Assembly: GCF_000300335.1 (NCBI RefSeq)
Contig: NZ_AMRM01000006.1
Location: 62,001 to 126,000 of the forward strand
Direction: 5' to 3'
DNA length: 64,000 nt
Source of the DNA: Nitratireductor pacificus pht-3B
GTDB lineage: Bacteria > Pseudomonadota > Alphaproteobacteria > Rhizobiales > Rhizobiaceae
Part shown: one piece after another, positions 1 through 64,000 of the stretch
Layout of the letters: each line of letters starts with the position of its first letter
How positions within the stretch are numbered: position 1 is the stretch's first letter
Translations under genes and position numbers: made by a program
Notes under the pieces: generated by a model
Seen by the model: the letters and a program-made list of their open reading frames with translations, nothing else
The model's database searches: none
Told to the model about the DNA's origin: nothing

Positions 1-381
1 GAGAAAGGCCCCTTCTCGACCAATGCGAAGGACTGGCAGGGTTTTGCCGAGCATGGCGTAAAACCCTCGCTCTCGTGCCTGCGCTTCGTGGCGCGCGCCA
101 TCACGCCACCCGGCCGCGTGCGCCGTTTCGACGCGCGGTTCCTGGCCGCCTGGCGCGACAACGTCGCCGTCGAGCTGCCCGATGGCGGACCCACAAACGA
201 GCTGGAAGAACTGGTCTGGCTGCCGATCCGCGAAGCGATGGAAGCGGAGATCCCGCTGATCACCTGCACCGTTCTGCAGGATCTGGAACAGCGCCTGAAA
301 GCCGACCCGGAGCTTTCGCCGGGCGGCGATGTGCCGTTCTACGCGATGCGCGGCAAGACCTTCCGGCGGCAGATTCTCTGA
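1..381 (+). CDS. NUDIX hydrolase, 3' part only
   Basis: The frame is open from the first base to the TGA at 379-381, so the gene enters from the left and only its last 126 or so residues are visible. The segment AITPPGRVRRFDARF followed by an ELEELVWLPIREA stretch resembles the C-terminal half of rhizobial NUDIX hydrolases, which cleave nucleoside diphosphates linked to another moiety. The Nudix box itself (GX5EX7REUXEEXGU) is not in the visible part, so the assignment rests on my recognition of the tail. It converges with the TauE/SafE gene, 38 bp away. Confidence 0.6.
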   Translation, partial: EKGPFSTNAKDWQGFAEHGVKPSLSCLRFVARAITPPGRVRRFDARFLAAWRDNVAVELPDGGPTNELEELVWLPIREAMEAEIPLITCTVLQDLEQRLKADPELSPGGDVPFYAMRGKTFRRQIL

Positions 382-419
382 GAACGTTGAACGAGGCCGG
401 CACGATCCTCGCTACGGCT

Positions 420-1241
420 TCAGAGCAGGGTCCAGACGAAGCGCGCGGCCACCATCAGCATGAAAACGCCGAACGCCTTCTCCAGCGTGCGCTTGTCGAG
501 CGCATGGGCGATTCGCACGCCGAACGGCGCCACCAGCAGGGTGATCGGGATCATCAGGATCACGGCGATCCAGTTGACATAGCCCGTCGAGGCAACGGGC
601 AGGCCCGGCGCGCCCCAGCCGGCCCAGACATAGCCGATCAGGCCCGGTATGGAGATCAGCACGCCGACGCCGGACGAGGTCGCCACCGCCTGGTGGATGG
701 GGCGTCCGAAAAGGGTCATGAAGGTGTTGTTCATCACGCCACCGCCGACGCCCATCAGCGCAGACAGGAAGCCGATCGCAGCGCCGACCAGCGAACGGAC
801 CGGATTTCCTGGGATCGTGTCGCCCAACCGCCAGTGCTCGCGCCCGAAGACCAGCCGCAGGGCCACCAGCGTGGCGATGCCTGCAAAAATCGCCCTGAGG
901 CCGCCGCTCGACACATGCGCCGCGACCAGGGAGGCCAGCACGACGCCTGCCGGCACCGCCACCACGAAGCTCCGGAGAAGTGCGATGTCGACGGCGCCGC
1001 GCTCGTAATGGGCGCGGAAGGAGCGCAGCGAGGTCGGCACGATGATCGCCAGCGAGGAGCCGACGGCCACATGCATGCGCACCGCCTCGTCCACGCCGAG
1101 CAGACCCAGCACCGGATAGAAGACCGGCACGAAGATCGCGCCGCCGCCGATGCCGAACAGGCCGGCAAGCAGGCCGGCCACCACGCCGGACGCGGCAAGG
1201 CCGACCGCGAAGGCCGCTATCTCGCCCATCGGAATGTCCAT
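420..1241 (-). CDS. TauE/SafE-family sulfite/organosulfur exporter-like membrane protein
   Basis: This 273-aa integral membrane protein has about eight hydrophobic segments. It carries the two family hallmarks: a glycine-rich motif near the N-terminus (LLAGLFGIGGGAIFVP, around residues 24-39) and a second one in the middle (LMGVGGGVMNNTF). The family transports anions such as sulfite, sulfoacetate or other organosulfonates, usually outward, but the substrate here is unknown. An upstream in-frame start exists at 1367, but ATG 1241 is preferred because it follows a GGGG-rich ribosome site and begins the conserved part. No neighbouring sulfur gene is visible. Confidence 0.85.
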   Translation of the reverse strand: MDIPMGEIAAFAVGLAASGVVAGLLAGLFGIGGGAIFVPVFYPVLGLLGVDEAVRMHVAVGSSLAIIVPTSLRSFRAHYERGAVDIALLRSFVVAVPAGVVLASLVAAHVSSGGLRAIFAGIATLVALRLVFGREHWRLGDTIPGNPVRSLVGAAIGFLSALMGVGGGVMNNTFMTLFGRPIHQAVATSSGVGVLISIPGLIGYVWAGWGAPGLPVASTGYVNWIAVILMIPITLLVAPFGVRIAHALDKRTLEKAFGVFMLMVAARFVWTLL

Positions 1242-1715
1242 CGCGTCCCCCTGCCCCGCTGCCGGGGCGCGCGCCCCGAGATGATGATCTGCTACAGACG
1301 ATGCGGCGGACGGGAAACAGCCACGGTCATTTGCCGGCTGGTACAGGACCCATGCGTCGATTGCCACGCGCTTTGCTGGTTCTGATCATTCTCTTGCGTT
1401 TGAGGCAATCTCGCCAAGCAATCTTCCGCAACGGCTCAAGCCGTCGATACACGCTTCCCGCGGACGGTGGAGTGCGACCTCATATCGGTCATCCAAGCTC
1501 AAAGTACCAGGCTGCAAAAGCTGCCATCAGCGGGGAAAGCAAGCTCGTATCGAGATTGTGCCTGAAGCGTTTCCGTCAGGCTTCACTGAAGTCTCATCCG
1601 GCTGCCGCGAACTCTGCCAAGCAGGGAGCCAAGTCGGCCGGCGCACCCGGATTTCTGCCCGCTTCACCAATTAAGGGTTCTCTTCCCTGAACAATGGATT
1701 TCACGACCCTCAACG
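1242..1715. other. intergenic stretch without a recognisable gene
   Basis: These 474 bp lie upstream of the TauE-like gene and downstream of the receptor-channel gene. An open frame at 1301-1690 on the plus strand encodes a basic, low-complexity product without recognisable domain and without a good ribosome site, so I do not call it. I see only short imperfect repeats (for example GCCTGA/TCAGGC around 1560-1581). The TauE promoter should be in the 1242-1350 part. Confidence 0.5.
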
Positions 1716-2834
1716 TCACGGACTGTCACCAAAGTAACGTGTTCTGAACTCCTCGATTACCCCGCTTTCGTGAGCGCCGATCAGTTCGACAGAGAGCTGC
1801 CGCGTCAGTTCGCTCTGGCGCGGCAGGGCGAAGGCGTACTTGTCTGGAGCAAAGATCGGTCCGACTACGATGAGGGGATGCTGAGGCGTGGTGTGGGCAT
1901 AATATTCGAGGACGGGTGCATCGCCTATGATCGCGTCAATCCGGCCATCGATCAGGGCTTCGGCGGCCTCGGCGATATGATCGAAACGGCGAATATTGAA
2001 TCCGGCCTGTCGTGCGTAATCTTCCGATACGCTGCCGGGCTGAACCCCGATCACGCGGCCCGGCAGATCGGCAACGCTGTTGATCTGGTTGGTCAGTGAG
2101 AGGGTCGTCATCACGCTGGTCACCGAAGAGGTCACATAGGCCAGAACCGCAATGCCGCATACCAGCCATAACCCCTGCCAGAAGCGCCCCATCCAGCCGA
2201 ACAGATTCTTGCGTGCCGGCGGCTTCCCGGAGGTGGCGACCGACATGACCGTGTAAAAGCCTTCAGCCAGCCCATCGCGCCAGCGGCGCGGGAAATCCTT
2301 GTCAAACCGTCGATCGAACAGCGTGACCAGGACGGTCGCCATGATGATGACGATGCCGATCCAGGCATAGGCGCGGAGATGGCCGGATTCGTTCAACCCG
2401 GCGATCAGCTTGGAGACACCCCCACCGGCGTTTTCACGCACCATGATGCGCTGGCCCGCATCGAACCAGGGATGGGTGAAATCGATGCGCTCCGCGCGCT
2501 CGCGGATGACGGTCATGTTGGTGACCGCCACATCGATTTCACCCGATGCCGCGGCACCGACAAGTTCGCCTATGTTGCTGAACTCGACAAAATCGCTTTC
2601 GAGCCCGAGCTGCGCAGCGAGCCACTGCCACAACTCGATCGCCATGCCGGAAAACTCTCCTTCACTCTTTGTGACAAAGGGTGGATGGACATAGACACCG
2701 ACCGCCAGGGGCTGCACGGTGGGCGCGGTGACCGATTGGCCCTCGTCCTGAGCGATGGCTGAAGCGGTGCTCGCTCCTATTGCGAAAACGGAAACGAGAG
2801 CGGACAGTACGAAGCGAAGGAGAGTGCTAGGCAT
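1716..2834 (-). CDS. GluR0-like ionotropic receptor: periplasmic binding domain split by an ion-channel module
   Basis: The 372-aa product has a signal peptide (residues 1-29), then a split solute-binding domain of the amino-acid type: lobe S1 about 40-150 and lobe S2 about 250-370. Between the lobes lie a membrane helix (about 156-173), a hydrophobic re-entrant segment (about 190-204) and a second helix (about 222-244). This S1-M1-P-M2-S2 order is that of prokaryotic glutamate receptors such as Synechocystis GluR0 (Pfam Lig_chan). S1 contains TVIRERAERIDFTHPWF, the usual ligand-binding arginine context. The potassium-filter TVGYGD of GluR0 is not present; the equivalent place reads SVATSGKPPARKN. 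Start 2834 is chosen over 2894 because it begins the signal peptide. The gene stands alone, so it is unlikely to be an ABC binding protein. Confidence 0.8.
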   Translation of the reverse strand: MPSTLLRFVLSALVSVFAIGASTASAIAQDEGQSVTAPTVQPLAVGVYVHPPFVTKSEGEFSGMAIELWQWLAAQLGLESDFVEFSNIGELVGAAASGEIDVAVTNMTVIRERAERIDFTHPWFDAGQRIMVRENAGGGVSKLIAGLNESGHLRAYAWIGIVIIMATVLVTLFDRRFDKDFPRRWRDGLAEGFYTVMSVATSGKPPARKNLFGWMGRFWQGLWLVCGIAVLAYVTSSVTSVMTTLSLTNQINSVADLPGRVIGVQPGSVSEDYARQAGFNIRRFDHIAEAAEALIDGRIDAIIGDAPVLEYYAHTTPQHPLIVVGPIFAPDKYAFALPRQSELTRQLSVELIGAHESGVIEEFRTRYFGDSP

Positions 2835-3049
2835 AAAGCAGAGGTCCAGTAAGGCGAAACAGATAGCACGCATACTGGACCGCCCGCGTGTCACTCTTCA
2901 AGTTGAGACACCGCTTTTGACGTCGTACCGGGCGCGCGCCGCCGTCGAGGACTTGATCAGCTTCTGCTCGGTGAGCGCCAAAACCTGACCGCCCGCCTCC
3001 AACGCCAACCGGGTCACTCAATCAGTCCAAGAATCCAGCGTTACGCGCC

Positions 3050-4066
3050 CTACGCCGCGTCCCGCTCCGCGGCCAGATCGACCGCGGCGAAGGCCTTCAT
3101 CAGAATCTCGGGGCCGGCATTCTGGGCGGTTGCCTCGCTCGACAGGATCTGCCGGTAGCGCCGCGCACCGGCGAAGCCGTGAAACAGGCCGATCATGTGC
3201 CTTGTGACGTGGGAGAGCCGTCCGCCAGCCGCGATGTGGCGGCCGGCATAGGCGGCCATCGTGTCGATCAGCGCCCCGAAATCGACGGGCGTTGGCGCCC
3301 CTTCGCCATCCAGCATCCCGTCCACGCCCGCCAGGAGCGCCGGGTTCTGGTAGGCGGCGCGGCCGAGCATCACCGCATCGACACGCGCCAGATGGGCTTC
3401 CGCTTCCGCAAGAGAGCCGATCCCGCCATTGAGGCCGATGAAGCGCTCCGGGTTGGCTGCCTTCAGCCGATAGACGCGGTCGTAGTCCAGCGGCGGGATA
3501 TCGCGGTTCTCCTTCGGGCTCAGCCCCTCGAGCCAAGCCTTGCGGGCATGGACCCATAGCGCGTCCGCGCCGGCGCGCCACACCGCCTCGGCAAGCGCGT
3601 CGAGCGCCTCCTGCGTGTCCTGGTCGTCCACGCCCAGCCGGCACTTGACGGTCACCGGCACGGCGACGCGGGCCTTCATGGCGGCGACGCAGGCGCCGAC
3701 CAGCGCCGGCGTCTTCATCAGGCAGGCCCCGAACGCCCCCGACTGGACGCGGTCGGAGGGACAGCCGACATTGAGGTTGATCTCGTCATAGCCTTCGGCC
3801 ACCCCGATGGCCGCCGCTTCGGCGAGTTTTCCGGGATCCGAACCGCCGAGTTGCAGCGCAACCCGATGCTCCAGCGGATCAAAGCCGAGAAGCCGCTCCC
3901 GGTCGCCATGGATCACGGCATCGGCAACGATCATCTCCGTGTAGAGCAAGGCCCGGCCGGTCAGTTGCCGGTGGAAGAACCGGCAGTGCCGGTCAGTCCA
4001 GTCGATCATGGGCGCCACTGCGAAACGCGGAAAAGATACTCCCGGCGATGTTTCTTTATTTTCCAA
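3050..4066 (-). CDS. dusA: tRNA-dihydrouridine(20/20a) synthase DusA
   Basis: The 338-aa FMN enzyme reduces uridine 20/20a in the tRNA D-loop with NADPH. The N-terminal VAPMIDWTDRHCRFFHR and YTEMIVADAV segments, INLNVGCPSDRVQSGAFGACLM with the catalytic cysteine of the Dus family, VKCRLGVDD, LWVHARKAWL and LNGGIGS are all DusA-type. Length fits the family. The only upstream start that keeps the conserved N-terminus is TTG at 4066 with a weak ribosome site; ATG 4009 would cut into the FMN barrel. It stands alone between unrelated genes, which is normal for this housekeeping enzyme. Confidence 0.93.
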   Translation of the reverse strand: MENKETSPGVSFPRFAVAPMIDWTDRHCRFFHRQLTGRALLYTEMIVADAVIHGDRERLLGFDPLEHRVALQLGGSDPGKLAEAAAIGVAEGYDEINLNVGCPSDRVQSGAFGACLMKTPALVGACVAAMKARVAVPVTVKCRLGVDDQDTQEALDALAEAVWRAGADALWVHARKAWLEGLSPKENRDIPPLDYDRVYRLKAANPERFIGLNGGIGSLAEAEAHLARVDAVMLGRAAYQNPALLAGVDGMLDGEGAPTPVDFGALIDTMAAYAGRHIAAGGRLSHVTRHMIGLFHGFAGARRYRQILSSEATAQNAGPEILMKAFAAVDLAAERDAA

Positions 4067-4221
4067 TGGTTACGACCAATCCATCATGCCGCGTCGATGC
4101 CCGGGCGGCGCAAGGAGCCCCTCGGAAAGACACCAGATGCCGCATTATCGCGGGAAGCGTCAAGCCTGCGGCAATGCCGCCGCCCCGTCCGGCCGGAGCG
4201 AGAGTCCGGCGCTTCCCCCGG

Positions 4222-5451
4222 CTATCCGAACGCCGCGAGCGCCGCCTTCAACGCCGCAGGGCCTTCGGCGATCTGCGCGTCGGTCGGCGAGAAACCCGCC
4301 GCCAGCATGCGCCGGCCCAGCATGTGCTCGCCCGGCCGATTGACCGTTTCGAGCGCCACCAGCCTCTCGCCGGAAAACAGGAAGACGGCAAACGCGCCGG
4401 CGTCCCGGTCGCCCGACACCACTTCGCGGTCGATGTCGAAGCCAAGCCCCGCCATCTGCAGCTTGCGCTCGCCCTGGTCGGACCAGAACCACGCGACCGC
4501 GTCGAAATCGGCGTCCTGCCCGAGCATGGCCTTCGCGGCGCACCGCGCCTGGTCGGTGGCATTCTGGACGGATTCGAGCCGCAGCCGGCGCCCCGACGCC
4601 CCGTGCGGGAACGAAACGCAGTCGCCGATGGCGAAGATGCCGTCCGCACTGGTGCGGCAGGAGGCGTCCACGCAGATGCCATCCTCGCAGTCGATGCCGG
4701 CGGCCTCGGCCAGCCTCGTATCGGGTTCGGCGCCGATCCCGACCAGAACGGCATCGGCGGGAATGGTTTCGCCCGCCTCGGTCACGACGGACGCCGCCCG
4801 GCCGTCCGCACCCTCGATGGCGCGCACGGTGGTCCGCGTCAGAAGGCGGATGCCGAGGCTCTCGTGATAGGCCTGCATATGGGACGAAACCTCTGCCGAG
4901 ACCGCCCGGCCGAGCAGCCTGTCCGCCGCCTCGATCACCGTCACCCGCTTGCCGGCCAGCGCCATCGTCGCGGCCACTTCGAGGCCGATGAACCCGCCGC
5001 CGATCACGACGATGTCGCCGGCCGTCGCGGTGCCCGTCCGCAGCGCGCGCGCGTCGGCGCAGTCGCGCAGGTAGAACACGCCATCCAGTGCATTGCCGGG
5101 AATGTCCAGCCGGCGCGGGCGGGCGCCGGTTGCGAGCAGGAGCCGCGTCCAGGAGAGCGAACCGCCCCCGTCGAGCGCGACGGTGCGCGCCGCCGGATCG
5201 ATGCCGGTGGCGGTGACCCCGAGCCGCAGGTCGATCCCCTGCCCCTCGTAGAAGGCCATGGCCTTGAGGATCTGCGGCTCGGCATCCACCGATTTCAGGA
5301 AGGCCTTCGAGAGCGGCGGCTTGTGGTAGGGCAGTTCCGGGTCTGCCGAGATCAGCGTCAGCGCGCCCGCATAGCCTTCCTCGCGCAGGCTGGCGGCGGC
5401 CTGCACCCCGCCATGTCCCGCACCGATGATGATGATGTGGTCTTCCACCAT
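4222..5451 (-). CDS. FAD-dependent ferredoxin/rubredoxin reductase-type oxidoreductase
   Basis: The 409-aa product has two Rossmann folds. FAD binds at the N-terminal IIIIGAGHGGVQAAASLRE (residues 6-24), and NAD(P)H at IVVIGGGFIGLEVAATMA in the middle. The FAD closing motif DGIFAIGDC is present, and the C-terminal domain around VAWFWSDQ is typical of reductases that feed Rieske oxygenases and P450s (putidaredoxin/rhodocoxin reductase type). No ferredoxin or oxygenase gene is adjacent, so the electron acceptor is unknown. Start 5451 follows GGAGGCAG; the upstream extension to 5571 lacks homology and a ribosome site. Confidence 0.85.
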   Translation of the reverse strand: MVEDHIIIIGAGHGGVQAAASLREEGYAGALTLISADPELPYHKPPLSKAFLKSVDAEPQILKAMAFYEGQGIDLRLGVTATGIDPAARTVALDGGGSLSWTRLLLATGARPRRLDIPGNALDGVFYLRDCADARALRTGTATAGDIVVIGGGFIGLEVAATMALAGKRVTVIEAADRLLGRAVSAEVSSHMQAYHESLGIRLLTRTTVRAIEGADGRAASVVTEAGETIPADAVLVGIGAEPDTRLAEAAGIDCEDGICVDASCRTSADGIFAIGDCVSFPHGASGRRLRLESVQNATDQARCAAKAMLGQDADFDAVAWFWSDQGERKLQMAGLGFDIDREVVSGDRDAGAFAVFLFSGERLVALETVNRPGEHMLGRRMLAAGFSPTDAQIAEGPAALKAALAAFG

Positions 5452-5609
5452 GCCTGCCGCTGCCTCCCGGGCCAAAACCCCGAGCGCCCGACATAGACAC
5501 GGCCTGGCACGCGGGCAAGTCCCCGCCGGCAAAGAGCGTCGCCCGGCTCGGAGCAGAAGCTTGTGAGACAACCTTTACGCCTTTGGCCACGCGGGGTTTC
5601 ATGTGCCGG

Positions 5610-5646
5610 AAAAAAATGCCCTCCGGCGGGGCTCACGCCGGAGGGC
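5610..5646 (-). terminator. rho-independent terminator of the OFA transporter gene
   Basis: Perfect 11-bp arms GCCCTCCGGCG (5618-5628) and CGCCGGAGGGC (5636-5646) enclose a 7-nt loop. On the minus strand the stem is followed by seven T residues (5616-5610). It lies 20 bp past the transporter stop codon. Confidence 0.9.
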
Positions 5647-5666
5647 ACCGCTGCACAACCCTGTCG

Positions 5667-7319
5667 CTAGAACAGAGCCGCGGTCTTTTGCAGCGTTATC
5701 CAGATGCCCCAAAGGATGGGGATGCCGACCACGGCCCAGGCGGCCAGCGCCTTGCCGTCGAAGCCGCCCTTGCCAATGCCGAACGAGCCGGTCGGGCCGG
5801 AATCGGCGGCGGCAGACTTCGCCTGCAGGGCCGCCACTTCCTCGTCCGACATGTACCATTTGTCGGCGAGCGGCTTCACCAGCATGTTGCAGATCAGGCC
5901 GAGCACCAGCATGCCGGCCAGGATGTACATGGTGAAGTCATAGACCTGTTCGCGTGGAATGCCGGCGTTGAGCTGCGCCTCGCGGATGTAGTTCACCACC
6001 ACCGGGCCGATGATGCCGGCGGTCGCCCATGCGGTCAGGAGCCGGCCGTGAATGGCGCCGACGAACTGCGTGCCGAAGATGTCCGCCAGATAGGCGGGGA
6101 TGGTCGAGAAGCCGCCGCCATACATGGACAGGATGATGCCGAACATCAGCACGAACAGAACCTGGCTGCCCATATGCGCCGCCGTCGGCGCCAGCGCGTA
6201 GAGCACGATGCCGATCAGGAAGAAGGCGTAGTAGGTGTTCTTGCGGCCGATCTTGTCGGACAGCGAGGCCCAGAAGAAGCGCCCGCCGATGTTGAACAGC
6301 GACAGGAGACCTGCGAAGCCGGCGGCGATCGCCGCGATGGCGGTCTTCTGCGAGGCGTCGAGCTGGCCGAAGGTCAGTTCCGGCAGGCCGATCAGACGGC
6401 CGCCGAAAATCTCCTGCAGCATCGGCGAGGCCATGCCGATGACGCCGATGCCGGCCGACACGTTGAGGGTCAGCACGGCCCAGATCAGCCAGAACTGCTT
6501 CGTCTTGTGCGCGTCGCGCAGATGCACGTGGCGCGCGGTGATCATCGACTTGGCGCTCTTTGCCGGCGGCGTCCAGCCTTGTGGGCGCCAGCCGGCGGGC
6601 GGGATGCGGTAGCCGAAGGCGCCGCCCATCATGAACACGAAGTAGATCGCCGCCATCACCAGGAAGGTCTGCCAGACGCCGACCGAATCGGCCGTCTTGA
6701 ACATGTTCATCAGCATGTCGGCCAGCGGCGCGCCGATCATCGCGCCACCGCCGAAACCCATGATCGCCATGCCCGTCGCCATGCCGCGCCGGTCGGGGAA
6801 CCATTTGATCAGCGTCGACACGGGCGAGATGTAGCCGAGGCCGAGCCCGATGCCGCCGATCACGCCGGCGCCCAGCCACATCAGCCACAACTGGTGGAAC
6901 ATCACGCCGAGCGCGGCGACGGCAATGCCGCCGCACCAGCAGACGGCGGCGACGACGCCGGCCTTGCGCGGTCCGGCGGTTTCCAGCCAGCCGCCCCAGA
7001 TGGCGGCGGCCGAGCCGAGCAGAACGAAGAACAGCGTGTAGATCCAGCCGAGATCCGAGACGCGCCAGTCGCAGGTCGTCGTGAACAAGGCCGAAAGCAG
7101 CGTCATGTCGCTGCAAACGACGCGTTCGGTAATGCCGATGGACTGGGTCAGCGGCAGCCAGAAGACGCTGAAGCCATAGGCCATGCCGATGCACAGATGA
7201 ATGGCCAGCGCCGCCGGCGGCACCAGCCAGCGGTTGAAGCCCGGCTGGGCGATGATCCTCTCGCGGTCCAGTATTCCACCGGCGGGCACGCCGGCCAGAG
7301 TGTCGCTTGCTGCGGACAT
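5667..7319 (-). CDS. OFA-family (oxalate/formate antiporter-type) MFS transporter
   Basis: This 550-aa major-facilitator protein has 12 predicted helices and OFA hallmarks: GMAYGFSVFWLPLTQ in helix 1, the long loop between helices 1 and 2 containing TTCDWRVSDLGWIYTLF, and SPVSTLIKWFPDRRGMATGMA. The family exchanges or imports small carboxylates (oxalate, formate, lactate, pyruvate). The C-terminal end ALAAWAVVGIPILWGIW resembles the separate small subunit encoded beside many OFA transporters, here fused. Start 7319 follows GGAGGAGGG; the open frame extends to 7409 without homology. A sigma54-type promoter and a 35-bp dyad lie upstream, and the sensor kinase and sigma54 activator are the next genes, so carboxylate-induced sigma54-dependent expression is likely. 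Confidence 0.88.
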   Translation of the reverse strand: MSAASDTLAGVPAGGILDRERIIAQPGFNRWLVPPAALAIHLCIGMAYGFSVFWLPLTQSIGITERVVCSDMTLLSALFTTTCDWRVSDLGWIYTLFFVLLGSAAAIWGGWLETAGPRKAGVVAAVCWCGGIAVAALGVMFHQLWLMWLGAGVIGGIGLGLGYISPVSTLIKWFPDRRGMATGMAIMGFGGGAMIGAPLADMLMNMFKTADSVGVWQTFLVMAAIYFVFMMGGAFGYRIPPAGWRPQGWTPPAKSAKSMITARHVHLRDAHKTKQFWLIWAVLTLNVSAGIGVIGMASPMLQEIFGGRLIGLPELTFGQLDASQKTAIAAIAAGFAGLLSLFNIGGRFFWASLSDKIGRKNTYYAFFLIGIVLYALAPTAAHMGSQVLFVLMFGIILSMYGGGFSTIPAYLADIFGTQFVGAIHGRLLTAWATAGIIGPVVVNYIREAQLNAGIPREQVYDFTMYILAGMLVLGLICNMLVKPLADKWYMSDEEVAALQAKSAAADSGPTGSFGIGKGGFDGKALAAWAVVGIPILWGIWITLQKTAALF

Positions 7320-7458
7320 GAAACCCTCCTCCATACCGCCGGAAAAATCCCCTTCGGCGGCTGTCCTGCTGATTGCTGGCTGGGTCGTCCGGATCAGGTC
7401 TTGCGGCACCCTCCCGCGCGCCAGTCGCCCGAACCTCCCCGTTCACACCCCAGGTGAA

Positions 7459-7473
7459 GCAAGGCGCATGCCA
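7459..7473 (-). promoter_or_regulatory. candidate sigma54 (-24/-12) promoter for the OFA transporter
   Basis: Read on the minus strand the sequence is TGGCATGCGCCTTGC, which matches the RpoN consensus TGGCAC-N5-TTGC with one change (C to T) in the -24 block and exact GG/GC spacing. Transcription would start near 7447, leaving a leader of roughly 130 nt before the ATG at 7319. The presence of a dedicated sigma54 activator 2 kb away supports it. Confidence 0.7.
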
Positions 7474-7525
7474 GACGGAGGACTCCGTCATTTCAGATAC
7501 TTATCGGCCAAGAGGTTTCGTCTAT

Positions 7526-7560
7526 GGACATTCTGTCCGGTTCTGACGGACAGAATGTCC
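7526..7560. promoter_or_regulatory. 35-bp perfect dyad, candidate upstream activator site
   Basis: Arms GGACATTCTGTCCG (7526-7539) and CGGACAGAATGTCC (7547-7560) are perfect 14-bp inverted repeats around a 7-nt spacer. The centre is about 70 bp upstream of the -24 element, the usual place for an enhancer bound by an NtrC/DctD-type activator. There is no T-tract, so it is not a good terminator for the kinase gene, which ends 5 bp away. Confidence 0.6.
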
Positions 7561-7564
7561 GCGC

Positions 7565-9583
7565 TCAGGCCGCTTCCGGCAGCCAGACGGTGAAGGTGGT
7601 GCCCTCGCCCGGCGTACTGGCTGCCGAGATCTTTCCGCCCTGGCGGCTGATCAGCGTCTGGCTGATCGACAGGCCAAGCCCGGTTCCATCCTTGCGCTTG
7701 GTCGTGAAGAACGGGTCGAACACCTTGCGCAGAAGCTCGGCGCTCATGCCGACGCCGGTGTCGGCCACCTCGACCACCAGCCCCGGCCGGCCGTCAAGAT
7801 CGCGGTCGGCGGTCGCCAGCCGGAGCACGCCGCCGTCCGGCATGGCGTGGATCGCGTTGACGATGAGATTGACCAGAACCTGCTGCAGCTCCGTGCGGTT
7901 CATCAGTACGAGCCGGGTGGCGGCATCGTCGCGCTCGACGCGGATCTCCGCCTTGTTCAGCAGATGCTGCACCAGCGGCAGGGAATCGGAGACGACGCTC
8001 GCCGGCGCGTGCCGCTCGACAAAGCCGGCATATTCCTCCGGCTTGGCGAACTGCAGGAGCTTGGTAACGATCTGGCTGATGCGGTGGATCTGCTCGTCGA
8101 GCAGGCGGAACTCGGTCCTCGCCTCGTCGGCGCGCTCGCCCATCACCTGGCGCACCACCTCGAGATTGCCCTGCATGACGGCGATGGGATTGTTGATCTC
8201 ATGCGCGACGCCGGCGGTGATCTCGCCGATGGCCGCCAGCTTCTCGGACATGATGAGCTGCTTGGTCGTCGCCTCTAGCTGCCGGTTGGCGAGCCGCAAT
8301 TCGCGGGTGCGTTCCTCGACGCGGGCGTTCAGCTCCTCATTCCAGGCACGCAGCTGCCGGTCGCGCTCCTGCAGCTGCTCCAGCAGATGATCGAGATGCT
8401 GCGCCACGCGGCCGATCTCGTCATTGACGCCGGAAATGCCGGTGCGCGCGCCCAGATCGCCGCCCTCCACATCGGAGATCGTGCCGGCCATCCGCTCCAG
8501 CGGCTTGAAGATGGAGCGCGCCCAGCGCAGGAAGATGGGCACGCTCAGCGCCGTGATGGCCAGGAAGGCGAGCGCGATGGTGATCAGCGTCGTGTACTTG
8601 GCCTCGGTGAAGGGCGTTTCGAGGAAGCCGACATAGAGCATGCCGACGCGCTTGCCAAAGCTGTCGGTGATCGGCTCATAGGCGGAGATGTACCAGTCGT
8701 TGACGACGAAGGCGCTGTCGAGCCAGACACGCCCCTCGCCCAGAACCGCCGAGCGGACGATGCTCGAGACCCGCGTGCCGAGCGCGCGCCGGCCCTCGAA
8801 CAGGCGGACATTGGTGCTGATGCGGACATCGTCGAGGAACAGCGTCGCCGTACCCTGGCTGCCTTCCGGCAGGCTCGCCTCGCGGTAGACCAGATCGTTG
8901 ATCGTGTCGATGAACACCAGGTTGCGGTTGAGCAGGATGCCACCGACGAGCACGCCCGTGCCGCCGTCGGCAAGCCGCACCGGGCTTGCCGAATGCACCA
9001 CCATGCCGCGCGTCTCGGCGTCGCGCTCGGTCGGTATCGCGTTGGGCGTCGGCACCAGCTCCAGCTCTGCGCGTTCGACCAGCGCCGGGGCGATCGACGC
9101 GAGCTCGCCGGCGGAGAAGATGTCGACGCCGGTCGCGGCTTCGCCCTGCATCGCCTTTGCGATGATCGGCCAGTCGCCGCGCGGCGCCCCGGCGAAAGCG
9201 GGCGCGGCGGCCAGCGCTTCGCCATCGGCGCGCAGCAGATAGAGAAAGTCGAGATCGAGCCGCCTGCGGTTTTCTTCGAGCAGCGCCGGCAGCGCGCCCG
9301 GCGCGCCATCGACCGTCTCGCGAAAGCGCACGGATTGGCCGAGCGCGGCGATGTGCTCCCCGGTGTTTTCCAGAATGCGCGCGAAATACTGATGCGCGAT
9401 GGTCAGGTCGCCATTGACCTTGGAGATCAGCGCCGCATCGAACTTGGCGTTCCAGCGATAGACCGCCATGCCGAGCAGCAGCGGCAGGATGACCAGCGTC
9501 GGCAGGAGCGCGATGGCCAGCAGCCGGAAGCGGACCGACCCCTCACGCCCGCGCGGCGCGGGTCTCGCCGGCGCGTCAGGCAT
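7565..9583 (-). CDS. membrane sensor histidine kinase with extracytoplasmic Cache-type domain (DctB-like)
   Basis: The 672-aa protein starts with a short basic tail and helix 1 (about 19-41), followed by a large periplasmic region (about 45-325) of double-Cache type, helix 2 (about 330-352), HAMP, and a coiled coil (about 395-440). HisKA has the phospho-acceptor His461 in AGVAHEINNP, and the ATPase domain has N-box NLIVNAIHAM, G1 DTGVGM and G2 GTGLGLS. It overlaps the response-regulator gene by 8 nt, so the pair is cotranscribed and coupled. By gene order it senses the carboxylate carried by the OFA transporter; ligand identity is inference. Confidence 0.9.
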   Translation of the reverse strand: MPDAPARPAPRGREGSVRFRLLAIALLPTLVILPLLLGMAVYRWNAKFDAALISKVNGDLTIAHQYFARILENTGEHIAALGQSVRFRETVDGAPGALPALLEENRRRLDLDFLYLLRADGEALAAAPAFAGAPRGDWPIIAKAMQGEAATGVDIFSAGELASIAPALVERAELELVPTPNAIPTERDAETRGMVVHSASPVRLADGGTGVLVGGILLNRNLVFIDTINDLVYREASLPEGSQGTATLFLDDVRISTNVRLFEGRRALGTRVSSIVRSAVLGEGRVWLDSAFVVNDWYISAYEPITDSFGKRVGMLYVGFLETPFTEAKYTTLITIALAFLAITALSVPIFLRWARSIFKPLERMAGTISDVEGGDLGARTGISGVNDEIGRVAQHLDHLLEQLQERDRQLRAWNEELNARVEERTRELRLANRQLEATTKQLIMSEKLAAIGEITAGVAHEINNPIAVMQGNLEVVRQVMGERADEARTEFRLLDEQIHRISQIVTKLLQFAKPEEYAGFVERHAPASVVSDSLPLVQHLLNKAEIRVERDDAATRLVLMNRTELQQVLVNLIVNAIHAMPDGGVLRLATADRDLDGRPGLVVEVADTGVGMSAELLRKVFDPFFTTKRKDGTGLGLSISQTLISRQGGKISAASTPGEGTTFTVWLPEAA

Positions 9584-10973
9584 TCCAGGCCGTGCATTTG
9601 CGGTCGATGGTTTTGCGCGAGATGCCGAGCTGGCGGGCAGCGGCGTCGCGATCGCCGCCGAGGCTTTTCAGCACGGCAAGGATATGCCGGCGCTCGACAT
9701 CGGCCAGGCTCTCTGCGCCAGCCGCGGCAACAGCCACCGGGCCGCCGCCGAAATCATCGGGGAAGCGGCCGAGGATCAGGGAGCGCTCGACGAGGTTGCG
9801 CAGTTCGCGCACATTGCCCGGCCAGTCATAGGCTGCGAGTGCTGCGCGCGCGGCAGCTCCGAGCGGTACCGGCGGCATGCCGAGCTGCTGCGACAGCTTG
9901 CGCATGAACAGGTCGGCCAGTTCCTGGATATCGCCGTCGCGATCCTTCAAGGGCGGCAGATGGATCTGCATCACATTGATGCGGAAGAAAAGATCGGCGC
10001 GGAAACGGCCGGCCTCGACCTGCTTCTCCAGCTCGGCATTGGTGGCGAAGACGAAGCGCAGATCGACCGGGATCTCGCGCTCGGAGCCGACCGGGCGGAT
10101 GCGCCGGTCCTCCAGCACGCGCAAAAGCTTGCTTTGCGTGGCGAGCGGCAGCTCGCCGATCTCGTCGAGAAACAGCGTGCCGTTCTGTGCATGCAGGAAC
10201 AGGCCCTCGCGGGCGGCCTCGGCGCCGGTGAAGGCGCCCTTCAGGTGGCCGAACAGTTCCGTCTCGATCATGTCGGGCGGGATCGCCGCGCAGTTCACCG
10301 GCACGAAGGGCTTTTCGGCACGGTCCGACAGCGTGTGCAGCGAGCGCGCCGCCACTTCCTTTCCGGTTCCCGAGCGGCCCGTCAGCAGGACGGTGGTCGG
10401 CAGCGGTGCGACGCGGGCGAGCGCCTCGCGCACGTCGCTGATCGCTTTCGAGCCGCCGATCAGCTTGTCGCGCAGCAGCACGTGGTCCGATGTGGATTTC
10501 AGCTCGTAGCGCAGCACGGTGTTCTCGCGCTGCAGGCGCATCTGGTCGAGGCAGCGCGCCACCGCGTTGAGGAGCTGGTTGGAGCGGAACGGTTTCAGCA
10601 CGAAATCCACCGCGCCGGCGCGCAGCGCCTGGATCGCCGTTTCCAGATCCGCATAAGCCGTCATCAGGATGGCGGTCGAGAAGAAGCCGATGGCGCGCTG
10701 CTCGGCCAGCCAGTCGACGCCGTTCTTGCCCGGCATGATGTTGTCGAGGATGACCACGTCATAGTGGTTCCTGTCGAGCAGGCGGGAGGCCTCCTCCGTG
10801 TCGGCGGCCTCGTCGAGCCGCTTGCAGCGCGGCCCGAGCGTGCGCATCAGGAAGTTGCGCATGCCCGGCTCGTCGTCGATGACGAGGATCGACGCCTGCG
10901 CCAGCCAGGGGCCGAATTCCGGATCGGCCGCCATGTCGCGCGGCCGTCTTAAAGCTGCCTGTCCGGTCGCCAT
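9576..10973 (-). CDS. sigma54-dependent response regulator (NtrC/DctD family)
   Basis: The 465-aa protein has a receiver domain (phospho-acceptor Asp77 in VVILDNIMPG), an AAA+ domain with Walker A GRSGTGKE, the sigma54-contacting loop GHLKGAFTGA, Walker B GTLFLDEIGE, and a C-terminal Fis-type helix-turn-helix (AAARQLGISRKTID). It should remodel RNA polymerase-sigma54 at the transporter promoter at 7459-7473. ATG 10973 is preferred because ATG 10985 has its GGGAGG directly abutting the codon. The leader region 10981-11021 contains an inverted repeat that covers this ribosome site. Confidence 0.92.
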   Translation of the reverse strand: MATGQAALRRPRDMAADPEFGPWLAQASILVIDDEPGMRNFLMRTLGPRCKRLDEAADTEEASRLLDRNHYDVVILDNIMPGKNGVDWLAEQRAIGFFSTAILMTAYADLETAIQALRAGAVDFVLKPFRSNQLLNAVARCLDQMRLQRENTVLRYELKSTSDHVLLRDKLIGGSKAISDVREALARVAPLPTTVLLTGRSGTGKEVAARSLHTLSDRAEKPFVPVNCAAIPPDMIETELFGHLKGAFTGAEAAREGLFLHAQNGTLFLDEIGELPLATQSKLLRVLEDRRIRPVGSEREIPVDLRFVFATNAELEKQVEAGRFRADLFFRINVMQIHLPPLKDRDGDIQELADLFMRKLSQQLGMPPVPLGAAARAALAAYDWPGNVRELRNLVERSLILGRFPDDFGGGPVAVAAAGAESLADVERRHILAVLKSLGGDRDAAARQLGISRKTIDRKCTAWNA

Positions 10974-10980
10974 CGTCTCC

Positions 10981-11021
10981 CGCATCCTCCCATGCTCGGC
11001 GCATGATTAGCCAAGGATGCG
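10981..11021. other. inverted repeat over the leader of the sigma54 activator gene
   Basis: CGCATCCT (10981-10988) pairs with AGGATGCG (11014-11021), with an inner CATGC/GCATG pairing. It lies between the urocanase stop and the response-regulator start and partly covers the GGGAGG ribosome site. There is no T-tract on either strand. It could be a weak terminator-like stem or a translational brake. Confidence 0.35.
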
Positions 11022-11050
11022 GGGAAAGCAAATATCGGCGTCCGCCGTGG

Positions 11051-12718
11051 TCAGCCCTCCTGCATCGGCAGCCAGAGACCGTTCTCGCGCGCGCAGTCGA
11101 TGGCGATGTCGTAGCCGGCGTCCGCATGGCGCATGACGCCGGTCGCCGGATCGTTCCACAGCACGCGGCCGATCCGCTCGGCCGCCTTCGCCGTGCCGTC
11201 CGCCACCAGCGCGATGCCGGAATGCTGCGAATAGCCCATGCCGACGCCGCCGCCATGGTGGAACGACACCCAGTCGGCGCCGCAGGCCGAATTCAGGAGC
11301 GCGTTGAGGATCGGCCAGTCCGACACGGCGTCGGACCCGTCGAGCATGCCCTCGGTCTCGCGGTTGGGGCTGGAGACGGAGCCTGAATCCATATGGTCGC
11401 GGCCGATCACCAGCGGCGCGGAAAGCTCGCCGCGCGCCACCATCTCGTTGAAAGCCAGTCCGACGCGGTGGCGGTCGCCCAAACCGATCCAGCAGATTCT
11501 GGCCGGAAGACCCTGAAACTTAATGTTCTTCTGCGCCTTGTCGATCCAGTTGTGCAGGAAGGCGTCGTCGGGCAGCAGCTCGCGGATCTTGGCGTCGGTC
11601 TTGTAGATGTCCTCGGGGTCGCCCGACAGCGCCACCCAGCGGAACGGCCCCTTGCCGCGGCAGAACAGCGGCCGCACATAGGCCTCGACGAAGCCCGGAT
11701 AGGAGAACGCCTCCTCGACGCCCTTCTCCTTGGCCATGGCGCGGATGTTGTTGCCGTAGTCGAGCACCACCGATCCCTTGGCCTTGAAGTCGAGGATGGC
11801 GCGCACCTGGGCCGCCATGCTCTCCTTCGCCGCCTCGGCGACCGCCTGCGGATCGCGCTCGCGCCGCTCTTCCCATTCGGCGAGCGTCCAGCCCATCGGC
11901 AGATAGCCGTTGACCGGGTCGTGCGCCGAGGTCTGGTCGGTGACCATGTCGGGAACGATGCCGCGCGCGGCGATCTCGGCGAAGACTTCCGCGGCGTTGC
12001 CGAGCAGGCCGACGGAGACCGGCGTTCCGGTGTTCTTCGCCGTCTCGATCATCGCCAGCGCCTCGTCGAGCGTCGCGGCGGACTTGTCCAGATAACCGGT
12101 GCGCTGGCGGAACTCGATGCGCGAGGGCTGGCATTCGACGGCGATCATCGAAGCGCCGGCCATGGTCGCGGCGAGCGGCTGGGCGCCACCCATGCCGCCC
12201 AGACCCGCGGTCAGGAACCAGCGGCCGGCCAGCGAGCCGCCGAAATGCGTCCGGCCGATCTCGCCGAAGGTCTCATAGGTGCCCTGCACGATGCCCTGCG
12301 AGCCGATATAGAGCCAGGAACCGGCCGTCATCTGGCCGTACATCATCAGCCCCTTGCGGTCGAGTTCGTTGAAATGCTCCCAATTGGCCCATTTCGGCAC
12401 CAGATTGCCGTTGGCGATGATGACGCGCGGCGCGCCCTTGTGGGTCGGGAACACGCCGACCGGCTTGCCCGACTGCACGAGCAGAGTCTGGTCGTCGCGC
12501 AGTTCCTTCAGTACGTCGACGATGCGGTCGAACGACGCCCAGTTGCGCGCCGCCCGGCCGATGCCGCCATAAACGACCAGTTCGCCCGGCCGCTCGGCGA
12601 CATCGGGATCGAGATTGTTCATCAGGAGCCGCATCGGCGCTTCCGTCGCCCAGGACCTGGCGTTCAGCTCCGGGCCGGTCGGGCTCCTGACGATGCGGAT
12701 GTTGTCGTGACGGCTCAT
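11051..12718 (-). CDS. hutU: urocanate hydratase (urocanase)
   Basis: This 555-aa enzyme adds water to urocanate to give imidazolonepropionate using tightly bound NAD+. It matches urocanase along its full length: [27 protein letters not shown], the NAD-binding [14 protein letters not shown], the conserved [13 protein letters not shown] with Cys409 (equivalent to Pseudomonas Cys410 as I recall it), [17 protein letters not shown] and [17 protein letters not shown]. It overlaps the CoA-transferase gene by 4 nt (ATGA). No hutH, hutI, hutG or hutC is in the window, so the enzyme is separated from the usual Hut genes and placed under an IclR-type locus instead. Confidence 0.95.
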
Positions 12719-13917
12719 GCGATGGCTTTCTTGTTGCGCAGGTCTGCGATGCGCCCGGCGTCGAGGCCGAGCAGAGAGGTGAGGACGGCGTCGGTGTCTT
12801 CGCCGATCAGCGGCGCGCGCTGCGTTTCGGGCGCCGGCGCACCGTGGAAATGGACGGGCTGGCGCACCAGCGGGATGTCACCCAGAACGGCATTCGTGCC
12901 CTGGCTCACCAGGCCGCGCACGGAGGCGTGCGGGCTTGCCACCACATCGCCCAGCGACCAGACCGGGCCGCTCGGCACGCCGGCCTTCTGCAGCGCCTCG
13001 ACGGCCTCGGCGCGGGTGCGGCCGGCCGCCCACTCGGCGATCGCCGCGCGCAGCTCGCCCTCATGGGCGTTGCGCGCCCGGTTGTCGGTGAAGCGCAGAT
13101 CGTCGGCGAGTTCCGGCCGGCCGATGGCCGTCACGATGGAGCGGAACGCGCCGTCGGAGAAGCCGACCAGCACGAAATCGCCGTCTGTCGCGGAAAAGCT
13201 GTCGACCGGATAGGTCTCAGGGTGGCGGTTGCCGACACGGCGCGCATCAGCGCCCGTGTAGAGCTGGCGGCTCAGGCCGGTCAGCAGCATGGAGAACACC
13301 GAATCGAGCATCGCGACGTCCAGATAGCGCCCCTCGCCCGTCCGCTCGCGGTCGAACAGGGCGGCCAGGATGCCCCAGGAGGCGAACATGCCGGTCGCCA
13401 CATCCGCAAAACTCTCGCCCACCGCCATGGCGCGGCCGTCGCGCTCGCCGGTGATGCTCATCAGGCCGCTCATCGCCTGAATCACCAGGTCGAAGGCCGG
13501 CCAGTTGGCGAGTGGCCCGTCCTGGCCGAAGCCGGAGATCGAGGCATAGACCAGATTTGGATTATCGCCGCGCAGCGTCTCGTGGTCGAGGCCGAGCCTT
13601 GCAGCGACGCCCGGCCGGAAATTCTCCACCACCACGTCGCAGGTGGCCGCCAGCTCGCGCGCCAGCCGGACCCCATCGGCATCCTTCAGGTTCAGCGCCA
13701 CGCTCTTCTTGCCGCGGTTGAGCAGCATGAAATAGGTGCTCAGCTCCTCCTTGAAGGGTGCGAAATGCCGACCCTCCTCGCCGAAGCCCGGCATCTCGAT
13801 CTTGATCACCTCGGCACCCAGATCGGCCAGCATGGCGGTGCAGAACGGCCCGGACATGACCCGCGTCAGATCCAGTATCCGGACGCCTTCGAGAATGTTT
13901 TTCCCCTTATTTTCCAT
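12715..13917 (-). CDS. class III (CaiB/BaiF family) CoA transferase
   Basis: The 400-aa product has the family N-terminus [33 protein letters not shown], the [12 protein letters not shown] segment and a conserved aspartate in [11 protein letters not shown] that matches the acyl-anhydride-forming Asp of formyl-CoA transferase. The family moves CoA between carboxylic acids in the cytoplasm. It sits 6 bp after the quinone-oxidoreductase-like gene and overlaps urocanase by 4 nt, so its substrate is probably an acid in the same pathway. Relatives include phenyllactate CoA-transferase FldA, which suggests an aryl- or imidazolyl-lactate as one possibility; this is inference. Confidence 0.88.
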
Positions 13918-13923
13918 ACCTTG

Positions 13924-14907
13924 TCACATATCCTCAATGTTTATCACGACCTTGCCGCTGGTGCGCCTCGCCCCCAGGTCCGCCAGCGCCTGCGGCAGGC
14001 TTTCGAGCCCCTCGCGCCGGTCGATCACGGGGCGGATCGCGCCGCTGGCGAGATCGTCGCTCATGCGTTGCGTGACGCGGGCCAACATCTCGGCGTCGGT
14101 CTCGTGGTTCCAGTAGACGCCGATCGCCGAGGCGCGCTTCAACAGGAGCCTGTTGGCCGGGATCTGCGGAATGGTTCCGGACGCGAAGCCGACGATCAGA
14201 AGCCGTCCGCCCTCGGCGAGCGCGCGCAGGCTTTCGAGCGTGGCGTCGCCGCCGACCGGATCGACCACCACGTCGACGCTGCGCCCTTCAGTGAGCACCT
14301 TGCAGGTTTTCGACCAGCCGGGTTCACCCGGGTCAATGGCGCCGAACGCGCCGTTCGCCACGGCAAGGGCGCGCTTGGCTTCGCTGCCCGCGGCGGCGAT
14401 CACGCGCGCGCCACGGGCAGCGGCGATCTGCACGGCGGCGAGCCCCACCCCGCCGGCAGCCGCATGGACGAGGACCGTTTCGCCGGCCCGTGTATCCGTG
14501 CTTTCCGTCAGCGCCACATAAGCGGTCGTGTAGACCACCGGCAGGGCGGCGCCTTCGGCAAATGAAACGTTGGATGGCATCGGGATCGCCATCGTGTCGC
14601 GCATGATGGCGTGGGTCGCGAAACCGCCCCAGTCCACCTTGCCGGTGACGCGGTCGCCGGGCTTGTGGCGCGTGCCGGCCCCGGCTGCGCGGACGATGCC
14701 GGCGACTTCCTGCCCGGGCGTGAAGGGCCGCGGCGGCTTCACCTGATACTTGTCGTCGATCATCAAGAGATCGGAAAAGTTGAGCGCCGCGGCGGCGACC
14801 GCGACGCACAACTCGCCCGGTCCCGGCTCCGGCGGCGCAAAACCCTCGATCGCCAGATTGCCGAGGCCCTGCTGCCCCGAAACCCATTTCCTTGCCCCTG
14901 CCGTCAC
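13924..14907 (-). CDS. NADPH:quinone oxidoreductase-like zinc-independent MDR protein
   Basis: This 327-aa medium-chain dehydrogenase/reductase has the QOR pattern: ALNFSDLLMIDDKYQVKPPRPFTPGQEVAGIV, the nucleotide-binding HAAAGGVGLAAVQIAAARGA and VVVDPVGGD. Zinc ligands of alcohol dehydrogenases are absent. Such proteins reduce quinones or enoyl-type double bonds, including 2-enoyl-CoA or acrylyl-CoA, with NADPH. Start is GTG 14907, placed 7 nt after GGGAG and directly after the IclR stop codon (TAG 14910-14912); the frame continues upstream to 15192 but only as a shadow of the IclR gene. Confidence 0.85.
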   Translation of the reverse strand: MTAGARKWVSGQQGLGNLAIEGFAPPEPGPGELCVAVAAAALNFSDLLMIDDKYQVKPPRPFTPGQEVAGIVRAAGAGTRHKPGDRVTGKVDWGGFATHAIMRDTMAIPMPSNVSFAEGAALPVVYTTAYVALTESTDTRAGETVLVHAAAGGVGLAAVQIAAARGARVIAAAGSEAKRALAVANGAFGAIDPGEPGWSKTCKVLTEGRSVDVVVDPVGGDATLESLRALAEGGRLLIVGFASGTIPQIPANRLLLKRASAIGVYWNHETDAEMLARVTQRMSDDLASGAIRPVIDRREGLESLPQALADLGARRTSGKVVINIEDM

Positions 14908-14909
14908 GT

Positions 14910-15731
14910 CTACGCTCCCGTTTGCTCTGGTTTCGGAACATCGCCGGCGAGCCTGGCGCTGACGGCGGCGGCCGCTTCGGCCACCGCGCGGCCGAGTTCC
15001 TCCATGCTCGCCTCGGACATGCGCTGGAGCGGCGCCGCGACAGCCAGACTGCCGAGCGGCCGCCCGTCCGGGCCGAGGATCGCGGCACCGACGCCCGCGA
15101 CGCCCGGATAGGTTTCCTCGAAGGAGACTGCGAAACCGCGTTGGCGCGTGCGCTCGATGTCGGCGCGCAGATGGTCGGGCTTCGTTGTCCATTCGGGGTT
15201 GATCGGTGGCATCGGACCGGCGAGCACCCGCTCGATGACGGCTTCCGGCAGATGCGCCAGCACCGGCTTGGTCGAGGCTCCGGCATAGAGCGGGAAAGTC
15301 GCGCCGACGGTCTCGTAGACACGCAGCACGCCGTGCTGGCTCGGTATCTGGGCGAGGCAGACGACATGCAGCGCCGCGGGGTTGAAACCGGTCAGCATGA
15401 CCGTCTCGCGCGTCCTGCGCGCCAGATCCTCGAGCACGTCCTCGGCGAAGGCGGCGAGATCCAGCTGCGCCTGAGCGCGGCGACCGAGCTCGATGGCACT
15501 GAAGCCCAGCGTGTAGCGCCCGCTGCGTTCATGAAAGCTCAGATAGCCACGGGCGCACAGATAGCGCACCAGCCGGCTGACGGTCGAGCGCGGCAGGTCG
15601 GCGGCGCGGCCGATCTCCACCTGCGTCCAGCTGGACTGTTCGGGAGAGAACAGCTCGAGGATCTGGAATGCCTTGTGCAGCAGTCCGACTCCGCGAATGT
15701 TGTGCTCTGGCTCGCTCTTGACAATTCCCAA
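14910..15731 (-). CDS. IclR-family transcriptional regulator
   Basis: The product is about 273 aa, with an N-terminal winged helix (QVEIGRAADLPRSTVSRLVRYLCARGYL) and the C-terminal effector-binding IclR domain (VCLAQIPSQHGVLRVYETVGATFPLYAGASTKPVLAHLP; GVAGVGAAILGPDGRPLGSLAVAAP). It heads the leftward operon and is divergent from the ABC importer. No ATG fits. TTG 15731 has GAGAG 8 nt upstream and is preferred; TTG 15779 would place the candidate operator inside the gene. It most likely controls both divergent operons in response to their substrate. Confidence 0.88.
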   Translation of the reverse strand: MGIVKSEPEHNIRGVGLLHKAFQILELFSPEQSSWTQVEIGRAADLPRSTVSRLVRYLCARGYLSFHERSGRYTLGFSAIELGRRAQAQLDLAAFAEDVLEDLARRTRETVMLTGFNPAALHVVCLAQIPSQHGVLRVYETVGATFPLYAGASTKPVLAHLPEAVIERVLAGPMPPINPEWTTKPDHLRADIERTRQRGFAVSFEETYPGVAGVGAAILGPDGRPLGSLAVAAPLQRMSEASMEELGRAVAEAAAAVSARLAGDVPKPEQTGA

Positions 15732-15760
15732 CTTGATGCTCTCATAATGTGAAACAGAAG

Positions 15761-15775
15761 TCCTACAATATAGGA
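15761..15775. promoter_or_regulatory. candidate IclR operator in the divergent promoter region
   Basis: TCCTACAATATAGGA is a 15-bp inverted repeat with perfect 5-bp arms (TCCTA/TAGGA) and an AT-rich 5-bp core. It lies just upstream of the preferred IclR start and about 100 bp before the binding-protein gene, in a short AT-rich patch of otherwise GC-rich DNA. Size and symmetry suit an IclR dimer. Confidence 0.5.
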
Positions 15776-15874
15776 TCAACTATCCGGCCTGCGGTCGTCT
15801 TCGTCAAGATCGTTTTCCCGCAAGAGGAAGAAGCCTGACGCAGAAGCCCGCCAACCACTCAAGAGGGAACTGCA

Positions 15875-16852
15875 ATGAAGATGATTTCTCGCACCGCGCT
15901 CGCACTGCTCGCGACCGCCGCCCTTTCCGGCAGCGTCTTAGCCCAGGACATGAAGAAGGTGGCGATCTCCACCATCGTCGAGGTGCCCGCCCTGGTCGAG
16001 ACCAAGGAAGGCGTGCTCAAGGGCCTTGCCGACAAGGGTTTCGTCGAGGGCAAGAACCTCGAGATCGACTACCAGAACGCCAATGGCAACATGCCGACCC
16101 AGCAGCAGATCGCCAAGAAATTCGTCGGCGACAATCCGGACGTGATCGTCCCCATCACCACGCCGACCTCGCAGGCGATGATCGCCACGACGGACACGAT
16201 CCCGGTCGTCTTCACCACGGTCACCGATCCGCTCAAGGCCAAGCTGATCCCGCAATACGAGAAGCCCGGCGGCAATGTCACCGGCGTGTCCGACGCGGCA
16301 CCGATCAAGCAGCAGCTCGAACTCATGCGCGAGCTTGTTCCGGACCTGAAGACCATCGGCTTCGTCTACAATCCCGGCCTCGACAATGCGATCGCCACGC
16401 TGGAAGAGCTGAAGAAGCAGGCCGAGCCGCTCGGCATCTCCGTGGTGGAATCCGCCTCGCCGACCACCAATGAGGTGGCGCTCGCCACCAAGAAGCTGAT
16501 CGGCAAGGTCGAAGCCGTCTACATTCCCAACGACACGACCGTCGTCGCGGCGCTGGAGGCCATCGTGAAGATCGGCGAAGATGTTGATCTGCCGATCTTC
16601 GCCGGCGAGACCGGTGCGGTGGCGCGCGGCGTGATCGGCTCCGTCGGCCTCGACTATGTGGAGCTCGGCCGCATCACCGGCCATATTGCGGCCCGCGTCC
16701 TCAACGGCGAGAAGGCCGGCGACATCGACGCGGTCATCGCCTACCAGGTGCTGACCGAGTTCAAGGTGGCGATCAACAAGAAGGCCGCCGCCGCCATGGG
16801 CGTCGAGCTTCCCGAGGCGGTGCTCGCGCGGGCGACCGAGATCATCGAGTAG
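15875..16852 (+). CDS. ABC transporter substrate-binding protein (ABC_sub_bind/TrpX type)
   Basis: The 325-aa product has a signal peptide (about 1-23, ending SVLAQ) and the PF04392 fold: ISTIVEVPALVETKEGVLKGL, GDNPDVIVPITTPTSQAM, FTTVTDPLKAKLI. The family includes the tryptophan-binding TrpX of streptococci and binds amino acids or aromatic compounds. An AAGAGGGAA ribosome site precedes ATG 15875. The next two genes are its permease and ATPase. A stem-loop follows the stop. Its ligand is unknown, but the neighbours suggest an amino-acid or imidazole/aromatic acid. Confidence 0.88.
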   Translation: MKMISRTALALLATAALSGSVLAQDMKKVAISTIVEVPALVETKEGVLKGLADKGFVEGKNLEIDYQNANGNMPTQQQIAKKFVGDNPDVIVPITTPTSQAMIATTDTIPVVFTTVTDPLKAKLIPQYEKPGGNVTGVSDAAPIKQQLELMRELVPDLKTIGFVYNPGLDNAIATLEELKKQAEPLGISVVESASPTTNEVALATKKLIGKVEAVYIPNDTTVVAALEAIVKIGEDVDLPIFAGETGAVARGVIGSVGLDYVELGRITGHIAARVLNGEKAGDIDAVIAYQVLTEFKVAINKKAAAAMGVELPEAVLARATEIIE

Positions 16853-16860
16853 AACCGCAG

Positions 16861-16894
16861 GCGCCGGCCGGCCAGCGGGCCAGCCGGCGCTTTT
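16861..16894 (+). terminator. GC-rich hairpin with T-tract after the binding-protein gene (attenuator)
   Basis: GCGCCGGC (16861-16868) pairs with GCCGGCGC (16883-16890), with additional inner GGCC pairing, followed by TTTT. It separates the binding-protein gene from the permease gene of the same operon, so it probably attenuates read-through and protects the upstream mRNA end. Confidence 0.7.
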
Positions 16895-16948
16895 CGCCGC
16901 TCCGGTCCCAGCACCGGCGCGCCGTCTCCCCTTGCGAGCAGAGCGTCC

Positions 16949-17854
16949 ATGTCCCTTTATGAAATCCTCGGCACACTCGAGACCGGCTTCGTCTTCGGCC
17001 TCGTGGCTCTCGGTGCCTATCTCACCTTCCGCATCCTCGATTTCCCAGACCTCACCGTCGAGGGCAGCTTTCCGCTCGGCGCGGCCGTCTGCGCGGCGCT
17101 GATCGTGACGCTGGGCTGGAACCCCTGGCTCGCGACCGCCGCCGGCGGGGTGGCCGGCTTCGCCGCCGGCTGGGCGACCGCCTATCTCAACGTGCGCTTC
17201 AGGATCCTGCACATCCTGGCGGGCATCCTGCTCGCCATCTCGCTGTATTCGATCAACCTGCGCATCATGAGCGGTCCGAACAAGCCGCTGCTTGGCGTCG
17301 AGACCGTGTTCGATGCCTTCGGCGGCTTCGGGGTCCCCACCTACATCGTCAGCCCGATCTTTCTCGGCGCGGTGACGCTGGTGGTGCTGGCGCTGGTCAA
17401 CCTGTTCCTGCACACCGGCTGGGGCATGGCGATGCGCGCCGCCGGCGCCAATCCCGCCATGGCCGAGGCCAACGGCATCAATGTGGGACGCATGAAGCTC
17501 TACGGCGTCGGCCTCGCCAACGCCATGACGGCGCTCGCCGGCGCGCTCTTCGCGCAGATCTTTGGTGCGGCGGACGCCTATATGGGCATCGGCGTCATCA
17601 TCGTCGGCCTCGCCTCGGTCATCGTCGGCACCAGCCTGCTGTCCTCGCGCACCATCCTGCAGGCGACGCTCGCCTGCATCGTCGGCGCGGTGCTCTACCG
17701 CTTCGCGGTGGCGCTGGCGCTCAATGCCGACTTCCTCGGCCTCAGGGCCTCCGACGTCCAGCTCGTCACGGCGGTTCTCGTCGCGCTCGCGCTGATCGCG
17801 CAATATTCGGGCTCCGGCTTCAAGCGCTTCTTCAAGGGGGCCGATAAGAAATGA
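16949..17854 (+). CDS. ABC transporter permease (BPD_transp_2/TrpY type)
   Basis: This 301-aa inner-membrane protein has about eight to nine helices and belongs to the branched-chain-type permease family that pairs with ABC_sub_bind proteins: GLVALGAYLTFRILDFPDLTVEGSFPLGAA, RAAGANPAMAEANGINVGRMKLYG (the cytoplasmic coupling loop) and GLASVIVGTSL. Its stop overlaps the ATPase start by 4 nt (ATGA). Confidence 0.9.
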   Translation: MSLYEILGTLETGFVFGLVALGAYLTFRILDFPDLTVEGSFPLGAAVCAALIVTLGWNPWLATAAGGVAGFAAGWATAYLNVRFRILHILAGILLAISLYSINLRIMSGPNKPLLGVETVFDAFGGFGVPTYIVSPIFLGAVTLVVLALVNLFLHTGWGMAMRAAGANPAMAEANGINVGRMKLYGVGLANAMTALAGALFAQIFGAADAYMGIGVIIVGLASVIVGTSLLSSRTILQATLACIVGAVLYRFAVALALNADFLGLRASDVQLVTAVLVALALIAQYSGSGFKRFFKGADKK

Positions 17855-18645
17855 TTGAAATCAAGGACGTACACGTCACCTTCAACAAGGGAACGCCGCT
17901 CGAGACGAAGGCGCTGCGCGGCATCAACCTCACGGTCCCGGAAGGCCAGTTCCTGACCGTCATCGGTTCCAACGGCGCCGGCAAATCGACCGCGCTCAAC
18001 GTTCTGGCCGGCCTTGCGCCGGTCGAGAGCGGCAGCGTGCGGCTCGACGGGCAGGACATCACCAACTGGCCCGTGCACCGGCGCGCGCGCATAATCTCGC
18101 GCGTCTTCCAGGATCCCAAGATGGGCACCTGCGAGGACCTGACGATCATGGAGAATTTCGCGCTGGCACATGGACGCACCAAGCCGCGCGGCTTCCGCTT
18201 CGCCATCGAGAAGGACATGCGCGAGAAGACGGCCGAGCGGGTGAAGGTGCTGGGCCTCGGGCTGGAGAACCGGCTCGACGACAAGGTCGGCCTGCTCTCC
18301 GGCGGCCAGCGGCAGGCGGTCAGCCTGCTGATGGCGGCGACAGGGCCGTCGAGCGTGCTCCTTCTCGACGAGCACACGGCAGCACTCGATCCGAAGACGG
18401 CCGATTTCGTCCTCGAGACCACTCGCACCATCGTCGACAGGCTGAAGCTCACCGCCGTGATGGTCACCCATTCCATGGCGCAGGCCCTGTCCACCGGCGA
18501 GCGCACCGTCATGTTCCACCGCGGCAAGATCATTTTTGACGCCTCGGGCGAGGAACGCGCCGGCATGGCGGTGGAAGACCTCCTGCATCTGTTCAAGAAG
18601 ACGCAGGGCGAAGAACTGAGCGACGACAGCCTGCTGCTCGGCTGA
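17851..18645 (+). CDS. ABC transporter ATP-binding protein (TrpZ type)
   Basis: The 264-aa ATPase has Walker A GSNGAGKST, the signature LLSGGQRQAVSLL, Walker B VLLLDEHTAALD and the H-loop in VMVTHSM. It energises the importer whose other parts precede it. A short gap (26 bp) leads into the AhpD-like gene, so the importer and the enzymes form one operon. Confidence 0.92.
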   Translation: MIEIKDVHVTFNKGTPLETKALRGINLTVPEGQFLTVIGSNGAGKSTALNVLAGLAPVESGSVRLDGQDITNWPVHRRARIISRVFQDPKMGTCEDLTIMENFALAHGRTKPRGFRFAIEKDMREKTAERVKVLGLGLENRLDDKVGLLSGGQRQAVSLLMAATGPSSVLLLDEHTAALDPKTADFVLETTRTIVDRLKLTAVMVTHSMAQALSTGERTVMFHRGKIIFDASGEERAGMAVEDLLHLFKKTQGEELSDDSLLLG

Positions 18646-18671
18646 GCGGCAGATTTTCTGGAGAATATTGC

Positions 18672-19277
18672 GTGACCTGGATCAACACCATCGCCTATGA
18701 CGACGCCTCCGGCCGCCTCAAGCAGCTCTACGACCGCGTCAAAGGCCCCGACAACAATGTCGATAACATCATGATGGCGCACAGCCTGCGGCCGCACACG
18801 ATGGACGGCCACATGGCGCTGTATAAATACGCGCTGCACCATTCGGCCAACACGGTGCCAAAGTGGTTTCTCGAGGCCATCGGCGTGCTCGTCAGCCATC
18901 TCAACCGCTGCGCCTATTGCGTCGAGCATCATTTCGCCGGCATGACCCGGCTTCTGGGCGATGCGGGGCGCGCCAATGCGCTGCGCGCAGCGCTCGAGGC
19001 CGAGACCTTCGGCGAAGCCTTCGACGCGCGCGAGCAGGCCGCGCTCGCCTATGCGGCCAAGCTGACGCGGGCCGCAGCCTCGGTGGGCGAAGCAGACATC
19101 GCCGCCATGCGCCACGCCGGCTTCGATGACGGCCAGATCCTGGAGATCAACCAGGTGGCGGCTTATTTCGCCTATGCCAACCGCACCGTTCTCGGCCTCG
19201 GCGTCAGCACGGACGGCGACATTCTCGGCCTTTCCCCGAACAACTCGGATGATCCCAATGACTGGTCCCATCGCTAG
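18672..19277 (+). CDS. peroxidase-related/carboxymuconolactone decarboxylase-family (AhpD-like) protein
   Basis: This 201-aa alkylhydroperoxidase-like protein starts with GTG 18672 after TGGAG. The active-site pattern Glu68...Cys80-x2-Cys83-x3-His87 (in NRCAYCVEHH) has the same spacing as the AhpD catalytic residues, so a peroxidase or disulfide-relay activity is plausible. Length and sequence (HSLRPHTMDGHMALYKYALHH) fit the uncharacterised peroxidase-related subfamily. It overlaps the aminotransferase gene by 20 nt. What it does in this operon is unknown; it may detoxify hydroperoxide made by the flavoprotein two genes downstream. Confidence 0.85.
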   Translation: MTWINTIAYDDASGRLKQLYDRVKGPDNNVDNIMMAHSLRPHTMDGHMALYKYALHHSANTVPKWFLEAIGVLVSHLNRCAYCVEHHFAGMTRLLGDAGRANALRAALEAETFGEAFDAREQAALAYAAKLTRAAASVGEADIAAMRHAGFDDGQILEINQVAAYFAYANRTVLGLGVSTDGDILGLSPNNSDDPNDWSHR

Positions 19278-20319
19278 CAAGACGACGACGCCGGCCGTCC
19301 GGCGTCTGCACCTCAACGAAAGCCCGCTGCCGCCGGCACCGGGCGTCGTCGCGGCAATCGCCGCCGCCGCGGCCCGGGTCAACCGTTATCCGGAACCCGA
19401 TTGCCCGCTGCTGCTCGGCGCGCTTTCGGACTACACGGGCGTTTCGGCCGACCGGATCGTGGTCACCAGCGGCTCGAACGAACTTCTCCATCTCCTGCCG
19501 CTCATCAGCGATGCCCACGGCGCGGAAATGGTCGTGCCTGATCCCAGCTTTCCCACCTACCGCAAGGTTGCCGGCTTCTTCGACATCACGGTGCACGGCG
19601 TGCCCGTCATGGCGGACGGTCGACCCGATGTGGACGCCCTACTGGCTGCGGTCACGCCGGGCTGCCGCATGGTCTGCGTGCCCTCGCCCAACAATCCGAC
19701 GGGCGGGCTGCTTTCGGCGGACGAGATCGAGCGGCTGGTGGCGGGCGTTCCCGAAACCATGCTGCTGCATTTCGACGAGGCCTACTACGAGTTCGGCCGC
19801 CAGGCCGGCGGGGTCGAGGCCCTGCCGATCCTCGAGAAGCGCAAGGGTCCGTGGATGACTTCCCGCTCCTTCTCGAAGGCTTTCGGCCTCGCGGGCCTGC
19901 GTCTCGGCTACACCATCGCGAGCAGCGCCGATCTGGCCAGACGCGCGCGCGGCCTGCGGCCGAACTTCAGCGTCAACGCACTCGCCGTGGCCGCCGGGGT
20001 CGCGGCGCTTGCGGCGCCGGAGCACATGCGTGCGACGGTCGCGCAGGTTGCCGCCGAACGTGAGCGGCTGAGCGACGGCCTGCGGGCAGCCGGTCTTGCG
20101 CCATTCCCCTCCGCGGCGAACTTCGTCGCCTTCCCGGTGCCGGAGGGCGACGGCGACCTGGCGGCGCGCCTGACCGCGCAGGGCATCCTGACGACCGCCT
20201 TCCAGATCCCCGGCCAGCTCGGGGGCCAAGTCGCGGCGGTCCGCATCACGGTTGGCACGCGCGAGGACACCGACGCGGTCTTCGAAGCCCTCGCCGCCTG
20301 CCGCGGCAGCGAGAGATGA
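19258..20319 (+). CDS. HisC-like class I/II PLP aminotransferase
   Basis: The 353-aa fold-type I aminotransferase has LHLNESPLPP at the N-terminus, PSPNNPTGG, the PLP-binding FDEAYYEF (Asp173) and the Schiff-base Lys207 in SRSFSKAFGLAGLRLGY. It resembles histidinol-phosphate aminotransferase and related enzymes that act on aromatic or imidazole amino acids. There are no other his biosynthesis genes nearby, so a catabolic role is more likely. The frame is open from 19126, but ATG 19258 marks the start of homology. It overlaps the gene before (20 nt) and after (4 nt), implying translational coupling. Confidence 0.85.
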   Translation: MTGPIASKTTTPAVRRLHLNESPLPPAPGVVAAIAAAAARVNRYPEPDCPLLLGALSDYTGVSADRIVVTSGSNELLHLLPLISDAHGAEMVVPDPSFPTYRKVAGFFDITVHGVPVMADGRPDVDALLAAVTPGCRMVCVPSPNNPTGGLLSADEIERLVAGVPETMLLHFDEAYYEFGRQAGGVEALPILEKRKGPWMTSRSFSKAFGLAGLRLGYTIASSADLARRARGLRPNFSVNALAVAAGVAALAAPEHMRATVAQVAAERERLSDGLRAAGLAPFPSAANFVAFPVPEGDGDLAARLTAQGILTTAFQIPGQLGGQVAAVRITVGTREDTDAVFEALAACRGSER

Positions 20320-21734
20320 GCGCCGGCGGGGCCCTTGAAGCCTTCGCCACCCTGCTCGGCCAGGGCGGCGTGCTTACGGCGCAGCACGACACCGCGCCCT
20401 ATCTGACCGATCTGCTGCAGCTCTACCGGAGCGAGGCGCTGTGCGTCGTGCGACCCCGCGACACAGGCGAGGTTGCGGAGATCCTGCGCCTCGCAGCCAG
20501 GCACGGCCTTGCCGTGACGCCCGCGGGCGGCCGCACCGGCTTCTGCGGCGGCGCCATTCCCGACGCGCGCCGCCCGCATGTGATCCTGTCGCTGGAGCGC
20601 ATGCGGAGCATCCGCAGCGTCGATCCAGTCAACGACGTGCTGATTGCCGACGCCGGCTGCACGCTGGCAGAGGTGCGCCAGGCGGCGGATGCGGCGGACC
20701 GCCTGTTCCCGGTCAGCCATGGCGGCGAAGGCACGAGCCAGATCGGCGGCATGATCGCCACCAATGCGGGCGGCAACAACGTCCTGCGCTACGGCATGAC
20801 ACGCGCCCATGTGTTGGGCCTCGAAGTGGTGCTCGCCGACGGCACGGTCTGGGACGGGCTGCGCGCCCTGCGCAAGGACAATGCCGGCTACGATCTGAAG
20901 CAGCTCTTCATCGGCAGCGAGGGCACGCTGGGCATCGTCACGGCAGCCGCACTTGCGCTGCGGCCGAAGCCGCTGGCGCGCGGCACGGCGCTTGCCGCCG
21001 TCGCCGGCCCGCAGGCGGCGCTCGACCTGTTCGTCCACATGCGCGGCCACGCCGGGGAGCTGATCAGCGCCTTCGAACTGATGCCCAAGGTGGGCATCGA
21101 CATGCATCTGGCGCGCTCGGGCAGCGGGCGCGACCCCTTCGCCGGCGCCCATGACTGGATGGTGCTGATCGAACTGGAAACGGTCATCGGTCAGCTCGAT
21201 CTCGCCGATCTTCTCGAACAGGCGCTCGCCGGCGGGTTCGAGGAGGGGCTGGTGCAGGACGCGATCGTCACCCAGTCGCAGGCCCAGCGCGCCGAACTCT
21301 GGGCGCTGCGCGAGGGTCTGGCGGAGGCGCAGGCGTCCAACCCGCGGGCCCTGAAAAGCGATACCTCAGTGCCGCTTGCCGCTTCGGCGGATTTCGTCCG
21401 CAGGGCGGGCGAAGCGGTCGAGGCTGTCCTGCCCGGCGCGATCCCCGTGCCATTCGGCCATGTGGGCGACGGGAACATCCACTTCAACGTCGTCGCGCCA
21501 CCCGGCATGGATGCGGCGGCGTTCGGGGCAGTCGCGCCAACGCTCGCCGAGGCGATCCGCGAGGCCACGCTTTCCTTCGGCGGCTCGATCGCCGCCGAGC
21601 ACGGCCTCGGACAGGGCAAGCGCGACGCGGCGGCGGCGACCAAGCCGCCGGCGGAGATCGACATGATGCGGCGCATCAAGCGGGCGCTCGACCCGGAAGG
21701 CCGGATGAATCCGGGAAAGATCGTCGAGACCTGA
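20316..21734 (+). CDS. FAD-linked 2-hydroxyacid dehydrogenase-like oxidoreductase (GlcD/D2HGDH family)
   Basis: The 472-aa flavoprotein has the PCMH-type FAD domain (PAGGRTGFCGGAIP, HGGEGTSQIGGMIATNAGGNNVLRYG) and the C-terminal FAD-oxidase domain with GHVGDGNIHFNV, SIAAEHGLGQGKR and the DPEGRMNPGKIV tail. The family oxidises D-2-hydroxyacids (lactate, glycolate, 2-hydroxyglutarate, aryl-lactates) and passes electrons to quinone or a flavoprotein. With a HisC-like transaminase directly upstream, interconversion of an amino acid, its 2-oxo acid and its 2-hydroxy acid is a reasonable guess. It starts inside the aminotransferase stop (ATGA). Confidence 0.85.
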   Translation: MSAGGALEAFATLLGQGGVLTAQHDTAPYLTDLLQLYRSEALCVVRPRDTGEVAEILRLAARHGLAVTPAGGRTGFCGGAIPDARRPHVILSLERMRSIRSVDPVNDVLIADAGCTLAEVRQAADAADRLFPVSHGGEGTSQIGGMIATNAGGNNVLRYGMTRAHVLGLEVVLADGTVWDGLRALRKDNAGYDLKQLFIGSEGTLGIVTAAALALRPKPLARGTALAAVAGPQAALDLFVHMRGHAGELISAFELMPKVGIDMHLARSGSGRDPFAGAHDWMVLIELETVIGQLDLADLLEQALAGGFEEGLVQDAIVTQSQAQRAELWALREGLAEAQASNPRALKSDTSVPLAASADFVRRAGEAVEAVLPGAIPVPFGHVGDGNIHFNVVAPPGMDAAAFGAVAPTLAEAIREATLSFGGSIAAEHGLGQGKRDAAAATKPPAEIDMMRRIKRALDPEGRMNPGKIVET

Positions 21735-21828
21735 CGCGCCGGCAGACCGCGTTTGCAGTCGGGTGGCATGACCCGGCGCCCGCGAATCTTTGGTGAGACA
21801 AGACGATTGACCGGGAGGAGGAACAAGC

Positions 21829-22122
21829 ATGACTGCCTACATCATCTCGCGTGTCTCGATCAGCGACCGCCAGGCCATGACCGGCTACATGGCCGACGCG
21901 CCTGAGAGCGTGCACGCCTATGGCGGCGAGTATCTGGTGCGCACGGGCGACATCACCGCGCTTGAGGGCGACGCGGCCTATGAGCGGGTCGTGGTGGTGA
22001 AATTCCCCGACAGGGACAAGGCGCTCGCCTGGTACCATTCGGACGAATACCGCGCGCTGCGGGATGTCCGCTGGCGCTCGGCGGAGGCGCACATCATCTG
22101 CGTGCCCGGCGAGGAAGGCTGA
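21829..22122 (+). CDS. DUF1330 domain protein
   Basis: This 97-aa ferredoxin-fold (dimeric alpha-beta barrel) protein begins MTAYIISRVSI and contains VVVVKFPDRDKALAWYHSDEY, the DUF1330 hallmark. It has a strong ribosome site (GGAGGAGGAA). Function of the family is unknown; relatives are often small accessory proteins in catabolic operons. It ends the rightward operon and converges with the next gene, 4 bp away. Confidence 0.88.
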   Translation: MTAYIISRVSISDRQAMTGYMADAPESVHAYGGEYLVRTGDITALEGDAAYERVVVVKFPDRDKALAWYHSDEYRALRDVRWRSAEAHIICVPGEEG

Positions 22123-22126
22123 GCTT

Positions 22127-23209
22127 CTATTCGCCGCCGCCGGCCTGGAAGGATTTCCGCCACTGGTCGAGAAACGCCTTGCGCTTGGCCTGATCCAGCC
22201 CGACCAGCAAGGCCGGGGAAAGCGCGATGGGCCGGAACGCCGCCTCGCCGGCCAGCCGTCCGATTCCGTCGCCCGCCCGCTCCAGCATCGCCGGGCCATT
22301 GAGCGACGAATACAGCATGGACGGCCCCGACAGGATGCGCTGGCCGGTCTCCGACAGGGCGAGCGCCAGAAGCGCGTTGGCAGCCTGCTTGTTGCGGGCA
22401 TGGCGGGAAACCAACGCCGCGCGCGACAGGGCGAGCGTATAGTCTGACGGGAAGATGATGCCGACGCGCGGGTCTTCCGCCTGCCGTGCGAGGGCATAGG
22501 ATCCCAGCACGTTGTAGCCGAGCAGCAGCCGGCCGGAGCGCACGCCGTCGATAACATCGGAGCTGCAGCAGTAAAGCCGCGCCTGGTTCTGGCCGAGGCT
22601 TTCCAGAAGACGTCCCCATGTGGAGGCCTGCGCCGCATCCTCGAAGGCGAAGATGTAGCCGACGCCCGAATTCTCGATATCGTAGGTGCCGATGCGACCG
22701 CGAAACCGCTCGGTCTGGCGCAGCAGATCGACCAGCTCGAAGCGGTTGCCGGGCACTTCCTCCGGTTTCAGCCCCTCGCGGTCGTAGACGATCACCGCCG
22801 GCTCGTAGGTCAGGCCGACCAGCTCGTTCCGCCAGATCGCCCAGTCGGGGAGGTTGCCCGGTAGCGCGAAGCGGAACGGCTCGGAGCAGCCGTCGTTGAC
22901 GAGGCGCACCTGCTCGGGAATGGCCGACGAGATCAGCGTGTCGGCGAAGAACTCGCCCGCTTCGCAGGCTCTGGCGGCGGCGGCGTAGAGTTCGAGGCTC
23001 GTCAGCTGCCGATAGGTGACCTCGGTTGTCGGGTTGGCGCGCTGGAAGGCCGCGATCAGCGGTTCGATGTAGACGAGGTCCGTGACGCTGCCGATCACCA
23101 GGCTGTCGACCCGGCTGCCGGGCGCCGGAAACACCGTGTCTTCGGCCCGCGCGGTTGCCCCGAGACCCAACAGCAGGGCGGCGATCAGGAATCGGACGGG
23201 AAATCTCAT
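22127..23209 (-). CDS. periplasmic iron-type solute-binding protein linked to the TctDE system
   Basis: This 360-aa secreted protein has a signal peptide (1-22) and a type 2 periplasmic-binding fold of the iron/phosphoglycerate class (SVTDLVYIEPLIAAFQRANPTTEVTYRQL; AVIVYDREGLKPEEVP; YNVLGSYALARQAEDPRVGIIFP). It has no permease or ATPase beside it. Its start overlaps the histidine-kinase stop by 4 nt, so it is the third gene of a regulator-kinase-binding protein operon. Known analogues (for example BctC- or PgtC-type helper proteins) pass ligand information to the kinase. I infer a sensing role, not transport. Confidence 0.8.
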   Translation of the reverse strand: MRFPVRFLIAALLLGLGATARAEDTVFPAPGSRVDSLVIGSVTDLVYIEPLIAAFQRANPTTEVTYRQLTSLELYAAAARACEAGEFFADTLISSAIPEQVRLVNDGCSEPFRFALPGNLPDWAIWRNELVGLTYEPAVIVYDREGLKPEEVPGNRFELVDLLRQTERFRGRIGTYDIENSGVGYIFAFEDAAQASTWGRLLESLGQNQARLYCCSSDVIDGVRSGRLLLGYNVLGSYALARQAEDPRVGIIFPSDYTLALSRAALVSRHARNKQAANALLALALSETGQRILSGPSMLYSSLNGPAMLERAGDGIGRLAGEAAFRPIALSPALLVGLDQAKRKAFLDQWRKSFQAGGGE

Positions 23210-24642
23210 GGCGTGTGCCCTTCGTGCTGGCCTCTTTCCCGCGCCGCCGGCGCTCCCAGCGGCAATTCGAGGCCGATGGTGAAGTCGCCCTCGCCGCGCG
23301 CGACCCTGATCCGCCCGTTGTGAAACTCGGCAACCTCGCGGACGATGGCCAGCCCCAGTCCGGCGCTTTCGGGCTTGTTGGGGTCGATCGAGAAGCGCTG
23401 GCCGATGGCCGACGCGTCGGCGACCTCCAGGCCCGCGCCCCTGTCCGTCACTGCGATCACGGCGCGTCGGCCGGCCGCGTCGCGGACGGACAGACCGACC
23501 GGTCCCTTGCCGTGCGCCTGGGCGTTGTTCAGAAGGTTCTTCACCGCCTCGCGTAGGCTGAAGGCATCGCCCGCCACCATCACCGGCTCCTCGGGCAGGT
23601 CGAGGCGGATGCGCGCCTTGCTGTTGCCGGAAAGCTGGCCGAACTCCCGCTCGGCATCGACGGCGACCCGGCGCAGGTCGAGCGGCTCCAGCGGTGCCGT
23701 GTCGGCGCGGTGGGTGACCAGCGCATGGCTCAGGAGCTGGTCGGTCAGGCGGTTGAGGCCGATGGCGCGGCTGCGGATGCGCTTGTGCAACGTCTTCAGT
23801 CGCTGCGGATCCTCCTCTTCCAGCGCCAGCTCGCTGTGTGCGCGCAGCGCCGTGATGGAGGTGCGTATCTGATGCGCCGAATCGGCCACGTAGTCCTGCA
23901 TGGCGCGAACACGCCGGTCGAGGCGTCCCATGAAGCGGTTGATCGCCGCCACCAGCGCCGAGACCTCATGCGGCGCCTGCATCGAAAAGGGCGACAGGTC
24001 GAGCGGGTCGCGCTCGAGGATCGCCGTCTGGACGCGCTCCAGCGGGCGAAGCGCATAGCGCATGGCGAGCAGGACGAGGACCAGGATCGCCAAACCCGCC
24101 CCCGCGATCACCGCCACAGCCTGGGTCGCCACGCTGCGGGCGAGCTGGCCGCGGCTGACCATGGTGTGCGCCACGACCACGTAGATGTCGCCACTGACGG
24201 CGCGCTCGGCCAGCCGGCGCAGCATGACGAGCGCCCTCACCTCCTCACCGCCATAGGTCGTCTCGTAGGTCAGACCCTGTTCGGGAATTGCCGTGGCCTC
24301 GGGCAGCGGGAAGGCGTCGTAGCCGGTCAGCGTCGTGCCGTCCGGCGTCGCCACGCGGTAAAACACCCGCTCGTCCTTGGCCAGCGACAGAAGCTCGAAG
24401 GCGGACACGGGAATATCGACACGGATCTCGCCCTCGATGACGAAGATGCGCTCGGCGATCTGCAGCGCCGCCCCCTGCAGCAGCCGGTCGAAGGCTTCGT
24501 TGGCCGCGCGCCGGCCGTAGCCGTAGGCGGCATAGATGGTCGCGGCCACCGCCAGCGCCAGGATCAGCGTCAGCGCCATCGCCAGCCGCGACGCGATGGA
24601 CAGGCTGCGGCGGGCATCCGCCTCCCCGATGGGGCTGCCCAT
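23206..24642 (-). CDS. TctE-like sensor histidine kinase
   Basis: This 478-aa inner-membrane kinase has helix 1 (about 17-40), a short periplasmic domain (2CSK-N like, about 45-165), helix 2 (about 172-195), HAMP, HisKA with His257 in VADSAHQIRTSI, and ATPase motifs NLLNNAQAHG, DRGAGL and AGLGLAI. The H-box SAHQIRTS replaces the usual SHELRTP in the way seen in TctE relatives. Start overlaps the regulator stop (TGATG). By divergent position it should control tctCBA. Confidence 0.88.
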   Translation of the reverse strand: MGSPIGEADARRSLSIASRLAMALTLILALAVAATIYAAYGYGRRAANEAFDRLLQGAALQIAERIFVIEGEIRVDIPVSAFELLSLAKDERVFYRVATPDGTTLTGYDAFPLPEATAIPEQGLTYETTYGGEEVRALVMLRRLAERAVSGDIYVVVAHTMVSRGQLARSVATQAVAVIAGAGLAILVLVLLAMRYALRPLERVQTAILERDPLDLSPFSMQAPHEVSALVAAINRFMGRLDRRVRAMQDYVADSAHQIRTSITALRAHSELALEEEDPQRLKTLHKRIRSRAIGLNRLTDQLLSHALVTHRADTAPLEPLDLRRVAVDAEREFGQLSGNSKARIRLDLPEEPVMVAGDAFSLREAVKNLLNNAQAHGKGPVGLSVRDAAGRRAVIAVTDRGAGLEVADASAIGQRFSIDPNKPESAGLGLAIVREVAEFHNGRIRVARGEGDFTIGLELPLGAPAARERGQHEGHTP

Positions 24643-25319
24643 CAGGCCTCCGTCTCGGCGATGACCGCCTGATAGCCGAGCCCGCGCAGGGTCCTGATCT
24701 CCAGCCCGGATCCCTCGATCTTGCGGCGCAGCCGCCCGACATAGAGTTCGACCGCGTTCGGGTTCTTCTCGTCGTCATGGCCGAACAGGCGGACGAGCAG
24801 GTCGTCCTTGTCGAGCACGCGGCCGCGATTGGTGAGGAAGATCTCCAGAAGCGTCTGCTCGCGGCGCGTCAGTTCGCAGGGCCGCCCGTCGATCAGCACG
24901 CTGCGCGCCGCCATGTCGAAGGTCAGGAGACCGACGCTCAGCGTCCGGTCCGCCTCGCCGCTGCGCCTGCGGATGATCGCGCGGATGCGCGCCTCCAGCT
25001 CGCCCAGATCGAACGGCTTGATCATGTAGTCGTCGGCGCCGAGATCGAGCGCGTCGATCTTGTCGTTGACGGCGAGCCGCGCCGTCAGCACCAGAACCGG
25101 CACGCGGTTTCCCTCGGCGCGCAGGCTTTTCAGGAAAGCGATCCCCGAGCCGTCCGGCAGGTTGATGTCAAGGATGATCAGGTCGTGGCTGGCCATCGCC
25201 GCGAAGTGCCGCGCATCCTCCAGCGTCTCGGCACGGTCGCTGACGTGCCCTGCCCGCTCCAGCCTTCTTTCGATGGCTTCGGCGACATCGCGCGTGTCCT
25301 CGACGATCAGAAAATGCAT
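24642..25319 (-). CDS. TctD-like OmpR-family response regulator
   Basis: The 225-aa protein has a receiver domain with Asp51 (LIILDINLPDG), the conserved lysine in DDYMIKPF, and a C-terminal winged helix (CELTRREQTLLEIFLTNRGRVLDKDDLLVRLFG). It is the first gene of the three-gene sensing operon and is divergent from tctC, which it most likely activates. Confidence 0.9.
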   Translation of the reverse strand: MHFLIVEDTRDVAEAIERRLERAGHVSDRAETLEDARHFAAMASHDLIILDINLPDGSGIAFLKSLRAEGNRVPVLVLTARLAVNDKIDALDLGADDYMIKPFDLGELEARIRAIIRRRSGEADRTLSVGLLTFDMAARSVLIDGRPCELTRREQTLLEIFLTNRGRVLDKDDLLVRLFGHDDEKNPNAVELYVGRLRRKIEGSGLEIRTLRGLGYQAVIAETEA

Positions 25320-25331
25320 TTTTTCGCACTA

Positions 25332-25348
25332 TGACAGCTTGTTGACAG
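25332..25348. promoter_or_regulatory. direct repeat TGACAG x2, candidate TctD site
   Basis: TGACAG occurs at 25332-25337 and 25343-25348, an 11-bp period, in the divergent region between the regulator and tctC. OmpR-family dimers bind direct repeats with 10-11-bp spacing. The first copy is only 13 bp from the regulator start codon, so binding there would also affect its own expression. Confidence 0.35.
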
Positions 25349-25510
25349 GCTCACCCTATAGGCTCGACCGCGCCAAGAGAACAAGTCATTGGCGCTACCG
25401 CGCCCTACCGGAATTCCGGAACGGGCCTTCAGGAGGAATGCGGTAGGATGGATATTGGAGGCGAAGCCGGCCGCCTTGGGGGACGGGTTCGCTCGAGTGG
25501 AGGAAATCCG

Positions 25511-26485
25511 ATGAAGAAACTTGTCGGCCTTGCGGCCGTGCTTACCCTTGCGTCCAGCCTTTCCGCCTTTGCTTTCGAGCCGGCCAAGACAGAGTGCATC
25601 GCACCGGCGGCGCCCGGCGGCGGCTGGGACTTCACCTGCCGTCAGGTCGGCAAGACGCTGCAGGACCTCAAGCTCGTGCCCGGTTCGATGCAGGTCACCA
25701 ACGTCGCCGGCGGCGGCGGCGGCGTTGCCTATGCGGAAGTCGTCAGCAAGCGCGATGCGGACAATGAACTGATCGTCGCCGCGTCCTCGGCCACCGCGAC
25801 CCGCCTCGCGCAGGGCGCCTTCCCCGGCAACACGATGGACCAGGTTCGCTGGATCGGCTCGGTCGGCGCGGATTACGGCATCATCGCCGTCGCCAAGGAT
25901 TCGCCGGTCAACACGCTCCCCGAGCTGATGGACATGATCAAGAAGGATCCCTCGGCGGTATCGGTCGCAGGCGGTTCGGCCGTCGGCGGATGGGATCACC
26001 TCAAGGTGCTGATTGCCGCAAACAAGGCCGGCGTCGAGGATGTCCGCCAGGTCAAGTACGTCGCCTTCGACGGCGGCGGCGAGGCCGTCACGCAGCTCCT
26101 GGCCGGCTCGGTCCAGGCTTTCACGGGCGACGCCTCGGAAGCCAAGGGCTTCGTCGATTCCGGCGACATCAAGGTGATCGCCGTGCTGGCGCCCGAGCGG
26201 CTCGAGGGCGATTTCGCATCCTTCCCGACCGCCAAGGAACAGGGCATCGACGTGATCGGCGCCAACTGGCGCGGCTTCTACGCGCCCGGCAGCATGTCGG
26301 ACGACGCCTATGCCTACTGGGTCGATGCGATCGGCAAGGTCTATGCGTCGGATGAGTGGAAGGGCATCATGGCCGCCAACGGCCTCGCGCCCCTCGACCT
26401 GCAGGGCGACGAATTCCAGGCCTTCGTCAAGGAATCCATCGATTCCATCACCAATCTGTCCAAGCAGATCGGCATCGTGAAGTAA
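25511..26485 (+). CDS. tctC: tripartite tricarboxylate transporter substrate-binding protein
   Basis: The 324-aa periplasmic protein has a signal peptide (about 1-20), the TctC/Bug-family start CIAPAAPGGGWDFTCRQVGKTLQ (ligand carboxylate site) and GGSAVGGWDHLKV. Bug proteins bind di- and tricarboxylates and similar acids. ATG 25511 follows GGAGGAAAT; the frame is open from 25448 without homology. It forms one operon with tctB and tctA. Confidence 0.93.
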   Translation: MKKLVGLAAVLTLASSLSAFAFEPAKTECIAPAAPGGGWDFTCRQVGKTLQDLKLVPGSMQVTNVAGGGGGVAYAEVVSKRDADNELIVAASSATATRLAQGAFPGNTMDQVRWIGSVGADYGIIAVAKDSPVNTLPELMDMIKKDPSAVSVAGGSAVGGWDHLKVLIAANKAGVEDVRQVKYVAFDGGGEAVTQLLAGSVQAFTGDASEAKGFVDSGDIKVIAVLAPERLEGDFASFPTAKEQGIDVIGANWRGFYAPGSMSDDAYAYWVDAIGKVYASDEWKGIMAANGLAPLDLQGDEFQAFVKESIDSITNLSKQIGIVK

Positions 26486-26500
26486 TCTCACGCACGTCAT

Positions 26501-26529
26501 CGGGCCTGCCGGATCGTCCTGCAGGCCCG
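26501..26529 (+). promoter_or_regulatory. intercistronic hairpin after tctC
   Basis: CGGGCCTGC (26501-26509) and GCAGGCCCG (26521-26529) form a perfect 9-bp stem with an 11-nt loop and no T-tract. The placement between the binding-protein gene and the small membrane subunit suggests 3' protection of tctC mRNA. Confidence 0.6.
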
Positions 26530-26564
26530 AATTGCATCAGGACTCAAGAGGGAACGGTGCCGTC

Positions 26565-26996
26565 ATGAGCGATCGCATCTTCGGCGTTTTCGGCCTGCTG
26601 CTCGCTGCCTTCTATCTCTGGCAGGCGACGCAGATCGAACTCAGCTTCATCTCCGATCCATTCGGACCCAAGGCCTTTCCATACATGATCGGCATCGTGC
26701 TGGCCGTCGCCAGCGCCATCGTCGTGCTGAAGCCGGACACGGAGCCCGAATGGCCGAGCTTTCCGCGGCTGTTCGAGATCGGCATGGCCACCGCCGTGAT
26801 GATCGCCTACGCGATGTTTCTCAAGGAATACGGCTTCGTCGCCTGCACCGCGGTCGCGGCGGCCTATCTGTCATGGCGCCTCGGCGCCGCGCCGCTTTCG
26901 GCCGTCATTGCCGGCATAGCCATCGCCATCGGCATCTATGTCATCTTCCACCTCGTCCTCGGTCTGTCGCTGGCGCGCGGACCGTGGGGCTTCTGA
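26565..26996 (+). CDS. tctB: tripartite tricarboxylate transporter small membrane subunit
   Basis: This 143-aa protein has four hydrophobic segments. IFGVFGLLLAAFYLWQATQI and SDPFGPKAFPYMIGIVLAVAS are typical of TctB. It assembles with TctA in the inner membrane. Start ATG 26565 follows AAGAGGGAAC. Confidence 0.9.
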   Translation: MSDRIFGVFGLLLAAFYLWQATQIELSFISDPFGPKAFPYMIGIVLAVASAIVVLKPDTEPEWPSFPRLFEIGMATAVMIAYAMFLKEYGFVACTAVAAAYLSWRLGAAPLSAVIAGIAIAIGIYVIFHLVLGLSLARGPWGF

Positions 26997-27012
26997 GCCG
27001 GGAGGCAGACCA

Positions 27013-28548
27013 ATGGACACACTCGCTTCACTGGCCGACGGCTTCGCCGTCGCGCTCACCTGGCAGAACCTGTTCCTGGCGCTGATCGGCTGCTTTCTCG
27101 GCACCATCATCGGCGCACTGCCGGGCCTCGGCCCGTCCAACGGCGTGGCGATCCTCATTCCGCTCGCCTTCACGCTCGGCCTGCCGGCCACGCCGGCGCT
27201 GATCCTTCTGACCAGCGTCTATTACGGCGCCATGTATGGCGGGCGCATCTCGTCGATCCTGCTCAACATCCCCGGCGACGAGCCGGCCCTGATGACGACG
27301 CTCGACGGCTATCCGATGGCGCGCGCCGGCAAGGCCGGCGAGGCGCTGGCCATTTCCGGCATCGCCTCCTTCGTCGGCGCCTTCTTCGCCACCTGGGGTC
27401 TGGTCTTCCTCGCCCCGCAGCTCGTCAAGGTGGCGCTGCTGTTCGGCCCGGCGGAGTATTTCGCGCTGTTCGTGCTGGCCTTCGCCACGCTCGGCGGCGT
27501 CGCCAGCCGCAACCAGGCCAAGGCCGCCTTCGCCGCCGCCCTCGGTCTCGGCATCGCCACCATCGGCGTCGACGGCCAGACCGGCGTGCCTCGCTTCGCC
27601 TTCGGCGAGGTGCATCTCTATGACGGTATCGACTTCCTCGTCGCCATCGTCGGCCTGTTCGCGCTCTCGGAGGTGTTCATCTTCCTCGAGCACCGCGCCG
27701 GCGGCAGCGGCGCCGACGGGGCGATGAAGGTCGGCCGCGTCATTCCCCGGTGGAAGATGGTGCGCGAGACGGTGCCGGCCATGGGCCGCTCGACGATCCT
27801 CGGCTTCATCGCCGGCGTGCTGCCGGGCGCCGGCGCCTCGCTCGGCTCCTTCATCTCCTACACGTTCGAGAAGCGCATCTCCGACCGCAACGGCACGTTC
27901 GGCAAGGGCGATCCGCGCGGCATCGCGGCTCCCGAAGCCGGCAACAACGCCGCTGCCGGCGGGGCGCTCGTGCCGATGCTGGCGCTCGGCGTGCCGGGCT
28001 CCGGCACCACTGCCGTGCTGCTCGCCATGCTGCTCGCCCTCAACATCACGCCCGGGCCCCTGCTCTTCCAGCAGAACCCCGACGTGGTGTGGGGCCTGAT
28101 CGCCGCCCTGTTCATCGGCAATCTGATGCTGCTCGCCATGAACCTGCCGATGGTGTCGCTGTTCGTGCGGGTGCTGCTGATCCCGACACGCTACCTGATG
28201 CCCGCCGTGGCGATGATCTCCTTCGTCGGCATCTACGGCATCTCCGGCTCGACCTTCGACCTGATGGTGATGATCGCCTTCGGCGTTCTCGGCTGGGTGC
28301 TGCGCAAGCTCGACGTGCCGCTGGTGCCGATCATCCTCGGCGTGCTGCTCGGCGACCAGATGGAGAAGAACCTGCGCCGCGCCATGACCATCCATGACGG
28401 CGACTGGACGATGCTGTTCAACTCGTGGCTGGCCATCGGCCTATGGGCCTTCGCCATCGTCGGCTTCGTGCTGCCGCTGATCGTCGGGCGCTACTTCCGC
28501 CCGAAGATCGCCGACGAGCCGATCGCCGAGGGCGCCGATCCGGACTGA
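27013..28548 (+). CDS. tctA: tripartite tricarboxylate transporter large membrane subunit
   Basis: This 511-aa protein has about 11-12 helices. The two repeated TctA signatures are present: GALPGLGPSNGVAILIPLAF near the N-terminus and GVLPGAGASLGSFISYTFEKR after residue 280. YYGAMYGGRISSILLNIPGD and ALGVPGSGTTAVLL also match. It is the sodium- or proton-driven channel of the TTT importer. ATG 27013 follows GGGAGGCAGACC. A strong terminator lies 122 bp beyond the stop. Confidence 0.94.
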   Translation: MDTLASLADGFAVALTWQNLFLALIGCFLGTIIGALPGLGPSNGVAILIPLAFTLGLPATPALILLTSVYYGAMYGGRISSILLNIPGDEPALMTTLDGYPMARAGKAGEALAISGIASFVGAFFATWGLVFLAPQLVKVALLFGPAEYFALFVLAFATLGGVASRNQAKAAFAAALGLGIATIGVDGQTGVPRFAFGEVHLYDGIDFLVAIVGLFALSEVFIFLEHRAGGSGADGAMKVGRVIPRWKMVRETVPAMGRSTILGFIAGVLPGAGASLGSFISYTFEKRISDRNGTFGKGDPRGIAAPEAGNNAAAGGALVPMLALGVPGSGTTAVLLAMLLALNITPGPLLFQQNPDVVWGLIAALFIGNLMLLAMNLPMVSLFVRVLLIPTRYLMPAVAMISFVGIYGISGSTFDLMVMIAFGVLGWVLRKLDVPLVPIILGVLLGDQMEKNLRRAMTIHDGDWTMLFNSWLAIGLWAFAIVGFVLPLIVGRYFRPKIADEPIAEGADPD

Positions 28549-28670
28549 GGGGCTGCGACCGGACCGGCTCGGCTCGGCGCTCCATGAAACGCTGAGCCCG
28601 CCATTTCCCCTCGTTTCGGCGCGCCTCGGATGCCAGCCGGTTCCAACTGACAGAGCACCGCTCGACAATG

Positions 28671-28697
28671 CGCCCGCCGGCTTCCGGCGGGCGTTTT
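28671..28697 (+). terminator. rho-independent terminator after tctCBA
   Basis: CGCCCGCCGG (28671-28680) and CCGGCGGGCG (28684-28693) form a perfect 10-bp stem with a 3-nt loop, followed by TTTT. The gap 28549-28854 holds this terminator and the palindrome at 28735-28746 and nothing else I can recognise. Confidence 0.9.
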
Positions 28698-28734
28698 CGT
28701 TCGTCCGGATCAGCTTTCATCCTCAGTATATTTC

Positions 28735-28746
28735 AATTGATCAATT
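28735..28746. promoter_or_regulatory. AT-rich palindrome upstream of the MFS efflux gene
   Basis: AATTGATCAATT is a perfect 12-bp palindrome inside a larger symmetric AT-rich block whose outer arms are TTCAAT (28732-28737) and ATTGAA (28752-28757). It is 109 bp before the MFS start. It has the size and look of a MarR- or TetR-type operator, but no such regulator gene is adjacent. Confidence 0.5.
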
Positions 28747-28854
28747 AATTCATTGAATGATAGAAGATGCGCAGACTCAACCTGCGCATCCGCACCGGCC
28801 GTGGCCTGCCACTAGCCTCGTGCCGAAGCGCTCCAAGAACGGAGTTCCTTCCTC

Positions 28855-30312
28855 ATGTCGACCTCGCCGACAGACAGCATCGCGGCCCGGCCCTATCCGG
28901 GCGCGGAACCCCTGCCCGATCCGGAAGCGCTCGCCGGCGCCACCGGGCGCGCGCCGCGACTTGCCTTTCGCATTCTTGCCCTGGTCCAGGGCACATTGAT
29001 CTTTACCATCGCCCTTATCCTCGTGCCCCTGCCGGAGATCGGCCGGCAAATGGGCCTGACCAGCGCCGAGATGCTGCTGGTCAGCGTCGGCTACGGCCTG
29101 CCCTATGGCGGGCTCCTGCTGTTCGGCGGGCGCCTGGCCGACCGCTACGGCGGCAGGCGCGTCTTCGTCGCGGGACTGACGCTGTTCGCGCTCGCATCGG
29201 CGCTGGCGGTGCTGGCGGCGGACTTCGAGACCCTGGTCGCGGCCCGATTCCTGCAGGGCATTGCTGCCGCCATGGTCGCGCCCGCGGCGATGGCGATCCT
29301 GCAGGCGCTGTTTCCCTCGCCCGAGCGGTTCGGCCGCGCGATGGCCGTCTGGGGCGGCGTCTCGGTGCTGGGCGCGACGCTCGCCCCAGTGATGTCCGGC
29401 ATCCTGACCAACTGGTTCTCCTGGCGCTGGATGTTCGCCGTGCCGATCGTCGTTTCGCTGATCGGCCTGGCGGCGGCCGGCCGCATCCTGCCGCCGGCGC
29501 GGGCTTCGGCGACCTCGCGTCCGGGCCTCGATCCGCTCGGCGCAGCGCTCGCGACCCTCGGCATCTCGATCGGCAGCTACGGCCTCGTCGCCAGCGGCGA
29601 CCATGGCTGGACGTCGGGCGCGGTCTTCGCGCCCGTCCTCGCCGGACTGGCGCTGCTTGTGCTCTTCGCCATCGTCGAGCGCCGCGTCGCCGATCCGCTG
29701 CTGCCGCCCGGCTTTCTGGCCGCACCGCGCCGGCTGGTCGGCCTCGCCGGCATGCTGTTCGCCGCCGCAGCCTCCGGTCTCGTCATGTTCCTCCTGTCGC
29801 TGTTTCTCCAGCAGCAATGGGGCTGGAGCACGCTGGCGACCGCCGGCGCCTATGTGCCGCTGATGATCGCGCTGGTCGGCGCCAATCACGTCGCGGGACG
29901 CCTCGTGGAAGCGTTCGGCGCCGGCCGCATCGTCGTCGCCGGGCTGGTTATCGGCGCGGCCGGCTTCGCCCTGCTGCTCGGCATCGACCGTTCCAGCAGT
30001 TTCGGCCTCGGCATCGTGCCCGGCACCGTCGTTCTGCCGATCGGCATGGCGCTCGTCTTCGCCGGCTCGGCGGTGCTGTCCACCGCCGATGTCCCGCAAA
30101 ACCGGGCCGGCCTTGCCGGCGGCGTGATGAACACGGCGATGGAGCTTGGCCCGACGGTCGGCCTGGCGGCGCTGATGGCGGTCGCGGCGCTGCGCAGCGA
30201 CCCGGTGGCCGGCTATGCTCTGGCCTATGGCACGGCAGGCGTCGCCTATCTCGTCCTTGCGCTGATCGCCCTGCCGCTCGTCTGGCGCAACACGCCGGCG
30301 CGCCGGCTCTGA
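28855..30312 (+). CDS. MFS transporter, DHA2-type drug/solute efflux
   Basis: The 485-aa protein has a 35-residue cytoplasmic N-terminal tail and about 14 helices. MFS motif A appears as GGRLADRYGGRRVFVAG, and the proton-antiporter motif C region as VLGATLAPVMSGILTNWFSWRWMFAV. Several other segments (SRPGLDPLGAALATLGI; MNTAMELGPTVG) fit DHA2 exporters of the EmrB/SmvA kind. The substrate is unknown. It has its own AT-rich promoter region with a palindrome and converges with the DMT gene, with 4 bp between them. Confidence 0.87.
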   Translation: MSTSPTDSIAARPYPGAEPLPDPEALAGATGRAPRLAFRILALVQGTLIFTIALILVPLPEIGRQMGLTSAEMLLVSVGYGLPYGGLLLFGGRLADRYGGRRVFVAGLTLFALASALAVLAADFETLVAARFLQGIAAAMVAPAAMAILQALFPSPERFGRAMAVWGGVSVLGATLAPVMSGILTNWFSWRWMFAVPIVVSLIGLAAAGRILPPARASATSRPGLDPLGAALATLGISIGSYGLVASGDHGWTSGAVFAPVLAGLALLVLFAIVERRVADPLLPPGFLAAPRRLVGLAGMLFAAAASGLVMFLLSLFLQQQWGWSTLATAGAYVPLMIALVGANHVAGRLVEAFGAGRIVVAGLVIGAAGFALLLGIDRSSSFGLGIVPGTVVLPIGMALVFAGSAVLSTADVPQNRAGLAGGVMNTAMELGPTVGLAALMAVAALRSDPVAGYALAYGTAGVAYLVLALIALPLVWRNTPARRL

Positions 30313-30316
30313 GCCT

Positions 30317-31222
30317 TCAACCTCCCGAGGCGGCGTGGTTTCGCACCCCTGCCGTCCGGGCCGTCCGGGCTGTCCGGTAAGTCAGGAAACCGGTGGCGGC
30401 AACGATGATCGCCGCCCCCACCACCGTGTTCAGGCTCGGCACCTCGCCGAAGAAGAGATAGCCGACCGCGCCGGACAGGATCAGGCTCGCATAGCCAAGC
30501 GGCCCGAGAAAGCCGGCATCGCCCAGCCAGTGGGCGCGCAGGAAGCAGAATTGCGCGGCCTGCGAAAAGACGCCCACCGCCAGCAGGAACGGCCAGTGCG
30601 CCGCGTCGACCATCTGCCAGCCCGTCAGCGCCGGCCAGGCGGTGATCAACGCCAGTCCGCCCGTATAGAACAGCATCATCACCACCGGCGGCGTGCCCTT
30701 CAGTTGCCGCGTGACGATGATCGCCCCCGTACCGGCGAGGACGGCGGCAAGTGCCGCGAGCAGCGCCGGCGTCCATGGTACGTTGCCGGGACTTGCCGCA
30801 ATGAAGGCGCCGACCAGCCCCAGCGCCGCCGCCAGCCAGCGCGAGCCGGACACCGCCTCGCGCAGGATCAGCGCCGACAGCGCCACCAGCACCACGGGCC
30901 GCGTGAAATTCATGGTCATGTAGAAGGCGAGCGGCAGATGCGCCACGGCGTAGAAACCGCCCGTCAGCGCAACCGCCGACAGCGCCACGCGGAAAAGATG
31001 CAGCCCCGGCCGGTCGATGCGGGCGAGCACATGGCGCTGGCGCGCCAGCCACGGCAGGATCAGCACGAAGCCCGTCAGCGCCCGCAGGAAGACGAGCTGC
31101 CATGCGGGATAGCCGGCGCCCAGCGCCTTGACGATGGAGATGGCCCAGATGTTGAGGCCCATATCCGCCATCAGCCAAAGGCCGGCGCGCAGATTGTCCT
31201 TTGCCGAGGCGCCGCCGCTCAC
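30317..31222 (-). CDS. DMT-superfamily (EamA) transporter
   Basis: This 301-aa protein has ten hydrophobic segments in two EamA repeats (first about 13-140, second about 150-290). It starts with GTG at 31222, overlapping the PIG-L stop (GTGA), so translation is coupled to the deacetylase. EamA proteins mostly export metabolites but some import them. It is the last gene of the ROK-PIG-L-DMT operon, which suggests it moves a product or substrate of the deacetylase. Confidence 0.85.
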   Translation of the reverse strand: MSGGASAKDNLRAGLWLMADMGLNIWAISIVKALGAGYPAWQLVFLRALTGFVLILPWLARQRHVLARIDRPGLHLFRVALSAVALTGGFYAVAHLPLAFYMTMNFTRPVVLVALSALILREAVSGSRWLAAALGLVGAFIAASPGNVPWTPALLAALAAVLAGTGAIIVTRQLKGTPPVVMMLFYTGGLALITAWPALTGWQMVDAAHWPFLLAVGVFSQAAQFCFLRAHWLGDAGFLGPLGYASLILSGAVGYLFFGEVPSLNTVVGAAIIVAATGFLTYRTARTARTAGVRNHAASGG

Positions 31223-33573
31223 GGCCGCGCCAGGAGATTGGCCATGAGGCGGAAGGCGCCCGGCACAAGCTTCTCCATCTGGTGATGCAGGATCAGCGCC
31301 ACATGGCTGTGCCGTCCCTTGCCGATCCTTGCCGACAGAAGCGCGCCCCGGTGCGGCGCCTCGTCCGGGTCGGCCATTTCCAGGAGCGGCTCGTAGTCCG
31401 GGTCCCAGCTCTTGGCGAAGTACAGCCCGCGCTCCTTGTGCCAGCCGGCCCAGTCGTCGGCCGTGATGCGGTTCGGCGTGTTGAACAGCGGGTGGTCGGG
31501 CTGGAGATGCGTCACCTCGGCGTTCTCATCGGTCACGCGCCAGCGCAGCGAGGGCTTGCCGATCTCCAGCATCCGCGGCGGCACGCGCTGCGGGTCCCAG
31601 GCGTCCCAGGGCCGGTGATAGAGCGTCACCAGATTGCCACCCGCCGCAACCCAGTCATGCACGAGCGGCATCGCCGCCTTCAGCGCCGGCCGCGTCCGCA
31701 TGGCGAAGATGCCGACCAGCAGCGTGTCGAATGCCTTGAGCCCCTCCGTGGTCAGCGCGCCGTCGTCCAGCTCGGTCACGTCGAGGCCGAGCGCCCGCAG
31801 CCAGCGGCAAACCCGGTCGTTGCCGCCGCCCACATAGCCGATGCGCGCCTCCGGTAGCGTCACGTCGAGGACGCGCACCGAAAGCGCTGCCGGAAAAGCC
31901 CGCGCATGCACGCCGATATGCGGATAGGCGATGCGGTTCACCGTCATCACCGGCTCATCGTCGAGCCGCAGCGGCAGGCTGTACAGCCCCGGCGCGACGC
32001 CCTGCGCGGCCGTCACCTGCAACATGCCGCCGGCGGGTTCGGCCCGCCAGCCGTCCGGCAGGTCGAGCGAGGCCTTCGCCTCCGCCGGAAAGGCATCGGC
32101 GATGCGCACGGCAATGCTGCGGCCGCCGGCCGCCAGGTTGATCAGCGCCCGGTCCGGCGCCAGTGTCGCCGAGCGTGCCGGCAGCACGACGGGCGGCGTC
32201 TCCAGCGGCAGCAGCGTCTCGGCGGAAACACTGTCGACGGTGACGCCGACGCGCATCGCCGGCAGGCGCGCGCGGCCCGGCGTGTAGCTCGCCGGATAGG
32301 GATCGGAGGGCGCCGCGTCCGCCGCCACCTGGATCGTTCCGTTCACGAACCGCCATCCCCTCGGCACCACCGGCGTAATCTCGGCCGCCGCGCCAACGGC
32401 CTCGACATGGAGGGCGGCGCTTTCGCCCGGCCTCAGCAGGTCGGCGGCAAGCGCTGCGCGCAGCTCGACGCCGCTGGCGACGCGCATCACGTGCGAAAGC
32501 TGCTGCTCCTTTGCCGCCAGGCGATGCTGCACCTCGGCCCGCGCGCGCTCCGGACAGGCATCGCGCGCGGCGCGCACCTTGGTCAGCGCCGCCGCCGCGT
32601 GGCGGGCAACCGCCTGCATGTCCGGAAAGGCGCCGATCGCCGCATTGCAATCGGCCTGCGCGCCCGCAAGCCCGGCCTCGACCTCCGGCGCGCCGGCAAA
32701 GGCGGCCAGCTGCGACAGGTCGGCCGGCAGGCCGGCCGTCAGCGCCTTGTCCGGGCCGTCCACCGTGGAGCGCACCAGATGCAGCGGCCAGTCCTTCCTT
32801 GTGCCGTGCGGCACCCAGCGGCCCATGCCCTGCGTCCGATGGAAGGCGCGCGACTGTTCGCCGATCTGCGCCCAGCTCCAGCCGGTCACGGGATCCTCGC
32901 CGCTCGCTTCCACCGTCAGCGTGGCGTTGGGCGGCGGCAGGTCGTCGTCATAGGCGTCGCCCGCGCCCGACCAGGCCGGCAGATAGAGCTTCTTCACCTG
33001 CCAGACCGGTAGGTCCACGCCTGAGAAGGTCGGGTCGGCGGCGGCGCTTACCACATCATGCGCCATCTCCGTCATGGCCCGGTGGTGGCCATGCTGGCCG
33101 GGAATGTTCAGGAAGGTCGGGCAGATGATGTCGGGCCGTTCCGTGCGGACAATCTCGACGAAGCGCTTCAGCGTCCGCTCGCGCCCCCATTTCTCCAGGG
33201 TTTCCGTGCCGCTCTTCGAAAAGCCGAAGTCGAAGATCGCATCGTCGGGCGTTTCGGAGAGCCAGTAAAGATTGAGGTTGAGCACGTCCGCCGCCCGCTC
33301 CATCTCCGCCGTGCGCACCACGCCGAGATCATGCGTGACCTCGGTGCCGATGTCGTTCTGCCCGCCCTCGCCGCGCGTCGAACAGGCATAGGAGAGCGAC
33401 AGCCCGTCGCGAAAGGCGAGCGCGGCCAGCATCTCGGAGGTCTCGTCGTCCGGGTGGGCGCCCGTGTTCATGAACGACACGCAGGACCTGAGCGGCGCCA
33501 GCGCCCGCCAAAGCCGAACGATGCGCGGGCTGCGCATCTGCGCGGCGATGCGTTCCTGATCGGAAACGGGCAT
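31219..33573 (-). CDS. large PIG-L family deacetylase with C-terminal ThuA/glutamine-amidotransferase-like domain
   Basis: This 784-aa protein has an N-terminal PIG-L (LmbE-like) zinc hydrolase domain with NTGAHPDDETSEML (His40, Asp43 and neighbours) and the second metal motif GQHGHHRAMTEMAHD. A middle region (about 400-560) looks beta-rich. The C-terminal part (about 565-784; RIGYVGGGNDRVCRWLRALG, LVTLYHRPWDAW) looks like a ThuA/class I amidotransferase-like fold. PIG-L enzymes remove N-acetyl groups from GlcNAc-type conjugates. No signal peptide is seen, so it acts in the cytoplasm. Start follows GGAGGTCTGGA, 19 bp after the ROK stop. Confidence 0.85.
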   Translation of the reverse strand: MPVSDQERIAAQMRSPRIVRLWRALAPLRSCVSFMNTGAHPDDETSEMLAALAFRDGLSLSYACSTRGEGGQNDIGTEVTHDLGVVRTAEMERAADVLNLNLYWLSETPDDAIFDFGFSKSGTETLEKWGRERTLKRFVEIVRTERPDIICPTFLNIPGQHGHHRAMTEMAHDVVSAAADPTFSGVDLPVWQVKKLYLPAWSGAGDAYDDDLPPPNATLTVEASGEDPVTGWSWAQIGEQSRAFHRTQGMGRWVPHGTRKDWPLHLVRSTVDGPDKALTAGLPADLSQLAAFAGAPEVEAGLAGAQADCNAAIGAFPDMQAVARHAAAALTKVRAARDACPERARAEVQHRLAAKEQQLSHVMRVASGVELRAALAADLLRPGESAALHVEAVGAAAEITPVVPRGWRFVNGTIQVAADAAPSDPYPASYTPGRARLPAMRVGVTVDSVSAETLLPLETPPVVLPARSATLAPDRALINLAAGGRSIAVRIADAFPAEAKASLDLPDGWRAEPAGGMLQVTAAQGVAPGLYSLPLRLDDEPVMTVNRIAYPHIGVHARAFPAALSVRVLDVTLPEARIGYVGGGNDRVCRWLRALGLDVTELDDGALTTEGLKAFDTLLVGIFAMRTRPALKAAMPLVHDWVAAGGNLVTLYHRPWDAWDPQRVPPRMLEIGKPSLRWRVTDENAEVTHLQPDHPLFNTPNRITADDWAGWHKERGLYFAKSWDPDYEPLLEMADPDEAPHRGALLSARIGKGRHSHVALILHHQMEKLVPGAFRLMANLLARP

Positions 33574-33592
33574 TCCAGACCTCCAGGGTTGT

Positions 33593-34792
33593 TCAAGTCT
33601 TCGCGGCGATGCGCGGCGTGATCGTGTCGTGGATGACGAGGGCGGCCCCGCCCAGCGCGGCCGTCAGGCGGCCGCACGCGCCACGCATCACGCGCGGCGT
33701 CTTCCGGCCGGGCCGGACGGCGACGGAGCCGCCCGCAAGGGAGAGCCCGCCGATCAGATGATCGAGCACGGCATTGGGCATCGCTCCGCCAAGGATCACC
33801 GTTTCTGGGTCGAACAGGTTCTCGATCATGCCGATCGCCTGCGACAGCGGCGCAGCCGCCGCGTCGAGCCAGGCCATCAGCGCGGGATTGTTCTCGTGGT
33901 AGAGGCGTTCGATGTCGCTGGCGCTCGCCAGTTCGATGCCGGCGGCGGCGAGTTCGGTCCGCGCCGCGATGCGGCTCGCATAGGTTTCGAGACAGCCCCG
34001 GTTGCCGCAGGCGCATTGCCGCCCGCCGGGCGTCACCACCACATGGCCGATCTCGCCCGCATTGCCGAAGGCGCCGCGCTGCACCTCGCCATCGGCCACC
34101 ATGCCGAGGCCGAGACCGGCGCCGAAATAGATGAAGCAATAGGTCCTGAGGCCGGAGGCGACGCCGCGCACGCGCTCGGCGACCGCCGCCGCCGTCGCGT
34201 CGTTCTCGACGATCACCGCCGTCTCCAGCGCTTCCTCGAACAGCGCCGTCGCGTCCGTTTCGCCCCAGCCCTGCAGCGCCGACTGGCCCGCGCCGGAAAT
34301 GCCGACATTGCCGAACGGACCCGGCATCACCACGCCCGCGCCGAGCAGCCGCTGGTTCTTCATCGGCCGAGCCACAAGCGCGCCGGCGCGGATCTCGCGC
34401 GCCGCCGCCGCGACCGAGGCCGGGGCGCTGTCGGTCAAGGCGATGCGCGTGGTGAACAGCGTCTCGCCTTCCAGGTCGACCAGCGCGCCGAACATGGCGT
34501 CCGGGCGCACCTCGATGCCGAGCGCCGCCGCGCCATGACCGTTCAGCCGGTATTGCAGCGCCGGAAGGCCGCGCCCCGCCACCTGCCGCCCCGCCTCGGC
34601 GAGGAACCCGTCCTCGACCAGTTCGGCGATGATGTTGCTGACGGCCTGCGTCGAAAGACCCGAAATGCGCGCCAGCTCGGCGCGGCCGACGGGCTGCTGC
34701 TCGGATACGTGGCCGAGCACGACCTGCCGGTTGTGCAGGCGCGTCCGTTCGGCATTGGAACCGACGATGCGGCGCGGGCTCGTGATTTTCAT
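33593..34792 (-). CDS. ROK-family transcriptional repressor
   Basis: The 399-aa protein has an N-terminal winged helix (RAELARISGLSTQAVSNIIAELVEDGFL), then the ROK sugar-kinase-like domain with VVMPGPFGNVG, IVENDATAAAV and the zinc motif HVVVTPGGRQCACGNRGCLE. Members such as NagC, Mlc and XylR repress sugar operons and release on binding a sugar or sugar phosphate. It is divergent from the sugar ABC importer, and two abutting 17-bp operators lie between them. Confidence 0.92.
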   Translation of the reverse strand: MKITSPRRIVGSNAERTRLHNRQVVLGHVSEQQPVGRAELARISGLSTQAVSNIIAELVEDGFLAEAGRQVAGRGLPALQYRLNGHGAAALGIEVRPDAMFGALVDLEGETLFTTRIALTDSAPASVAAAAREIRAGALVARPMKNQRLLGAGVVMPGPFGNVGISGAGQSALQGWGETDATALFEEALETAVIVENDATAAAVAERVRGVASGLRTYCFIYFGAGLGLGMVADGEVQRGAFGNAGEIGHVVVTPGGRQCACGNRGCLETYASRIAARTELAAAGIELASASDIERLYHENNPALMAWLDAAAAPLSQAIGMIENLFDPETVILGGAMPNAVLDHLIGGLSLAGGSVAVRPGRKTPRVMRGACGRLTAALGGAALVIHDTITPRIAAKT

Positions 34793-34804
34793 ATCAGCCT
34801 ATTA

Positions 34805-34821
34805 ATTCAACTAACTTGAAT
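34805..34821. promoter_or_regulatory. candidate ROK operator, copy 1
   Basis: ATTCAACTAACTTGAAT is an inverted repeat with perfect 6-bp arms (ATTCAA/TTGAAT) around a 5-bp core. It lies 13 bp upstream of the ROK start codon and touches copy 2. Confidence 0.65.
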
Positions 34822-34838
34822 ATTCAACTTGATTGAGT
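34822..34838. promoter_or_regulatory. candidate ROK operator, copy 2
   Basis: ATTCAACTTGATTGAGT has the same 6-5-6 layout as copy 1, with one arm mismatch (ATTCAA/TTGAGT). It starts at the base after copy 1 ends, so the two 17-bp sites are in tandem without spacer, in the AT-rich divergent promoter region. Confidence 0.55.
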
Positions 34839-34979
34839 TAAACCCGGAAAATTCTGTCGGAAGCACGAAACAGGAAACCGGACAGAGGGTGAAATTCGCC
34901 GCAAGCGGGTCGATAGAGGCGCGCCGGATGCGCGCCAGAGCGACGAAAACGCGTTGCGGCTTATCAGGGAGCGAATGCA

Positions 34980-36245
34980 ATGAAGCTGATGAACAGATTT
35001 CGCACGTTCATGCTGGGCGCGGCGACCGCCGCGCTGACGGCTGCCTCCGCCACGACTGCCTCCGCCGTCGAGATCGAGTACTGGCAGTACTTCTTCGAAG
35101 CGCGCGTCACCGCGATGGACAAGCTGATCGAGAATTTCCAGACGGCCAATCCCGACATCACCGTCAAGATGACCCACTTCCCCTACGACGCCTACCGCAC
35201 CAAGGTGGCAGCCGCCATTCCCGCCGGCCAGGGTCCCGACGTGGTGCAGCTCTTCTACGGCTGGCTGAACGACTATGTGGAAGCAAAGCTGATCCAGCCG
35301 CTGCCGGCCGACGCCTTCCCGCCCGAGAAGATCGAGGCGGAATTCTTCCCGATGGTGAAGGCGATGCGGATGGGCGACAATTACTGGGCGCTTCCGACCG
35401 CCGTGCGCTCGCTGGCGCTGTTCTACAACCAGCGCATGTTCGAGGACGCCGGCATCGAGAACCCGCCGGCCAATCTCGACGAACTGGTCGAGATGGCGAA
35501 GAAGCTCACCCAGAAGGACGGCGCCGGAAACCTGACTGCCGTCGGCCTCACCACCGGCATGACCGCGCAGGACCATCACTGGATCCGCGAAGTGCTGGTG
35601 CGCCAGTATGGCGGCGAGCCCTATCTGAACGACTACAAGACGGTGAACTACAACAACGAGGCGGGCCTCAAGGCGTTCAACTTCTACAACGACCTGCAGG
35701 CCAAGCACGGCGTCACCAAGGCCGCCTTCATGGATGAGCCGCAGGCCGCCTTCAAGGCCGGACGAGCCGGCATGCACATCGACGGTTCGTTCCGCATCGG
35801 CGCGCTGGAAAGCGTGCGCGGCCTGAAATGGGGCGTGGCGGAGCTGCCCGCCGGCCCGGACGGCACCCGCTCCAACTACGCCTCCTACTGGGTCAACGCC
35901 ATCACCTCGAAGGCCGAGGGCGAGAAGCGTGACGCCGCCGTCAAGTTCATGCAGTACCTGACCTCCGACGAGGCGATGCAGATCTGGCTGGAGACGGTCG
36001 GCGAGCTGCCGGCCAAGCCATCCGCGGCCATGACCGACAAGAACGTCAACGACCCGGTCTACGGCCCCTTCATCAAGGGCCTGGAATACGCCAAGACGAC
36101 CGTCTTCGCCGACGAGAGCGCCCAGCGCCAGGTGATGGTCGACATGATGCAGCGCGTCGAGCTGCAGGGTCAGTCGATGGAAGACAGCGTCTCTGAGGCG
36201 GCCGCCGCCGAGCAGAAAATCCTCGACGAATACTACAACAAGTAA
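34980..36245 (+). CDS. sugar ABC transporter substrate-binding protein (family 1)
   Basis: This 421-aa secreted protein has a signal peptide (about 1-29, ...TTASA) and the family-1 pattern: IEYWQYFFEARVTAMDKLIENFQTANPDI, GPDVVQLFYGWLNDYVEAKLIQPLP, FYNQRMFEDAGIENPPANLDEL. It has the length of MalE/UgpB-like proteins. It delivers an oligosaccharide or sugar conjugate to the two permeases that follow. A hairpin sits right after its stop. Confidence 0.92.
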   Translation: MKLMNRFRTFMLGAATAALTAASATTASAVEIEYWQYFFEARVTAMDKLIENFQTANPDITVKMTHFPYDAYRTKVAAAIPAGQGPDVVQLFYGWLNDYVEAKLIQPLPADAFPPEKIEAEFFPMVKAMRMGDNYWALPTAVRSLALFYNQRMFEDAGIENPPANLDELVEMAKKLTQKDGAGNLTAVGLTTGMTAQDHHWIREVLVRQYGGEPYLNDYKTVNYNNEAGLKAFNFYNDLQAKHGVTKAAFMDEPQAAFKAGRAGMHIDGSFRIGALESVRGLKWGVAELPAGPDGTRSNYASYWVNAITSKAEGEKRDAAVKFMQYLTSDEAMQIWLETVGELPAKPSAAMTDKNVNDPVYGPFIKGLEYAKTTVFADESAQRQVMVDMMQRVELQGQSMEDSVSEAAAAEQKILDEYYNK

Positions 36246-36252
36246 GGGCCCT

Positions 36253-36279
36253 GGGCGTCCGGCACCGCGCCGGGCGCCC
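36253..36279 (+). promoter_or_regulatory. intercistronic hairpin after the sugar-binding protein gene
   Basis: GGGCGTCCGGC (36253-36263) pairs with GCCGGGCGCCC (36269-36279) with a single T-G wobble position and a 5-nt loop. There is no T-tract. It probably stabilises the binding-protein mRNA relative to the permeases. Confidence 0.6.
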
Positions 36280-36312
36280 TGCCTCATCGGGGTCTGGCAG
36301 CGGAACGGGGCG

Positions 36313-37206
36313 ATGCGCTTCTATCAAAATCTCACCATCTCGCAGAAGCAGATCGCCTGGGCATGGGCCTTCCTGGCCCTCCCGGTCCTGTTCTATGTCG
36401 TCATCCGCTTCTATCCGACGGCGAACGCCTTCGTCCTATCGTTCCAGGAATGGAACCTCTTGGGCGCGCGCTCCTTCACCGGCTTCGACAATTACGTCCG
36501 GCTCTACAACGACCCGGTCTTCTGGAAGGTGTTCCGCAACACCTTCATGTACCTGATCCTCGGCACGCCGGTCAGCCTCGTGCTCTCCTTCGTCATCGCC
36601 TACCATCTCGACAAGGTGCGCTTCATGCACGGCACGATCCGGGCGCTCTACTTCATCCCCTTCATGACCAGCGCGGTGGCCATGGCCTGGGTGTGGCGCT
36701 GGTTCTATCAGCCGGTGCCGATCGGCGTGTTCAACAATTTCCTGGCGACGCTCGGCTTCGGGCAGATCCCGTTCCTGAGCTCGACCACCAACGCGCTCCC
36801 CTCCGTGCTGGCGCCCGCCATCTGGGCCGGGCTCGGCTTCCAGGTGATCATCTTCATGGCGGGTCTCCGCGCCATCCCGCAGAGCTATTATGAGGCGGCG
36901 CGCATCGACGGCGTGTCGAGCTGGACGGTGCTTTGGGAGATCACCATCCCGCTCCTGAAGCCGACCGTCGTCTTCCTCGTCGTGTTCTCCTCGATCGGCT
37001 TTCTCAGGATCTTCGATCAGGTCTACAACATGACCACGAACAATCCCGGCGGGCCGCTCAATTCCACCAAGCCGCTGGTGCTCCTGATCTACGACACGGC
37101 CTTCAACGGCTTCAACATGGGATACGCTGCGGCGCAGACGGTGGTGCTCTTCACCATCCTGCTGATCGTCAGCCTGATCCAGCTCCGCATCCTGAGGGAC
37201 CGCTGA
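36313..37206 (+). CDS. sugar ABC transporter permease (MalF/UgpA type)
   Basis: This 297-aa protein has six helices. The EAA loop that contacts the ATPase reads YYEAARIDGVSSWTVLWEITIPLLKP. The N-terminal WAFLALPVLFYVVIRFYPTANAFVLSFQEW is typical of the MalF-type partner. It ends 1 bp before the second permease gene. Confidence 0.93.
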   Translation: MRFYQNLTISQKQIAWAWAFLALPVLFYVVIRFYPTANAFVLSFQEWNLLGARSFTGFDNYVRLYNDPVFWKVFRNTFMYLILGTPVSLVLSFVIAYHLDKVRFMHGTIRALYFIPFMTSAVAMAWVWRWFYQPVPIGVFNNFLATLGFGQIPFLSSTTNALPSVLAPAIWAGLGFQVIIFMAGLRAIPQSYYEAARIDGVSSWTVLWEITIPLLKPTVVFLVVFSSIGFLRIFDQVYNMTTNNPGGPLNSTKPLVLLIYDTAFNGFNMGYAAAQTVVLFTILLIVSLIQLRILRDR

Positions 37207-37207
37207 C

Positions 37208-38089
37208 ATGGCCGCACAGGACGCCGCGATCAAGGCTTCGAGCGACACGCTCTTTTCCGGCTCGTCGCGCGGCTCGCGCCGCAACATGGGCCAGTTCATC
37301 CGCTGGGCGCTGCTTTTTGGCGGCGGCATCCTGATGATCATGCCGATCGTCTTCATGCTGTCGACCTCGCTCAAATTCCCCTTCGAGGTCTACAATCTGA
37401 ACCTGATCCCCGAAGAGCCGACCATCGAGAACTACACCTATGTGCTCGCCGACGGCCGGTTCTTCGGCTGGTTCTGGAACTCGCTGATCATCGCCACGCT
37501 GACCACCGTCTCGGCCGTCTTCTTCGACGCGCTGGTCGGCTACGCGCTGTGCAAGTTCAAGTTTCCCGGCCGCTACCTGATCTTCATCGCCATCCTCTCG
37601 ACGCTGATGATCCCGACCGAGATGTTGGTCATCCCCTGGTACCTGATGAGCAAGAGCTTCGGCTGGCTCGACACCTATTGGGGCATCATGTTCCCCGGCA
37701 TCATGACCGCCTTCGGCACCTTCCTGATGAAGCAGTTCTTCGAGACCGTTCCAGACGACTTCCTCGAAGCGGCGCGCATCGACGGGCTGAACGAGTTCCA
37801 GATCTGGTGGCAGGTGGCGATGCCGCTGGTGCGCCCGGCGCTCGCCGCCCTCGCCATCTTCGTCTTCCTCGGCAACTGGACCGCCTTCATCTGGCCGCTG
37901 ATCGTCACCAATTCGGTCGACATGTACACGCTGCCCGTCGGCCTCTCGAGCTTCGGCGACGAGGTGGACGTCGCCTGGGAGCTGATCATGACGGGCGCCG
38001 CCATCTCGACCCTGCCGACGCTGGTCGTCTTCCTGGTGTTCCAGCGCTTCATCATCCGCGGCGTCGTGATGGCCGGGCTGAAAGGTTAG
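37208..38089 (+). CDS. sugar ABC transporter permease (MalG/UgpE type)
   Basis: This 293-aa protein has six helices, and the EAA loop is LEAARIDGLNEFQIWWQVAMPLVRP. Together with the upstream permease it forms the membrane channel. The lyase gene starts 5 bp after its stop. Confidence 0.93.
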   Translation: MAAQDAAIKASSDTLFSGSSRGSRRNMGQFIRWALLFGGGILMIMPIVFMLSTSLKFPFEVYNLNLIPEEPTIENYTYVLADGRFFGWFWNSLIIATLTTVSAVFFDALVGYALCKFKFPGRYLIFIAILSTLMIPTEMLVIPWYLMSKSFGWLDTYWGIMFPGIMTAFGTFLMKQFFETVPDDFLEAARIDGLNEFQIWWQVAMPLVRPALAALAIFVFLGNWTAFIWPLIVTNSVDMYTLPVGLSSFGDEVDVAWELIMTGAAISTLPTLVVFLVFQRFIIRGVVMAGLKG

Positions 38090-38094
38090 GACCG

Positions 38095-39573
38095 ATGGAG
38101 AAGTTCCCCCATCCCGTCTACAAGGAGACGGTGCTCGCGCCGCTGTTCGAAGGCGTCAAGGCGCATTACGTTCCCGCCTTCCGCGCCATCAACCGCGCCC
38201 ATCTCGTGATGCTCGCGGAAACCGGCATCCTGGGCGCGGATGACAGCCGCCGCATCGCCGCCGCCCTCGTCGACATCGACAGGACCGTCGATGTCGCCGC
38301 CCTCACCTATACCGGCGAGGTCGAGGACTATTTCTTCCTTGTCGAGGCTGAGCTGAAGAAGCGGCTCGGGCCGGATCTCGCCGGCATGCTGCACACGGCC
38401 CGCTCGCGCAACGACATGGACCACACGGTCTTCAAGCTGACCCTGAAGCGCCATGCGGACGCCATGATCGACAAGGCACAGGCGCTCGCCGCCGCCATGA
38501 TCGACAAGGCTGCGGCCGAGCGCGATACGCTGATCGTCGCCTATACGCACGGCCAGCCGGCGCAACCCTCCACCTTCGGTCATTATCTCTCGGCGGCGGT
38601 CGAGGTGCTCCTGCGCGACATCGAGCGCCTACAGGCGGCGCGCGCCAATATCGACCATTGCCCCATGGGGGCGGCGGCCATCACCACCAGCGGCTTCCCC
38701 ATCGACCGACAGCGCATGTCCGACCTGCTCGGCTTCGCCGGCCCGTTGCGCAATTCCTATGGCTGCATCGCCTCGGTCGACTACACGACCGGCTTCTACG
38801 CCGCGATCAAGCTGGTCTTCCTGCATCTCGGCCGCTTCATCCAGGACCTGCAGTTCTGGTCCGCCTTCGAGGTGGGCCAGCTCCATGTGCCGGGCAGCCT
38901 CGTGCAGATCTCGTCAATCATGCCGCAGAAGCGCAACCCGGTGCCGATCGAGCATCTGCGCCATCTCGCCTCGATGACCGCGGGCCGCGCCGACGCCATC
39001 GTCAACACCATGCACAACACGCCCTTCACCGACATGAACGACAGCGAGGGCGAGGTGCAGAGCGCGGGCTACGCGGCCTTCGAGAGCGGCGCGCGCGTGC
39101 TCGACCTGCTGGCGGCCCTCATCGCCGCCGTTTCCATCGACGGGGCGCGGGTTGCAAAAAACATCGACGCCGCCTGCATCACCGTCACCGAGCTTGCCGA
39201 CACGCTGGTGCGCCGCGAGGGCCTGTCCTTCCGCCAGGCGCACGAGATCGCCGCCGACACGGCGCGCGCCGTGATCGCCGCCGGCACGCCGCTCGGCGCC
39301 GGTCATGCCGCCTTCGCACGGGCCTTCCGCGAGCGGACGGGCCGCGACAGCGCGCTCGACGAACCCGCCTTCGCCGAAGCCGTCAGCGCCCGCCATTTCG
39401 TCGCGCTGCGCGAGCGCTTCGGTGGCCCCGGCCCGAAAGCGATGGACGAGGCGCTCGCCGCCTACCGCGCCGCGCTCACCGCCCTTTCCGACCGCCAGGC
39501 GGCGGACGCCGCCCGCACCGCCGAGGCCCGGGCCGCGCTCGACGCCGCCTTCGACGCCCTTCTTCAGGAGTAG
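38095..39573 (+). CDS. argininosuccinate lyase-like enzyme of the fumarase/aspartase superfamily
   Basis: The 492-aa product carries the three superfamily regions: TARSRNDMDHT, YTHGQPAQPSTFGHY (general base histidine region) and SSIMPQKRNPVPIE (the mobile catalytic-serine loop). These enzymes reversibly eliminate an amine or alcohol from a succinyl-type group, releasing fumarate. Differences from true ArgH (THGQPAQP instead of THLQRAQP; DMDHT in the C1 region), and the position between sugar-importer genes instead of arginine genes, argue for another substrate. The frame is open from 37549, but ATG 38095 starts the homology. Confidence 0.82.
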   Translation: MEKFPHPVYKETVLAPLFEGVKAHYVPAFRAINRAHLVMLAETGILGADDSRRIAAALVDIDRTVDVAALTYTGEVEDYFFLVEAELKKRLGPDLAGMLHTARSRNDMDHTVFKLTLKRHADAMIDKAQALAAAMIDKAAAERDTLIVAYTHGQPAQPSTFGHYLSAAVEVLLRDIERLQAARANIDHCPMGAAAITTSGFPIDRQRMSDLLGFAGPLRNSYGCIASVDYTTGFYAAIKLVFLHLGRFIQDLQFWSAFEVGQLHVPGSLVQISSIMPQKRNPVPIEHLRHLASMTAGRADAIVNTMHNTPFTDMNDSEGEVQSAGYAAFESGARVLDLLAALIAAVSIDGARVAKNIDAACITVTELADTLVRREGLSFRQAHEIAADTARAVIAAGTPLGAGHAAFARAFRERTGRDSALDEPAFAEAVSARHFVALRERFGGPGPKAMDEALAAYRAALTALSDRQAADAARTAEARAALDAAFDALLQE

Positions 39574-39577
39574 ACTT

Positions 39578-40636
39578 TTGGCCACGCTCTCCCTTCGCAA
39601 TCTCGTCAAGACCTACGGCAAGGTGGAGGTGCTGCACGGCATCGGCCTTGACGTCGCGGATGGCGAGTTCGTCGTGCTGGTCGGCCCGTCCGGCTGCGGC
39701 AAGTCCACCACGCTGCGCATGATCGCCGGCCTGGAAGAGGTTTCCGGCGGCGAGATCCACATCGGCGACCGGCTCGTCAACGATCTGGAGCCGAAGGACC
39801 GCGACATCGCCATGGTGTTCCAGAACTACGCCATCTACCCGCACATGTCGGTGCGCAGGAACATCGGCTTCGGCCTCAGGACGGCAAGAATGCCGAAGGC
39901 TGACAAGGAGAAGCGCATCGAGGAAGTGGCCGCCATCCTCGGCATGACCGATCTTCTCGAACGCCGCCCCAACCAGCTTTCCGGCGGCCAGCGCCAGCGC
40001 GTCGCCATCGGCCGCGCCATGGTGCGCAACCCGGCCGTCTTCCTGTTCGACGAGCCGCTGTCCAATCTCGACGCGCAATTGCGCACGCAGATGCGCCTGG
40101 AGATCAAGAAGCTGCACCAACGGGTCGGCAACACGATCATCTTCGTCACCCACGACCAGGTGGAGGCGATGACCATGGCCGACCGCATCGTCATCATGAA
40201 GGATGGCCATATCCAGCAGGTCGGCACGCCGCTCGAGGTCTATCACAAGCCGGCGAATATTTTCGTCGCGCAGTTCATCGGCGCGCCCTCGATGAACATG
40301 CTGCCGGGCATCTGGAGCAAGGGTGGCGTGACGCTCGCCGACGGCGCGCGGATCGCCCTGCCCCATCGCAAGGCAACCGAGGGCGCCGAGGTGGTGCTCG
40401 GCCTGCGGCCGGACGATCTTCTCGTGACGCAGGACAAGGGCCTCTTCTCCGGTACCGTCAACATCGTCGAGCCGCTCGGCGCCGACACGCTCGTCCATGT
40501 CGCCGTCAACGGCCACGAGGTCATCGCCAAGGCGTCGGGCCGCGAGCCGCCGAAGACCGGCGCGACCGTGGCGCTCACCGCCGATGCCGGCGAGATGCAC
40601 CTGTTCGATGCCGGCAACGGGGAGGCCCTGCCGTGA
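39578..40636 (+). CDS. sugar ABC transporter ATP-binding protein (MalK/UgpC type)
   Basis: The 352-aa ATPase has Walker A GPSGCGKST, Q-loop FQNYAIYPHMSV, signature LSGGQRQRVAIGRAMV, Walker B VFLFDEPLSNLD and the C-terminal TOBE-type domain (VVLGLRPDDLLV...). Start is TTG 39578 with AGGAG 7 nt upstream; the frame is open further upstream without homology. It energises the importer of this locus and overlaps the kinase gene by 4 nt. Confidence 0.93.
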   Translation: MATLSLRNLVKTYGKVEVLHGIGLDVADGEFVVLVGPSGCGKSTTLRMIAGLEEVSGGEIHIGDRLVNDLEPKDRDIAMVFQNYAIYPHMSVRRNIGFGLRTARMPKADKEKRIEEVAAILGMTDLLERRPNQLSGGQRQRVAIGRAMVRNPAVFLFDEPLSNLDAQLRTQMRLEIKKLHQRVGNTIIFVTHDQVEAMTMADRIVIMKDGHIQQVGTPLEVYHKPANIFVAQFIGAPSMNMLPGIWSKGGVTLADGARIALPHRKATEGAEVVLGLRPDDLLVTQDKGLFSGTVNIVEPLGADTLVHVAVNGHEVIAKASGREPPKTGATVALTADAGEMHLFDAGNGEALP

Positions 40637-41541
40637 CGCAGGCTCCGCGCTCAGGACATGCCGGCCGCGTCATCTCGGTTGGCCGGCTCTATTGCGACCT
40701 CATCTTCACCGGCCTGCCGAAAATGCCGACGCTCGGCGAGGAAGTGTTCGCCGGCGGCCTGTCGCTGACGCCCGGCGGCGGCGCCTTCATCACGGCTGCC
40801 TATGTGGCCGCGCTCGGCCGTCCCGTATCCCTCGCCTCGGCCCTCCCCTCCGGTCTGTTCGCCGAGGCGCTGATGCCGGAGCTGACGGCAAGCGGCGTCG
40901 ACCTTTCCGCCTCGCAGCCCACGTCTGCCGCGCTCGACCCGCAGATCACGGTCGCGATGGCGTCCGGTGTCGAGCGCGCCTTCCTGACGCGCCGTTCCGG
41001 TCCCGCAGTGCCGCCCGGCTTCGCCGCCGCGCTCGCCACGGGCCGCTTCGCGCATCTCCATATCGGCGAGCTGGCGACGCTGGTGGAGGAGCCGTCGCTC
41101 GTGCCGCTGGCGCGCGCCGCGGGCATGACCGTGTCGCTCGACTGTTCGTGGGACGATGCGGTGCTGGCGCGCGACGACTTGGCCGCGCTGATCGCCTCGG
41201 TGGACATTTTTCTGCCCAACGAGACGGAGGCCGACCGGCTCGGCATCTCTTCCTCCGCGCCGCCGCCCGCCCCTCTGACCGTCGTCAAGCGCGGCGCGCA
41301 TGGCTCGGTGGCGCTCAGCGCCGAGGGCGCCGTCTTCGTCAAGGCGCGTCCTGTCGAGGTGATCGATTCCACCGGCGCGGGCGACGCCTTCAATGCCGGC
41401 TTCATCGACGCCTGGCTTTCCGGCCTGCCCGTCGAGCGCTGCCTGCGCGCCGGAAACCGCTGCGGCGCGGAAGCCGTCACCCGCATCGGCGGGGCGACGG
41501 AGCTGCCCGATCTCGCGGCACTGCTGGCGAAGCGCGCGTAG
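40633..41541 (+). CDS. PfkB-family carbohydrate kinase
   Basis: The 302-aa protein begins with GTG 40633 inside the ATPase stop. ISVGRLYCDLIF near the N-terminus and the anion-hole and catalytic motif VIDSTGAGDAFNAGF near the C-terminus are PfkB signatures. Such kinases phosphorylate fructose, ribose, nucleosides or other sugars at a hydroxyl with ATP. As last gene of the importer operon it should trap the sugar part of the imported compound. Confidence 0.9.
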   Translation: MTQAPRSGHAGRVISVGRLYCDLIFTGLPKMPTLGEEVFAGGLSLTPGGGAFITAAYVAALGRPVSLASALPSGLFAEALMPELTASGVDLSASQPTSAALDPQITVAMASGVERAFLTRRSGPAVPPGFAAALATGRFAHLHIGELATLVEEPSLVPLARAAGMTVSLDCSWDDAVLARDDLAALIASVDIFLPNETEADRLGISSSAPPPAPLTVVKRGAHGSVALSAEGAVFVKARPVEVIDSTGAGDAFNAGFIDAWLSGLPVERCLRAGNRCGAEAVTRIGGATELPDLAALLAKRA

Positions 41542-41651
41542 GCAGTCGAGCCGGCAGGGACAGCCATGCCGCCGGCTTGTGCTCCGACCCCGGCGCATCT
41601 AGGATCGATCCGCAGGCTCATGAAGTCGCTGCAAGACCGAGGAGGAGGCGA

Positions 41652-42278
41652 TTGCCCCCCTACAGGCTCTTCTGGGAAGCCATGTCCGGCGCGATGGCGC
41701 TGGAGATTCTGCTGGAGGAAATGGGGATCGCCTATGTCCCTGTGCCGGTCGACATGGCTGCGGGCGAGCACAAATCCGCCGGCTATCTCGCCCTGAACCC
41801 CACCGGACAGGTCCCCGCGCTGGCACTGCCCACCGGCGAAGTGATCGGCGAAAGCGCGGCGATCGTCATCGCGCTCGGCGAACGGCATCCCGGGTCGCCA
41901 CTGGTGCCGGGCGCCGGGTCGCCGCTGCGCGCGCGCTTCCTGCGCTGGCTCGTCTACATGGCCGCCAGCCCCTACATGACCTTCGTTCAGTTCAATCATC
42001 CCGAGCGTTTCATCGAGGATGAAGCTGCGCATCCGGCGCTGGTTGAGAACGCCAGGCGACGGCTCCTCGGCCAGTTCACTGCACTCGACCGCGCCATATC
42101 GGGATCACCCTTCTTCCTGGAAAGCGGGGTCAGCGCGCTGGACTTCTATCTCTACATGCTGATCGAGTTTCTGGGGGACAACCGGCAGGCATTCGACGGC
42201 CGCGCCAGACTGGCGTCGCTCCACCATGCCGTGGCGGCGCGTGAGCCGGTGGCGCGCGTGCGGGCGCGGCACGGATAA
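41652..42278 (+). CDS. glutathione S-transferase family protein
   Basis: This 208-aa protein has an N-terminal thioredoxin fold (YRLFWEAMSGAMALEILLEEMGIAYVPVPVD; NPTGQVPALALPTGEVIGESAAIV, with the cis-proline and the glutathione-binding ES pair) and a helical C-terminal domain. Start is TTG 41652 after a GGAGGAGG ribosome site. It stands 110 bp after the kinase and is probably a separate unit. Function is not predictable from sequence. Confidence 0.85.
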   Translation: MPPYRLFWEAMSGAMALEILLEEMGIAYVPVPVDMAAGEHKSAGYLALNPTGQVPALALPTGEVIGESAAIVIALGERHPGSPLVPGAGSPLRARFLRWLVYMAASPYMTFVQFNHPERFIEDEAAHPALVENARRRLLGQFTALDRAISGSPFFLESGVSALDFYLYMLIEFLGDNRQAFDGRARLASLHHAVAAREPVARVRARHG

Positions 42279-42383
42279 CGATCCGCCATTGGGACAGGAC
42301 CAGACCGGGAGACAGGATAAGCCTTGTCAGGCCTGCCCATCTCATGAAAGATGCCGGCTTCAATCCTGTTGCGTGAGTTGACC

Positions 42384-43439
42384 ATGAGTGGAAAGACCGA
42401 GCAGACCATGATCGGCGGCGCCAGCGTTCATCCATTGCCACGCTCGGCCGACAACACCGCGAAACCGCCCGCGCCGCATGCAGGCGGGCTGAGCCGCAAC
42501 CCCGGTATGCCGCTCGACCTCGGCTGGCTCGAGGCGATGCGCCACATCAACCGCAGCGCGCTGGAGCGCCGGGTGGACACGCTCGGCAAGCGCCGCTCGA
42601 TCAAGAAGGAGCATCAGGCCGCCTGGCTCCTGCGCGCCCTGGCGGTGATGGACCTGACCACGCTGTCCTCCGACGACACGCCCGACCGCGTGCTGCGGCT
42701 CTGCGCCAAGGCGCGCAACCCGCTGCGGCCCGACCTCATGGCCGGGCTCGGCATCGAGGACGAGGAGATCACGCCGGCCGCCGTCTGCGTCTATCATCCC
42801 TTCGTCTCGATCGCGGCGGAAGCGCTTGCCGGCACCGGCATCCATGTGGCGGCGGTCTCCACCGCCTTTCCGCACGGGCTGGCGCCGCTCCCGACGCGGA
42901 TCGCCGAAATCCGCGCCTCGGTCGAGGACGGCGCCGACGAGATCGACGTGGTGATCCCGCGCGGCCTTGTGCTCGGCGCGCACTGGGAGGAGCTTTACGA
43001 CGAGATCGCCCAGTTCAGGGCGGCCTGCGGGCAGGCGCATCTGAAGGTCATTTTGGGCACGGGCGATCTCGCGACCCTGCGCAACGTCACGCTCGCCTCG
43101 ATGGTGGCGATGATGGCCGGGGCGGACTTCATCAAGACCTCGACCGGCAAGGAAAGCGTCAATGCCACCCTGCCCGTCGGCCTCGCCATGGTACGGTGCA
43201 TCCGCGCCTATCACGAACACACGGGCATCCATATCGGCTTCAAGCCGGCCGGCGGCATCTCGACGGCCAAGGCCTCGCTCGACTGGCTGGTGCTGATGAA
43301 CGAGGAGCTCGGACGGCGCTGGCTGGAACCAGACCTGTTCCGCTTCGGCGCGTCGAGCCTCCTGACCGACATCGAGCGGCAGCTCGAACATCACCTGACC
43401 GGGCGCTATTCTGCCGCCCACCGCCACGCCATGGCCTGA
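42384..43439 (+). CDS. deoC: deoxyribose-phosphate aldolase
   Basis: The 351-aa class I aldolase cleaves 2-deoxyribose 5-phosphate to glyceraldehyde 3-phosphate and acetaldehyde. The Schiff-base lysine lies in ADFIKTSTGKESVNATLP, with the second lysine region LKVILGTGDLA and CVYHPFVSIAAEAL. It is the long alphaproteobacterial form. ATG 42384 and 42351 are both possible; the former has TGAG upstream and is nearer the conserved part. A palindromic element separates it from the aldehyde dehydrogenase, which could oxidise the acetaldehyde. Confidence 0.92.
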   Translation: MSGKTEQTMIGGASVHPLPRSADNTAKPPAPHAGGLSRNPGMPLDLGWLEAMRHINRSALERRVDTLGKRRSIKKEHQAAWLLRALAVMDLTTLSSDDTPDRVLRLCAKARNPLRPDLMAGLGIEDEEITPAAVCVYHPFVSIAAEALAGTGIHVAAVSTAFPHGLAPLPTRIAEIRASVEDGADEIDVVIPRGLVLGAHWEELYDEIAQFRAACGQAHLKVILGTGDLATLRNVTLASMVAMMAGADFIKTSTGKESVNATLPVGLAMVRCIRAYHEHTGIHIGFKPAGGISTAKASLDWLVLMNEELGRRWLEPDLFRFGASSLLTDIERQLEHHLTGRYSAAHRHAMA

Positions 43440-43470
43440 CCATGCTTCATTCTTCAAGCCGCGCACCTGC

Positions 43471-43623
43471 ACGCCCCCCTCTGGCCTACCGGCCATCTCC
43501 CCCACAAGGGGGGAGATTGGATGGCCGCGTAGGTTTCGCCAAAAGGCAAGGTCTGCACAACGCCCATGAAGCGATGATCTCCCCCCTTGTGGGGGAGATG
43601 GCCGGCAGGCCAGAGGGGGGTGT
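43471..43623. repeat. palindromic intergenic element (RIME/MITE-like)
   Basis: A 44-bp arm at 43474-43517 is repeated in inverse orientation at 43577-43620 with one mismatch; extending to 43471/43623 adds one more mismatch. Each arm itself folds: ATCTCCCCC/GGGGGAGAT around CACAAGG, and TGGCC/GGCCA. The 59-bp centre has no coding sense. The structure resembles the rhizobial intergenic mosaic elements. It lies between deoC and the aldehyde-dehydrogenase gene. Confidence 0.85.
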
Positions 43624-43656
43624 GACGCGCGCCAACGCATTTCCAGGAGCCCATCC

Positions 43657-46023
43657 ATGACCATACTCGATCGTTTCAAGGCCATGGATTACGGCCCTGC
43701 GCCCGAATCGCGCGGCGAGGCGGACCAGTGGCTGGCCGCCCGCGACCTGGCGAAGACCTTGTTCATCGACGGCGAATGGCGGGCGGCGAAGTCCGGCGCC
43801 CGCTTCACCACCGTCGAGCCGGCCACCGGGGCAGCGCTGGCCGAAATCTCGGAGGCCAGCAGCGGCGATGTAGACGATGCGGTCAAGGCGGCGCGCAAGG
43901 CGCTTTCGGCATGGCGGAAGAAGTCCGGCTATGAGCGTGCCCGCGTGCTCTACGCCATCGGCCGCGGCATGCAGCGCCACGCGCGCCTGTTCGCCGTGCT
44001 GGAATCGCTCGACAACGGCAAGCCGATCCGCGAGAGCCGCGACATCGACGTCCCGCTGGCGATCCGCCATTTCATCCACCATGCGGGCTGGGCGCAGACG
44101 CTCGACCGCGATTTTCCGGGCTTCGAGCCCGCCGGCGTCGTCGGCCAGATCATTCCGTGGAACTTTCCGCTGCTGATGCTCGCCTGGAAGATCGCGCCGG
44201 CGCTCGCCACGGGCTGCACCGTGGTGCTGAAACCGGCCGAGTTCACGCCGCTGACGGCGGTCCTGTTCGCGGAAATCTGCGCACGGGCCGGCGTGCCGAA
44301 GGGCGTCGTCAACATCGTGCAGGGCGGCCCGGAAGCGGGCGAAGCCATCGTCAACCACCCCGACATCGACAAGATCGCCTTCACCGGCTCCTCGGAAGTG
44401 GGCAAGATCATCCGCCGCGCCACCGCCGGCACGGGCAAGAAGATTTCTCTGGAACTCGGCGGCAAGTCCGCTTTCATCGTCTTCGAGGACGCCGATCTAG
44501 ACAGCGCCGTCGAGGGACTTGTGGACGGCATCTGGTTCAACCAGGGCCAGGTCTGCTGCGCCGGCTCCCGCCTTCTCGTCCAGGAGAGCGTCGCCGAGCG
44601 CTTCATCGGCAAGGTGAAGGCGCGGATGAGCCATCTGCGGCTCGGCGACCCGCTCGACAAGAACACCGACATCGGCCCGCTGATCGCTCCCTCGCAGCTC
44701 GCGCGGGTGACCGGCCTCGTTGCCGAAGGCGCGCGGCAGGGCGCGGAATGCTGGCAGCCGGCCTCCGACCTGCCGCAGGGCGGCTATTACCACCTGCCGA
44801 CGCTCGCCACCGGCGTCGCCCCGTCCAACATCCTGGCGCAGGAGGAGGTGTTCGGTCCGGTGCTGGCGGCGATGAGCTTCCGGACGGCCGACGAGGCCGT
44901 GGCGCTGGCCAACAACACCCGCTACGGGCTAGCCGCCTCCATCTGGAGCGAGACCATCAACCGCGCGCTGGAAACCGCGCCGAAGCTGAAGGCCGGCGTT
45001 GTCTGGATCAACGGGACCAACATGTTCGACGCCGCCTGCGGCTTCGGCGGCTACCGCGAGAGCGGCTTCGGCCGCGAGGGCGGTCGCGAGGGGCTGATCG
45101 AGTATCTGGCGCGCGCCAAGACGAAGGGGGAATACAGGCGCATCGAGATACCGGCGGCGAAAGCCGGCGAAAGCGAGGACGGGCTGATCGATCGCACGCC
45201 GAAACTCTTTATCGGCGGCAAGCAGGTGCGGCCGGACGGCAATTACGCCCTCCCCGTCACCACGCCGAAAGGCCGCCTCCTCGGCGAGGTCGGGGCCGGC
45301 AACCGCAAGGACATCCGCAACGCGGTCGCCGCCGCGCGCGCCAGCAAATGGGGTTCGGCGACCGGCTACAACCGCATGCAGGTGCTGTATTTCATGGCGG
45401 AAAACCTCGCCGCGCGCGCCGACGAATTCGCCGCGCGGCTGGCGGCCCTGACGGGCGAGAGCGCCAAGAAGGCGCGGGCCGAGGTCGAGGCCGGCATCGA
45501 ATGCCTGTTCGCCGCCGGCGGACTTGCCGACAAGTATGAAGGCCGCGTCCACCAGCCGCCCATGCGCGCCGTGACGCTGGCGCTGCACGAACCGGCGGGC
45601 GTGGTCGGGATCGTCGCGCCGGACGAGGCGCCGCTTCTGGCGCTGCTTTCCATGCTCGGCCCGGCGCTCGCCATGGGCAATTCGGTGGTTCTCGTGCCGT
45701 CGGAGCGCTATCCGCTGATCGCCACGGACCTCTATCAGGTGATCGAGACCTCAGACCTGCCGGCCGGCAGCGTCAACATCGTCACCGGCGGCAGCGCCGA
45801 GCTTGCGGAAGTGCTCGCCAAACACGACGATCTGGACGGGCTGTGGTGCGTCGGCGATCGGGCGCTGTGCACCACGGTCGAGCGGGAATCGGCCGGCAAT
45901 CTGAAGCGCGTTTGGACCAATGCCGGCCATGCGGTCGACTGGAGCGACGCGGCGCGGCTTGCGGACGATTTCCTCCGCCGCGCAGTCGAGGTGAAGAACG
46001 TCTGGGTGCCCTACGGCGACTGA
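43657..46023 (+). CDS. double-length aldehyde dehydrogenase (full ALDH plus truncated second ALDH)
   Basis: This 788-aa protein has residues 1-490 forming a complete ALDH with Glu266 (LELGGKS), Cys300 (NQGQVCCAGSR), PWNFPLLM and EVFGPVL. Residues about 510-788 repeat the N-terminal half of the fold (LFIGGKQVRPDGNYALPV; EPAGVVGIVAPDEAPLLALLSMLGPALAMGNSVVLVPSE) but end before a catalytic cysteine region. The frame is continuous, so this is a family feature, not a frameshift. Behind deoC it probably oxidises acetaldehyde or a deoxyribose-derived aldehyde with NAD+. It converges with the GntR gene with a 13-bp overlap. Confidence 0.87.
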   Translation: MTILDRFKAMDYGPAPESRGEADQWLAARDLAKTLFIDGEWRAAKSGARFTTVEPATGAALAEISEASSGDVDDAVKAARKALSAWRKKSGYERARVLYAIGRGMQRHARLFAVLESLDNGKPIRESRDIDVPLAIRHFIHHAGWAQTLDRDFPGFEPAGVVGQIIPWNFPLLMLAWKIAPALATGCTVVLKPAEFTPLTAVLFAEICARAGVPKGVVNIVQGGPEAGEAIVNHPDIDKIAFTGSSEVGKIIRRATAGTGKKISLELGGKSAFIVFEDADLDSAVEGLVDGIWFNQGQVCCAGSRLLVQESVAERFIGKVKARMSHLRLGDPLDKNTDIGPLIAPSQLARVTGLVAEGARQGAECWQPASDLPQGGYYHLPTLATGVAPSNILAQEEVFGPVLAAMSFRTADEAVALANNTRYGLAASIWSETINRALETAPKLKAGVVWINGTNMFDAACGFGGYRESGFGREGGREGLIEYLARAKTKGEYRRIEIPAAKAGESEDGLIDRTPKLFIGGKQVRPDGNYALPVTTPKGRLLGEVGAGNRKDIRNAVAAARASKWGSATGYNRMQVLYFMAENLAARADEFAARLAALTGESAKKARAEVEAGIECLFAAGGLADKYEGRVHQPPMRAVTLALHEPAGVVGIVAPDEAPLLALLSMLGPALAMGNSVVLVPSERYPLIATDLYQVIETSDLPAGSVNIVTGGSAELAEVLAKHDDLDGLWCVGDRALCTTVERESAGNLKRVWTNAGHAVDWSDAARLADDFLRRAVEVKNVWVPYGD

Positions 46024-46703
46024 GGGTGGGCGGCGGCGTAGAGCCGGGCGAAGCTCATCGCCACATGCGAGCGCCTGATGTGTCCGACCGCCTCCAGTTC
46101 GCCGCTCTCGATCGCCGCCACGATGTCGGCAACCTCGTGGCGGAAGAAGCGGATCTCGTCCTCCAGCATCGCCTCGTAGCGGGTCAGCCGCGCGGCATTC
46201 TTCAGCCAGATGCGCGTCGTCTGGTAGTAGAGACGCTCCGAGAACTCGCGCAGCGGCTCGTTGCCCGTCAGCGTCATCAGGAGATGGAAGAAGTCCATGT
46301 TGATGCGGGCGAACTCACGCGCATCCGGCTCGCCGCGCAGGCGGTCGCAGCGCGCGAGCAGCGTGCGGAACTCCGCCCGCCGCGCCGCGTCCGGCCGCAC
46401 CGGCGAGAGCTTTCCGATCAGTTCGGCAAGCTCGACGCGCAACTGGTAGACCTGCTGCAGGGAATCGATGTCGATGTCCGTGACGATGGTGCCGACGCCG
46501 TGCATGGAGCGCAGCAGACCCTCGTCCTCCAGGCGGGCGAGGACGCGGCGGATCGGCGTCCGGCTGGTCTCGAACTCCTCCGCCAGGTCCTCCTCGCGCA
46601 GCCGCATGCCCGGCGGATAGTCGAGCATGCAGATGCGTTCGCGCAGCAACGCGTAGATCCGTTCGAACCGCGATCGTCTCTCGCGTCTTGCTCCGCCCGC
46701 CAT
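46011..46703 (-). CDS. GntR/FCD-family regulator of the ectoine island
   Basis: The 230-aa protein has an N-terminal winged helix (RICMLDYPPGMRLREEDLAEEFETSRTPIRRVLARLEDEGLL) and a helical FCD effector domain (YQLRVELAELIGKL; RINMDFFHLLMTLTGNEPL). It starts 2 bp after the deacetylase stop, so it is the third gene of the leftward operon; the frame is open to 46748 within that gene. FCD regulators bind TTGTNNACAA-type sites, and two such sites lie in the divergent promoter at 49132 and 49226. It is not the MocR-type EnuR known from other ectoine clusters. Confidence 0.87.
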   Translation of the reverse strand: MAGGARRERRSRFERIYALLRERICMLDYPPGMRLREEDLAEEFETSRTPIRRVLARLEDEGLLRSMHGVGTIVTDIDIDSLQQVYQLRVELAELIGKLSPVRPDAARRAEFRTLLARCDRLRGEPDAREFARINMDFFHLLMTLTGNEPLREFSERLYYQTTRIWLKNAARLTRYEAMLEDEIRFFRHEVADIVAAIESGELEAVGHIRRSHVAMSFARLYAAAHPQSP

Positions 46704-46705
46704 GC

Positions 46706-47872
46706 TCAGCCCAGTTTCCCCAACAGCCGCTCCAGCATAGAGAGACATTCGGACAACTGGTCAAGGCCGACGAACTCGTCGGCCTTGTGCGCCTGCTCGA
46801 TGGAGCCCGGCCCGCAGATCACCGAGGAGATGCCGGCCTTCTGGAACAGTCCCGCCTCGGTGCCGAACGCCACCACTTCCGCCTCGCTGAGCCCGGTCAG
46901 CTCGGAAACGATGCGCCGCGCCTCCGATTCGCTCACGGGCTCCAGCCCGTCCACCTCGCCGATGACATGGGTGACGATATCCGCCTCGGCGTATACGGCC
47001 CGCATCGCGGGCAGCAGCTCGCGGGCCACATAGGCCCCGATCCCCTCCTTGACGAAGTCCGCGTCCGCCTCCTGCACGGGCCGCATCTCCCAGTCGACCG
47101 CGCATTGGCCGGCGATGACGTTGTGCGCCACGCCACCGGCGATGCGGCCGATCTGCAGCGTGGTCCAGGGGGGCTGGAACCGGCTGTTGTCCGGCGCCCT
47201 GCCCTTCAGCTCCTCGGCGAGCCTCATCAGCCGCGTGATGTAGCGAACGGCGTATTCGACGGCGTTGACGCCGCGCGCAGGATCGGACCCGTGCCCTTCC
47301 AGCCCGCGGAACTCGGTCGTGTATTCGAAGCAGCCCTTGTGGCCCTCGATGATGCGCATCATCGTCGGCTCGCCGATGATGGCGACGGAGGGGCGTATCT
47401 CCTGCCGCTCCAGTTCCTTCACCAGAGCCCGCCCGCCGAGGCAGCCGACCTCCTCGTCGTAGGTGAAGGCGAAGTGCAATGGCCGCTTCAGCGTGGCCGC
47501 GGCGAAATCGGGCGCCATGGCCAGGCAGCAGGCGATGAAGCCCTTCATGTCGCATGTCCCGCGTCCGTAGAGCCGGCCGTCCGCCTCGCGCAGGATGAAG
47601 GGATCGCCGGTCCAGTCCTGGCCAGCGACGGGAACCACGTCGGAATGGCCGGAGAGGACGATGCCGCCATCGCCCTCCGGTCCCAACGTGGCGAACAGGT
47701 TCGACTTGGTGCCGGTCTCGTCCAGCGTCACCGAGAGCCGCGCGCCAAAACCGCTCAGCGCGTCGCCGGCATAGGCGATCAGCTCCAGGTTGCTGTCGGC
47801 CGAAATGGTGGGAAACCCCACCAGATCGGCCAGAATGCGCCGGGTTTCATCAAGGCGTGAATGAACGGCCAC
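46706..47872 (-). CDS. M20-family (ArgE-type) deacetylase, probable N-acetyl-diaminobutyrate deacetylase
   Basis: This 388-aa zinc amidohydrolase has the co-catalytic motifs SGHSDVVPVAG, GRGTCDMKGF, TYDEEVGCLGG and IIGEPT, plus an M20 dimerisation domain. It resembles acetylornithine deacetylase. Start is GTG 47872, 3 bp after the ectoine-hydrolase stop. By position it should deacetylate the acetyl-2,4-diaminobutyrate produced by ectoine hydrolase, a step done elsewhere by the AstE/AspA-type DoeB/EutE, which is absent here. Acetylornithine and acetyldiaminobutyrate differ by one methylene, which makes the role plausible. Confidence 0.85.
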   Translation of the reverse strand: MAVHSRLDETRRILADLVGFPTISADSNLELIAYAGDALSGFGARLSVTLDETGTKSNLFATLGPEGDGGIVLSGHSDVVPVAGQDWTGDPFILREADGRLYGRGTCDMKGFIACCLAMAPDFAAATLKRPLHFAFTYDEEVGCLGGRALVKELERQEIRPSVAIIGEPTMMRIIEGHKGCFEYTTEFRGLEGHGSDPARGVNAVEYAVRYITRLMRLAEELKGRAPDNSRFQPPWTTLQIGRIAGGVAHNVIAGQCAVDWEMRPVQEADADFVKEGIGAYVARELLPAMRAVYAEADIVTHVIGEVDGLEPVSESEARRIVSELTGLSEAEVVAFGTEAGLFQKAGISSVICGPGSIEQAHKADEFVGLDQLSECLSMLERLLGKLG

Positions 47873-47875
47873 GGC

Positions 47876-49060
47876 TCAATCCTTGACGATCAGTTCGCGC
47901 GGCCGGCGGCAGAGCGCCTCGGCGGGACCTTCCGGCTTGATGAGAATGCTCTCGGTGATCTCCAGCCCCCAATCGGCCATCCACAGGCCGGGCATGAAAT
48001 GGAAGGTCATGCCGGCTTCCAGCACGGTCTCGTCCTCGCGGCGCAGCGAGATGGTGCGCTCGCCCCAGTCCGGCGGATAGGAAATGCCGATCGGATAGCC
48101 GCAGCGACCGTCGCGCGAGATGCCGGCCTTCTCCAGCGCCGCATAGAGCGCATCGGCGATCTGGCCGGCCCGGTTGCCCGGGCGGGCGATTTCAAGTCCG
48201 GCCTCGATGCCTTCCTGCAGCGCCTTCTCCGCGTCCAGCATGTGCTGCGGCGGCTTGCCTAGGAAGACCGTGCGGCAGAGCGGCGCGTGATAGCGCCGGT
48301 AGCAGCCGGCGATCTCGAAGAAGGTCGCGTGTCCCTGCTCGAAGCGGCGGCCGTCCCAGGTCAGATGCGGCGCGGCCGCGTCGGACCCCGACGGCAGCAG
48401 CGGCACGATCGCCGGATACTCGCCCCAGTCGTCATCGACGCCGCGAATGGCGTCGGCATAGATCTCGGCCACCAGATCGTTCTTCTTCATGCCCGGCTCG
48501 ATGCGCTCGACGATGCCGTCGATCATCTTCTCGGAAATGCGCGCGGCGCGGCGCATGAAGACGATCTCCTCCTCCGACTTGACGGCGCGCTGCCAGTTCA
48601 CCAGCGCCGTGGCGTCGACGAAGGTCGCGTCGGGGAGCTCCTCCTTCAGGACCAGATAGGCCTTGGCGGAGAAATAGTAGTTCTCCAGCTCCACCCCGAT
48701 GCGCTTGTTGCCGTAGCCGTAGGCGCGCAGGATCTCCGCCAGATGCTGCATGGGATGCAGGGTATTGGCCTGCACGTAGTGATCGGGATAGCGCAGCACC
48801 CGCGCGTCATCCATGTAGACGGTGCGCACCGCGCCGTTCCCGTCCATCGACCGCCCCCACCAGAGCGGTTCCTCGTCCTTCAGGACGATGACGCCCTGGT
48901 GCACGTAGAAGGACCACCCGTCATACCCCGTCAGCCAGGCCATGTTGGAAGGATCCTCGACAAACAGGATGTCGATCCCCTTCGCCTCCATGGCGGCGCG
49001 GGTCTTTTCGAGGCGCGCGGCATATTCCTGCGCGCTGAAGGGCATTTGGACTGCTGGCAT
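47876..49060 (-). CDS. doeA: ectoine hydrolase (M24-fold, DoeA/EutD)
   Basis: This 394-aa pita-bread-fold protein contains NMAWLTGYDGWSFYVHQGVIVL, typical of ectoine hydrolases, and YPIGISYPPDWGERTISLR. In place of the Asp ligands of metallopeptidases it has FFEIAGCYRRYHAPLCR, in line with the reported metal independence of EutD. It opens the ectoine ring to N-acetyl-diaminobutyrate. ATG 49060 has GGAGGATAT directly upstream. It is the first gene of the leftward operon and divergent from ehuB. Confidence 0.88.
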   Translation of the reverse strand: MPAVQMPFSAQEYAARLEKTRAAMEAKGIDILFVEDPSNMAWLTGYDGWSFYVHQGVIVLKDEEPLWWGRSMDGNGAVRTVYMDDARVLRYPDHYVQANTLHPMQHLAEILRAYGYGNKRIGVELENYYFSAKAYLVLKEELPDATFVDATALVNWQRAVKSEEEIVFMRRAARISEKMIDGIVERIEPGMKKNDLVAEIYADAIRGVDDDWGEYPAIVPLLPSGSDAAAPHLTWDGRRFEQGHATFFEIAGCYRRYHAPLCRTVFLGKPPQHMLDAEKALQEGIEAGLEIARPGNRAGQIADALYAALEKAGISRDGRCGYPIGISYPPDWGERTISLRREDETVLEAGMTFHFMPGLWMADWGLEITESILIKPEGPAEALCRRPRELIVKD

Positions 49061-49131
49061 ATATCCTCCGGACCGGAAAGACCGGGCGGTCCAGCCGCCC
49101 GGAAACAGAACCACTCATCGGCATTTCCGCC

Positions 49132-49141
49132 TTGTGTACAA
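49132..49141. promoter_or_regulatory. candidate GntR/FCD operator, copy 1
   Basis: TTGTGTACAA has half-sites TTGT/ACAA around a 2-bp centre, the core format of FadR/FCD-type operators. It lies 72 bp upstream of the ectoine-hydrolase start. Confidence 0.6.
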
Positions 49142-49225
49142 CTACTCCATCAACACAATTCAACTGGCGACAACAGCAAGAAAGCGACATGAAAAGTCGT
49201 TGACTTTATCTCTGGCCGCATGATG

Positions 49226-49235
49226 TTGTGTACAA
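49226..49235. promoter_or_regulatory. candidate GntR/FCD operator, copy 2
   Basis: This is an identical TTGTGTACAA, 94 bp from copy 1 (close to nine helical turns) and 51 bp upstream of the ehuB start. The pair frames the divergent promoter region 49061-49286, which suggests joint control and possibly looping. Confidence 0.6.
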
Positions 49236-49286
49236 ATGACCCGTCGGTCAACAATCTCGATCAAACCAACGACAATGGGAGACGTC

Positions 49287-50144
49287 ATGAGACGCACGGT
49301 TCTGAAAGGTATGCTCGCGCTCGGAGCGCTGGCGCTTTCTCTGGGCACTGCCGCAACCACCGCCCAGGCGCAGGACGCGCTCGAACGCGCGAAAGAGTCC
49401 GGCTACATCCGCGTCGGCTTCGCCAACGAAGCCCCCTATGGGTTCGCAACCCCCGATGGCAAGCTGACCGGCGAAGCGCCGGAAGTCGCCAAGGCCATCC
49501 TCGCGAAGATGGGCATTGAGGAAGTGGACGGCGTGCTGACCGAGTTCGGCTCGCTCATCCCCGGCCTGAAAGCCGGCCGTTTCGACATCATCGCCGCCGG
49601 CATGTTCATCAATCCGAAGCGCTGCGAGCAGGTGCAGTTCTCCGAACCGTCCTACGGCATCGGCCAGGCGTTCCTGGTCGCCGAGGGCAACCCGAAGGGC
49701 ATCACGGACTACGGCACGGTGGCCGGCAATGGCGACCTGAAGCTCGCCGTGATGGCCGGCGCCGTCGAGAAGGGCTATGCCGAGAAGGCCGGCGTCGCCG
49801 AAGGCCAGCTGGTGATCCTGCCCGACCAGTCGAGCCTTGTCAGCGCCGTCAAGGCCGGCCGCGCCGACGCTGCGGCGCTTACGGCCCTTTCCATCGCCCG
49901 GATGGCCGACAACAATGAAGGCGTCGAATCGACAGAACCCTTCGGCGAGGTGGCCGGCGAATCCGTGAAGGGCCATGGCGGCTTCGCCTTCCGCCCCGAG
50001 GACAAGGCGCTTTACGAGGAATTCAACAAGAACCTCAAGGAGTTCATCGGTTCGGACGAGCATGTCGCGCTCGTGACGCCGTTCGGCTTCGGCAAGGGAT
50101 ATCTGCCCAACAAGTCGACCGAAGAACTCTGCGCCGGCGAGTAG
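49287..50144 (+). CDS. ehuB: ectoine/hydroxyectoine ABC transporter substrate-binding protein
   Basis: This 285-aa periplasmic protein has a signal peptide (about 1-25). It belongs to the polar-amino-acid binding family and matches Ehu[33 protein letters not shown] and [26 protein letters not shown]. Start ATG 49287 follows GGGAG with 5-nt spacing; ATG 49275 and 49236 are less likely. It is the first gene of the long rightward operon. A perfect hairpin follows its stop. Confidence 0.92.
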
Positions 50145-50156
50145 GCGCAGCCGATG

Positions 50157-50179
50157 GCCGGCCGGTTCCTCCGGCCGGC
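50157..50179 (+). promoter_or_regulatory. intercistronic hairpin after ehuB
   Basis: GCCGGCCGG (50157-50165) and CCGGCCGGC (50171-50179) form a perfect 9-bp stem with loop TTCCT and no T-tract. It is the same arrangement as after the other binding-protein genes in this window. Confidence 0.65.
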
Positions 50180-50203
50180 AACTGACAAACCGGAGGGGAC
50201 GGC

Positions 50204-50926
50204 ATGCAGCTTCGCCCGCTTGCGATCTGTGCCATCGTGTTCTTTACGGCGGGCCTTGCCGTAGCCAGTTTCGCGAATTTCAGGGAGTTCATCCCCGGCT
50301 TGCTGCAGGGTGCCTGGATCACCGTCCAGATCACCATCGGCGGCTGCATCGTCGCCGTCGTTGCCGCCCTCCTCGCGGCCATCGCCAGAATGTACGGCCC
50401 CGCACCGCTCCGCTGGCTGGCGGTCAGCTATATCGAGCTGTTCCGCGGCACGTCCGCGCTGGTGCAACTGTTCTGGCTCTTCTTCGTGCTGCCGCATTTC
50501 GGCATCGTGCTCGAACCGATGAGCGTCGCCATCGCGGCGCTCGGGCTGAATGTCGGCGCCTATGGGGCGGAAGTGGTGCGCGGGGCGATCACCGCGGTGC
50601 CGCGTGGCCAGTGGGAAGCCTCCGTCGCGCTCAACATGCCGCGCAAGCTCGCCCTGCGCCGCATCATCCTGCCGCAGGCCTTCGCGGCGATGATCCCGCC
50701 CTGGGGCAATCTCTTCATCGAACTCCTGAAGGCGACGGCGCTGGTGTCGCTGATCACCATCTCGGACCTCGCCTTCAAGGCGCAGCAGATGAACCAGACG
50801 ACCTTCCGCACGGTCGAGATCTTCTCCATCGTGCTGGTCATGTATCTCGCCATATCGATCCTGATCACGGTCGGCATGCGCGCCCTCGAAACCGTCGCCG
50901 CGCGCGGCATGGCACGCGGGAGATAG
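50204..50926 (+). CDS. ehuC: ectoine/hydroxyectoine ABC transporter permease
   Basis: This 240-aa polar-amino-acid-type permease has about five helices. [22 protein letters not shown] and the EAA loop [25 protein letters not shown] are typical. A CGGAGGGGAC ribosome site precedes the ATG. It pairs with the next permease. Confidence 0.92.
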
Positions 50927-50929
50927 GCG

Positions 50930-51607
50930 ATGTTCTGGGACTGGAACTACGTCTGGGAGATCATGCCGACGCTGCTTCGCGCCTCCGTGGTGACGATCGA
51001 GGCAACGCTCCTCGGCTTCGCCCTCGCCGCCGTGCTGGGCCTCGTCATGGCCATCCTGCGCATGTCGAAATCCCAATGGATCAGCGTCCCGACGGCCGCC
51101 GTGATCGAGTTCATCCGCTCGACGCCGCTGCTGATCCAGATCTTCTTCATCTTCTTCGTGTTTCCGGAGTTCGGCCTGGTCCTGCCGGCGATGACGGCCG
51201 GCGTCATCGCGCTCGGCCTGCACTACGGCGCCTATTGCTCGGAAGTCTACCGCGCGGGCCTGGAGAACGTGCCGCGCGGGCAATGGGAAGCCTCCACAGC
51301 GCTCAATCTCAGCCCCTACATCACCTTCCGGGACATCATCATTCCACAGGCCATACCGCCCGTGATCCCGGCGCTCGGCAACTATCTGGTCGCGCTGTTC
51401 AAGGAAACGCCGCTCCTCTCGGCCATCGCCGTCCTGGAGCTGATGCAGACGGCGAAGATCCTCGGCTCCGAGAGCTTCCGCTATGTCGAGCCGATTACCC
51501 TGGTCGGCGGCTTCTTTCTCATCATGAGCCTGGTCGCGTCGATGTTCATCCGCCAGGTGGAAAGCTCCCTCAATCGCAGCCTGCGCAACCCCGGAGGCGA
51601 CAAATGA
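50930..51607 (+). CDS. ehuD: ectoine/hydroxyectoine ABC transporter permease
   Basis: This 225-aa second permease subunit has [25 protein letters not shown] and the EAA loop [25 protein letters not shown]. It starts 3 bp after ehuC and overlaps the ATPase gene by 4 nt. Confidence 0.92.
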
Positions 51608-52380
51608 CGACCCCGATGGTCAAGTTCGACAACGTAACCAAGCGCTATGGCTCGCTGACGGTGCTCGATTCCCTCAATCTGGAGATCGCACCCAACGAGA
51701 AGGTGGCGATCATCGGCCCGTCCGGCTCCGGCAAGACGACGGTGCTGCGCATGCTGATGACGCTGGAGCGCATCAATGACGGTGTCATCTACGTCGATGG
51801 CGAGCCGATGACCCACATGGAGAAGAACGGCGCGCTGGTGCCGGCGAGCGAGCGCCACCTGCGCCGGGTGCGCGGCAATATCGGCATGGTGTTCCAGCAC
51901 TTCAACCTGTTCCCGCACATGTCGGCGCTCAAGAACTGCATGGAGGCGCCGATCCATGTGCTCGGCCTGCCGCGCGTCGAGGCGGAGGAGCGGGCGGCCG
52001 AACTGCTCGATATGGTCGGCCTCGGAGACAAGAAGGGCCACTATCCCAGCCAGCTCTCCGGCGGCCAGCAGCAGCGCGTGGCGATCGCCCGCGCCCTGGC
52101 GATGCGCCCCAAGGTCATGCTGTTCGACGAGGTGACCTCGGCGCTCGACCCCGAACTGGTGGGCGAGGTCCTGCAGGTGATCCGCAGGCTCGCGAAGGAA
52201 CACAGCCTGACCATGCTGATGGTGACGCACCAGATGGGCTTCGCCAAGGAATTCGCCGACCGGGTCTGCTTCTTCCATTCCGGCAAGATCGCCGAACAGG
52301 GCGCGCCGGAAGACCTTTTCAACAATCCACGGGAAGAGCGCACGCAGCAGTTTCTGAGCGCCGTTCTGGAAGCCGGCTGA
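51604..52380 (+). CDS. ehuA: ectoine/hydroxyectoine ABC transporter ATP-binding protein
   Basis: The 258-aa ATPase has Walker [11 protein letters not shown]-loop [16 protein letters not shown], signature [16 protein letters not shown] and Walker [13 protein letters not shown]. An insertion after Walker A ([22 protein letters not shown]) is typical of EhuA relatives. In other organisms ehuA often comes first; here it is last of the four importer genes. The next gene starts 3 bp later. Confidence 0.93.
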
Positions 52381-52383
52381 ACC

Positions 52384-53397
52384 ATGGCGGATCTGACGCT
52401 CGCCGACGTCCTGGCGGCGCGCCGGAGGATTTCCGGCGTGGCGACGCTCGGGACGCCGCTGGTCCCCTCGCCCCATCTGGAAGCGCTTGCCGGCGGCCCT
52501 TTCCTGCTCAAGCTGGAGATCGGCCAGGCGACGGGCGCTTTCAAGCTGCGCGGCGCGGCCAACGCGGTGTTCAGCCTTTCCGACGACGCCACGGGGGTCA
52601 CATGCTGTTCGACGGGCAATCATGGCCGGGCCGTCGCCTATGCCGCGCGGGCGCGCGGCCTCGGCGCGGTCGTCTGCATGTCGAGGCTGGTGCCGCAGGC
52701 CAAGGTCGACGGCATTCGCGCGCTGGGAGCGGAAGCCCGCATCATCGGCGGCAGCCAGGACGAGGCCCAGCTCGAAAGCCGGCGGCTGGCGGAAGAGGAA
52801 GGGTTCTGCGAGGTCTCCCCCTTCGACGATCCTCACGTGATCGCCGGACAGGGCACGATCGGCCTCGAGCTTCTGGAACAGTGTCCGGACCTCGCGACCG
52901 TTCTCGTTCCCCTGTCAGGCGGCGGCCTCGCTGGCGGCATCGCCGCCACCGTCAAGCAGATCAAGCCGTCGATCCGCGTGATCGGCATCACCATGGAGCG
53001 GGGCGCGGCCATGTACCAGTCGGTCAGGGCGGGACATCCCGTGCCGGTCACCGAAGTGGCCAGCCTGGCGGATTCGCTGGGCGGCGGGATCGGCGAGGAC
53101 AACCGCCACTCGTTCGGGCTTTGCCAAAAATACCTGGACGAGATCGTCCTCGTCACCGAGGAAGAGATCTACCGGGCCATGCAGGCGCATTACTTCGAGG
53201 ACCGGATCGTCTGCGAGGGAGCGAGCGCGGTCGGAGCCGCCGCCCTGATCGCCGGCAAGATCGGGCCTACGCTCGGCCCCGTGGCCAGCATCATCACCGG
53301 GCGCAATGTCGACATGGCCGTGTTCACCGACATCGTGTCCGGCCGCGACGTGACGCTCGGCGACTGGACCCTCAGAGGAAAACCCCATGCCGCATGA
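52384..53397 (+). CDS. eutB: hydroxyectoine utilization dehydratase EutB (PLP fold-type II)
   Basis: This 337-aa threonine-dehydratase-like enzyme has the PLP lysine in TGAFKLRGAAN, the phosphate loop PLSGGGLAGG and CCSTGNHGRAVAYAARARG. EutB is thought to dehydrate hydroxyectoine as the first step of its conversion to ectoine. Assignment is supported by its place between the importer and eutC. It overlaps eutC by 11 nt. Confidence 0.9.
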   Translation: MADLTLADVLAARRRISGVATLGTPLVPSPHLEALAGGPFLLKLEIGQATGAFKLRGAANAVFSLSDDATGVTCCSTGNHGRAVAYAARARGLGAVVCMSRLVPQAKVDGIRALGAEARIIGGSQDEAQLESRRLAEEEGFCEVSPFDDPHVIAGQGTIGLELLEQCPDLATVLVPLSGGGLAGGIAATVKQIKPSIRVIGITMERGAAMYQSVRAGHPVPVTEVASLADSLGGGIGEDNRHSFGLCQKYLDEIVLVTEEEIYRAMQAHYFEDRIVCEGASAVGAAALIAGKIGPTLGPVASIITGRNVDMAVFTDIVSGRDVTLGDWTLRGKPHAA

Positions 53398-54379
53398 CAT
53401 TCTCGTCCTCACCGAGCCGGAACTGAAACGGGCCGTCGCGCTCGATCTCGACGCCATCGACGTGGTGGAAAGCGCCTTTGCCGCCCTTGCTTCGGGAAAG
53501 GTGGTCATGCCACCCATCCTGTCGATGGAGATCCCGGGCGCCAATGCCGAAGTGGACGTGAAGACCGCCTATATTCCGGGCTTCGACGGGTTTGCGATCA
53601 AGGTCAGCCCCGGCTTCTTCGACAATCCCAGGATCGGCCTACCGAGCCTCAACGGGCTGATGATCCTGTTCTCGGCGAAAACCGGACTGGTGGAGGCCCT
53701 GCTTCTCGACAACGGTTTCCTGACCGATGTGCGCACGGCGGCAGCCGGCGCCGTCGCCGCGCGGCATCTTGCACCGTCTGTCGTCACGACGGCCGGCGTG
53801 ATGGGAACCGGTGTGCAGGCGCGCCTGCAGATGTTTGCCGCTCATCAGGTCCGGCCGTTCGAACGGGTCCTCGTGTGGGGGCGCGACGCCACCAAGGCCG
53901 CCGCCTGCGCTTCCGACATCGCCGGCCATCTCGGCATCGACGCGCGGGCGGAAACCGATCCGGCGCGGCTCGTCGCGGAAAGCCAGCTCGTGGTCACGAC
54001 CACGCCGGCGCGCGCGCCTATCCTGAAGGCCGACTGGCTGCATCCGGGCCTGCATGTCACCGCAATGGGGTCCGACCAGGAAGGCAAGAACGAGATCGAC
54101 CCCGCGGCGCTTGCCCGCGCCGACCTCTATGTCGCCGACAGAGTCAGCCAGTGCGAGAAGCTGGGGGAACTCGCCGCGGCGATCGGAGCGGGTGTCTGGA
54201 ACGGAAAAACCCCTGCGGAGCTCGGTGAGATCGTTGCCGGCGCGAAGACGGGACGCACGGACGACAGCCAGGTCACCATCTGCGATCTGACCGGGACCGG
54301 TGCGCAGGACACGGCCATCGCGACGTTTGCGCGGCAGCAGGCCTTGACAGCGGGAGCCGGCACGACGATCCAGAGCTGA
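53387..54379 (+). CDS. eutC: ectoine utilization protein EutC (ornithine cyclodeaminase/mu-crystallin family)
   Basis: The 330-aa NAD(P)-binding protein matches the ornithine-cyclodeaminase family: FAIKVSPGFFDNPRIGLPSLNG, VRTAAAGAVAARHLAP, GVMGTGVQARLQM and VTAMGSDQEGKNEID. Paired with EutB it completes conversion of hydroxyectoine to ectoine, probably as an imine reductase. The AsnC gene follows after 2 bp. Confidence 0.9.
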   Translation: MPHDILVLTEPELKRAVALDLDAIDVVESAFAALASGKVVMPPILSMEIPGANAEVDVKTAYIPGFDGFAIKVSPGFFDNPRIGLPSLNGLMILFSAKTGLVEALLLDNGFLTDVRTAAAGAVAARHLAPSVVTTAGVMGTGVQARLQMFAAHQVRPFERVLVWGRDATKAAACASDIAGHLGIDARAETDPARLVAESQLVVTTTPARAPILKADWLHPGLHVTAMGSDQEGKNEIDPAALARADLYVADRVSQCEKLGELAAAIGAGVWNGKTPAELGEIVAGAKTGRTDDSQVTICDLTGTGAQDTAIATFARQQALTAGAGTTIQS

Positions 54380-54381
54380 CC

Positions 54382-54870
54382 ATGCTCAAGCTCGACCACC
54401 GCGACATCAAGATTCTCTCGATCCTGCAGAAGGAGGGCCGCATCTCAAAGGCGGCGCTCGCCGAGCGGGTGAACCTGACGCCCGCGCCCTGCTGGGAAAG
54501 GCTGAAGCGGCTGGAGAAGGCCGGGATCATCACCGGCTACCGGGCCGAGATCGCCCTGTCGAAGGTCATGCCGTCCATCACCGTGTTCATGGCGGCGGAG
54601 CTGGAAGGACATCGCGCCGAGGATTTCCAGCTTTTCGAACGCAGCGTCCAGACCATCGATGCAATCGTCGGCTGCTGGGCTGTCGGCGGCGGCTTCGACT
54701 ACATCGTGCAGATTATCGCCCGCGACATCGACGCCTACCAGCGGCTGATCGATCAGCTTCTGGAGGCGCGCGTCGGGCTGGCGCGCTATTTCACCTATAT
54801 CGTGACCAAGCCGGTCAAGCAGCCCGGCGCCCTGCCACCGGGCCTTCTCGGCGCCGCGCCGAAGGAATAG
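54382..54870 (+). CDS. Lrp/AsnC-family regulator (DoeX-like)
   Basis: This 162-aa protein has an N-terminal helix-turn-helix (ILQKEGRISKAALAERVNLTPAPCWERLKRLEKAGIITGYRAEI) and a C-terminal RAM effector domain. AsnC-type regulators occur inside many ectoine catabolic operons (DoeX/AsnC), where they respond to an intermediate such as diaminobutyrate derivatives. It is co-operonic with eutBC. A 126-bp gap then precedes the aldehyde dehydrogenase, so a second promoter under its control could lie there. Confidence 0.9.
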   Translation: MLKLDHRDIKILSILQKEGRISKAALAERVNLTPAPCWERLKRLEKAGIITGYRAEIALSKVMPSITVFMAAELEGHRAEDFQLFERSVQTIDAIVGCWAVGGGFDYIVQIIARDIDAYQRLIDQLLEARVGLARYFTYIVTKPVKQPGALPPGLLGAAPKE

Positions 54871-54996
54871 CAGGCGAAGGGACGAAAGTTCGAACGATTC
54901 ATTGGCGGCGGGGCGACGCTTCTGCGGAAAATTCTCCGCCGCGCCGGGCATGATCGGAGCAGTTTCCTTGACGAGACCTGCTTCGGGAGTGAGCCG

Positions 54997-56481
54997 ATGT
55001 CCGCATTCGCAGCGCTGCAGAAAACCTCGCTTACAGATCTGGCTGACCCGCGCCTGTTCCGTGAATACGCCTATGCGGACGGCCAGTGGATCGCCGCGCC
55101 GGGCGACCCGGTGATCGACGTTCTCAATCCCGCCGACGGCGCGCGCATCGGCTGCGTGCCGGCGCTGTCCTCGGCACAGGTCGACGAGACCATCGCGGCG
55201 GCGCAGGCGGCCTTCCCCGCGTGGTCGGCCCTGCTGCCGCAGGAGCGCGCGCGCCTGCTGACGGCGTGGCACGGCTTGATCCTCGAGGCCCGCGAGGACC
55301 TGGCGCAACTGATGGTCCTTGAACAGGGCAAGCCCCTTTCCGAGGCGCGCGGCGAAATCGACTACGCCGCCTCCTTCGTGTCCTTCTATGCCGAGGAAGC
55401 AAAACGCGTCGCCATCGAAAGCGTGACCTCGCACCTGCCCGACGCCGACATGCAGGTTTCGCGGGAGCCGGTGGGCGTGGCCGCCCTCATCACACCCTGG
55501 AATTTCCCGAGCGCGATGCTGACGCGCAAGGCGGCGGCTGCGCTCGCCGCCGGCTGCACGGTCGTCGCCCACCCCTCATCCGAGACGCCGTTCTCCGCCC
55601 TGGCGCTGGCGGAACTCGGCGAGCGGGCGGGACTTCCCGCGGGGGTCTTCAACGTGCTGACGGGCAAGGCGGCCGAAGTGGTCGGCGCTATGACGGCCTC
55701 GCCGCATGTGCGCGCCCTCTCCTTCACCGGCTCCACCGAAATCGGCCGTCTGCTCTACGCACAATCCGCGCCGACGGTGAAGCGGCTGGTGATGGAACTG
55801 GGCGGCCATGCGCCCTTCATCGTCTTTGCCGACTGCGATCTGGAACGGGCCGTGGACAGCGCCATGTCGGCGAAGTTCGCGACATCGGGACAGGATTGCC
55901 TGGCGGTGAACCGGTTCTATGTCGAACGCCCGATCTACGATGCCTTCGTTGCAGCCTTCGCGCGCCGCGTCGAGGCGCTGAGCGTGGGGGCCGGGCTCGC
56001 CGATCCCGATATCGGCCCGCTGATCCACGAACGGGCCGTCGCGAAGCAGGAAGAACATGTGGCCGATGCGCTGAAGAAGGGCGCGCGGCTGGTTGCAGGT
56101 GGCGGGAAGGCGCCGCACGGGCCGAACTTCTTCCTGCCCACCGTCCTGGCGGATGTCCCCGAGACGGCCCTGCTGTTCCGCGAGGAGACCTTCGGTCCCG
56201 TCGCCGGTTTCGCGCCGTTCGATGGCGAGGACGAGGTTCTGCAGAAAGCCAACGCAACGGAAACCGGGCTTGCCGCCTATCTCCACACGCGCGATCCCGG
56301 CCGCATCGCCCGCTTCTCGCGCGGGCTGACCTTCGGCATGGTGGCGGTCAATCGCACCAAGATCACCGGCGCGCCGATCCCCTTCGGCGGGGTCAAGCAG
56401 GCGGGTCTCGGCCGAGAAGGGTCCAGGCATGGGCTCGAAGCCTTCACCGACATCAAATATGTCTGCCGCGATACGAACTGA
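54997..56481 (+). CDS. NAD(P)-dependent semialdehyde dehydrogenase (DoeC-like)
   Basis: The 494-aa ALDH has Glu267 (VMELGGHAPF), Cys301 (TSGQDCLAVNRFYV), TPWNFPSAML and EETFGPVA. It resembles succinate-semialdehyde dehydrogenase and should oxidise aspartate-semialdehyde to aspartate at the end of the route. The coenzyme-binding lysine of the usual KPAxxTP motif is a histidine here (AHPSSETP, His192, codon at 55570-55572). ATG 54997 has GGGAGTGAG upstream. It is 12 bp from the second M24 gene. Confidence 0.87.
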   Translation: MSAFAALQKTSLTDLADPRLFREYAYADGQWIAAPGDPVIDVLNPADGARIGCVPALSSAQVDETIAAAQAAFPAWSALLPQERARLLTAWHGLILEAREDLAQLMVLEQGKPLSEARGEIDYAASFVSFYAEEAKRVAIESVTSHLPDADMQVSREPVGVAALITPWNFPSAMLTRKAAAALAAGCTVVAHPSSETPFSALALAELGERAGLPAGVFNVLTGKAAEVVGAMTASPHVRALSFTGSTEIGRLLYAQSAPTVKRLVMELGGHAPFIVFADCDLERAVDSAMSAKFATSGQDCLAVNRFYVERPIYDAFVAAFARRVEALSVGAGLADPDIGPLIHERAVAKQEEHVADALKKGARLVAGGGKAPHGPNFFLPTVLADVPETALLFREETFGPVAGFAPFDGEDEVLQKANATETGLAAYLHTRDPGRIARFSRGLTFGMVAVNRTKITGAPIPFGGVKQAGLGREGSRHGLEAFTDIKYVCRDTN

Positions 56482-56493
56482 ACCGGGGCGCGC

Positions 56494-57708
56494 ATGTTCG
56501 ACAATCCCTTCAGCGACGCGGAATTGAGCGGCAGGCTCTCGGCGGTGCGCGGCGCGATGGCCGCGCGCCGGCTCGACATGGCCCTGCTGTCGACGCCGGA
56601 AAACATCTTCTATCTGACCGGCCTCGACCATTGGGGCTATTTCGCGCCGCATCTGCTTATCGTGCCCATGGAGGGCGAGATGATCCTCGTGACGCGGCAG
56701 ATGGAGCGCGTGTCGATCGAGAAGCAGGTGCGCAACGCGCTGTTCCAGGGGCATGGCGACCACGAGACCGCTGCCGACCTGGCGGTGCGCGTGCTGAAGG
56801 ATTCCTTCGCGGCGAAGGAGCGCTCGCGCGCCGTCCTTGAAACCGTGGTGTCGCAGATCGAGAAGCAGACCGCTGGCACGGTCCGCATCGGCGTTGAGAC
56901 CTGGTCGTCGGGCCATTCCTACGGATTCGGCAAGGCGCTTCGCGACAGTCTGGATACGGTGGAGTGGGTCGACATCACGGAACTGGTCGACCATCTGCGG
57001 CTCGTCAAGTCGCCGGCCGAGCAGGCACTGATGCGCAAGGCTGCGGCGGTGTCCGACGCGGCGGCGGAAGCCGCCATCGCGATGATCGCCGATGGGGCGG
57101 CCGAACGCGACGTGGTGGCCGAATGCCATGCTGCGATGATCCGGGCCGGCGGAGAGGCTCCGGGTTTCGGTCCCTTCATCCGGCCGGGCGGGCGGCTCGG
57201 CGAGGAACACGCCACCTGGGGCAACGGCGCCTATCGCGACGGCGAGCCCGTGTTCATCGAGCTGTCCGGCTGCGTTAGCCGTTATCACGCCCCCCTCGGG
57301 AGGCTCGTTCATGTGGGCTCGATCCGCGACGAGGATGCGCGCATGGCGGAAACGGTTCTGAAGGCCTTCGATGCGGTGCTTCGCGCCCTGAAGCCGGGTG
57401 TCAGGGCGCGCGACGTCTATGCCGCCTGGCAGGCCGTCGCCGACGATGCGGGGCTTGCCGAGTATCGCCGCCACCATTGCGGCTACTGCGTCGGCATCGG
57501 ATTCCCGCCCTCCTGGACCGGCGGCAACCGGGTGACCGGACTGCGCCACGACAGCGACCTCGAGATCCGCGAGGGCATGAGTTTTCACATTCTTTCCTGG
57601 CTGATGGGAACGGGTAAAGGTGACTTCTTCCTCTCCAATGCGGTGCTGCTTAGTGCCGACGGCGCGGAAGTGCTGACCCGGACCCCCAACGGCCCAACCA
57701 TTCGATAG
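56494..57708 (+). CDS. second metal-less M24-fold hydrolase, ectoine hydrolase paralogue
   Basis: This 404-aa creatinase/ectoine-hydrolase-like protein has an N-terminal domain with LLSTPENIFYLTGLDHWGYFAPH and a C-terminal pita-bread fold. The region where metallopeptidases have Asp ligands reads FIELSGCVSRYHAPLGR, nearly the same as in the ectoine hydrolase of the leftward operon. It is therefore a metal-independent amidohydrolase-like paralogue, not a peptidase. Being inside the ectoine operon it may prefer hydroxyectoine or a hydrolysis intermediate. Substrate is inference. Confidence 0.82.
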   Translation: MFDNPFSDAELSGRLSAVRGAMAARRLDMALLSTPENIFYLTGLDHWGYFAPHLLIVPMEGEMILVTRQMERVSIEKQVRNALFQGHGDHETAADLAVRVLKDSFAAKERSRAVLETVVSQIEKQTAGTVRIGVETWSSGHSYGFGKALRDSLDTVEWVDITELVDHLRLVKSPAEQALMRKAAAVSDAAAEAAIAMIADGAAERDVVAECHAAMIRAGGEAPGFGPFIRPGGRLGEEHATWGNGAYRDGEPVFIELSGCVSRYHAPLGRLVHVGSIRDEDARMAETVLKAFDAVLRALKPGVRARDVYAAWQAVADDAGLAEYRRHHCGYCVGIGFPPSWTGGNRVTGLRHDSDLEIREGMSFHILSWLMGTGKGDFFLSNAVLLSADGAEVLTRTPNGPTIR

Positions 57709-57717
57709 GAGGCAGAC

Positions 57718-59094
57718 ATGCTGTTGAAGAACGACCAGCTCGACCAGTGGGACCGGGAGAACTTCTTCCATCCCTCGACCCACCTCGCCCAGCATGCGCG
57801 CGGCGAGAGCCCGACGCGCATCGTGACCGGCGGCAGCGGCGTCCATATCGAGGACCGCGACGGCAACCGGCTGCTCGATGCCTTCGCGGGCCTCTATTGC
57901 GTCAATGTCGGCTACGGCCGCACCGAGATCGCCGACGCGATCGCCGAGCAGGCGAAGGAGCTGGCCTATTACCACGCCTATGTCGGGCACGGCACGGAGG
58001 CCTCCATCCGCCTGGCCAAGATGATCCTCGACCGGGCGCCCGAGACCATGTCCAAGGTCTATTTCGGCCTCGGCGGCTCGGACGCCAACGAAACGAACGT
58101 CAAGCTGATCTGGTACTACAACAACATTCTCGGGCGACCCGAGAAGAAGAAGATCATCTCGCGCTGGCGCGGCTATCACGGCTCCGGGCTGATGACCGGC
58201 TCGCTGACCGGCCTCGAACTGTTCCACAAGAAGTTCGACCTGCCGCTGGCGCAGGTTCTGCACACGGAAGCGCCCTATTACTACCGGCGCCCCGACCTCG
58301 CCATGAGCGAAGCGGACTTCACCGCCCATTGCGCCGCCGAACTCGAGGCGCTGATCGAGCGCGAGGGCGCCGACACGATCGCCGCCTTCATCGGCGAGCC
58401 GGTGCTGGGCACCGGCGGCATCGTTCCGCCGCCCGCCGGCTACTGGCAGGCGATCCAGAGGGTGCTCAAGAAGCACGACATCCTGCTTGTCGCCGACGAG
58501 GTGGTGACGGGCTTCGGCCGTCTCGGCTCCATGTTCGGGTCGCTGCACTACGACATCGAGCCGGACCTGATCACGATCGCCAAGGGCCTGACTTCGGCCT
58601 ATGCGCCGCTGTCCGGTTCCATCGTCGGCAAGAAGATGTGGGACGTGCTGGAGCGCGGCACGGACGAGAACGGTCCCATCGGTCACGGCTGGACCTATTC
58701 CGCGCATCCCATCGGTGCGGCCGCCGGCATCGCCAATCTGGAGCTGGTGGACAAGCTCGGCCTCGTGAAGAACGCGACGGAGACCGGCGGTTATCTGCTC
58801 GACGCGATGCGCGACGCCCTGGGCAACCATGCGCATGTCGGCGAAGTGCGCGGCGAAGGCATGCTGTGCGCTATCGAGTTCGTCGAGGACCGGGATGCGC
58901 GCCGCTTCTTCGATGCCTCGCGCAAGATCGGCCCGCAGATGGCGGCGGCTCTGCTCGAACGCGGCGTCATCGGCCGCGCCATGCCGCAGGGCGACATACT
59001 GGGCTTTGCGCCGCCCCTGTGCCTGACGCGGGAGGAAGCCGACATCGTGGTCGATGCGACCGTGAAGGCCGCGAAGGCTGTGTTCGGAGACTGA
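57718..59094 (+). CDS. class III aminotransferase, probable diaminobutyrate transaminase (DoeD-like)
   Basis: The 458-aa PLP enzyme of the omega-aminotransferase class has GLGGSDANETNVKLIWYYNN, ADEVVTGFGRLGSMFG and the Schiff-base lysine in TIAKGLTSAYAPLSG. It should turn 2,4-diaminobutyrate into aspartate-semialdehyde, the substrate of the DoeC-like dehydrogenase. A strong ribosome site (AGGAGG) precedes it. It is the last assured gene of the ectoine operon; the FAH gene follows after 82 bp that contain a long hairpin. Confidence 0.88.
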   Translation: MLLKNDQLDQWDRENFFHPSTHLAQHARGESPTRIVTGGSGVHIEDRDGNRLLDAFAGLYCVNVGYGRTEIADAIAEQAKELAYYHAYVGHGTEASIRLAKMILDRAPETMSKVYFGLGGSDANETNVKLIWYYNNILGRPEKKKIISRWRGYHGSGLMTGSLTGLELFHKKFDLPLAQVLHTEAPYYYRRPDLAMSEADFTAHCAAELEALIEREGADTIAAFIGEPVLGTGGIVPPPAGYWQAIQRVLKKHDILLVADEVVTGFGRLGSMFGSLHYDIEPDLITIAKGLTSAYAPLSGSIVGKKMWDVLERGTDENGPIGHGWTYSAHPIGAAAGIANLELVDKLGLVKNATETGGYLLDAMRDALGNHAHVGEVRGEGMLCAIEFVEDRDARRFFDASRKIGPQMAAALLERGVIGRAMPQGDILGFAPPLCLTREEADIVVDATVKAAKAVFGD

Positions 59095-59134
59095 CCTGCC
59101 GCATCGGGCGGGCTGGACCTTGCCCTGAACCATC

Positions 59135-59187
59135 AATTCGGCCATGTCTCTCCGCATCGTCTTGTCGGAGAGCATCATGGCCGAATT
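59135..59187 (+). promoter_or_regulatory. RNA hairpin that masks the ribosome site and start codon of the FAH gene
   Basis: AATTCGGCCATG (59135-59146) is the exact inverse complement of CATGGCCGAATT (59176-59187), and inside it CTCTCCG (59148-59154) pairs with CGGAGAG (59166-59172). The right arm holds both the Shine-Dalgarno GGAGAG and the ATG at 59177. The stem is 19 bp in two blocks with an 11-nt loop. No T-tract follows. Confidence 0.7.
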
Positions 59188-59884
59188 TGCGTTTCCCCCC
59201 GCCCCCCAGCCCAGCGTGGCCATCGCCGGCAGCCCGGACCGCTTTCCGGTGCGACGCATCTTCTGCGTCGGGCGCAATTATGCGGCGCATGCGCGCGAGA
59301 TGGGCGCGGATCCGAACCGCGAGCCGCCCTTCTTCTTCACCAAGCCGGCCGATTCAGTCGTCGGCGACGGCGCGACGGTCCCCTATCCGGCGCTGACGGA
59401 GGATCTGCATCACGAGATCGAACTGGTGGTCGCCATTGGCACGGGCGGGCGCAACATCGCGAACGCTGATGCGCTCGGCCACGTCTTCGGCTACGCGGCC
59501 GGCATAGACCTGACGCGCCGCGACCTGCAGGGCGAGGCGAAGAAGACCGGACGCCCGTGGGACTGGGGCAAGGCTTTCGACAACTCCGCCCCCTGCGGAG
59601 CCGTCGCCCCCGTCGGCGTCACCGGGCACCCGGCAAGCGGCGGCGTCTGGCTGAAGGTCAATGATGAGATTCGCCAGCAGGGCGATCTGGCGGAACTGAT
59701 CTGGCCGGTGGCCGACGTCATCGCCATCTGCAGCCGCGCCATGGAGTTGAAGGCCGGCGACCTCATCTACACCGGGACGCCGGCTGGAGTCGGCGCCGTC
59801 AAGGCGGGCGATCGACTTTCAGGCGGGATCGACGGCGTCGGCACGATCTCCATCACCATCATCGGCGCGCGCCTGGCGGGCTGA
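59177..59884 (+). CDS. fumarylacetoacetate hydrolase-family protein
   Basis: This 235-aa FAH-fold protein is of the short maleylpyruvate-hydrolase/acylpyruvase kind: RRIFCVGRNYAAHAREMG, FFFTKPADSV, the metal-binding HHEIELVVAIG, and GDLIYTGTPAGVGAVKAGD near the C-terminus. It hydrolyses C-C bonds in 2,4-diketo acids or decarboxylates oxaloacetate, with a magnesium ion. Start ATG 59177 fits GGAGAG; the open frame upstream to 59144 runs through the hairpin. It converges with the MaoC-like gene. Confidence 0.88.
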   Translation: MAEFAFPPAPQPSVAIAGSPDRFPVRRIFCVGRNYAAHAREMGADPNREPPFFFTKPADSVVGDGATVPYPALTEDLHHEIELVVAIGTGGRNIANADALGHVFGYAAGIDLTRRDLQGEAKKTGRPWDWGKAFDNSAPCGAVAPVGVTGHPASGGVWLKVNDEIRQQGDLAELIWPVADVIAICSRAMELKAGDLIYTGTPAGVGAVKAGDRLSGGIDGVGTISITIIGARLAG

Positions 59885-59896
59885 GCGGGTTCATCC

Positions 59897-60355
59897 CTAC
59901 TGATCGTCTACGATGAGGAGAACGATGGTCTCGGCGGCGAGCGCCGGCGTCTCCCCGCCTTCGATCTCGACTTCGCTGTGATGGCGGATCAGAAGGCGTC
60001 CCGGCGCCTTCTCCTCGACCCCGCTCAGACGGGCACGCAGGCGCACGCGGGCGCCGGCCTTGACGGGTGCCAGAAAGCGCAGCCTGTCGAGACCATAGTT
60101 GATCACCGTGCCCAGGCGAACCGGCCATGCACCGCTGTCGTAAGACAGGCTGGACAGGAGCGACAGGGTCAGGAAACCGTGGGCGACCGGTACGCCGTAA
60201 GGGCTTTCGCACCGCGCGCGCTCGCGGTCGACATGAATCCACTGGCGGTCGTTCGTGCAGTCGGCGAAACCGTCGATCATCGACTGATCGACCTCGACCC
60301 ATTGCGAAACCGTTTCCGTGGCGCCGATATGCTGTTCCAGGACATGCGCGTTCAT
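59897..60355 (-). CDS. MaoC-like hot-dog-fold enoyl-CoA hydratase family protein
   Basis: The 152-aa protein has TNDRQWIHVDRERARCESPYGVPVAHGFLTLSL, the MaoC/hydratase-2 signature with the catalytic Asp-His type pair. These enzymes hydrate trans-2-enoyl-CoA. It stands alone with its promoter in the 369-bp gap toward rirA; pathway unknown. Confidence 0.88.
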   Translation of the reverse strand: MNAHVLEQHIGATETVSQWVEVDQSMIDGFADCTNDRQWIHVDRERARCESPYGVPVAHGFLTLSLLSSLSYDSGAWPVRLGTVINYGLDRLRFLAPVKAGARVRLRARLSGVEEKAPGRLLIRHHSEVEIEGGETPALAAETIVLLIVDDQ

Positions 60356-60698
60356 GGGATTGCCTTTCTGCCGTTTCGACGGACGGATGACGCCGCACGG
60401 CGCGGCCGTTGCCTACCGAGTTCCGCTCCCGCACCGTCCGGATCGCGATCCCTGGATGGCCGGGACTGAACGCAGGCGAATAGCGTCGAACTCACTCACA
60501 TGCCGTTTTCGCAGCGCAGCGGCCGCTCCCATGGCGCGGCGAATATTGTGCATTGCAGCAGACTTGGCAAGAAAGAAGCGTGATCGGAGCAATCATGGGT
60601 TGCCGAATCGAGCAGACGGCAAACCACAAAAAGTTGATTTTTTTTCTCAGATTTTTTGCGCGACACTCTGGAATTGTTCTAAATGATAGGCCATAATA
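60356..60698. other. intergenic region between maoC-like gene and rirA
   Basis: There is no open frame with coding character. The right half becomes AT-rich with two T-runs (about 60631-60657), which contrasts with the GC-rich neighbours. It must hold the promoters of both flanking genes. A CATAAT hexamer at 60692-60697 could be a -10 element for rirA, but I see no good -35 at proper distance. Confidence 0.4.
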
Positions 60699-60711
60699 CA
60701 TGACAGTCATG
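60699..60711. promoter_or_regulatory. palindrome just upstream of rirA, candidate autoregulatory site
   Basis: CATGACAGTCATG is a perfect palindrome with a single central base, 13 bp before the rirA start codon and directly after a possible -10 element. It overlaps the expected transcription start, so binding there would repress. It does not clearly match the TGA-N9-TCA iron-responsive operator format, so the binder is uncertain. Confidence 0.45.
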
Positions 60712-60724
60712 CAAGAGGATCGTT

Positions 60725-61186
60725 ATGCGGTTAACCAGACAGACCAACTATGCCATCAGAATCCTGATGTACTGCACGGCCAATGAAGGCCGCCTGAGCC
60801 GCATCTCGGATATCGCCGAAGCCTACACGCTCTCCGACCTTTTCCTGTTCAAGATCCTGCAACCCCTCGTGGAGCACGGTTTTGTGGAAACAGTGCGCGG
60901 CCGTCACGGCGGCGTGCGCCTGGCCAAGCCGGCGGAAGCGATCTCGCTTTTCGATGTGGTGCGGATCACCGAGGACAATTTCGCCATGGCGGAGTGCTTC
61001 GAGAACGACGCCGCCGACTGCCCGCTGGTGGAAAGCTGCGGGCTGAACGCGGCCCTGCGCGAGGCGTTGAACGCATTCTTCGACGTGCTCGCGCGCTACA
61101 CGATCCGCGATCTGGTGGATGCGAAGCCGAACATGCGCGACCTGCTCGGCATCGACAACCTGCCCGAACGCGTCGCCGCCGGCTGA
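60725..61186 (+). CDS. rirA: Rrf2-family rhizobial iron regulator RirA
   Basis: The 153-aa iron-sulfur repressor starts MRLTRQTNYAIRILMYCTAN and contains LFLFKILQPLVEHGFVETVRGRHGGVRLAKPA. Its cluster cysteines are Cys91, Cys99 and Cys105, the same positions as in Rhizobium RirA. With a 4Fe-4S cluster it represses iron-uptake genes in iron-replete cells and loses DNA binding when iron falls. It converges with hmuV (18 bp between), whose operon is a likely target. Confidence 0.95.
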   Translation: MRLTRQTNYAIRILMYCTANEGRLSRISDIAEAYTLSDLFLFKILQPLVEHGFVETVRGRHGGVRLAKPAEAISLFDVVRITEDNFAMAECFENDAADCPLVESCGLNAALREALNAFFDVLARYTIRDLVDAKPNMRDLLGIDNLPERVAAG

Positions 61187-61204
61187 GACGCCGGAGCGCG
61201 GCGT

Positions 61205-61999
61205 TCAGGCCTGCGCCGCCTGCGGCAGGACGAACGGACCGCCGTTCGCGGGCGTCGCGCCGATCCTGATCCTGCATTCGAAGACGTCCGACACGAGCGC
61301 GTCGGTGAGGACGTCGGAAACCGACCCGGCCGCTGCAAGGCGGCCGCGGTGCATCATGGCGACGTGATCGGCGAACTGCGCCGTCAGGTTGAGATCGTGC
61401 AGGACCGCGATCACCCCCCCGCCCGCGGCGGCGAAGGCGGCAGCGATGTTCATGATGATCAGCTGATGCTTGATGTCGAGGCTGGAGACCGGCTCGTCGA
61501 GCAGCAGATAGCGCGGCATGCCGTCGAGCACCGGCCTCCAGACCTGACAGAGGACGCGGGCAAGCTGAACGCGCTGCTGTTCGCCGCCTGAAAGCTCCTG
61601 ATAGTAGCGGCCGGCAAAGCCCGCCAGATCCACCCTGGCCAACGCCTTGTCCGGCAGGTGCACGGCCTCGTCGTCGCGAACGCCCGATCGGCCGCTCATC
61701 AGGCCGAGCCGGACGATCTCGCGAACGGTATAGGGAAAGGACAGGGTCGTCGACTGCGGCAGGACCGCCCGATGAACCGCCGCCTGCCAGGGCTTCATCG
61801 CGCTCAGCGCGACACCGTTGATGCGGATATCCCCGCTGAACGCCAGATCCCCGGCCAGGGCCTTGAGCAGAGTGGTCTTGCCCGAGCCGTTCGGCCCGAC
61901 GATCGCCGTGAGCTGACCCGGCCGCGCCGTCAGACCGACATCGGACAGGATGGGCCGGCTGCCGAAGCTGACGGAAAGGTTGCTGATCTCGATCGACAT
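61205..61999 (-). CDS. hmuV: heme ABC transporter ATP-binding protein
   Basis: The 264-aa ATPase has Walker A GPNGSGKTTL, signature LSGGEQQRVQLARVLCQVW (typical of HmuV), Walker B YLLLDEPVSSLD and H-loop IAVLHDLN. It overlaps the permease stop by one base (TGATG). It is the last gene of the hmuTUV set. Confidence 0.93.
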   Translation of the reverse strand: MSIEISNLSVSFGSRPILSDVGLTARPGQLTAIVGPNGSGKTTLLKALAGDLAFSGDIRINGVALSAMKPWQAAVHRAVLPQSTTLSFPYTVREIVRLGLMSGRSGVRDDEAVHLPDKALARVDLAGFAGRYYQELSGGEQQRVQLARVLCQVWRPVLDGMPRYLLLDEPVSSLDIKHQLIIMNIAAAFAAAGGGVIAVLHDLNLTAQFADHVAMMHRGRLAAAGSVSDVLTDALVSDVFECRIRIGATPANGGPFVLPQAAQA

Positions 62000-63105
62000 C
62001 ACAAATCCAGCAAGCCGCGCTGCCGCAGCAATATCCAGAGGAAGAACGGTGCGCCGATGGCGGCCGTGACGATGCCTATGGGAAGCTCGGCCGGGGCCAC
62101 GATCATCCGGCTGATGGCGTCGGCGACGAGCAGCAGGCATGCCCCGAGCAGCGCCGAGGCCGGCAGAAGATAGCGATGCTCCGGCCCGATGGTCAGGCGC
62201 AGGAGATGCGGAACGACGATGCCGATGAAGCCGATGCCGCCGGCCACCGCCACGGACGCGCCGGTGGCCGCGGCGACGGCAACGATCGCCGCGTTCTTCA
62301 CGCGCTGCACCGGGATGCCCAGATGGTTGGCCGAGGCCTCCCCCAAAACCATGCCGTCCAGCCCGCGCGCCAGAAAGGGCGTCGCGAGCAGCGCCAGAAC
62401 GATGATCGGCCCTGCCGCCCAGATCTTGCTCCACGTGGAGCCGGCAAGCGACCCCAGCCCCCAGAAGGTCAGGTCGCGCAATTGCTGGTCGTCCGCCAAG
62501 TAGACCAGCACGCCGGAGAAGGCGCCCGCCATCGCCGCAAGCGCGATCCCGGCGAGCAGCATGGTCGCAATGGAGGTCTGGCCGCGCCGCGTGGCGACCC
62601 GATAGAGAAGGAGCGTCGACGCCAGGCCGCCGAAGAAGGCGGCGAGCGGCAGCGCATAGATGCCGGCCAGAGGGACCGCGGGTCCAAGGACCGTGCCTCC
62701 GAGCACGATCACCGTGATCGCGCCCAGTCCGGCGCCGGAGGCGACACCGACGATGCCCGGATCGGCGAGCGGGTTGCGAAACAGGCCCTGCATCACCGCG
62801 CCGGAAACGGCCAGGGCCGCGCCCACGAGGCTGCCGAGCAGGATGCGCGGCAGGCGGATGTCCATGACGATGATGCGGTCGCGCTCGGACAGCACGCCGG
62901 TTTCGGCGCCGCCGATGCCGAGCCAGCCGACAACCAGATCCCGGAGGGAGGCGTCCGACGCGCCGGAGGCAAGGCTCGCGGTGCAGATGACGCCGTAAAG
63001 TCCGATCAGAAGCAGGATCGCCACCCGTGCGCGCGCCGTGCGATCCCCTGGCAGGTGGATCGAAAGTCCGGCGGATGCCGGAGCCGTCTGCTCGCCTAAC
63101 GCCAT
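61999..63105 (-). CDS. hmuU: heme ABC transporter permease (FecCD family)
   Basis: This 368-aa protein has about ten helices. RLPRILLGSLVGAALAVSGAVMQGLFRNPLADPGIVGVASGAGLGA and GGIGFIGIVVPHLLRL are BtuC/FecCD hallmarks. ATG 63105 follows the hmuT stop after one base (TGAGATG); the frame is open to 63162 inside hmuT. It moves heme across the inner membrane. Confidence 0.93.
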   Translation of the reverse strand: MALGEQTAPASAGLSIHLPGDRTARARVAILLLIGLYGVICTASLASGASDASLRDLVVGWLGIGGAETGVLSERDRIIVMDIRLPRILLGSLVGAALAVSGAVMQGLFRNPLADPGIVGVASGAGLGAITVIVLGGTVLGPAVPLAGIYALPLAAFFGGLASTLLLYRVATRRGQTSIATMLLAGIALAAMAGAFSGVLVYLADDQQLRDLTFWGLGSLAGSTWSKIWAAGPIIVLALLATPFLARGLDGMVLGEASANHLGIPVQRVKNAAIVAVAAATGASVAVAGGIGFIGIVVPHLLRLTIGPEHRYLLPASALLGACLLLVADAISRMIVAPAELPIGIVTAAIGAPFFLWILLRQRGLLDL

Positions 63106-63106
63106 C

Positions 63107-64000
63107 TCATTCAGCTGCCGTCTTGATCTCCGCCAGCCGGGCCGACAGGTCGCGCACGGCATCCGCCGTGCGGGGCCCGAAGCCCAGAAGATAGGAGCCG
63201 TCCATGCGCATGATCGCCCTGTTTCGCCCGGCCGGCGTGCCGGCTATAGCCGGGTGGGCGAAGAGCTTCTCGTCGGCAAGTCCCGGACTGCCGCCCCGCT
63301 CCATCATCAACACCACATCCGGACGGGCTTCCAGCACCGCTTCTTCCGAAACCTGCCGATAGCCCTTGAAAGCACCCATGGCATTGACGCCGCCGGCCAT
63401 TCCGATCACGCCATCGGCCCCGGTGTCGCTGCCTGCGGCCATGATACGTCCGCCCTGCATGCTGAGCACGAACAGCACTCGTTTGCCGCCGGAAGCGGAT
63501 CGGGCCGCATCTTCGGCAGCCTGCAGGTCGGCCTCCACCTTGCGGGCAAGCTCCTCGGCCTTCTCGCTCACGCCCAGCGCCGCGCCGGTGATGCGGATCT
63601 TGCGCAGGATGGCGTCGCGGTCATACCCCTCCGGCACCAGGATCAACGGCACGGTGGCCTTTTCCAGGACATCCATCGTGGCGGGCGGGCCGCTGCCCTC
63701 CATGGCGAGCACGGCGCTCGGAGCGACCGACAGCACGCCTTCCGGCGACAGCGCGCGCATATAGCCCACGTCCGGCAGGGCTTTCGCCACCTCGGGATAG
63801 GTGCTGGTCGTGTCGCGCGCGATGAGCCGGTGCTCCTCGCCCAGCGCATAGATGATCTCCGTGATTGCCCCGCCAATGCTGACGAGGCGCGAAGCATCGG
63901 GAAAGCGCTCAGGGGTCTCGGAGGCAATGGCGACCTGCGCAGCCGCGCCGGCGGAAACGGCGATGGCGCAGGCAATCAGCCAGGCACGCGCACGGCGGAC
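63107..64000 (-). CDS. hmuT: heme ABC transporter periplasmic binding protein, 5' end outside the window
   Basis: The frame is open to the right edge, giving at least 297 residues; the start codon lies beyond 64000. The visible N-terminal part is a signal-peptide core (WLIACAIAVSAGAAAQ), followed by ERFPDASRLVSIGGAITEIIYALG, DTTSTYPEVAKALPDVGYMRALSPEGVLS and GGVNAMGAFKGYRQVSEEAVLEARPDVVLMM, which are HmuT-like (type III periplasmic heme binding). It passes heme to HmuU/HmuV. Confidence 0.92.
   Translation of the reverse strand, partial: VRRARAWLIACAIAVSAGAAAQVAIASETPERFPDASRLVSIGGAITEIIYALGEEHRLIARDTTSTYPEVAKALPDVGYMRALSPEGVLSVAPSAVLAMEGSGPPATMDVLEKATVPLILVPEGYDRDAILRKIRITGAALGVSEKAEELARKVEADLQAAEDAARSASGGKRVLFVLSMQGGRIMAAGSDTGADGVIGMAGGVNAMGAFKGYRQVSEEAVLEARPDVVLMMERGGSPGLADEKLFAHPAIAGTPAGRNRAIMRMDGSYLLGFGPRTADAVRDLSARLAEIKTAAE

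Follow-up and report, generated by a model that had tools for sequence, protein, structure and literature searches.

A conserved gene cassette pairing an argininosuccinate-lyase-like paralog with a PIG-L hydrolase and a sugar importer: a candidate route for the catabolism of bacillithiol-type glucosaminyl-malate

Bacillithiol is synthesised in three steps: BshA makes D-GlcNAc-L-malate, BshB deacetylates it to GlcN-L-malate and BshC adds cysteine, and malyl glucosaminides of this type are known and widespread (PMC6282198, in the part available). S-conjugates of bacillithiol (BSH) are cleaved by Bca (PMC4360819, likewise in the part available). A PIG-L enzyme acting on a GlcN-malate scaffold, as proposed here, would use the chemistry of BshB and Bca. 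In contrast to these systems, the importer, lyase and kinase of the locus described below, together with a deaminase, would make up a breakdown route. Mycothiol conjugate amidase and MshB provide another comparison, since our PIG-L model has MshB as its closest fold neighbour; nevertheless, the PIG-L protein of the locus is 784 aa long with further domains, and the aglycone of mycothiol is inositol, not malate. Catabolism of GlcNAc and MurNAc (NagK, NagB/NagB-II, MurQ) ends, as our route would, with glucosamine-6-phosphate and a deaminase, and the acid side chain of MurNAc is also removed. The locus would instead act on a dicarboxylic aglycone, by means of a PIG-L enzyme and a lyase of the fumarase superfamily, and the plasmid cassettes viewed have no annotated nagA beside them. 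The combination of these known enzyme families appears to be new, no paper linking the genes or describing bacillithiol breakdown having been found in the open-licence literature.

The window, i.e. the whole stretch of DNA analysed, comprises 64,000 nt of the 4.47-Mb genome of Nitratireductor pacificus pht-3B. The locus occupies positions 30317-41541 and includes nine genes in two divergent operons, with ROK, PIG-L and EamA genes leftward and solute-binding protein (SBP), permease, lyase, ATPase and PfkB genes rightward:

30317..31222, minus strand: EamA/DMT-family transporter (PF00892, 74.3 bits)
31219..33573, minus strand: large PIG-L/LmbE-type metal-dependent amide hydrolase, 784 aa (PF02585, residues 37-173, 60.4 bits against a gathering score of 28.2)
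33593..34792, minus strand: ROK-family transcriptional regulator (PF00480, 140.4 bits, cut-off 22.9)
34807..34819, no strand: operator-like inverted repeat 1, TCAA-n5-TTGA (sequence)
34824..34836, no strand: operator-like inverted repeat 2, TCAA-n5-TTGA (sequence)
34980..36245, plus strand: extracellular SBP of a sugar ABC importer (PF13416, 136.1 bits)
36313..37206, plus strand: ABC permease, UgpA/MalF type (PF00528, 55.8 bits; NF007852, 105.5 bits, below its cut-off of 335)
37208..38089, plus strand: ABC permease, UgpE/MalG type (PF00528, 71.2 bits; NF008210, 135.4 bits, below its cut-off of 297)
38095..39573, plus strand: argininosuccinate-lyase-like lyase (PF00206, 144 bits)
39578..40636, plus strand: ABC ATPase, UgpC/MalK type, likely TTG start (NF008653, 509.6 bits, above its cut-off of 432; searched as 39575-40636)
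40633..41541, plus strand: PfkB-family sugar kinase (PF00294, 118.7 bits)

Most neighbouring genes overlap or stand a few bases apart, the SBP and first permease genes being separated by 67 bases. The profile searches bear out the layout of the first-pass annotation as to the nine genes, their places, their families and the two divergent operons. With an SBP, two permeases and a UgpC/MalK ATPase carrying a TOBE/OB domain, the importer is of the carbohydrate type (CUT1). The EamA protein may serve in export of a released product, or in uptake. The downstream GST, DeoC and ALDH genes (41667 onward) were not retained as members: GST and DeoC matches are absent near the lyases of relatives, and ALDH occurs there only at L042, L075 and L105, with 35-37% identity.

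The two central repeats, first described as tandem operators, are real as sequence and their core recurs in related intergenic regions. Counting the window and leaving aside L067 and L152, 15 of 37 homologous ROK/SBP intergenic regions contain a TCAA/TTGA core with a spacer of 4-7, compared to a mean of 0.75 and a maximum of 4 in 100 dinucleotide shuffles. The ROK protein matched a NagC-like model best (NF047937, 108.9 bits, under the cut-off of 650), the alignment beginning at residue 21. Residues 25-71 matched five helix-turn-helix models, all below cut-off (best MarR_2, 25.1 versus 27). The protein probably represses both operons via the two repeats.

The lyase scored 287.6 bits against the argH model in the genome search and 287.8 bits as a single protein, just over the NCBIfam cut-off of 279.5, which explains its usual annotation. 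The true argH of the same genome, with 620.7 bits, sits on another contig. The structure model of the lyase (pLDDT 94.9) matched EDDS lyase best in the PDB, followed by ArgH, and the protein has the marks of the fumarase/aspartase/ASL superfamily: the fold, the Ser-loop SSxMPxKxN and the catalytic His and Lys. It shares with ArgH the fold, the SSIMPQK loop and the catalytic Ser, His, Lys and Asn; S274, H152, K279 and N281 are unchanged in 117/117 relatives (all rows of the alignment minus 19 ArgH and five paralogs set aside). In contrast, the ArgH substrate-loop signature (KGxPxxYxKDMQ, NPD) is absent, with HNTPFTDMND in place of the YxKDMQ loop. Five pocket positions also differ: V283 (114 of the 117 relatives), H287 (117), H307 (114), N308 (115) and D313 (117) stand where all 19 ArgH sequences carry D, L, K, G and Y, respectively.

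The best structural match, EDDS lyase of Chelativorans, is itself a fumarate-releasing lyase outside arginine synthesis, but its substrate-proximal residues Q159, D290 and Y320 (PMC12363623, as given in the part available) align to H152, V283 and about M314 of our lyase. The Asp of ArgH aligned to V283 is also missing in the five other ASL-like paralogs. Its loss thus marks a protein as 'not ArgH' and does not indicate a given bond type. A tree of 141 lyases grouped the 117 family members together with a weak support of 0.48, L125 and L136, which lack the motif, among them. Since rooting on ArgH failed, no claim made here rests on the tree.

Judged by its sequence, the lyase is a paralog and not the argH of this genome. 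A plain argH duplicate was ruled out, since a true argH exists elsewhere in the genome and the pocket differs. The first-pass annotation had likewise set the lyase apart from ordinary argH and had proposed comparing a predicted active site with that of ArgH; the model shares the fold, and in the alignment the pocket residues differ. The specificity of the lyase is probably new, and we propose, from the chemistry of the superfamily, that it could be a glucosaminyl-malate lyase releasing fumarate.

The PIG-L domain carries the motifs AHPDD and GHH and is followed by extra domains. Its metal-site residues H40, D42, D43 and H164 are unchanged in 42/42 relatives. MshB headed the PDB neighbours of the structure model (pLDDT 92.1), which also included diacetylchitobiose deacetylase, B. 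cereus BC1534, B. subtilis BshB and a ThuA-like protein. The protein reached neither the BshB1 nor the BshB2 cut-off of NCBIfam, scoring 17.2 bits against the BshB2 model (cut-off 195.25). Closer to the bacillithiol and mycothiol enzymes are the short PIG-L proteins of two related clusters, whose best matches were BshB2 in Paenibacillus L103 (114.7 bits) and MshB in Deinococcus deserti, both under cut-off. Enzymes of the PIG-L family cleave amide bonds of glucosamine conjugates, and a bacillithiol amidase or GlcNAc-malate deacetylase is the role that we propose for this one.

Lyase relatives with at least 59% identity were found in 24 of 297 genomes of the host's order (the window's own included). 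The next matches by score had 33-36% identity, the highest being 38% among the matches listed. We fetched 22 loci of the order (the contigs of L039 and L041 are short, that of L039 cutting off the locus, and the ortholog of G026, on a 3 kb contig, gave no neighbourhood). The order SBP-PermA-PermB-lyase-ATPase is kept in 17/22, and 13 of these 17 also keep PIG-L and ROK. PfkB adjoins the ATPase in 9/22, and in four loci (L051, L052, L055 and L056) the lyase is without any partner. Around true ArgH, 18 control loci were examined, 14 from carrier genomes and 4 from other genomes; none had a PIG-L, PfkB, NagB, NagB-II or NagK-like match. By this comparison, the cassette is conserved and not a product of chance.

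Annotated plasmids of Rhodobacterales, Rhodospirillales and Hyphomicrobiales carry this set too, some of them lacking EamA. Plasmids of Bosea, Terrarubrum and Shinella have importer, lyase and ATPase with no annotated PIG-L or kinase, as read from PLSDB gene tables that are incomplete. EamA matches occurred near the lyase in 23/119 loci, and in the Bacillales L085 and L094, too, EamA stands ahead of the lyase gene. A cysteine dioxygenase gene lies beside EamA in Roseinatronobacter (L060), the sole such match among the loci scanned; it fits release of cysteine and may be due to chance.

A wider set consisted of the best 80 of at least 590 candidates, found with patterns from an alignment of Alphaproteobacteria and Deinococcus, a sample that is not unbiased; for relatives, we assessed signal peptides and helix-turn-helix regions by eye. 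In D. deserti and D. ficus, whose lyases are 32-33% identical to that of the window, the order is ROK-lyase-(large PIG-L, D. ficus)-SBP-permeases-short PIG-L-kinase, and the PIG-L genes near the lyase are on two Deinococcus plasmids. D. aetherius and Deinococcus KNUC1210 have lyase-SBP-permeases only. Some Paenibacillus and other Bacillales combine the lyase with a different importer, a large exported-looking PIG-L and a NagK_SO3507-like kinase. PIG-L adjoins the lyase in several loci of Acidobacteria and two Gammaproteobacteria, and TonB-type receptors, sodium symporters (SSF) or amino-acid permeases occur close to the lyase among Acidobacteria and relatives (neighbours of L102, L112 and L114 confirmed by Pfam, the remaining Acidobacteria and Gammaproteobacteria neighbours judged by sequence start). 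Further ASL-like genes, more distantly related, stand in other contexts in Haladaptatus and Agrobacterium vitis.

PIG-L matches were present in 18/25 of the Alphaproteobacteria loci of this set and in 19/55 of the others (18/38 where at least 5 kb was available on each side). No PIG-L was detected in the remaining 36 non-alpha loci, 16 of which have less than 5 kb on a side. Some clusters without PIG-L hold an Amidohydro_2 or metallo-beta-lactamase-fold protein instead, suggesting that the acyl group or its removal varies. The first-pass annotation had proposed a neighbourhood analysis of the lyase and had counted 'no role for PIG-L' as evidence against its reading. PIG-L and lyase recur as a pair in Alphaproteobacteria and, in clusters that are rearranged or have some parts exchanged, in Deinococcota, Bacillales and Acidobacteria, while several relatives with importer and lyase lacking PIG-L show that the adverse case is partly realised. 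Taken together, the gene neighbourhoods argue for a real, widely distributed and catabolic-looking module.

The kinases vary by lineage between PfkB, ROK and NagK_SO3507-like proteins. The window PfkB reached no NCBIfam cut-off, that of glucosamine kinase included, and matched IolC and ribokinase models best. The ROK kinases of Roseomonas, Paroceanicella, Loktanella and Hungatella have a DxGGT motif and no helix-turn-helix by eye, and the NagK-like kinases scored 73 to 108 bits, under the cut-off of 370. The matches of ROK-kinase type at L050, L053, L054 and L057 were not counted as kinases, the sequences at L053 and L054 starting with a regulator region of helix-turn-helix type; opposite-strand PfkB matches in the Bacillales L085, L094, L105 and L115 were also dropped.

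A glucosamine-6-phosphate deaminase, NagB or NagB-II, is encoded at ten lyase loci. A nagB lies in the cassette of Paroceanicella, of Loktanella salsilacus (two strains of one species) and of L048, there with PfkB. NagB-II was the best NCBIfam match at L050, L053, L057, L067, L148 and L152, with scores of 254.6 to 322.3 bits that all fall short of the cut-off (430). PIG-L is present at four of the ten (L048, L148, L157 and L159), and no kinase was detected at L050, L053 and L057. Two other candidates were left out: the NagB match at L108 (29%), which lies on the other strand at some 3 kb and is by eye probably a 6-phosphogluconolactonase, and the SIS protein of L114, which is GlmS-like (361.4 bits).

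At the genome level, NagB or NagB-II (E<=1e-60) is encoded in all 22 carriers compared, out of 24 known in the order (G026 and G172 left out): 17 have NagB-II and the other five NagB. This compares to 9/22 non-carriers (five NagB-II, four NagB), hand-picked on genome size and completeness before the outcome was seen. With relatedness uncorrected and non-carriers not family-matched, the one-sided Fisher value is about 1e-5; it is 3e-5, relatedness again uncorrected, without the three carriers that have NagB-II in the cassette. In the window genome, a NagB-II-like gene (292.9 bits, contig C12) lies beside a MurNAc-6-phosphate etherase gene. From the company that the lyase keeps, the sugar product is very probably glucosamine. 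The phosphorylated amino sugar named among the products in the first-pass annotation is likewise very probable, given three kinase families and a deaminase at ten loci.

A lyase of the fumarase superfamily requires a 2-substituted succinate, and L-malate has the configuration that this superfamily uses. Taken with the N-acyl glucosamine suggested by PIG-L, this points to the bacillithiol skeleton as substrate; an L-malyl glucosaminide, the bacillithiol core, is to our knowledge the only known compound that can be named as fitting. We put at roughly 0.5 the probability that the substrate is a glucosaminyl-malate of the bacillithiol family and that the locus serves its catabolism. The GlcNAc-malate idea of the first-pass annotation has become the best candidate, although nothing found is specific for malate and PIG-L is missing at six of the ten deaminase loci. 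GlcNAc-asparagine was ruled out on chemistry, as its free alpha-amine and beta-amide offer the lyase no 2-substituted leaving group.

In the proposed pathway, the ABC importer would take in an N-acylated glucosaminyl 2-oxysuccinate (bacillithiol, its derivatives or GlcNAc-malate). PIG-L would cut the amide at the glucosamine nitrogen, releasing the cysteine of bacillithiol or the acetate of GlcNAc-malate and leaving GlcN-malate, from which the lyase would eliminate the succinyl part to give fumarate and glucosamine. The PfkB kinase, before or after the lyase step, would yield glucosamine-6-phosphate, and a deaminase from elsewhere, such as the NagB-II-like protein of contig C12, would convert it to fructose-6-phosphate and ammonia.

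The strongest alternative is an aspartate N-linked to an amino sugar, e.g. a Heyns-type N-(1,2-dicarboxyethyl)-glucosamine or an N-glycosyl aspartate, from which C-N cleavage would give the same glucosamine and fumarate. EDDS lyase, the closest solved fold, and ArgH both act on N-substituted L-aspartates, so that such a compound fits the lyase equally well; it would account equally well for glucosamine as end product and would allow for the six deaminase loci without PIG-L. The weak match of the window PfkB to fructoselysine-6-kinase (57.1 bits, cut-off 247) also leans this way. Nevertheless, N-linkage leaves PIG-L without a clear job, and Amadori-type products would not need NagB. The Asp near the substrate (D290 in EDDS lyase, Asp in 19/19 ArgH) is moreover Val in 114/117 of the family, an argument softened by its loss in the five other paralogs. 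On balance we consider an N-linked substrate unlikely.

Less likely still is a glucosamine conjugate of another 2-substituted succinate, O-, S- or N-linked and not described in nature. The signs of glucosamine and of a fumarase-superfamily lyase hold without naming malate, and the TonB-type receptors and SSF or amino-acid permeases of Acidobacteria and relatives would suit a different or larger compound. Such a compound is, however, unneeded, since bacillithiol-type malyl glucosaminides are already known and widespread. Least probable is a conventional operon for an N-acetylated sugar or oligosaccharide with an unrelated lyase, e.g. one recycling argininosuccinate or another aspartate adduct: importer and regulator (ROK) belong to types common in sugar operons, the argH cut-off is exceeded by the lyase and some relatives have the lyase without such partners, but in 17/22 loci of the order it is encoded between a permease and the ATPase, and it recurs in rearranged importer clusters of other phyla, and a separate true argH and the differing pocket residues also speak against this.

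On the glucosaminyl-malate reading, carriers may differ in the source of the compound. A bacillithiol biosynthesis cluster was ruled out for the order, as bshC was found in 0/22 carriers searched; bacillithiol would there be scavenged. bshC is present in 25 of 29 non-alpha carriers hand-picked from the 55, a count made in carriers only and expected from the phyla of the Bacillales and Acidobacteria among them. These carriers would perhaps salvage bacillithiol. We hold tentatively, at slightly under even odds, the broader view that this is the first catabolic pathway for bacillithiol, in which a C-O-eliminating lyase mis-annotated as ArgH, a PIG-L amidase and an amino-sugar kinase serve scavenging in non-producers and possibly salvage in producer phyla.

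If this is true, one operon family recycles the carbon and nitrogen, and perhaps the sulfur, of these conjugates, and the ASL family includes a new C-O lyase activity. Genes labelled argH or argininosuccinate lyase at such loci in plasmid records would then be wrongly named.

A protein of the Amidohydro_2 type adjoins the argH-like lyase in Paenibacillus (loci L100, L106 and L110) and in Trueperaceae (L074, L075 and L077), and no PIG-L, the metal-dependent amide hydrolase that often partners the lyase, was found at these loci. The assignment was made by Pfam in L110 and L075, and by judgement from the N-terminal sequence in L100, L106, L074 and L077. This lyase-adjacent protein may be an alternative amide hydrolase. 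Genes of the metallo-beta-lactamase fold also recurrently adjoin cassettes without PIG-L, and in the nagB-bearing locus of Paroceanicella (L156) a gene annotated as glycoside hydrolase family 9 lies roughly at the usual PIG-L position:

L054:12787-13632, metallo-beta-lactamase fold, best match AidB lactonase
L062:9178-10029, metallo-beta-lactamase fold, Lactamase_B by Pfam
L053:3075-3902, metallo-beta-lactamase fold, by eye
L156:4189-6558, annotated glycoside hydrolase family 9

In Gordonibacillus kamchatkensis (L140:9681-11185) the lyase gene is broken into two overlapping reading frames. That of Bacillus sp. SA1-12 (L078) is flanked on both sides by small, mutually similar, putatively DinB-like genes (9181-9684 and 13618-14127); bacillithiol transferases are described among DinB proteins (PMC4360819).

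In the window, the three genes that follow the operon are outside the conserved cassette, and a transporter gene was seen along with a sensor kinase gene:

41667-42278, GST-like
42351-43439, DeoC/LacD aldolase
43657-46023, aldehyde dehydrogenase, two Aldedh stretches
26938-28548, TctA-family tripartite tricarboxylate transporter, 506.9 bits
23206-24642, two-component sensor kinase

In four genomes of a single genus (L051, L052, L055 and L056), the lyase motif takes the variant form HNTPFTDMTD, and no usual cassette partner was found around the lyase. As judged by eye, a gene resembling FMN-dependent alpha-hydroxy-acid dehydrogenases adjoins the lyase in L051 and L055, with glycolate-oxidase-like genes close by. 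These variant lyases possibly represent a functional offshoot.
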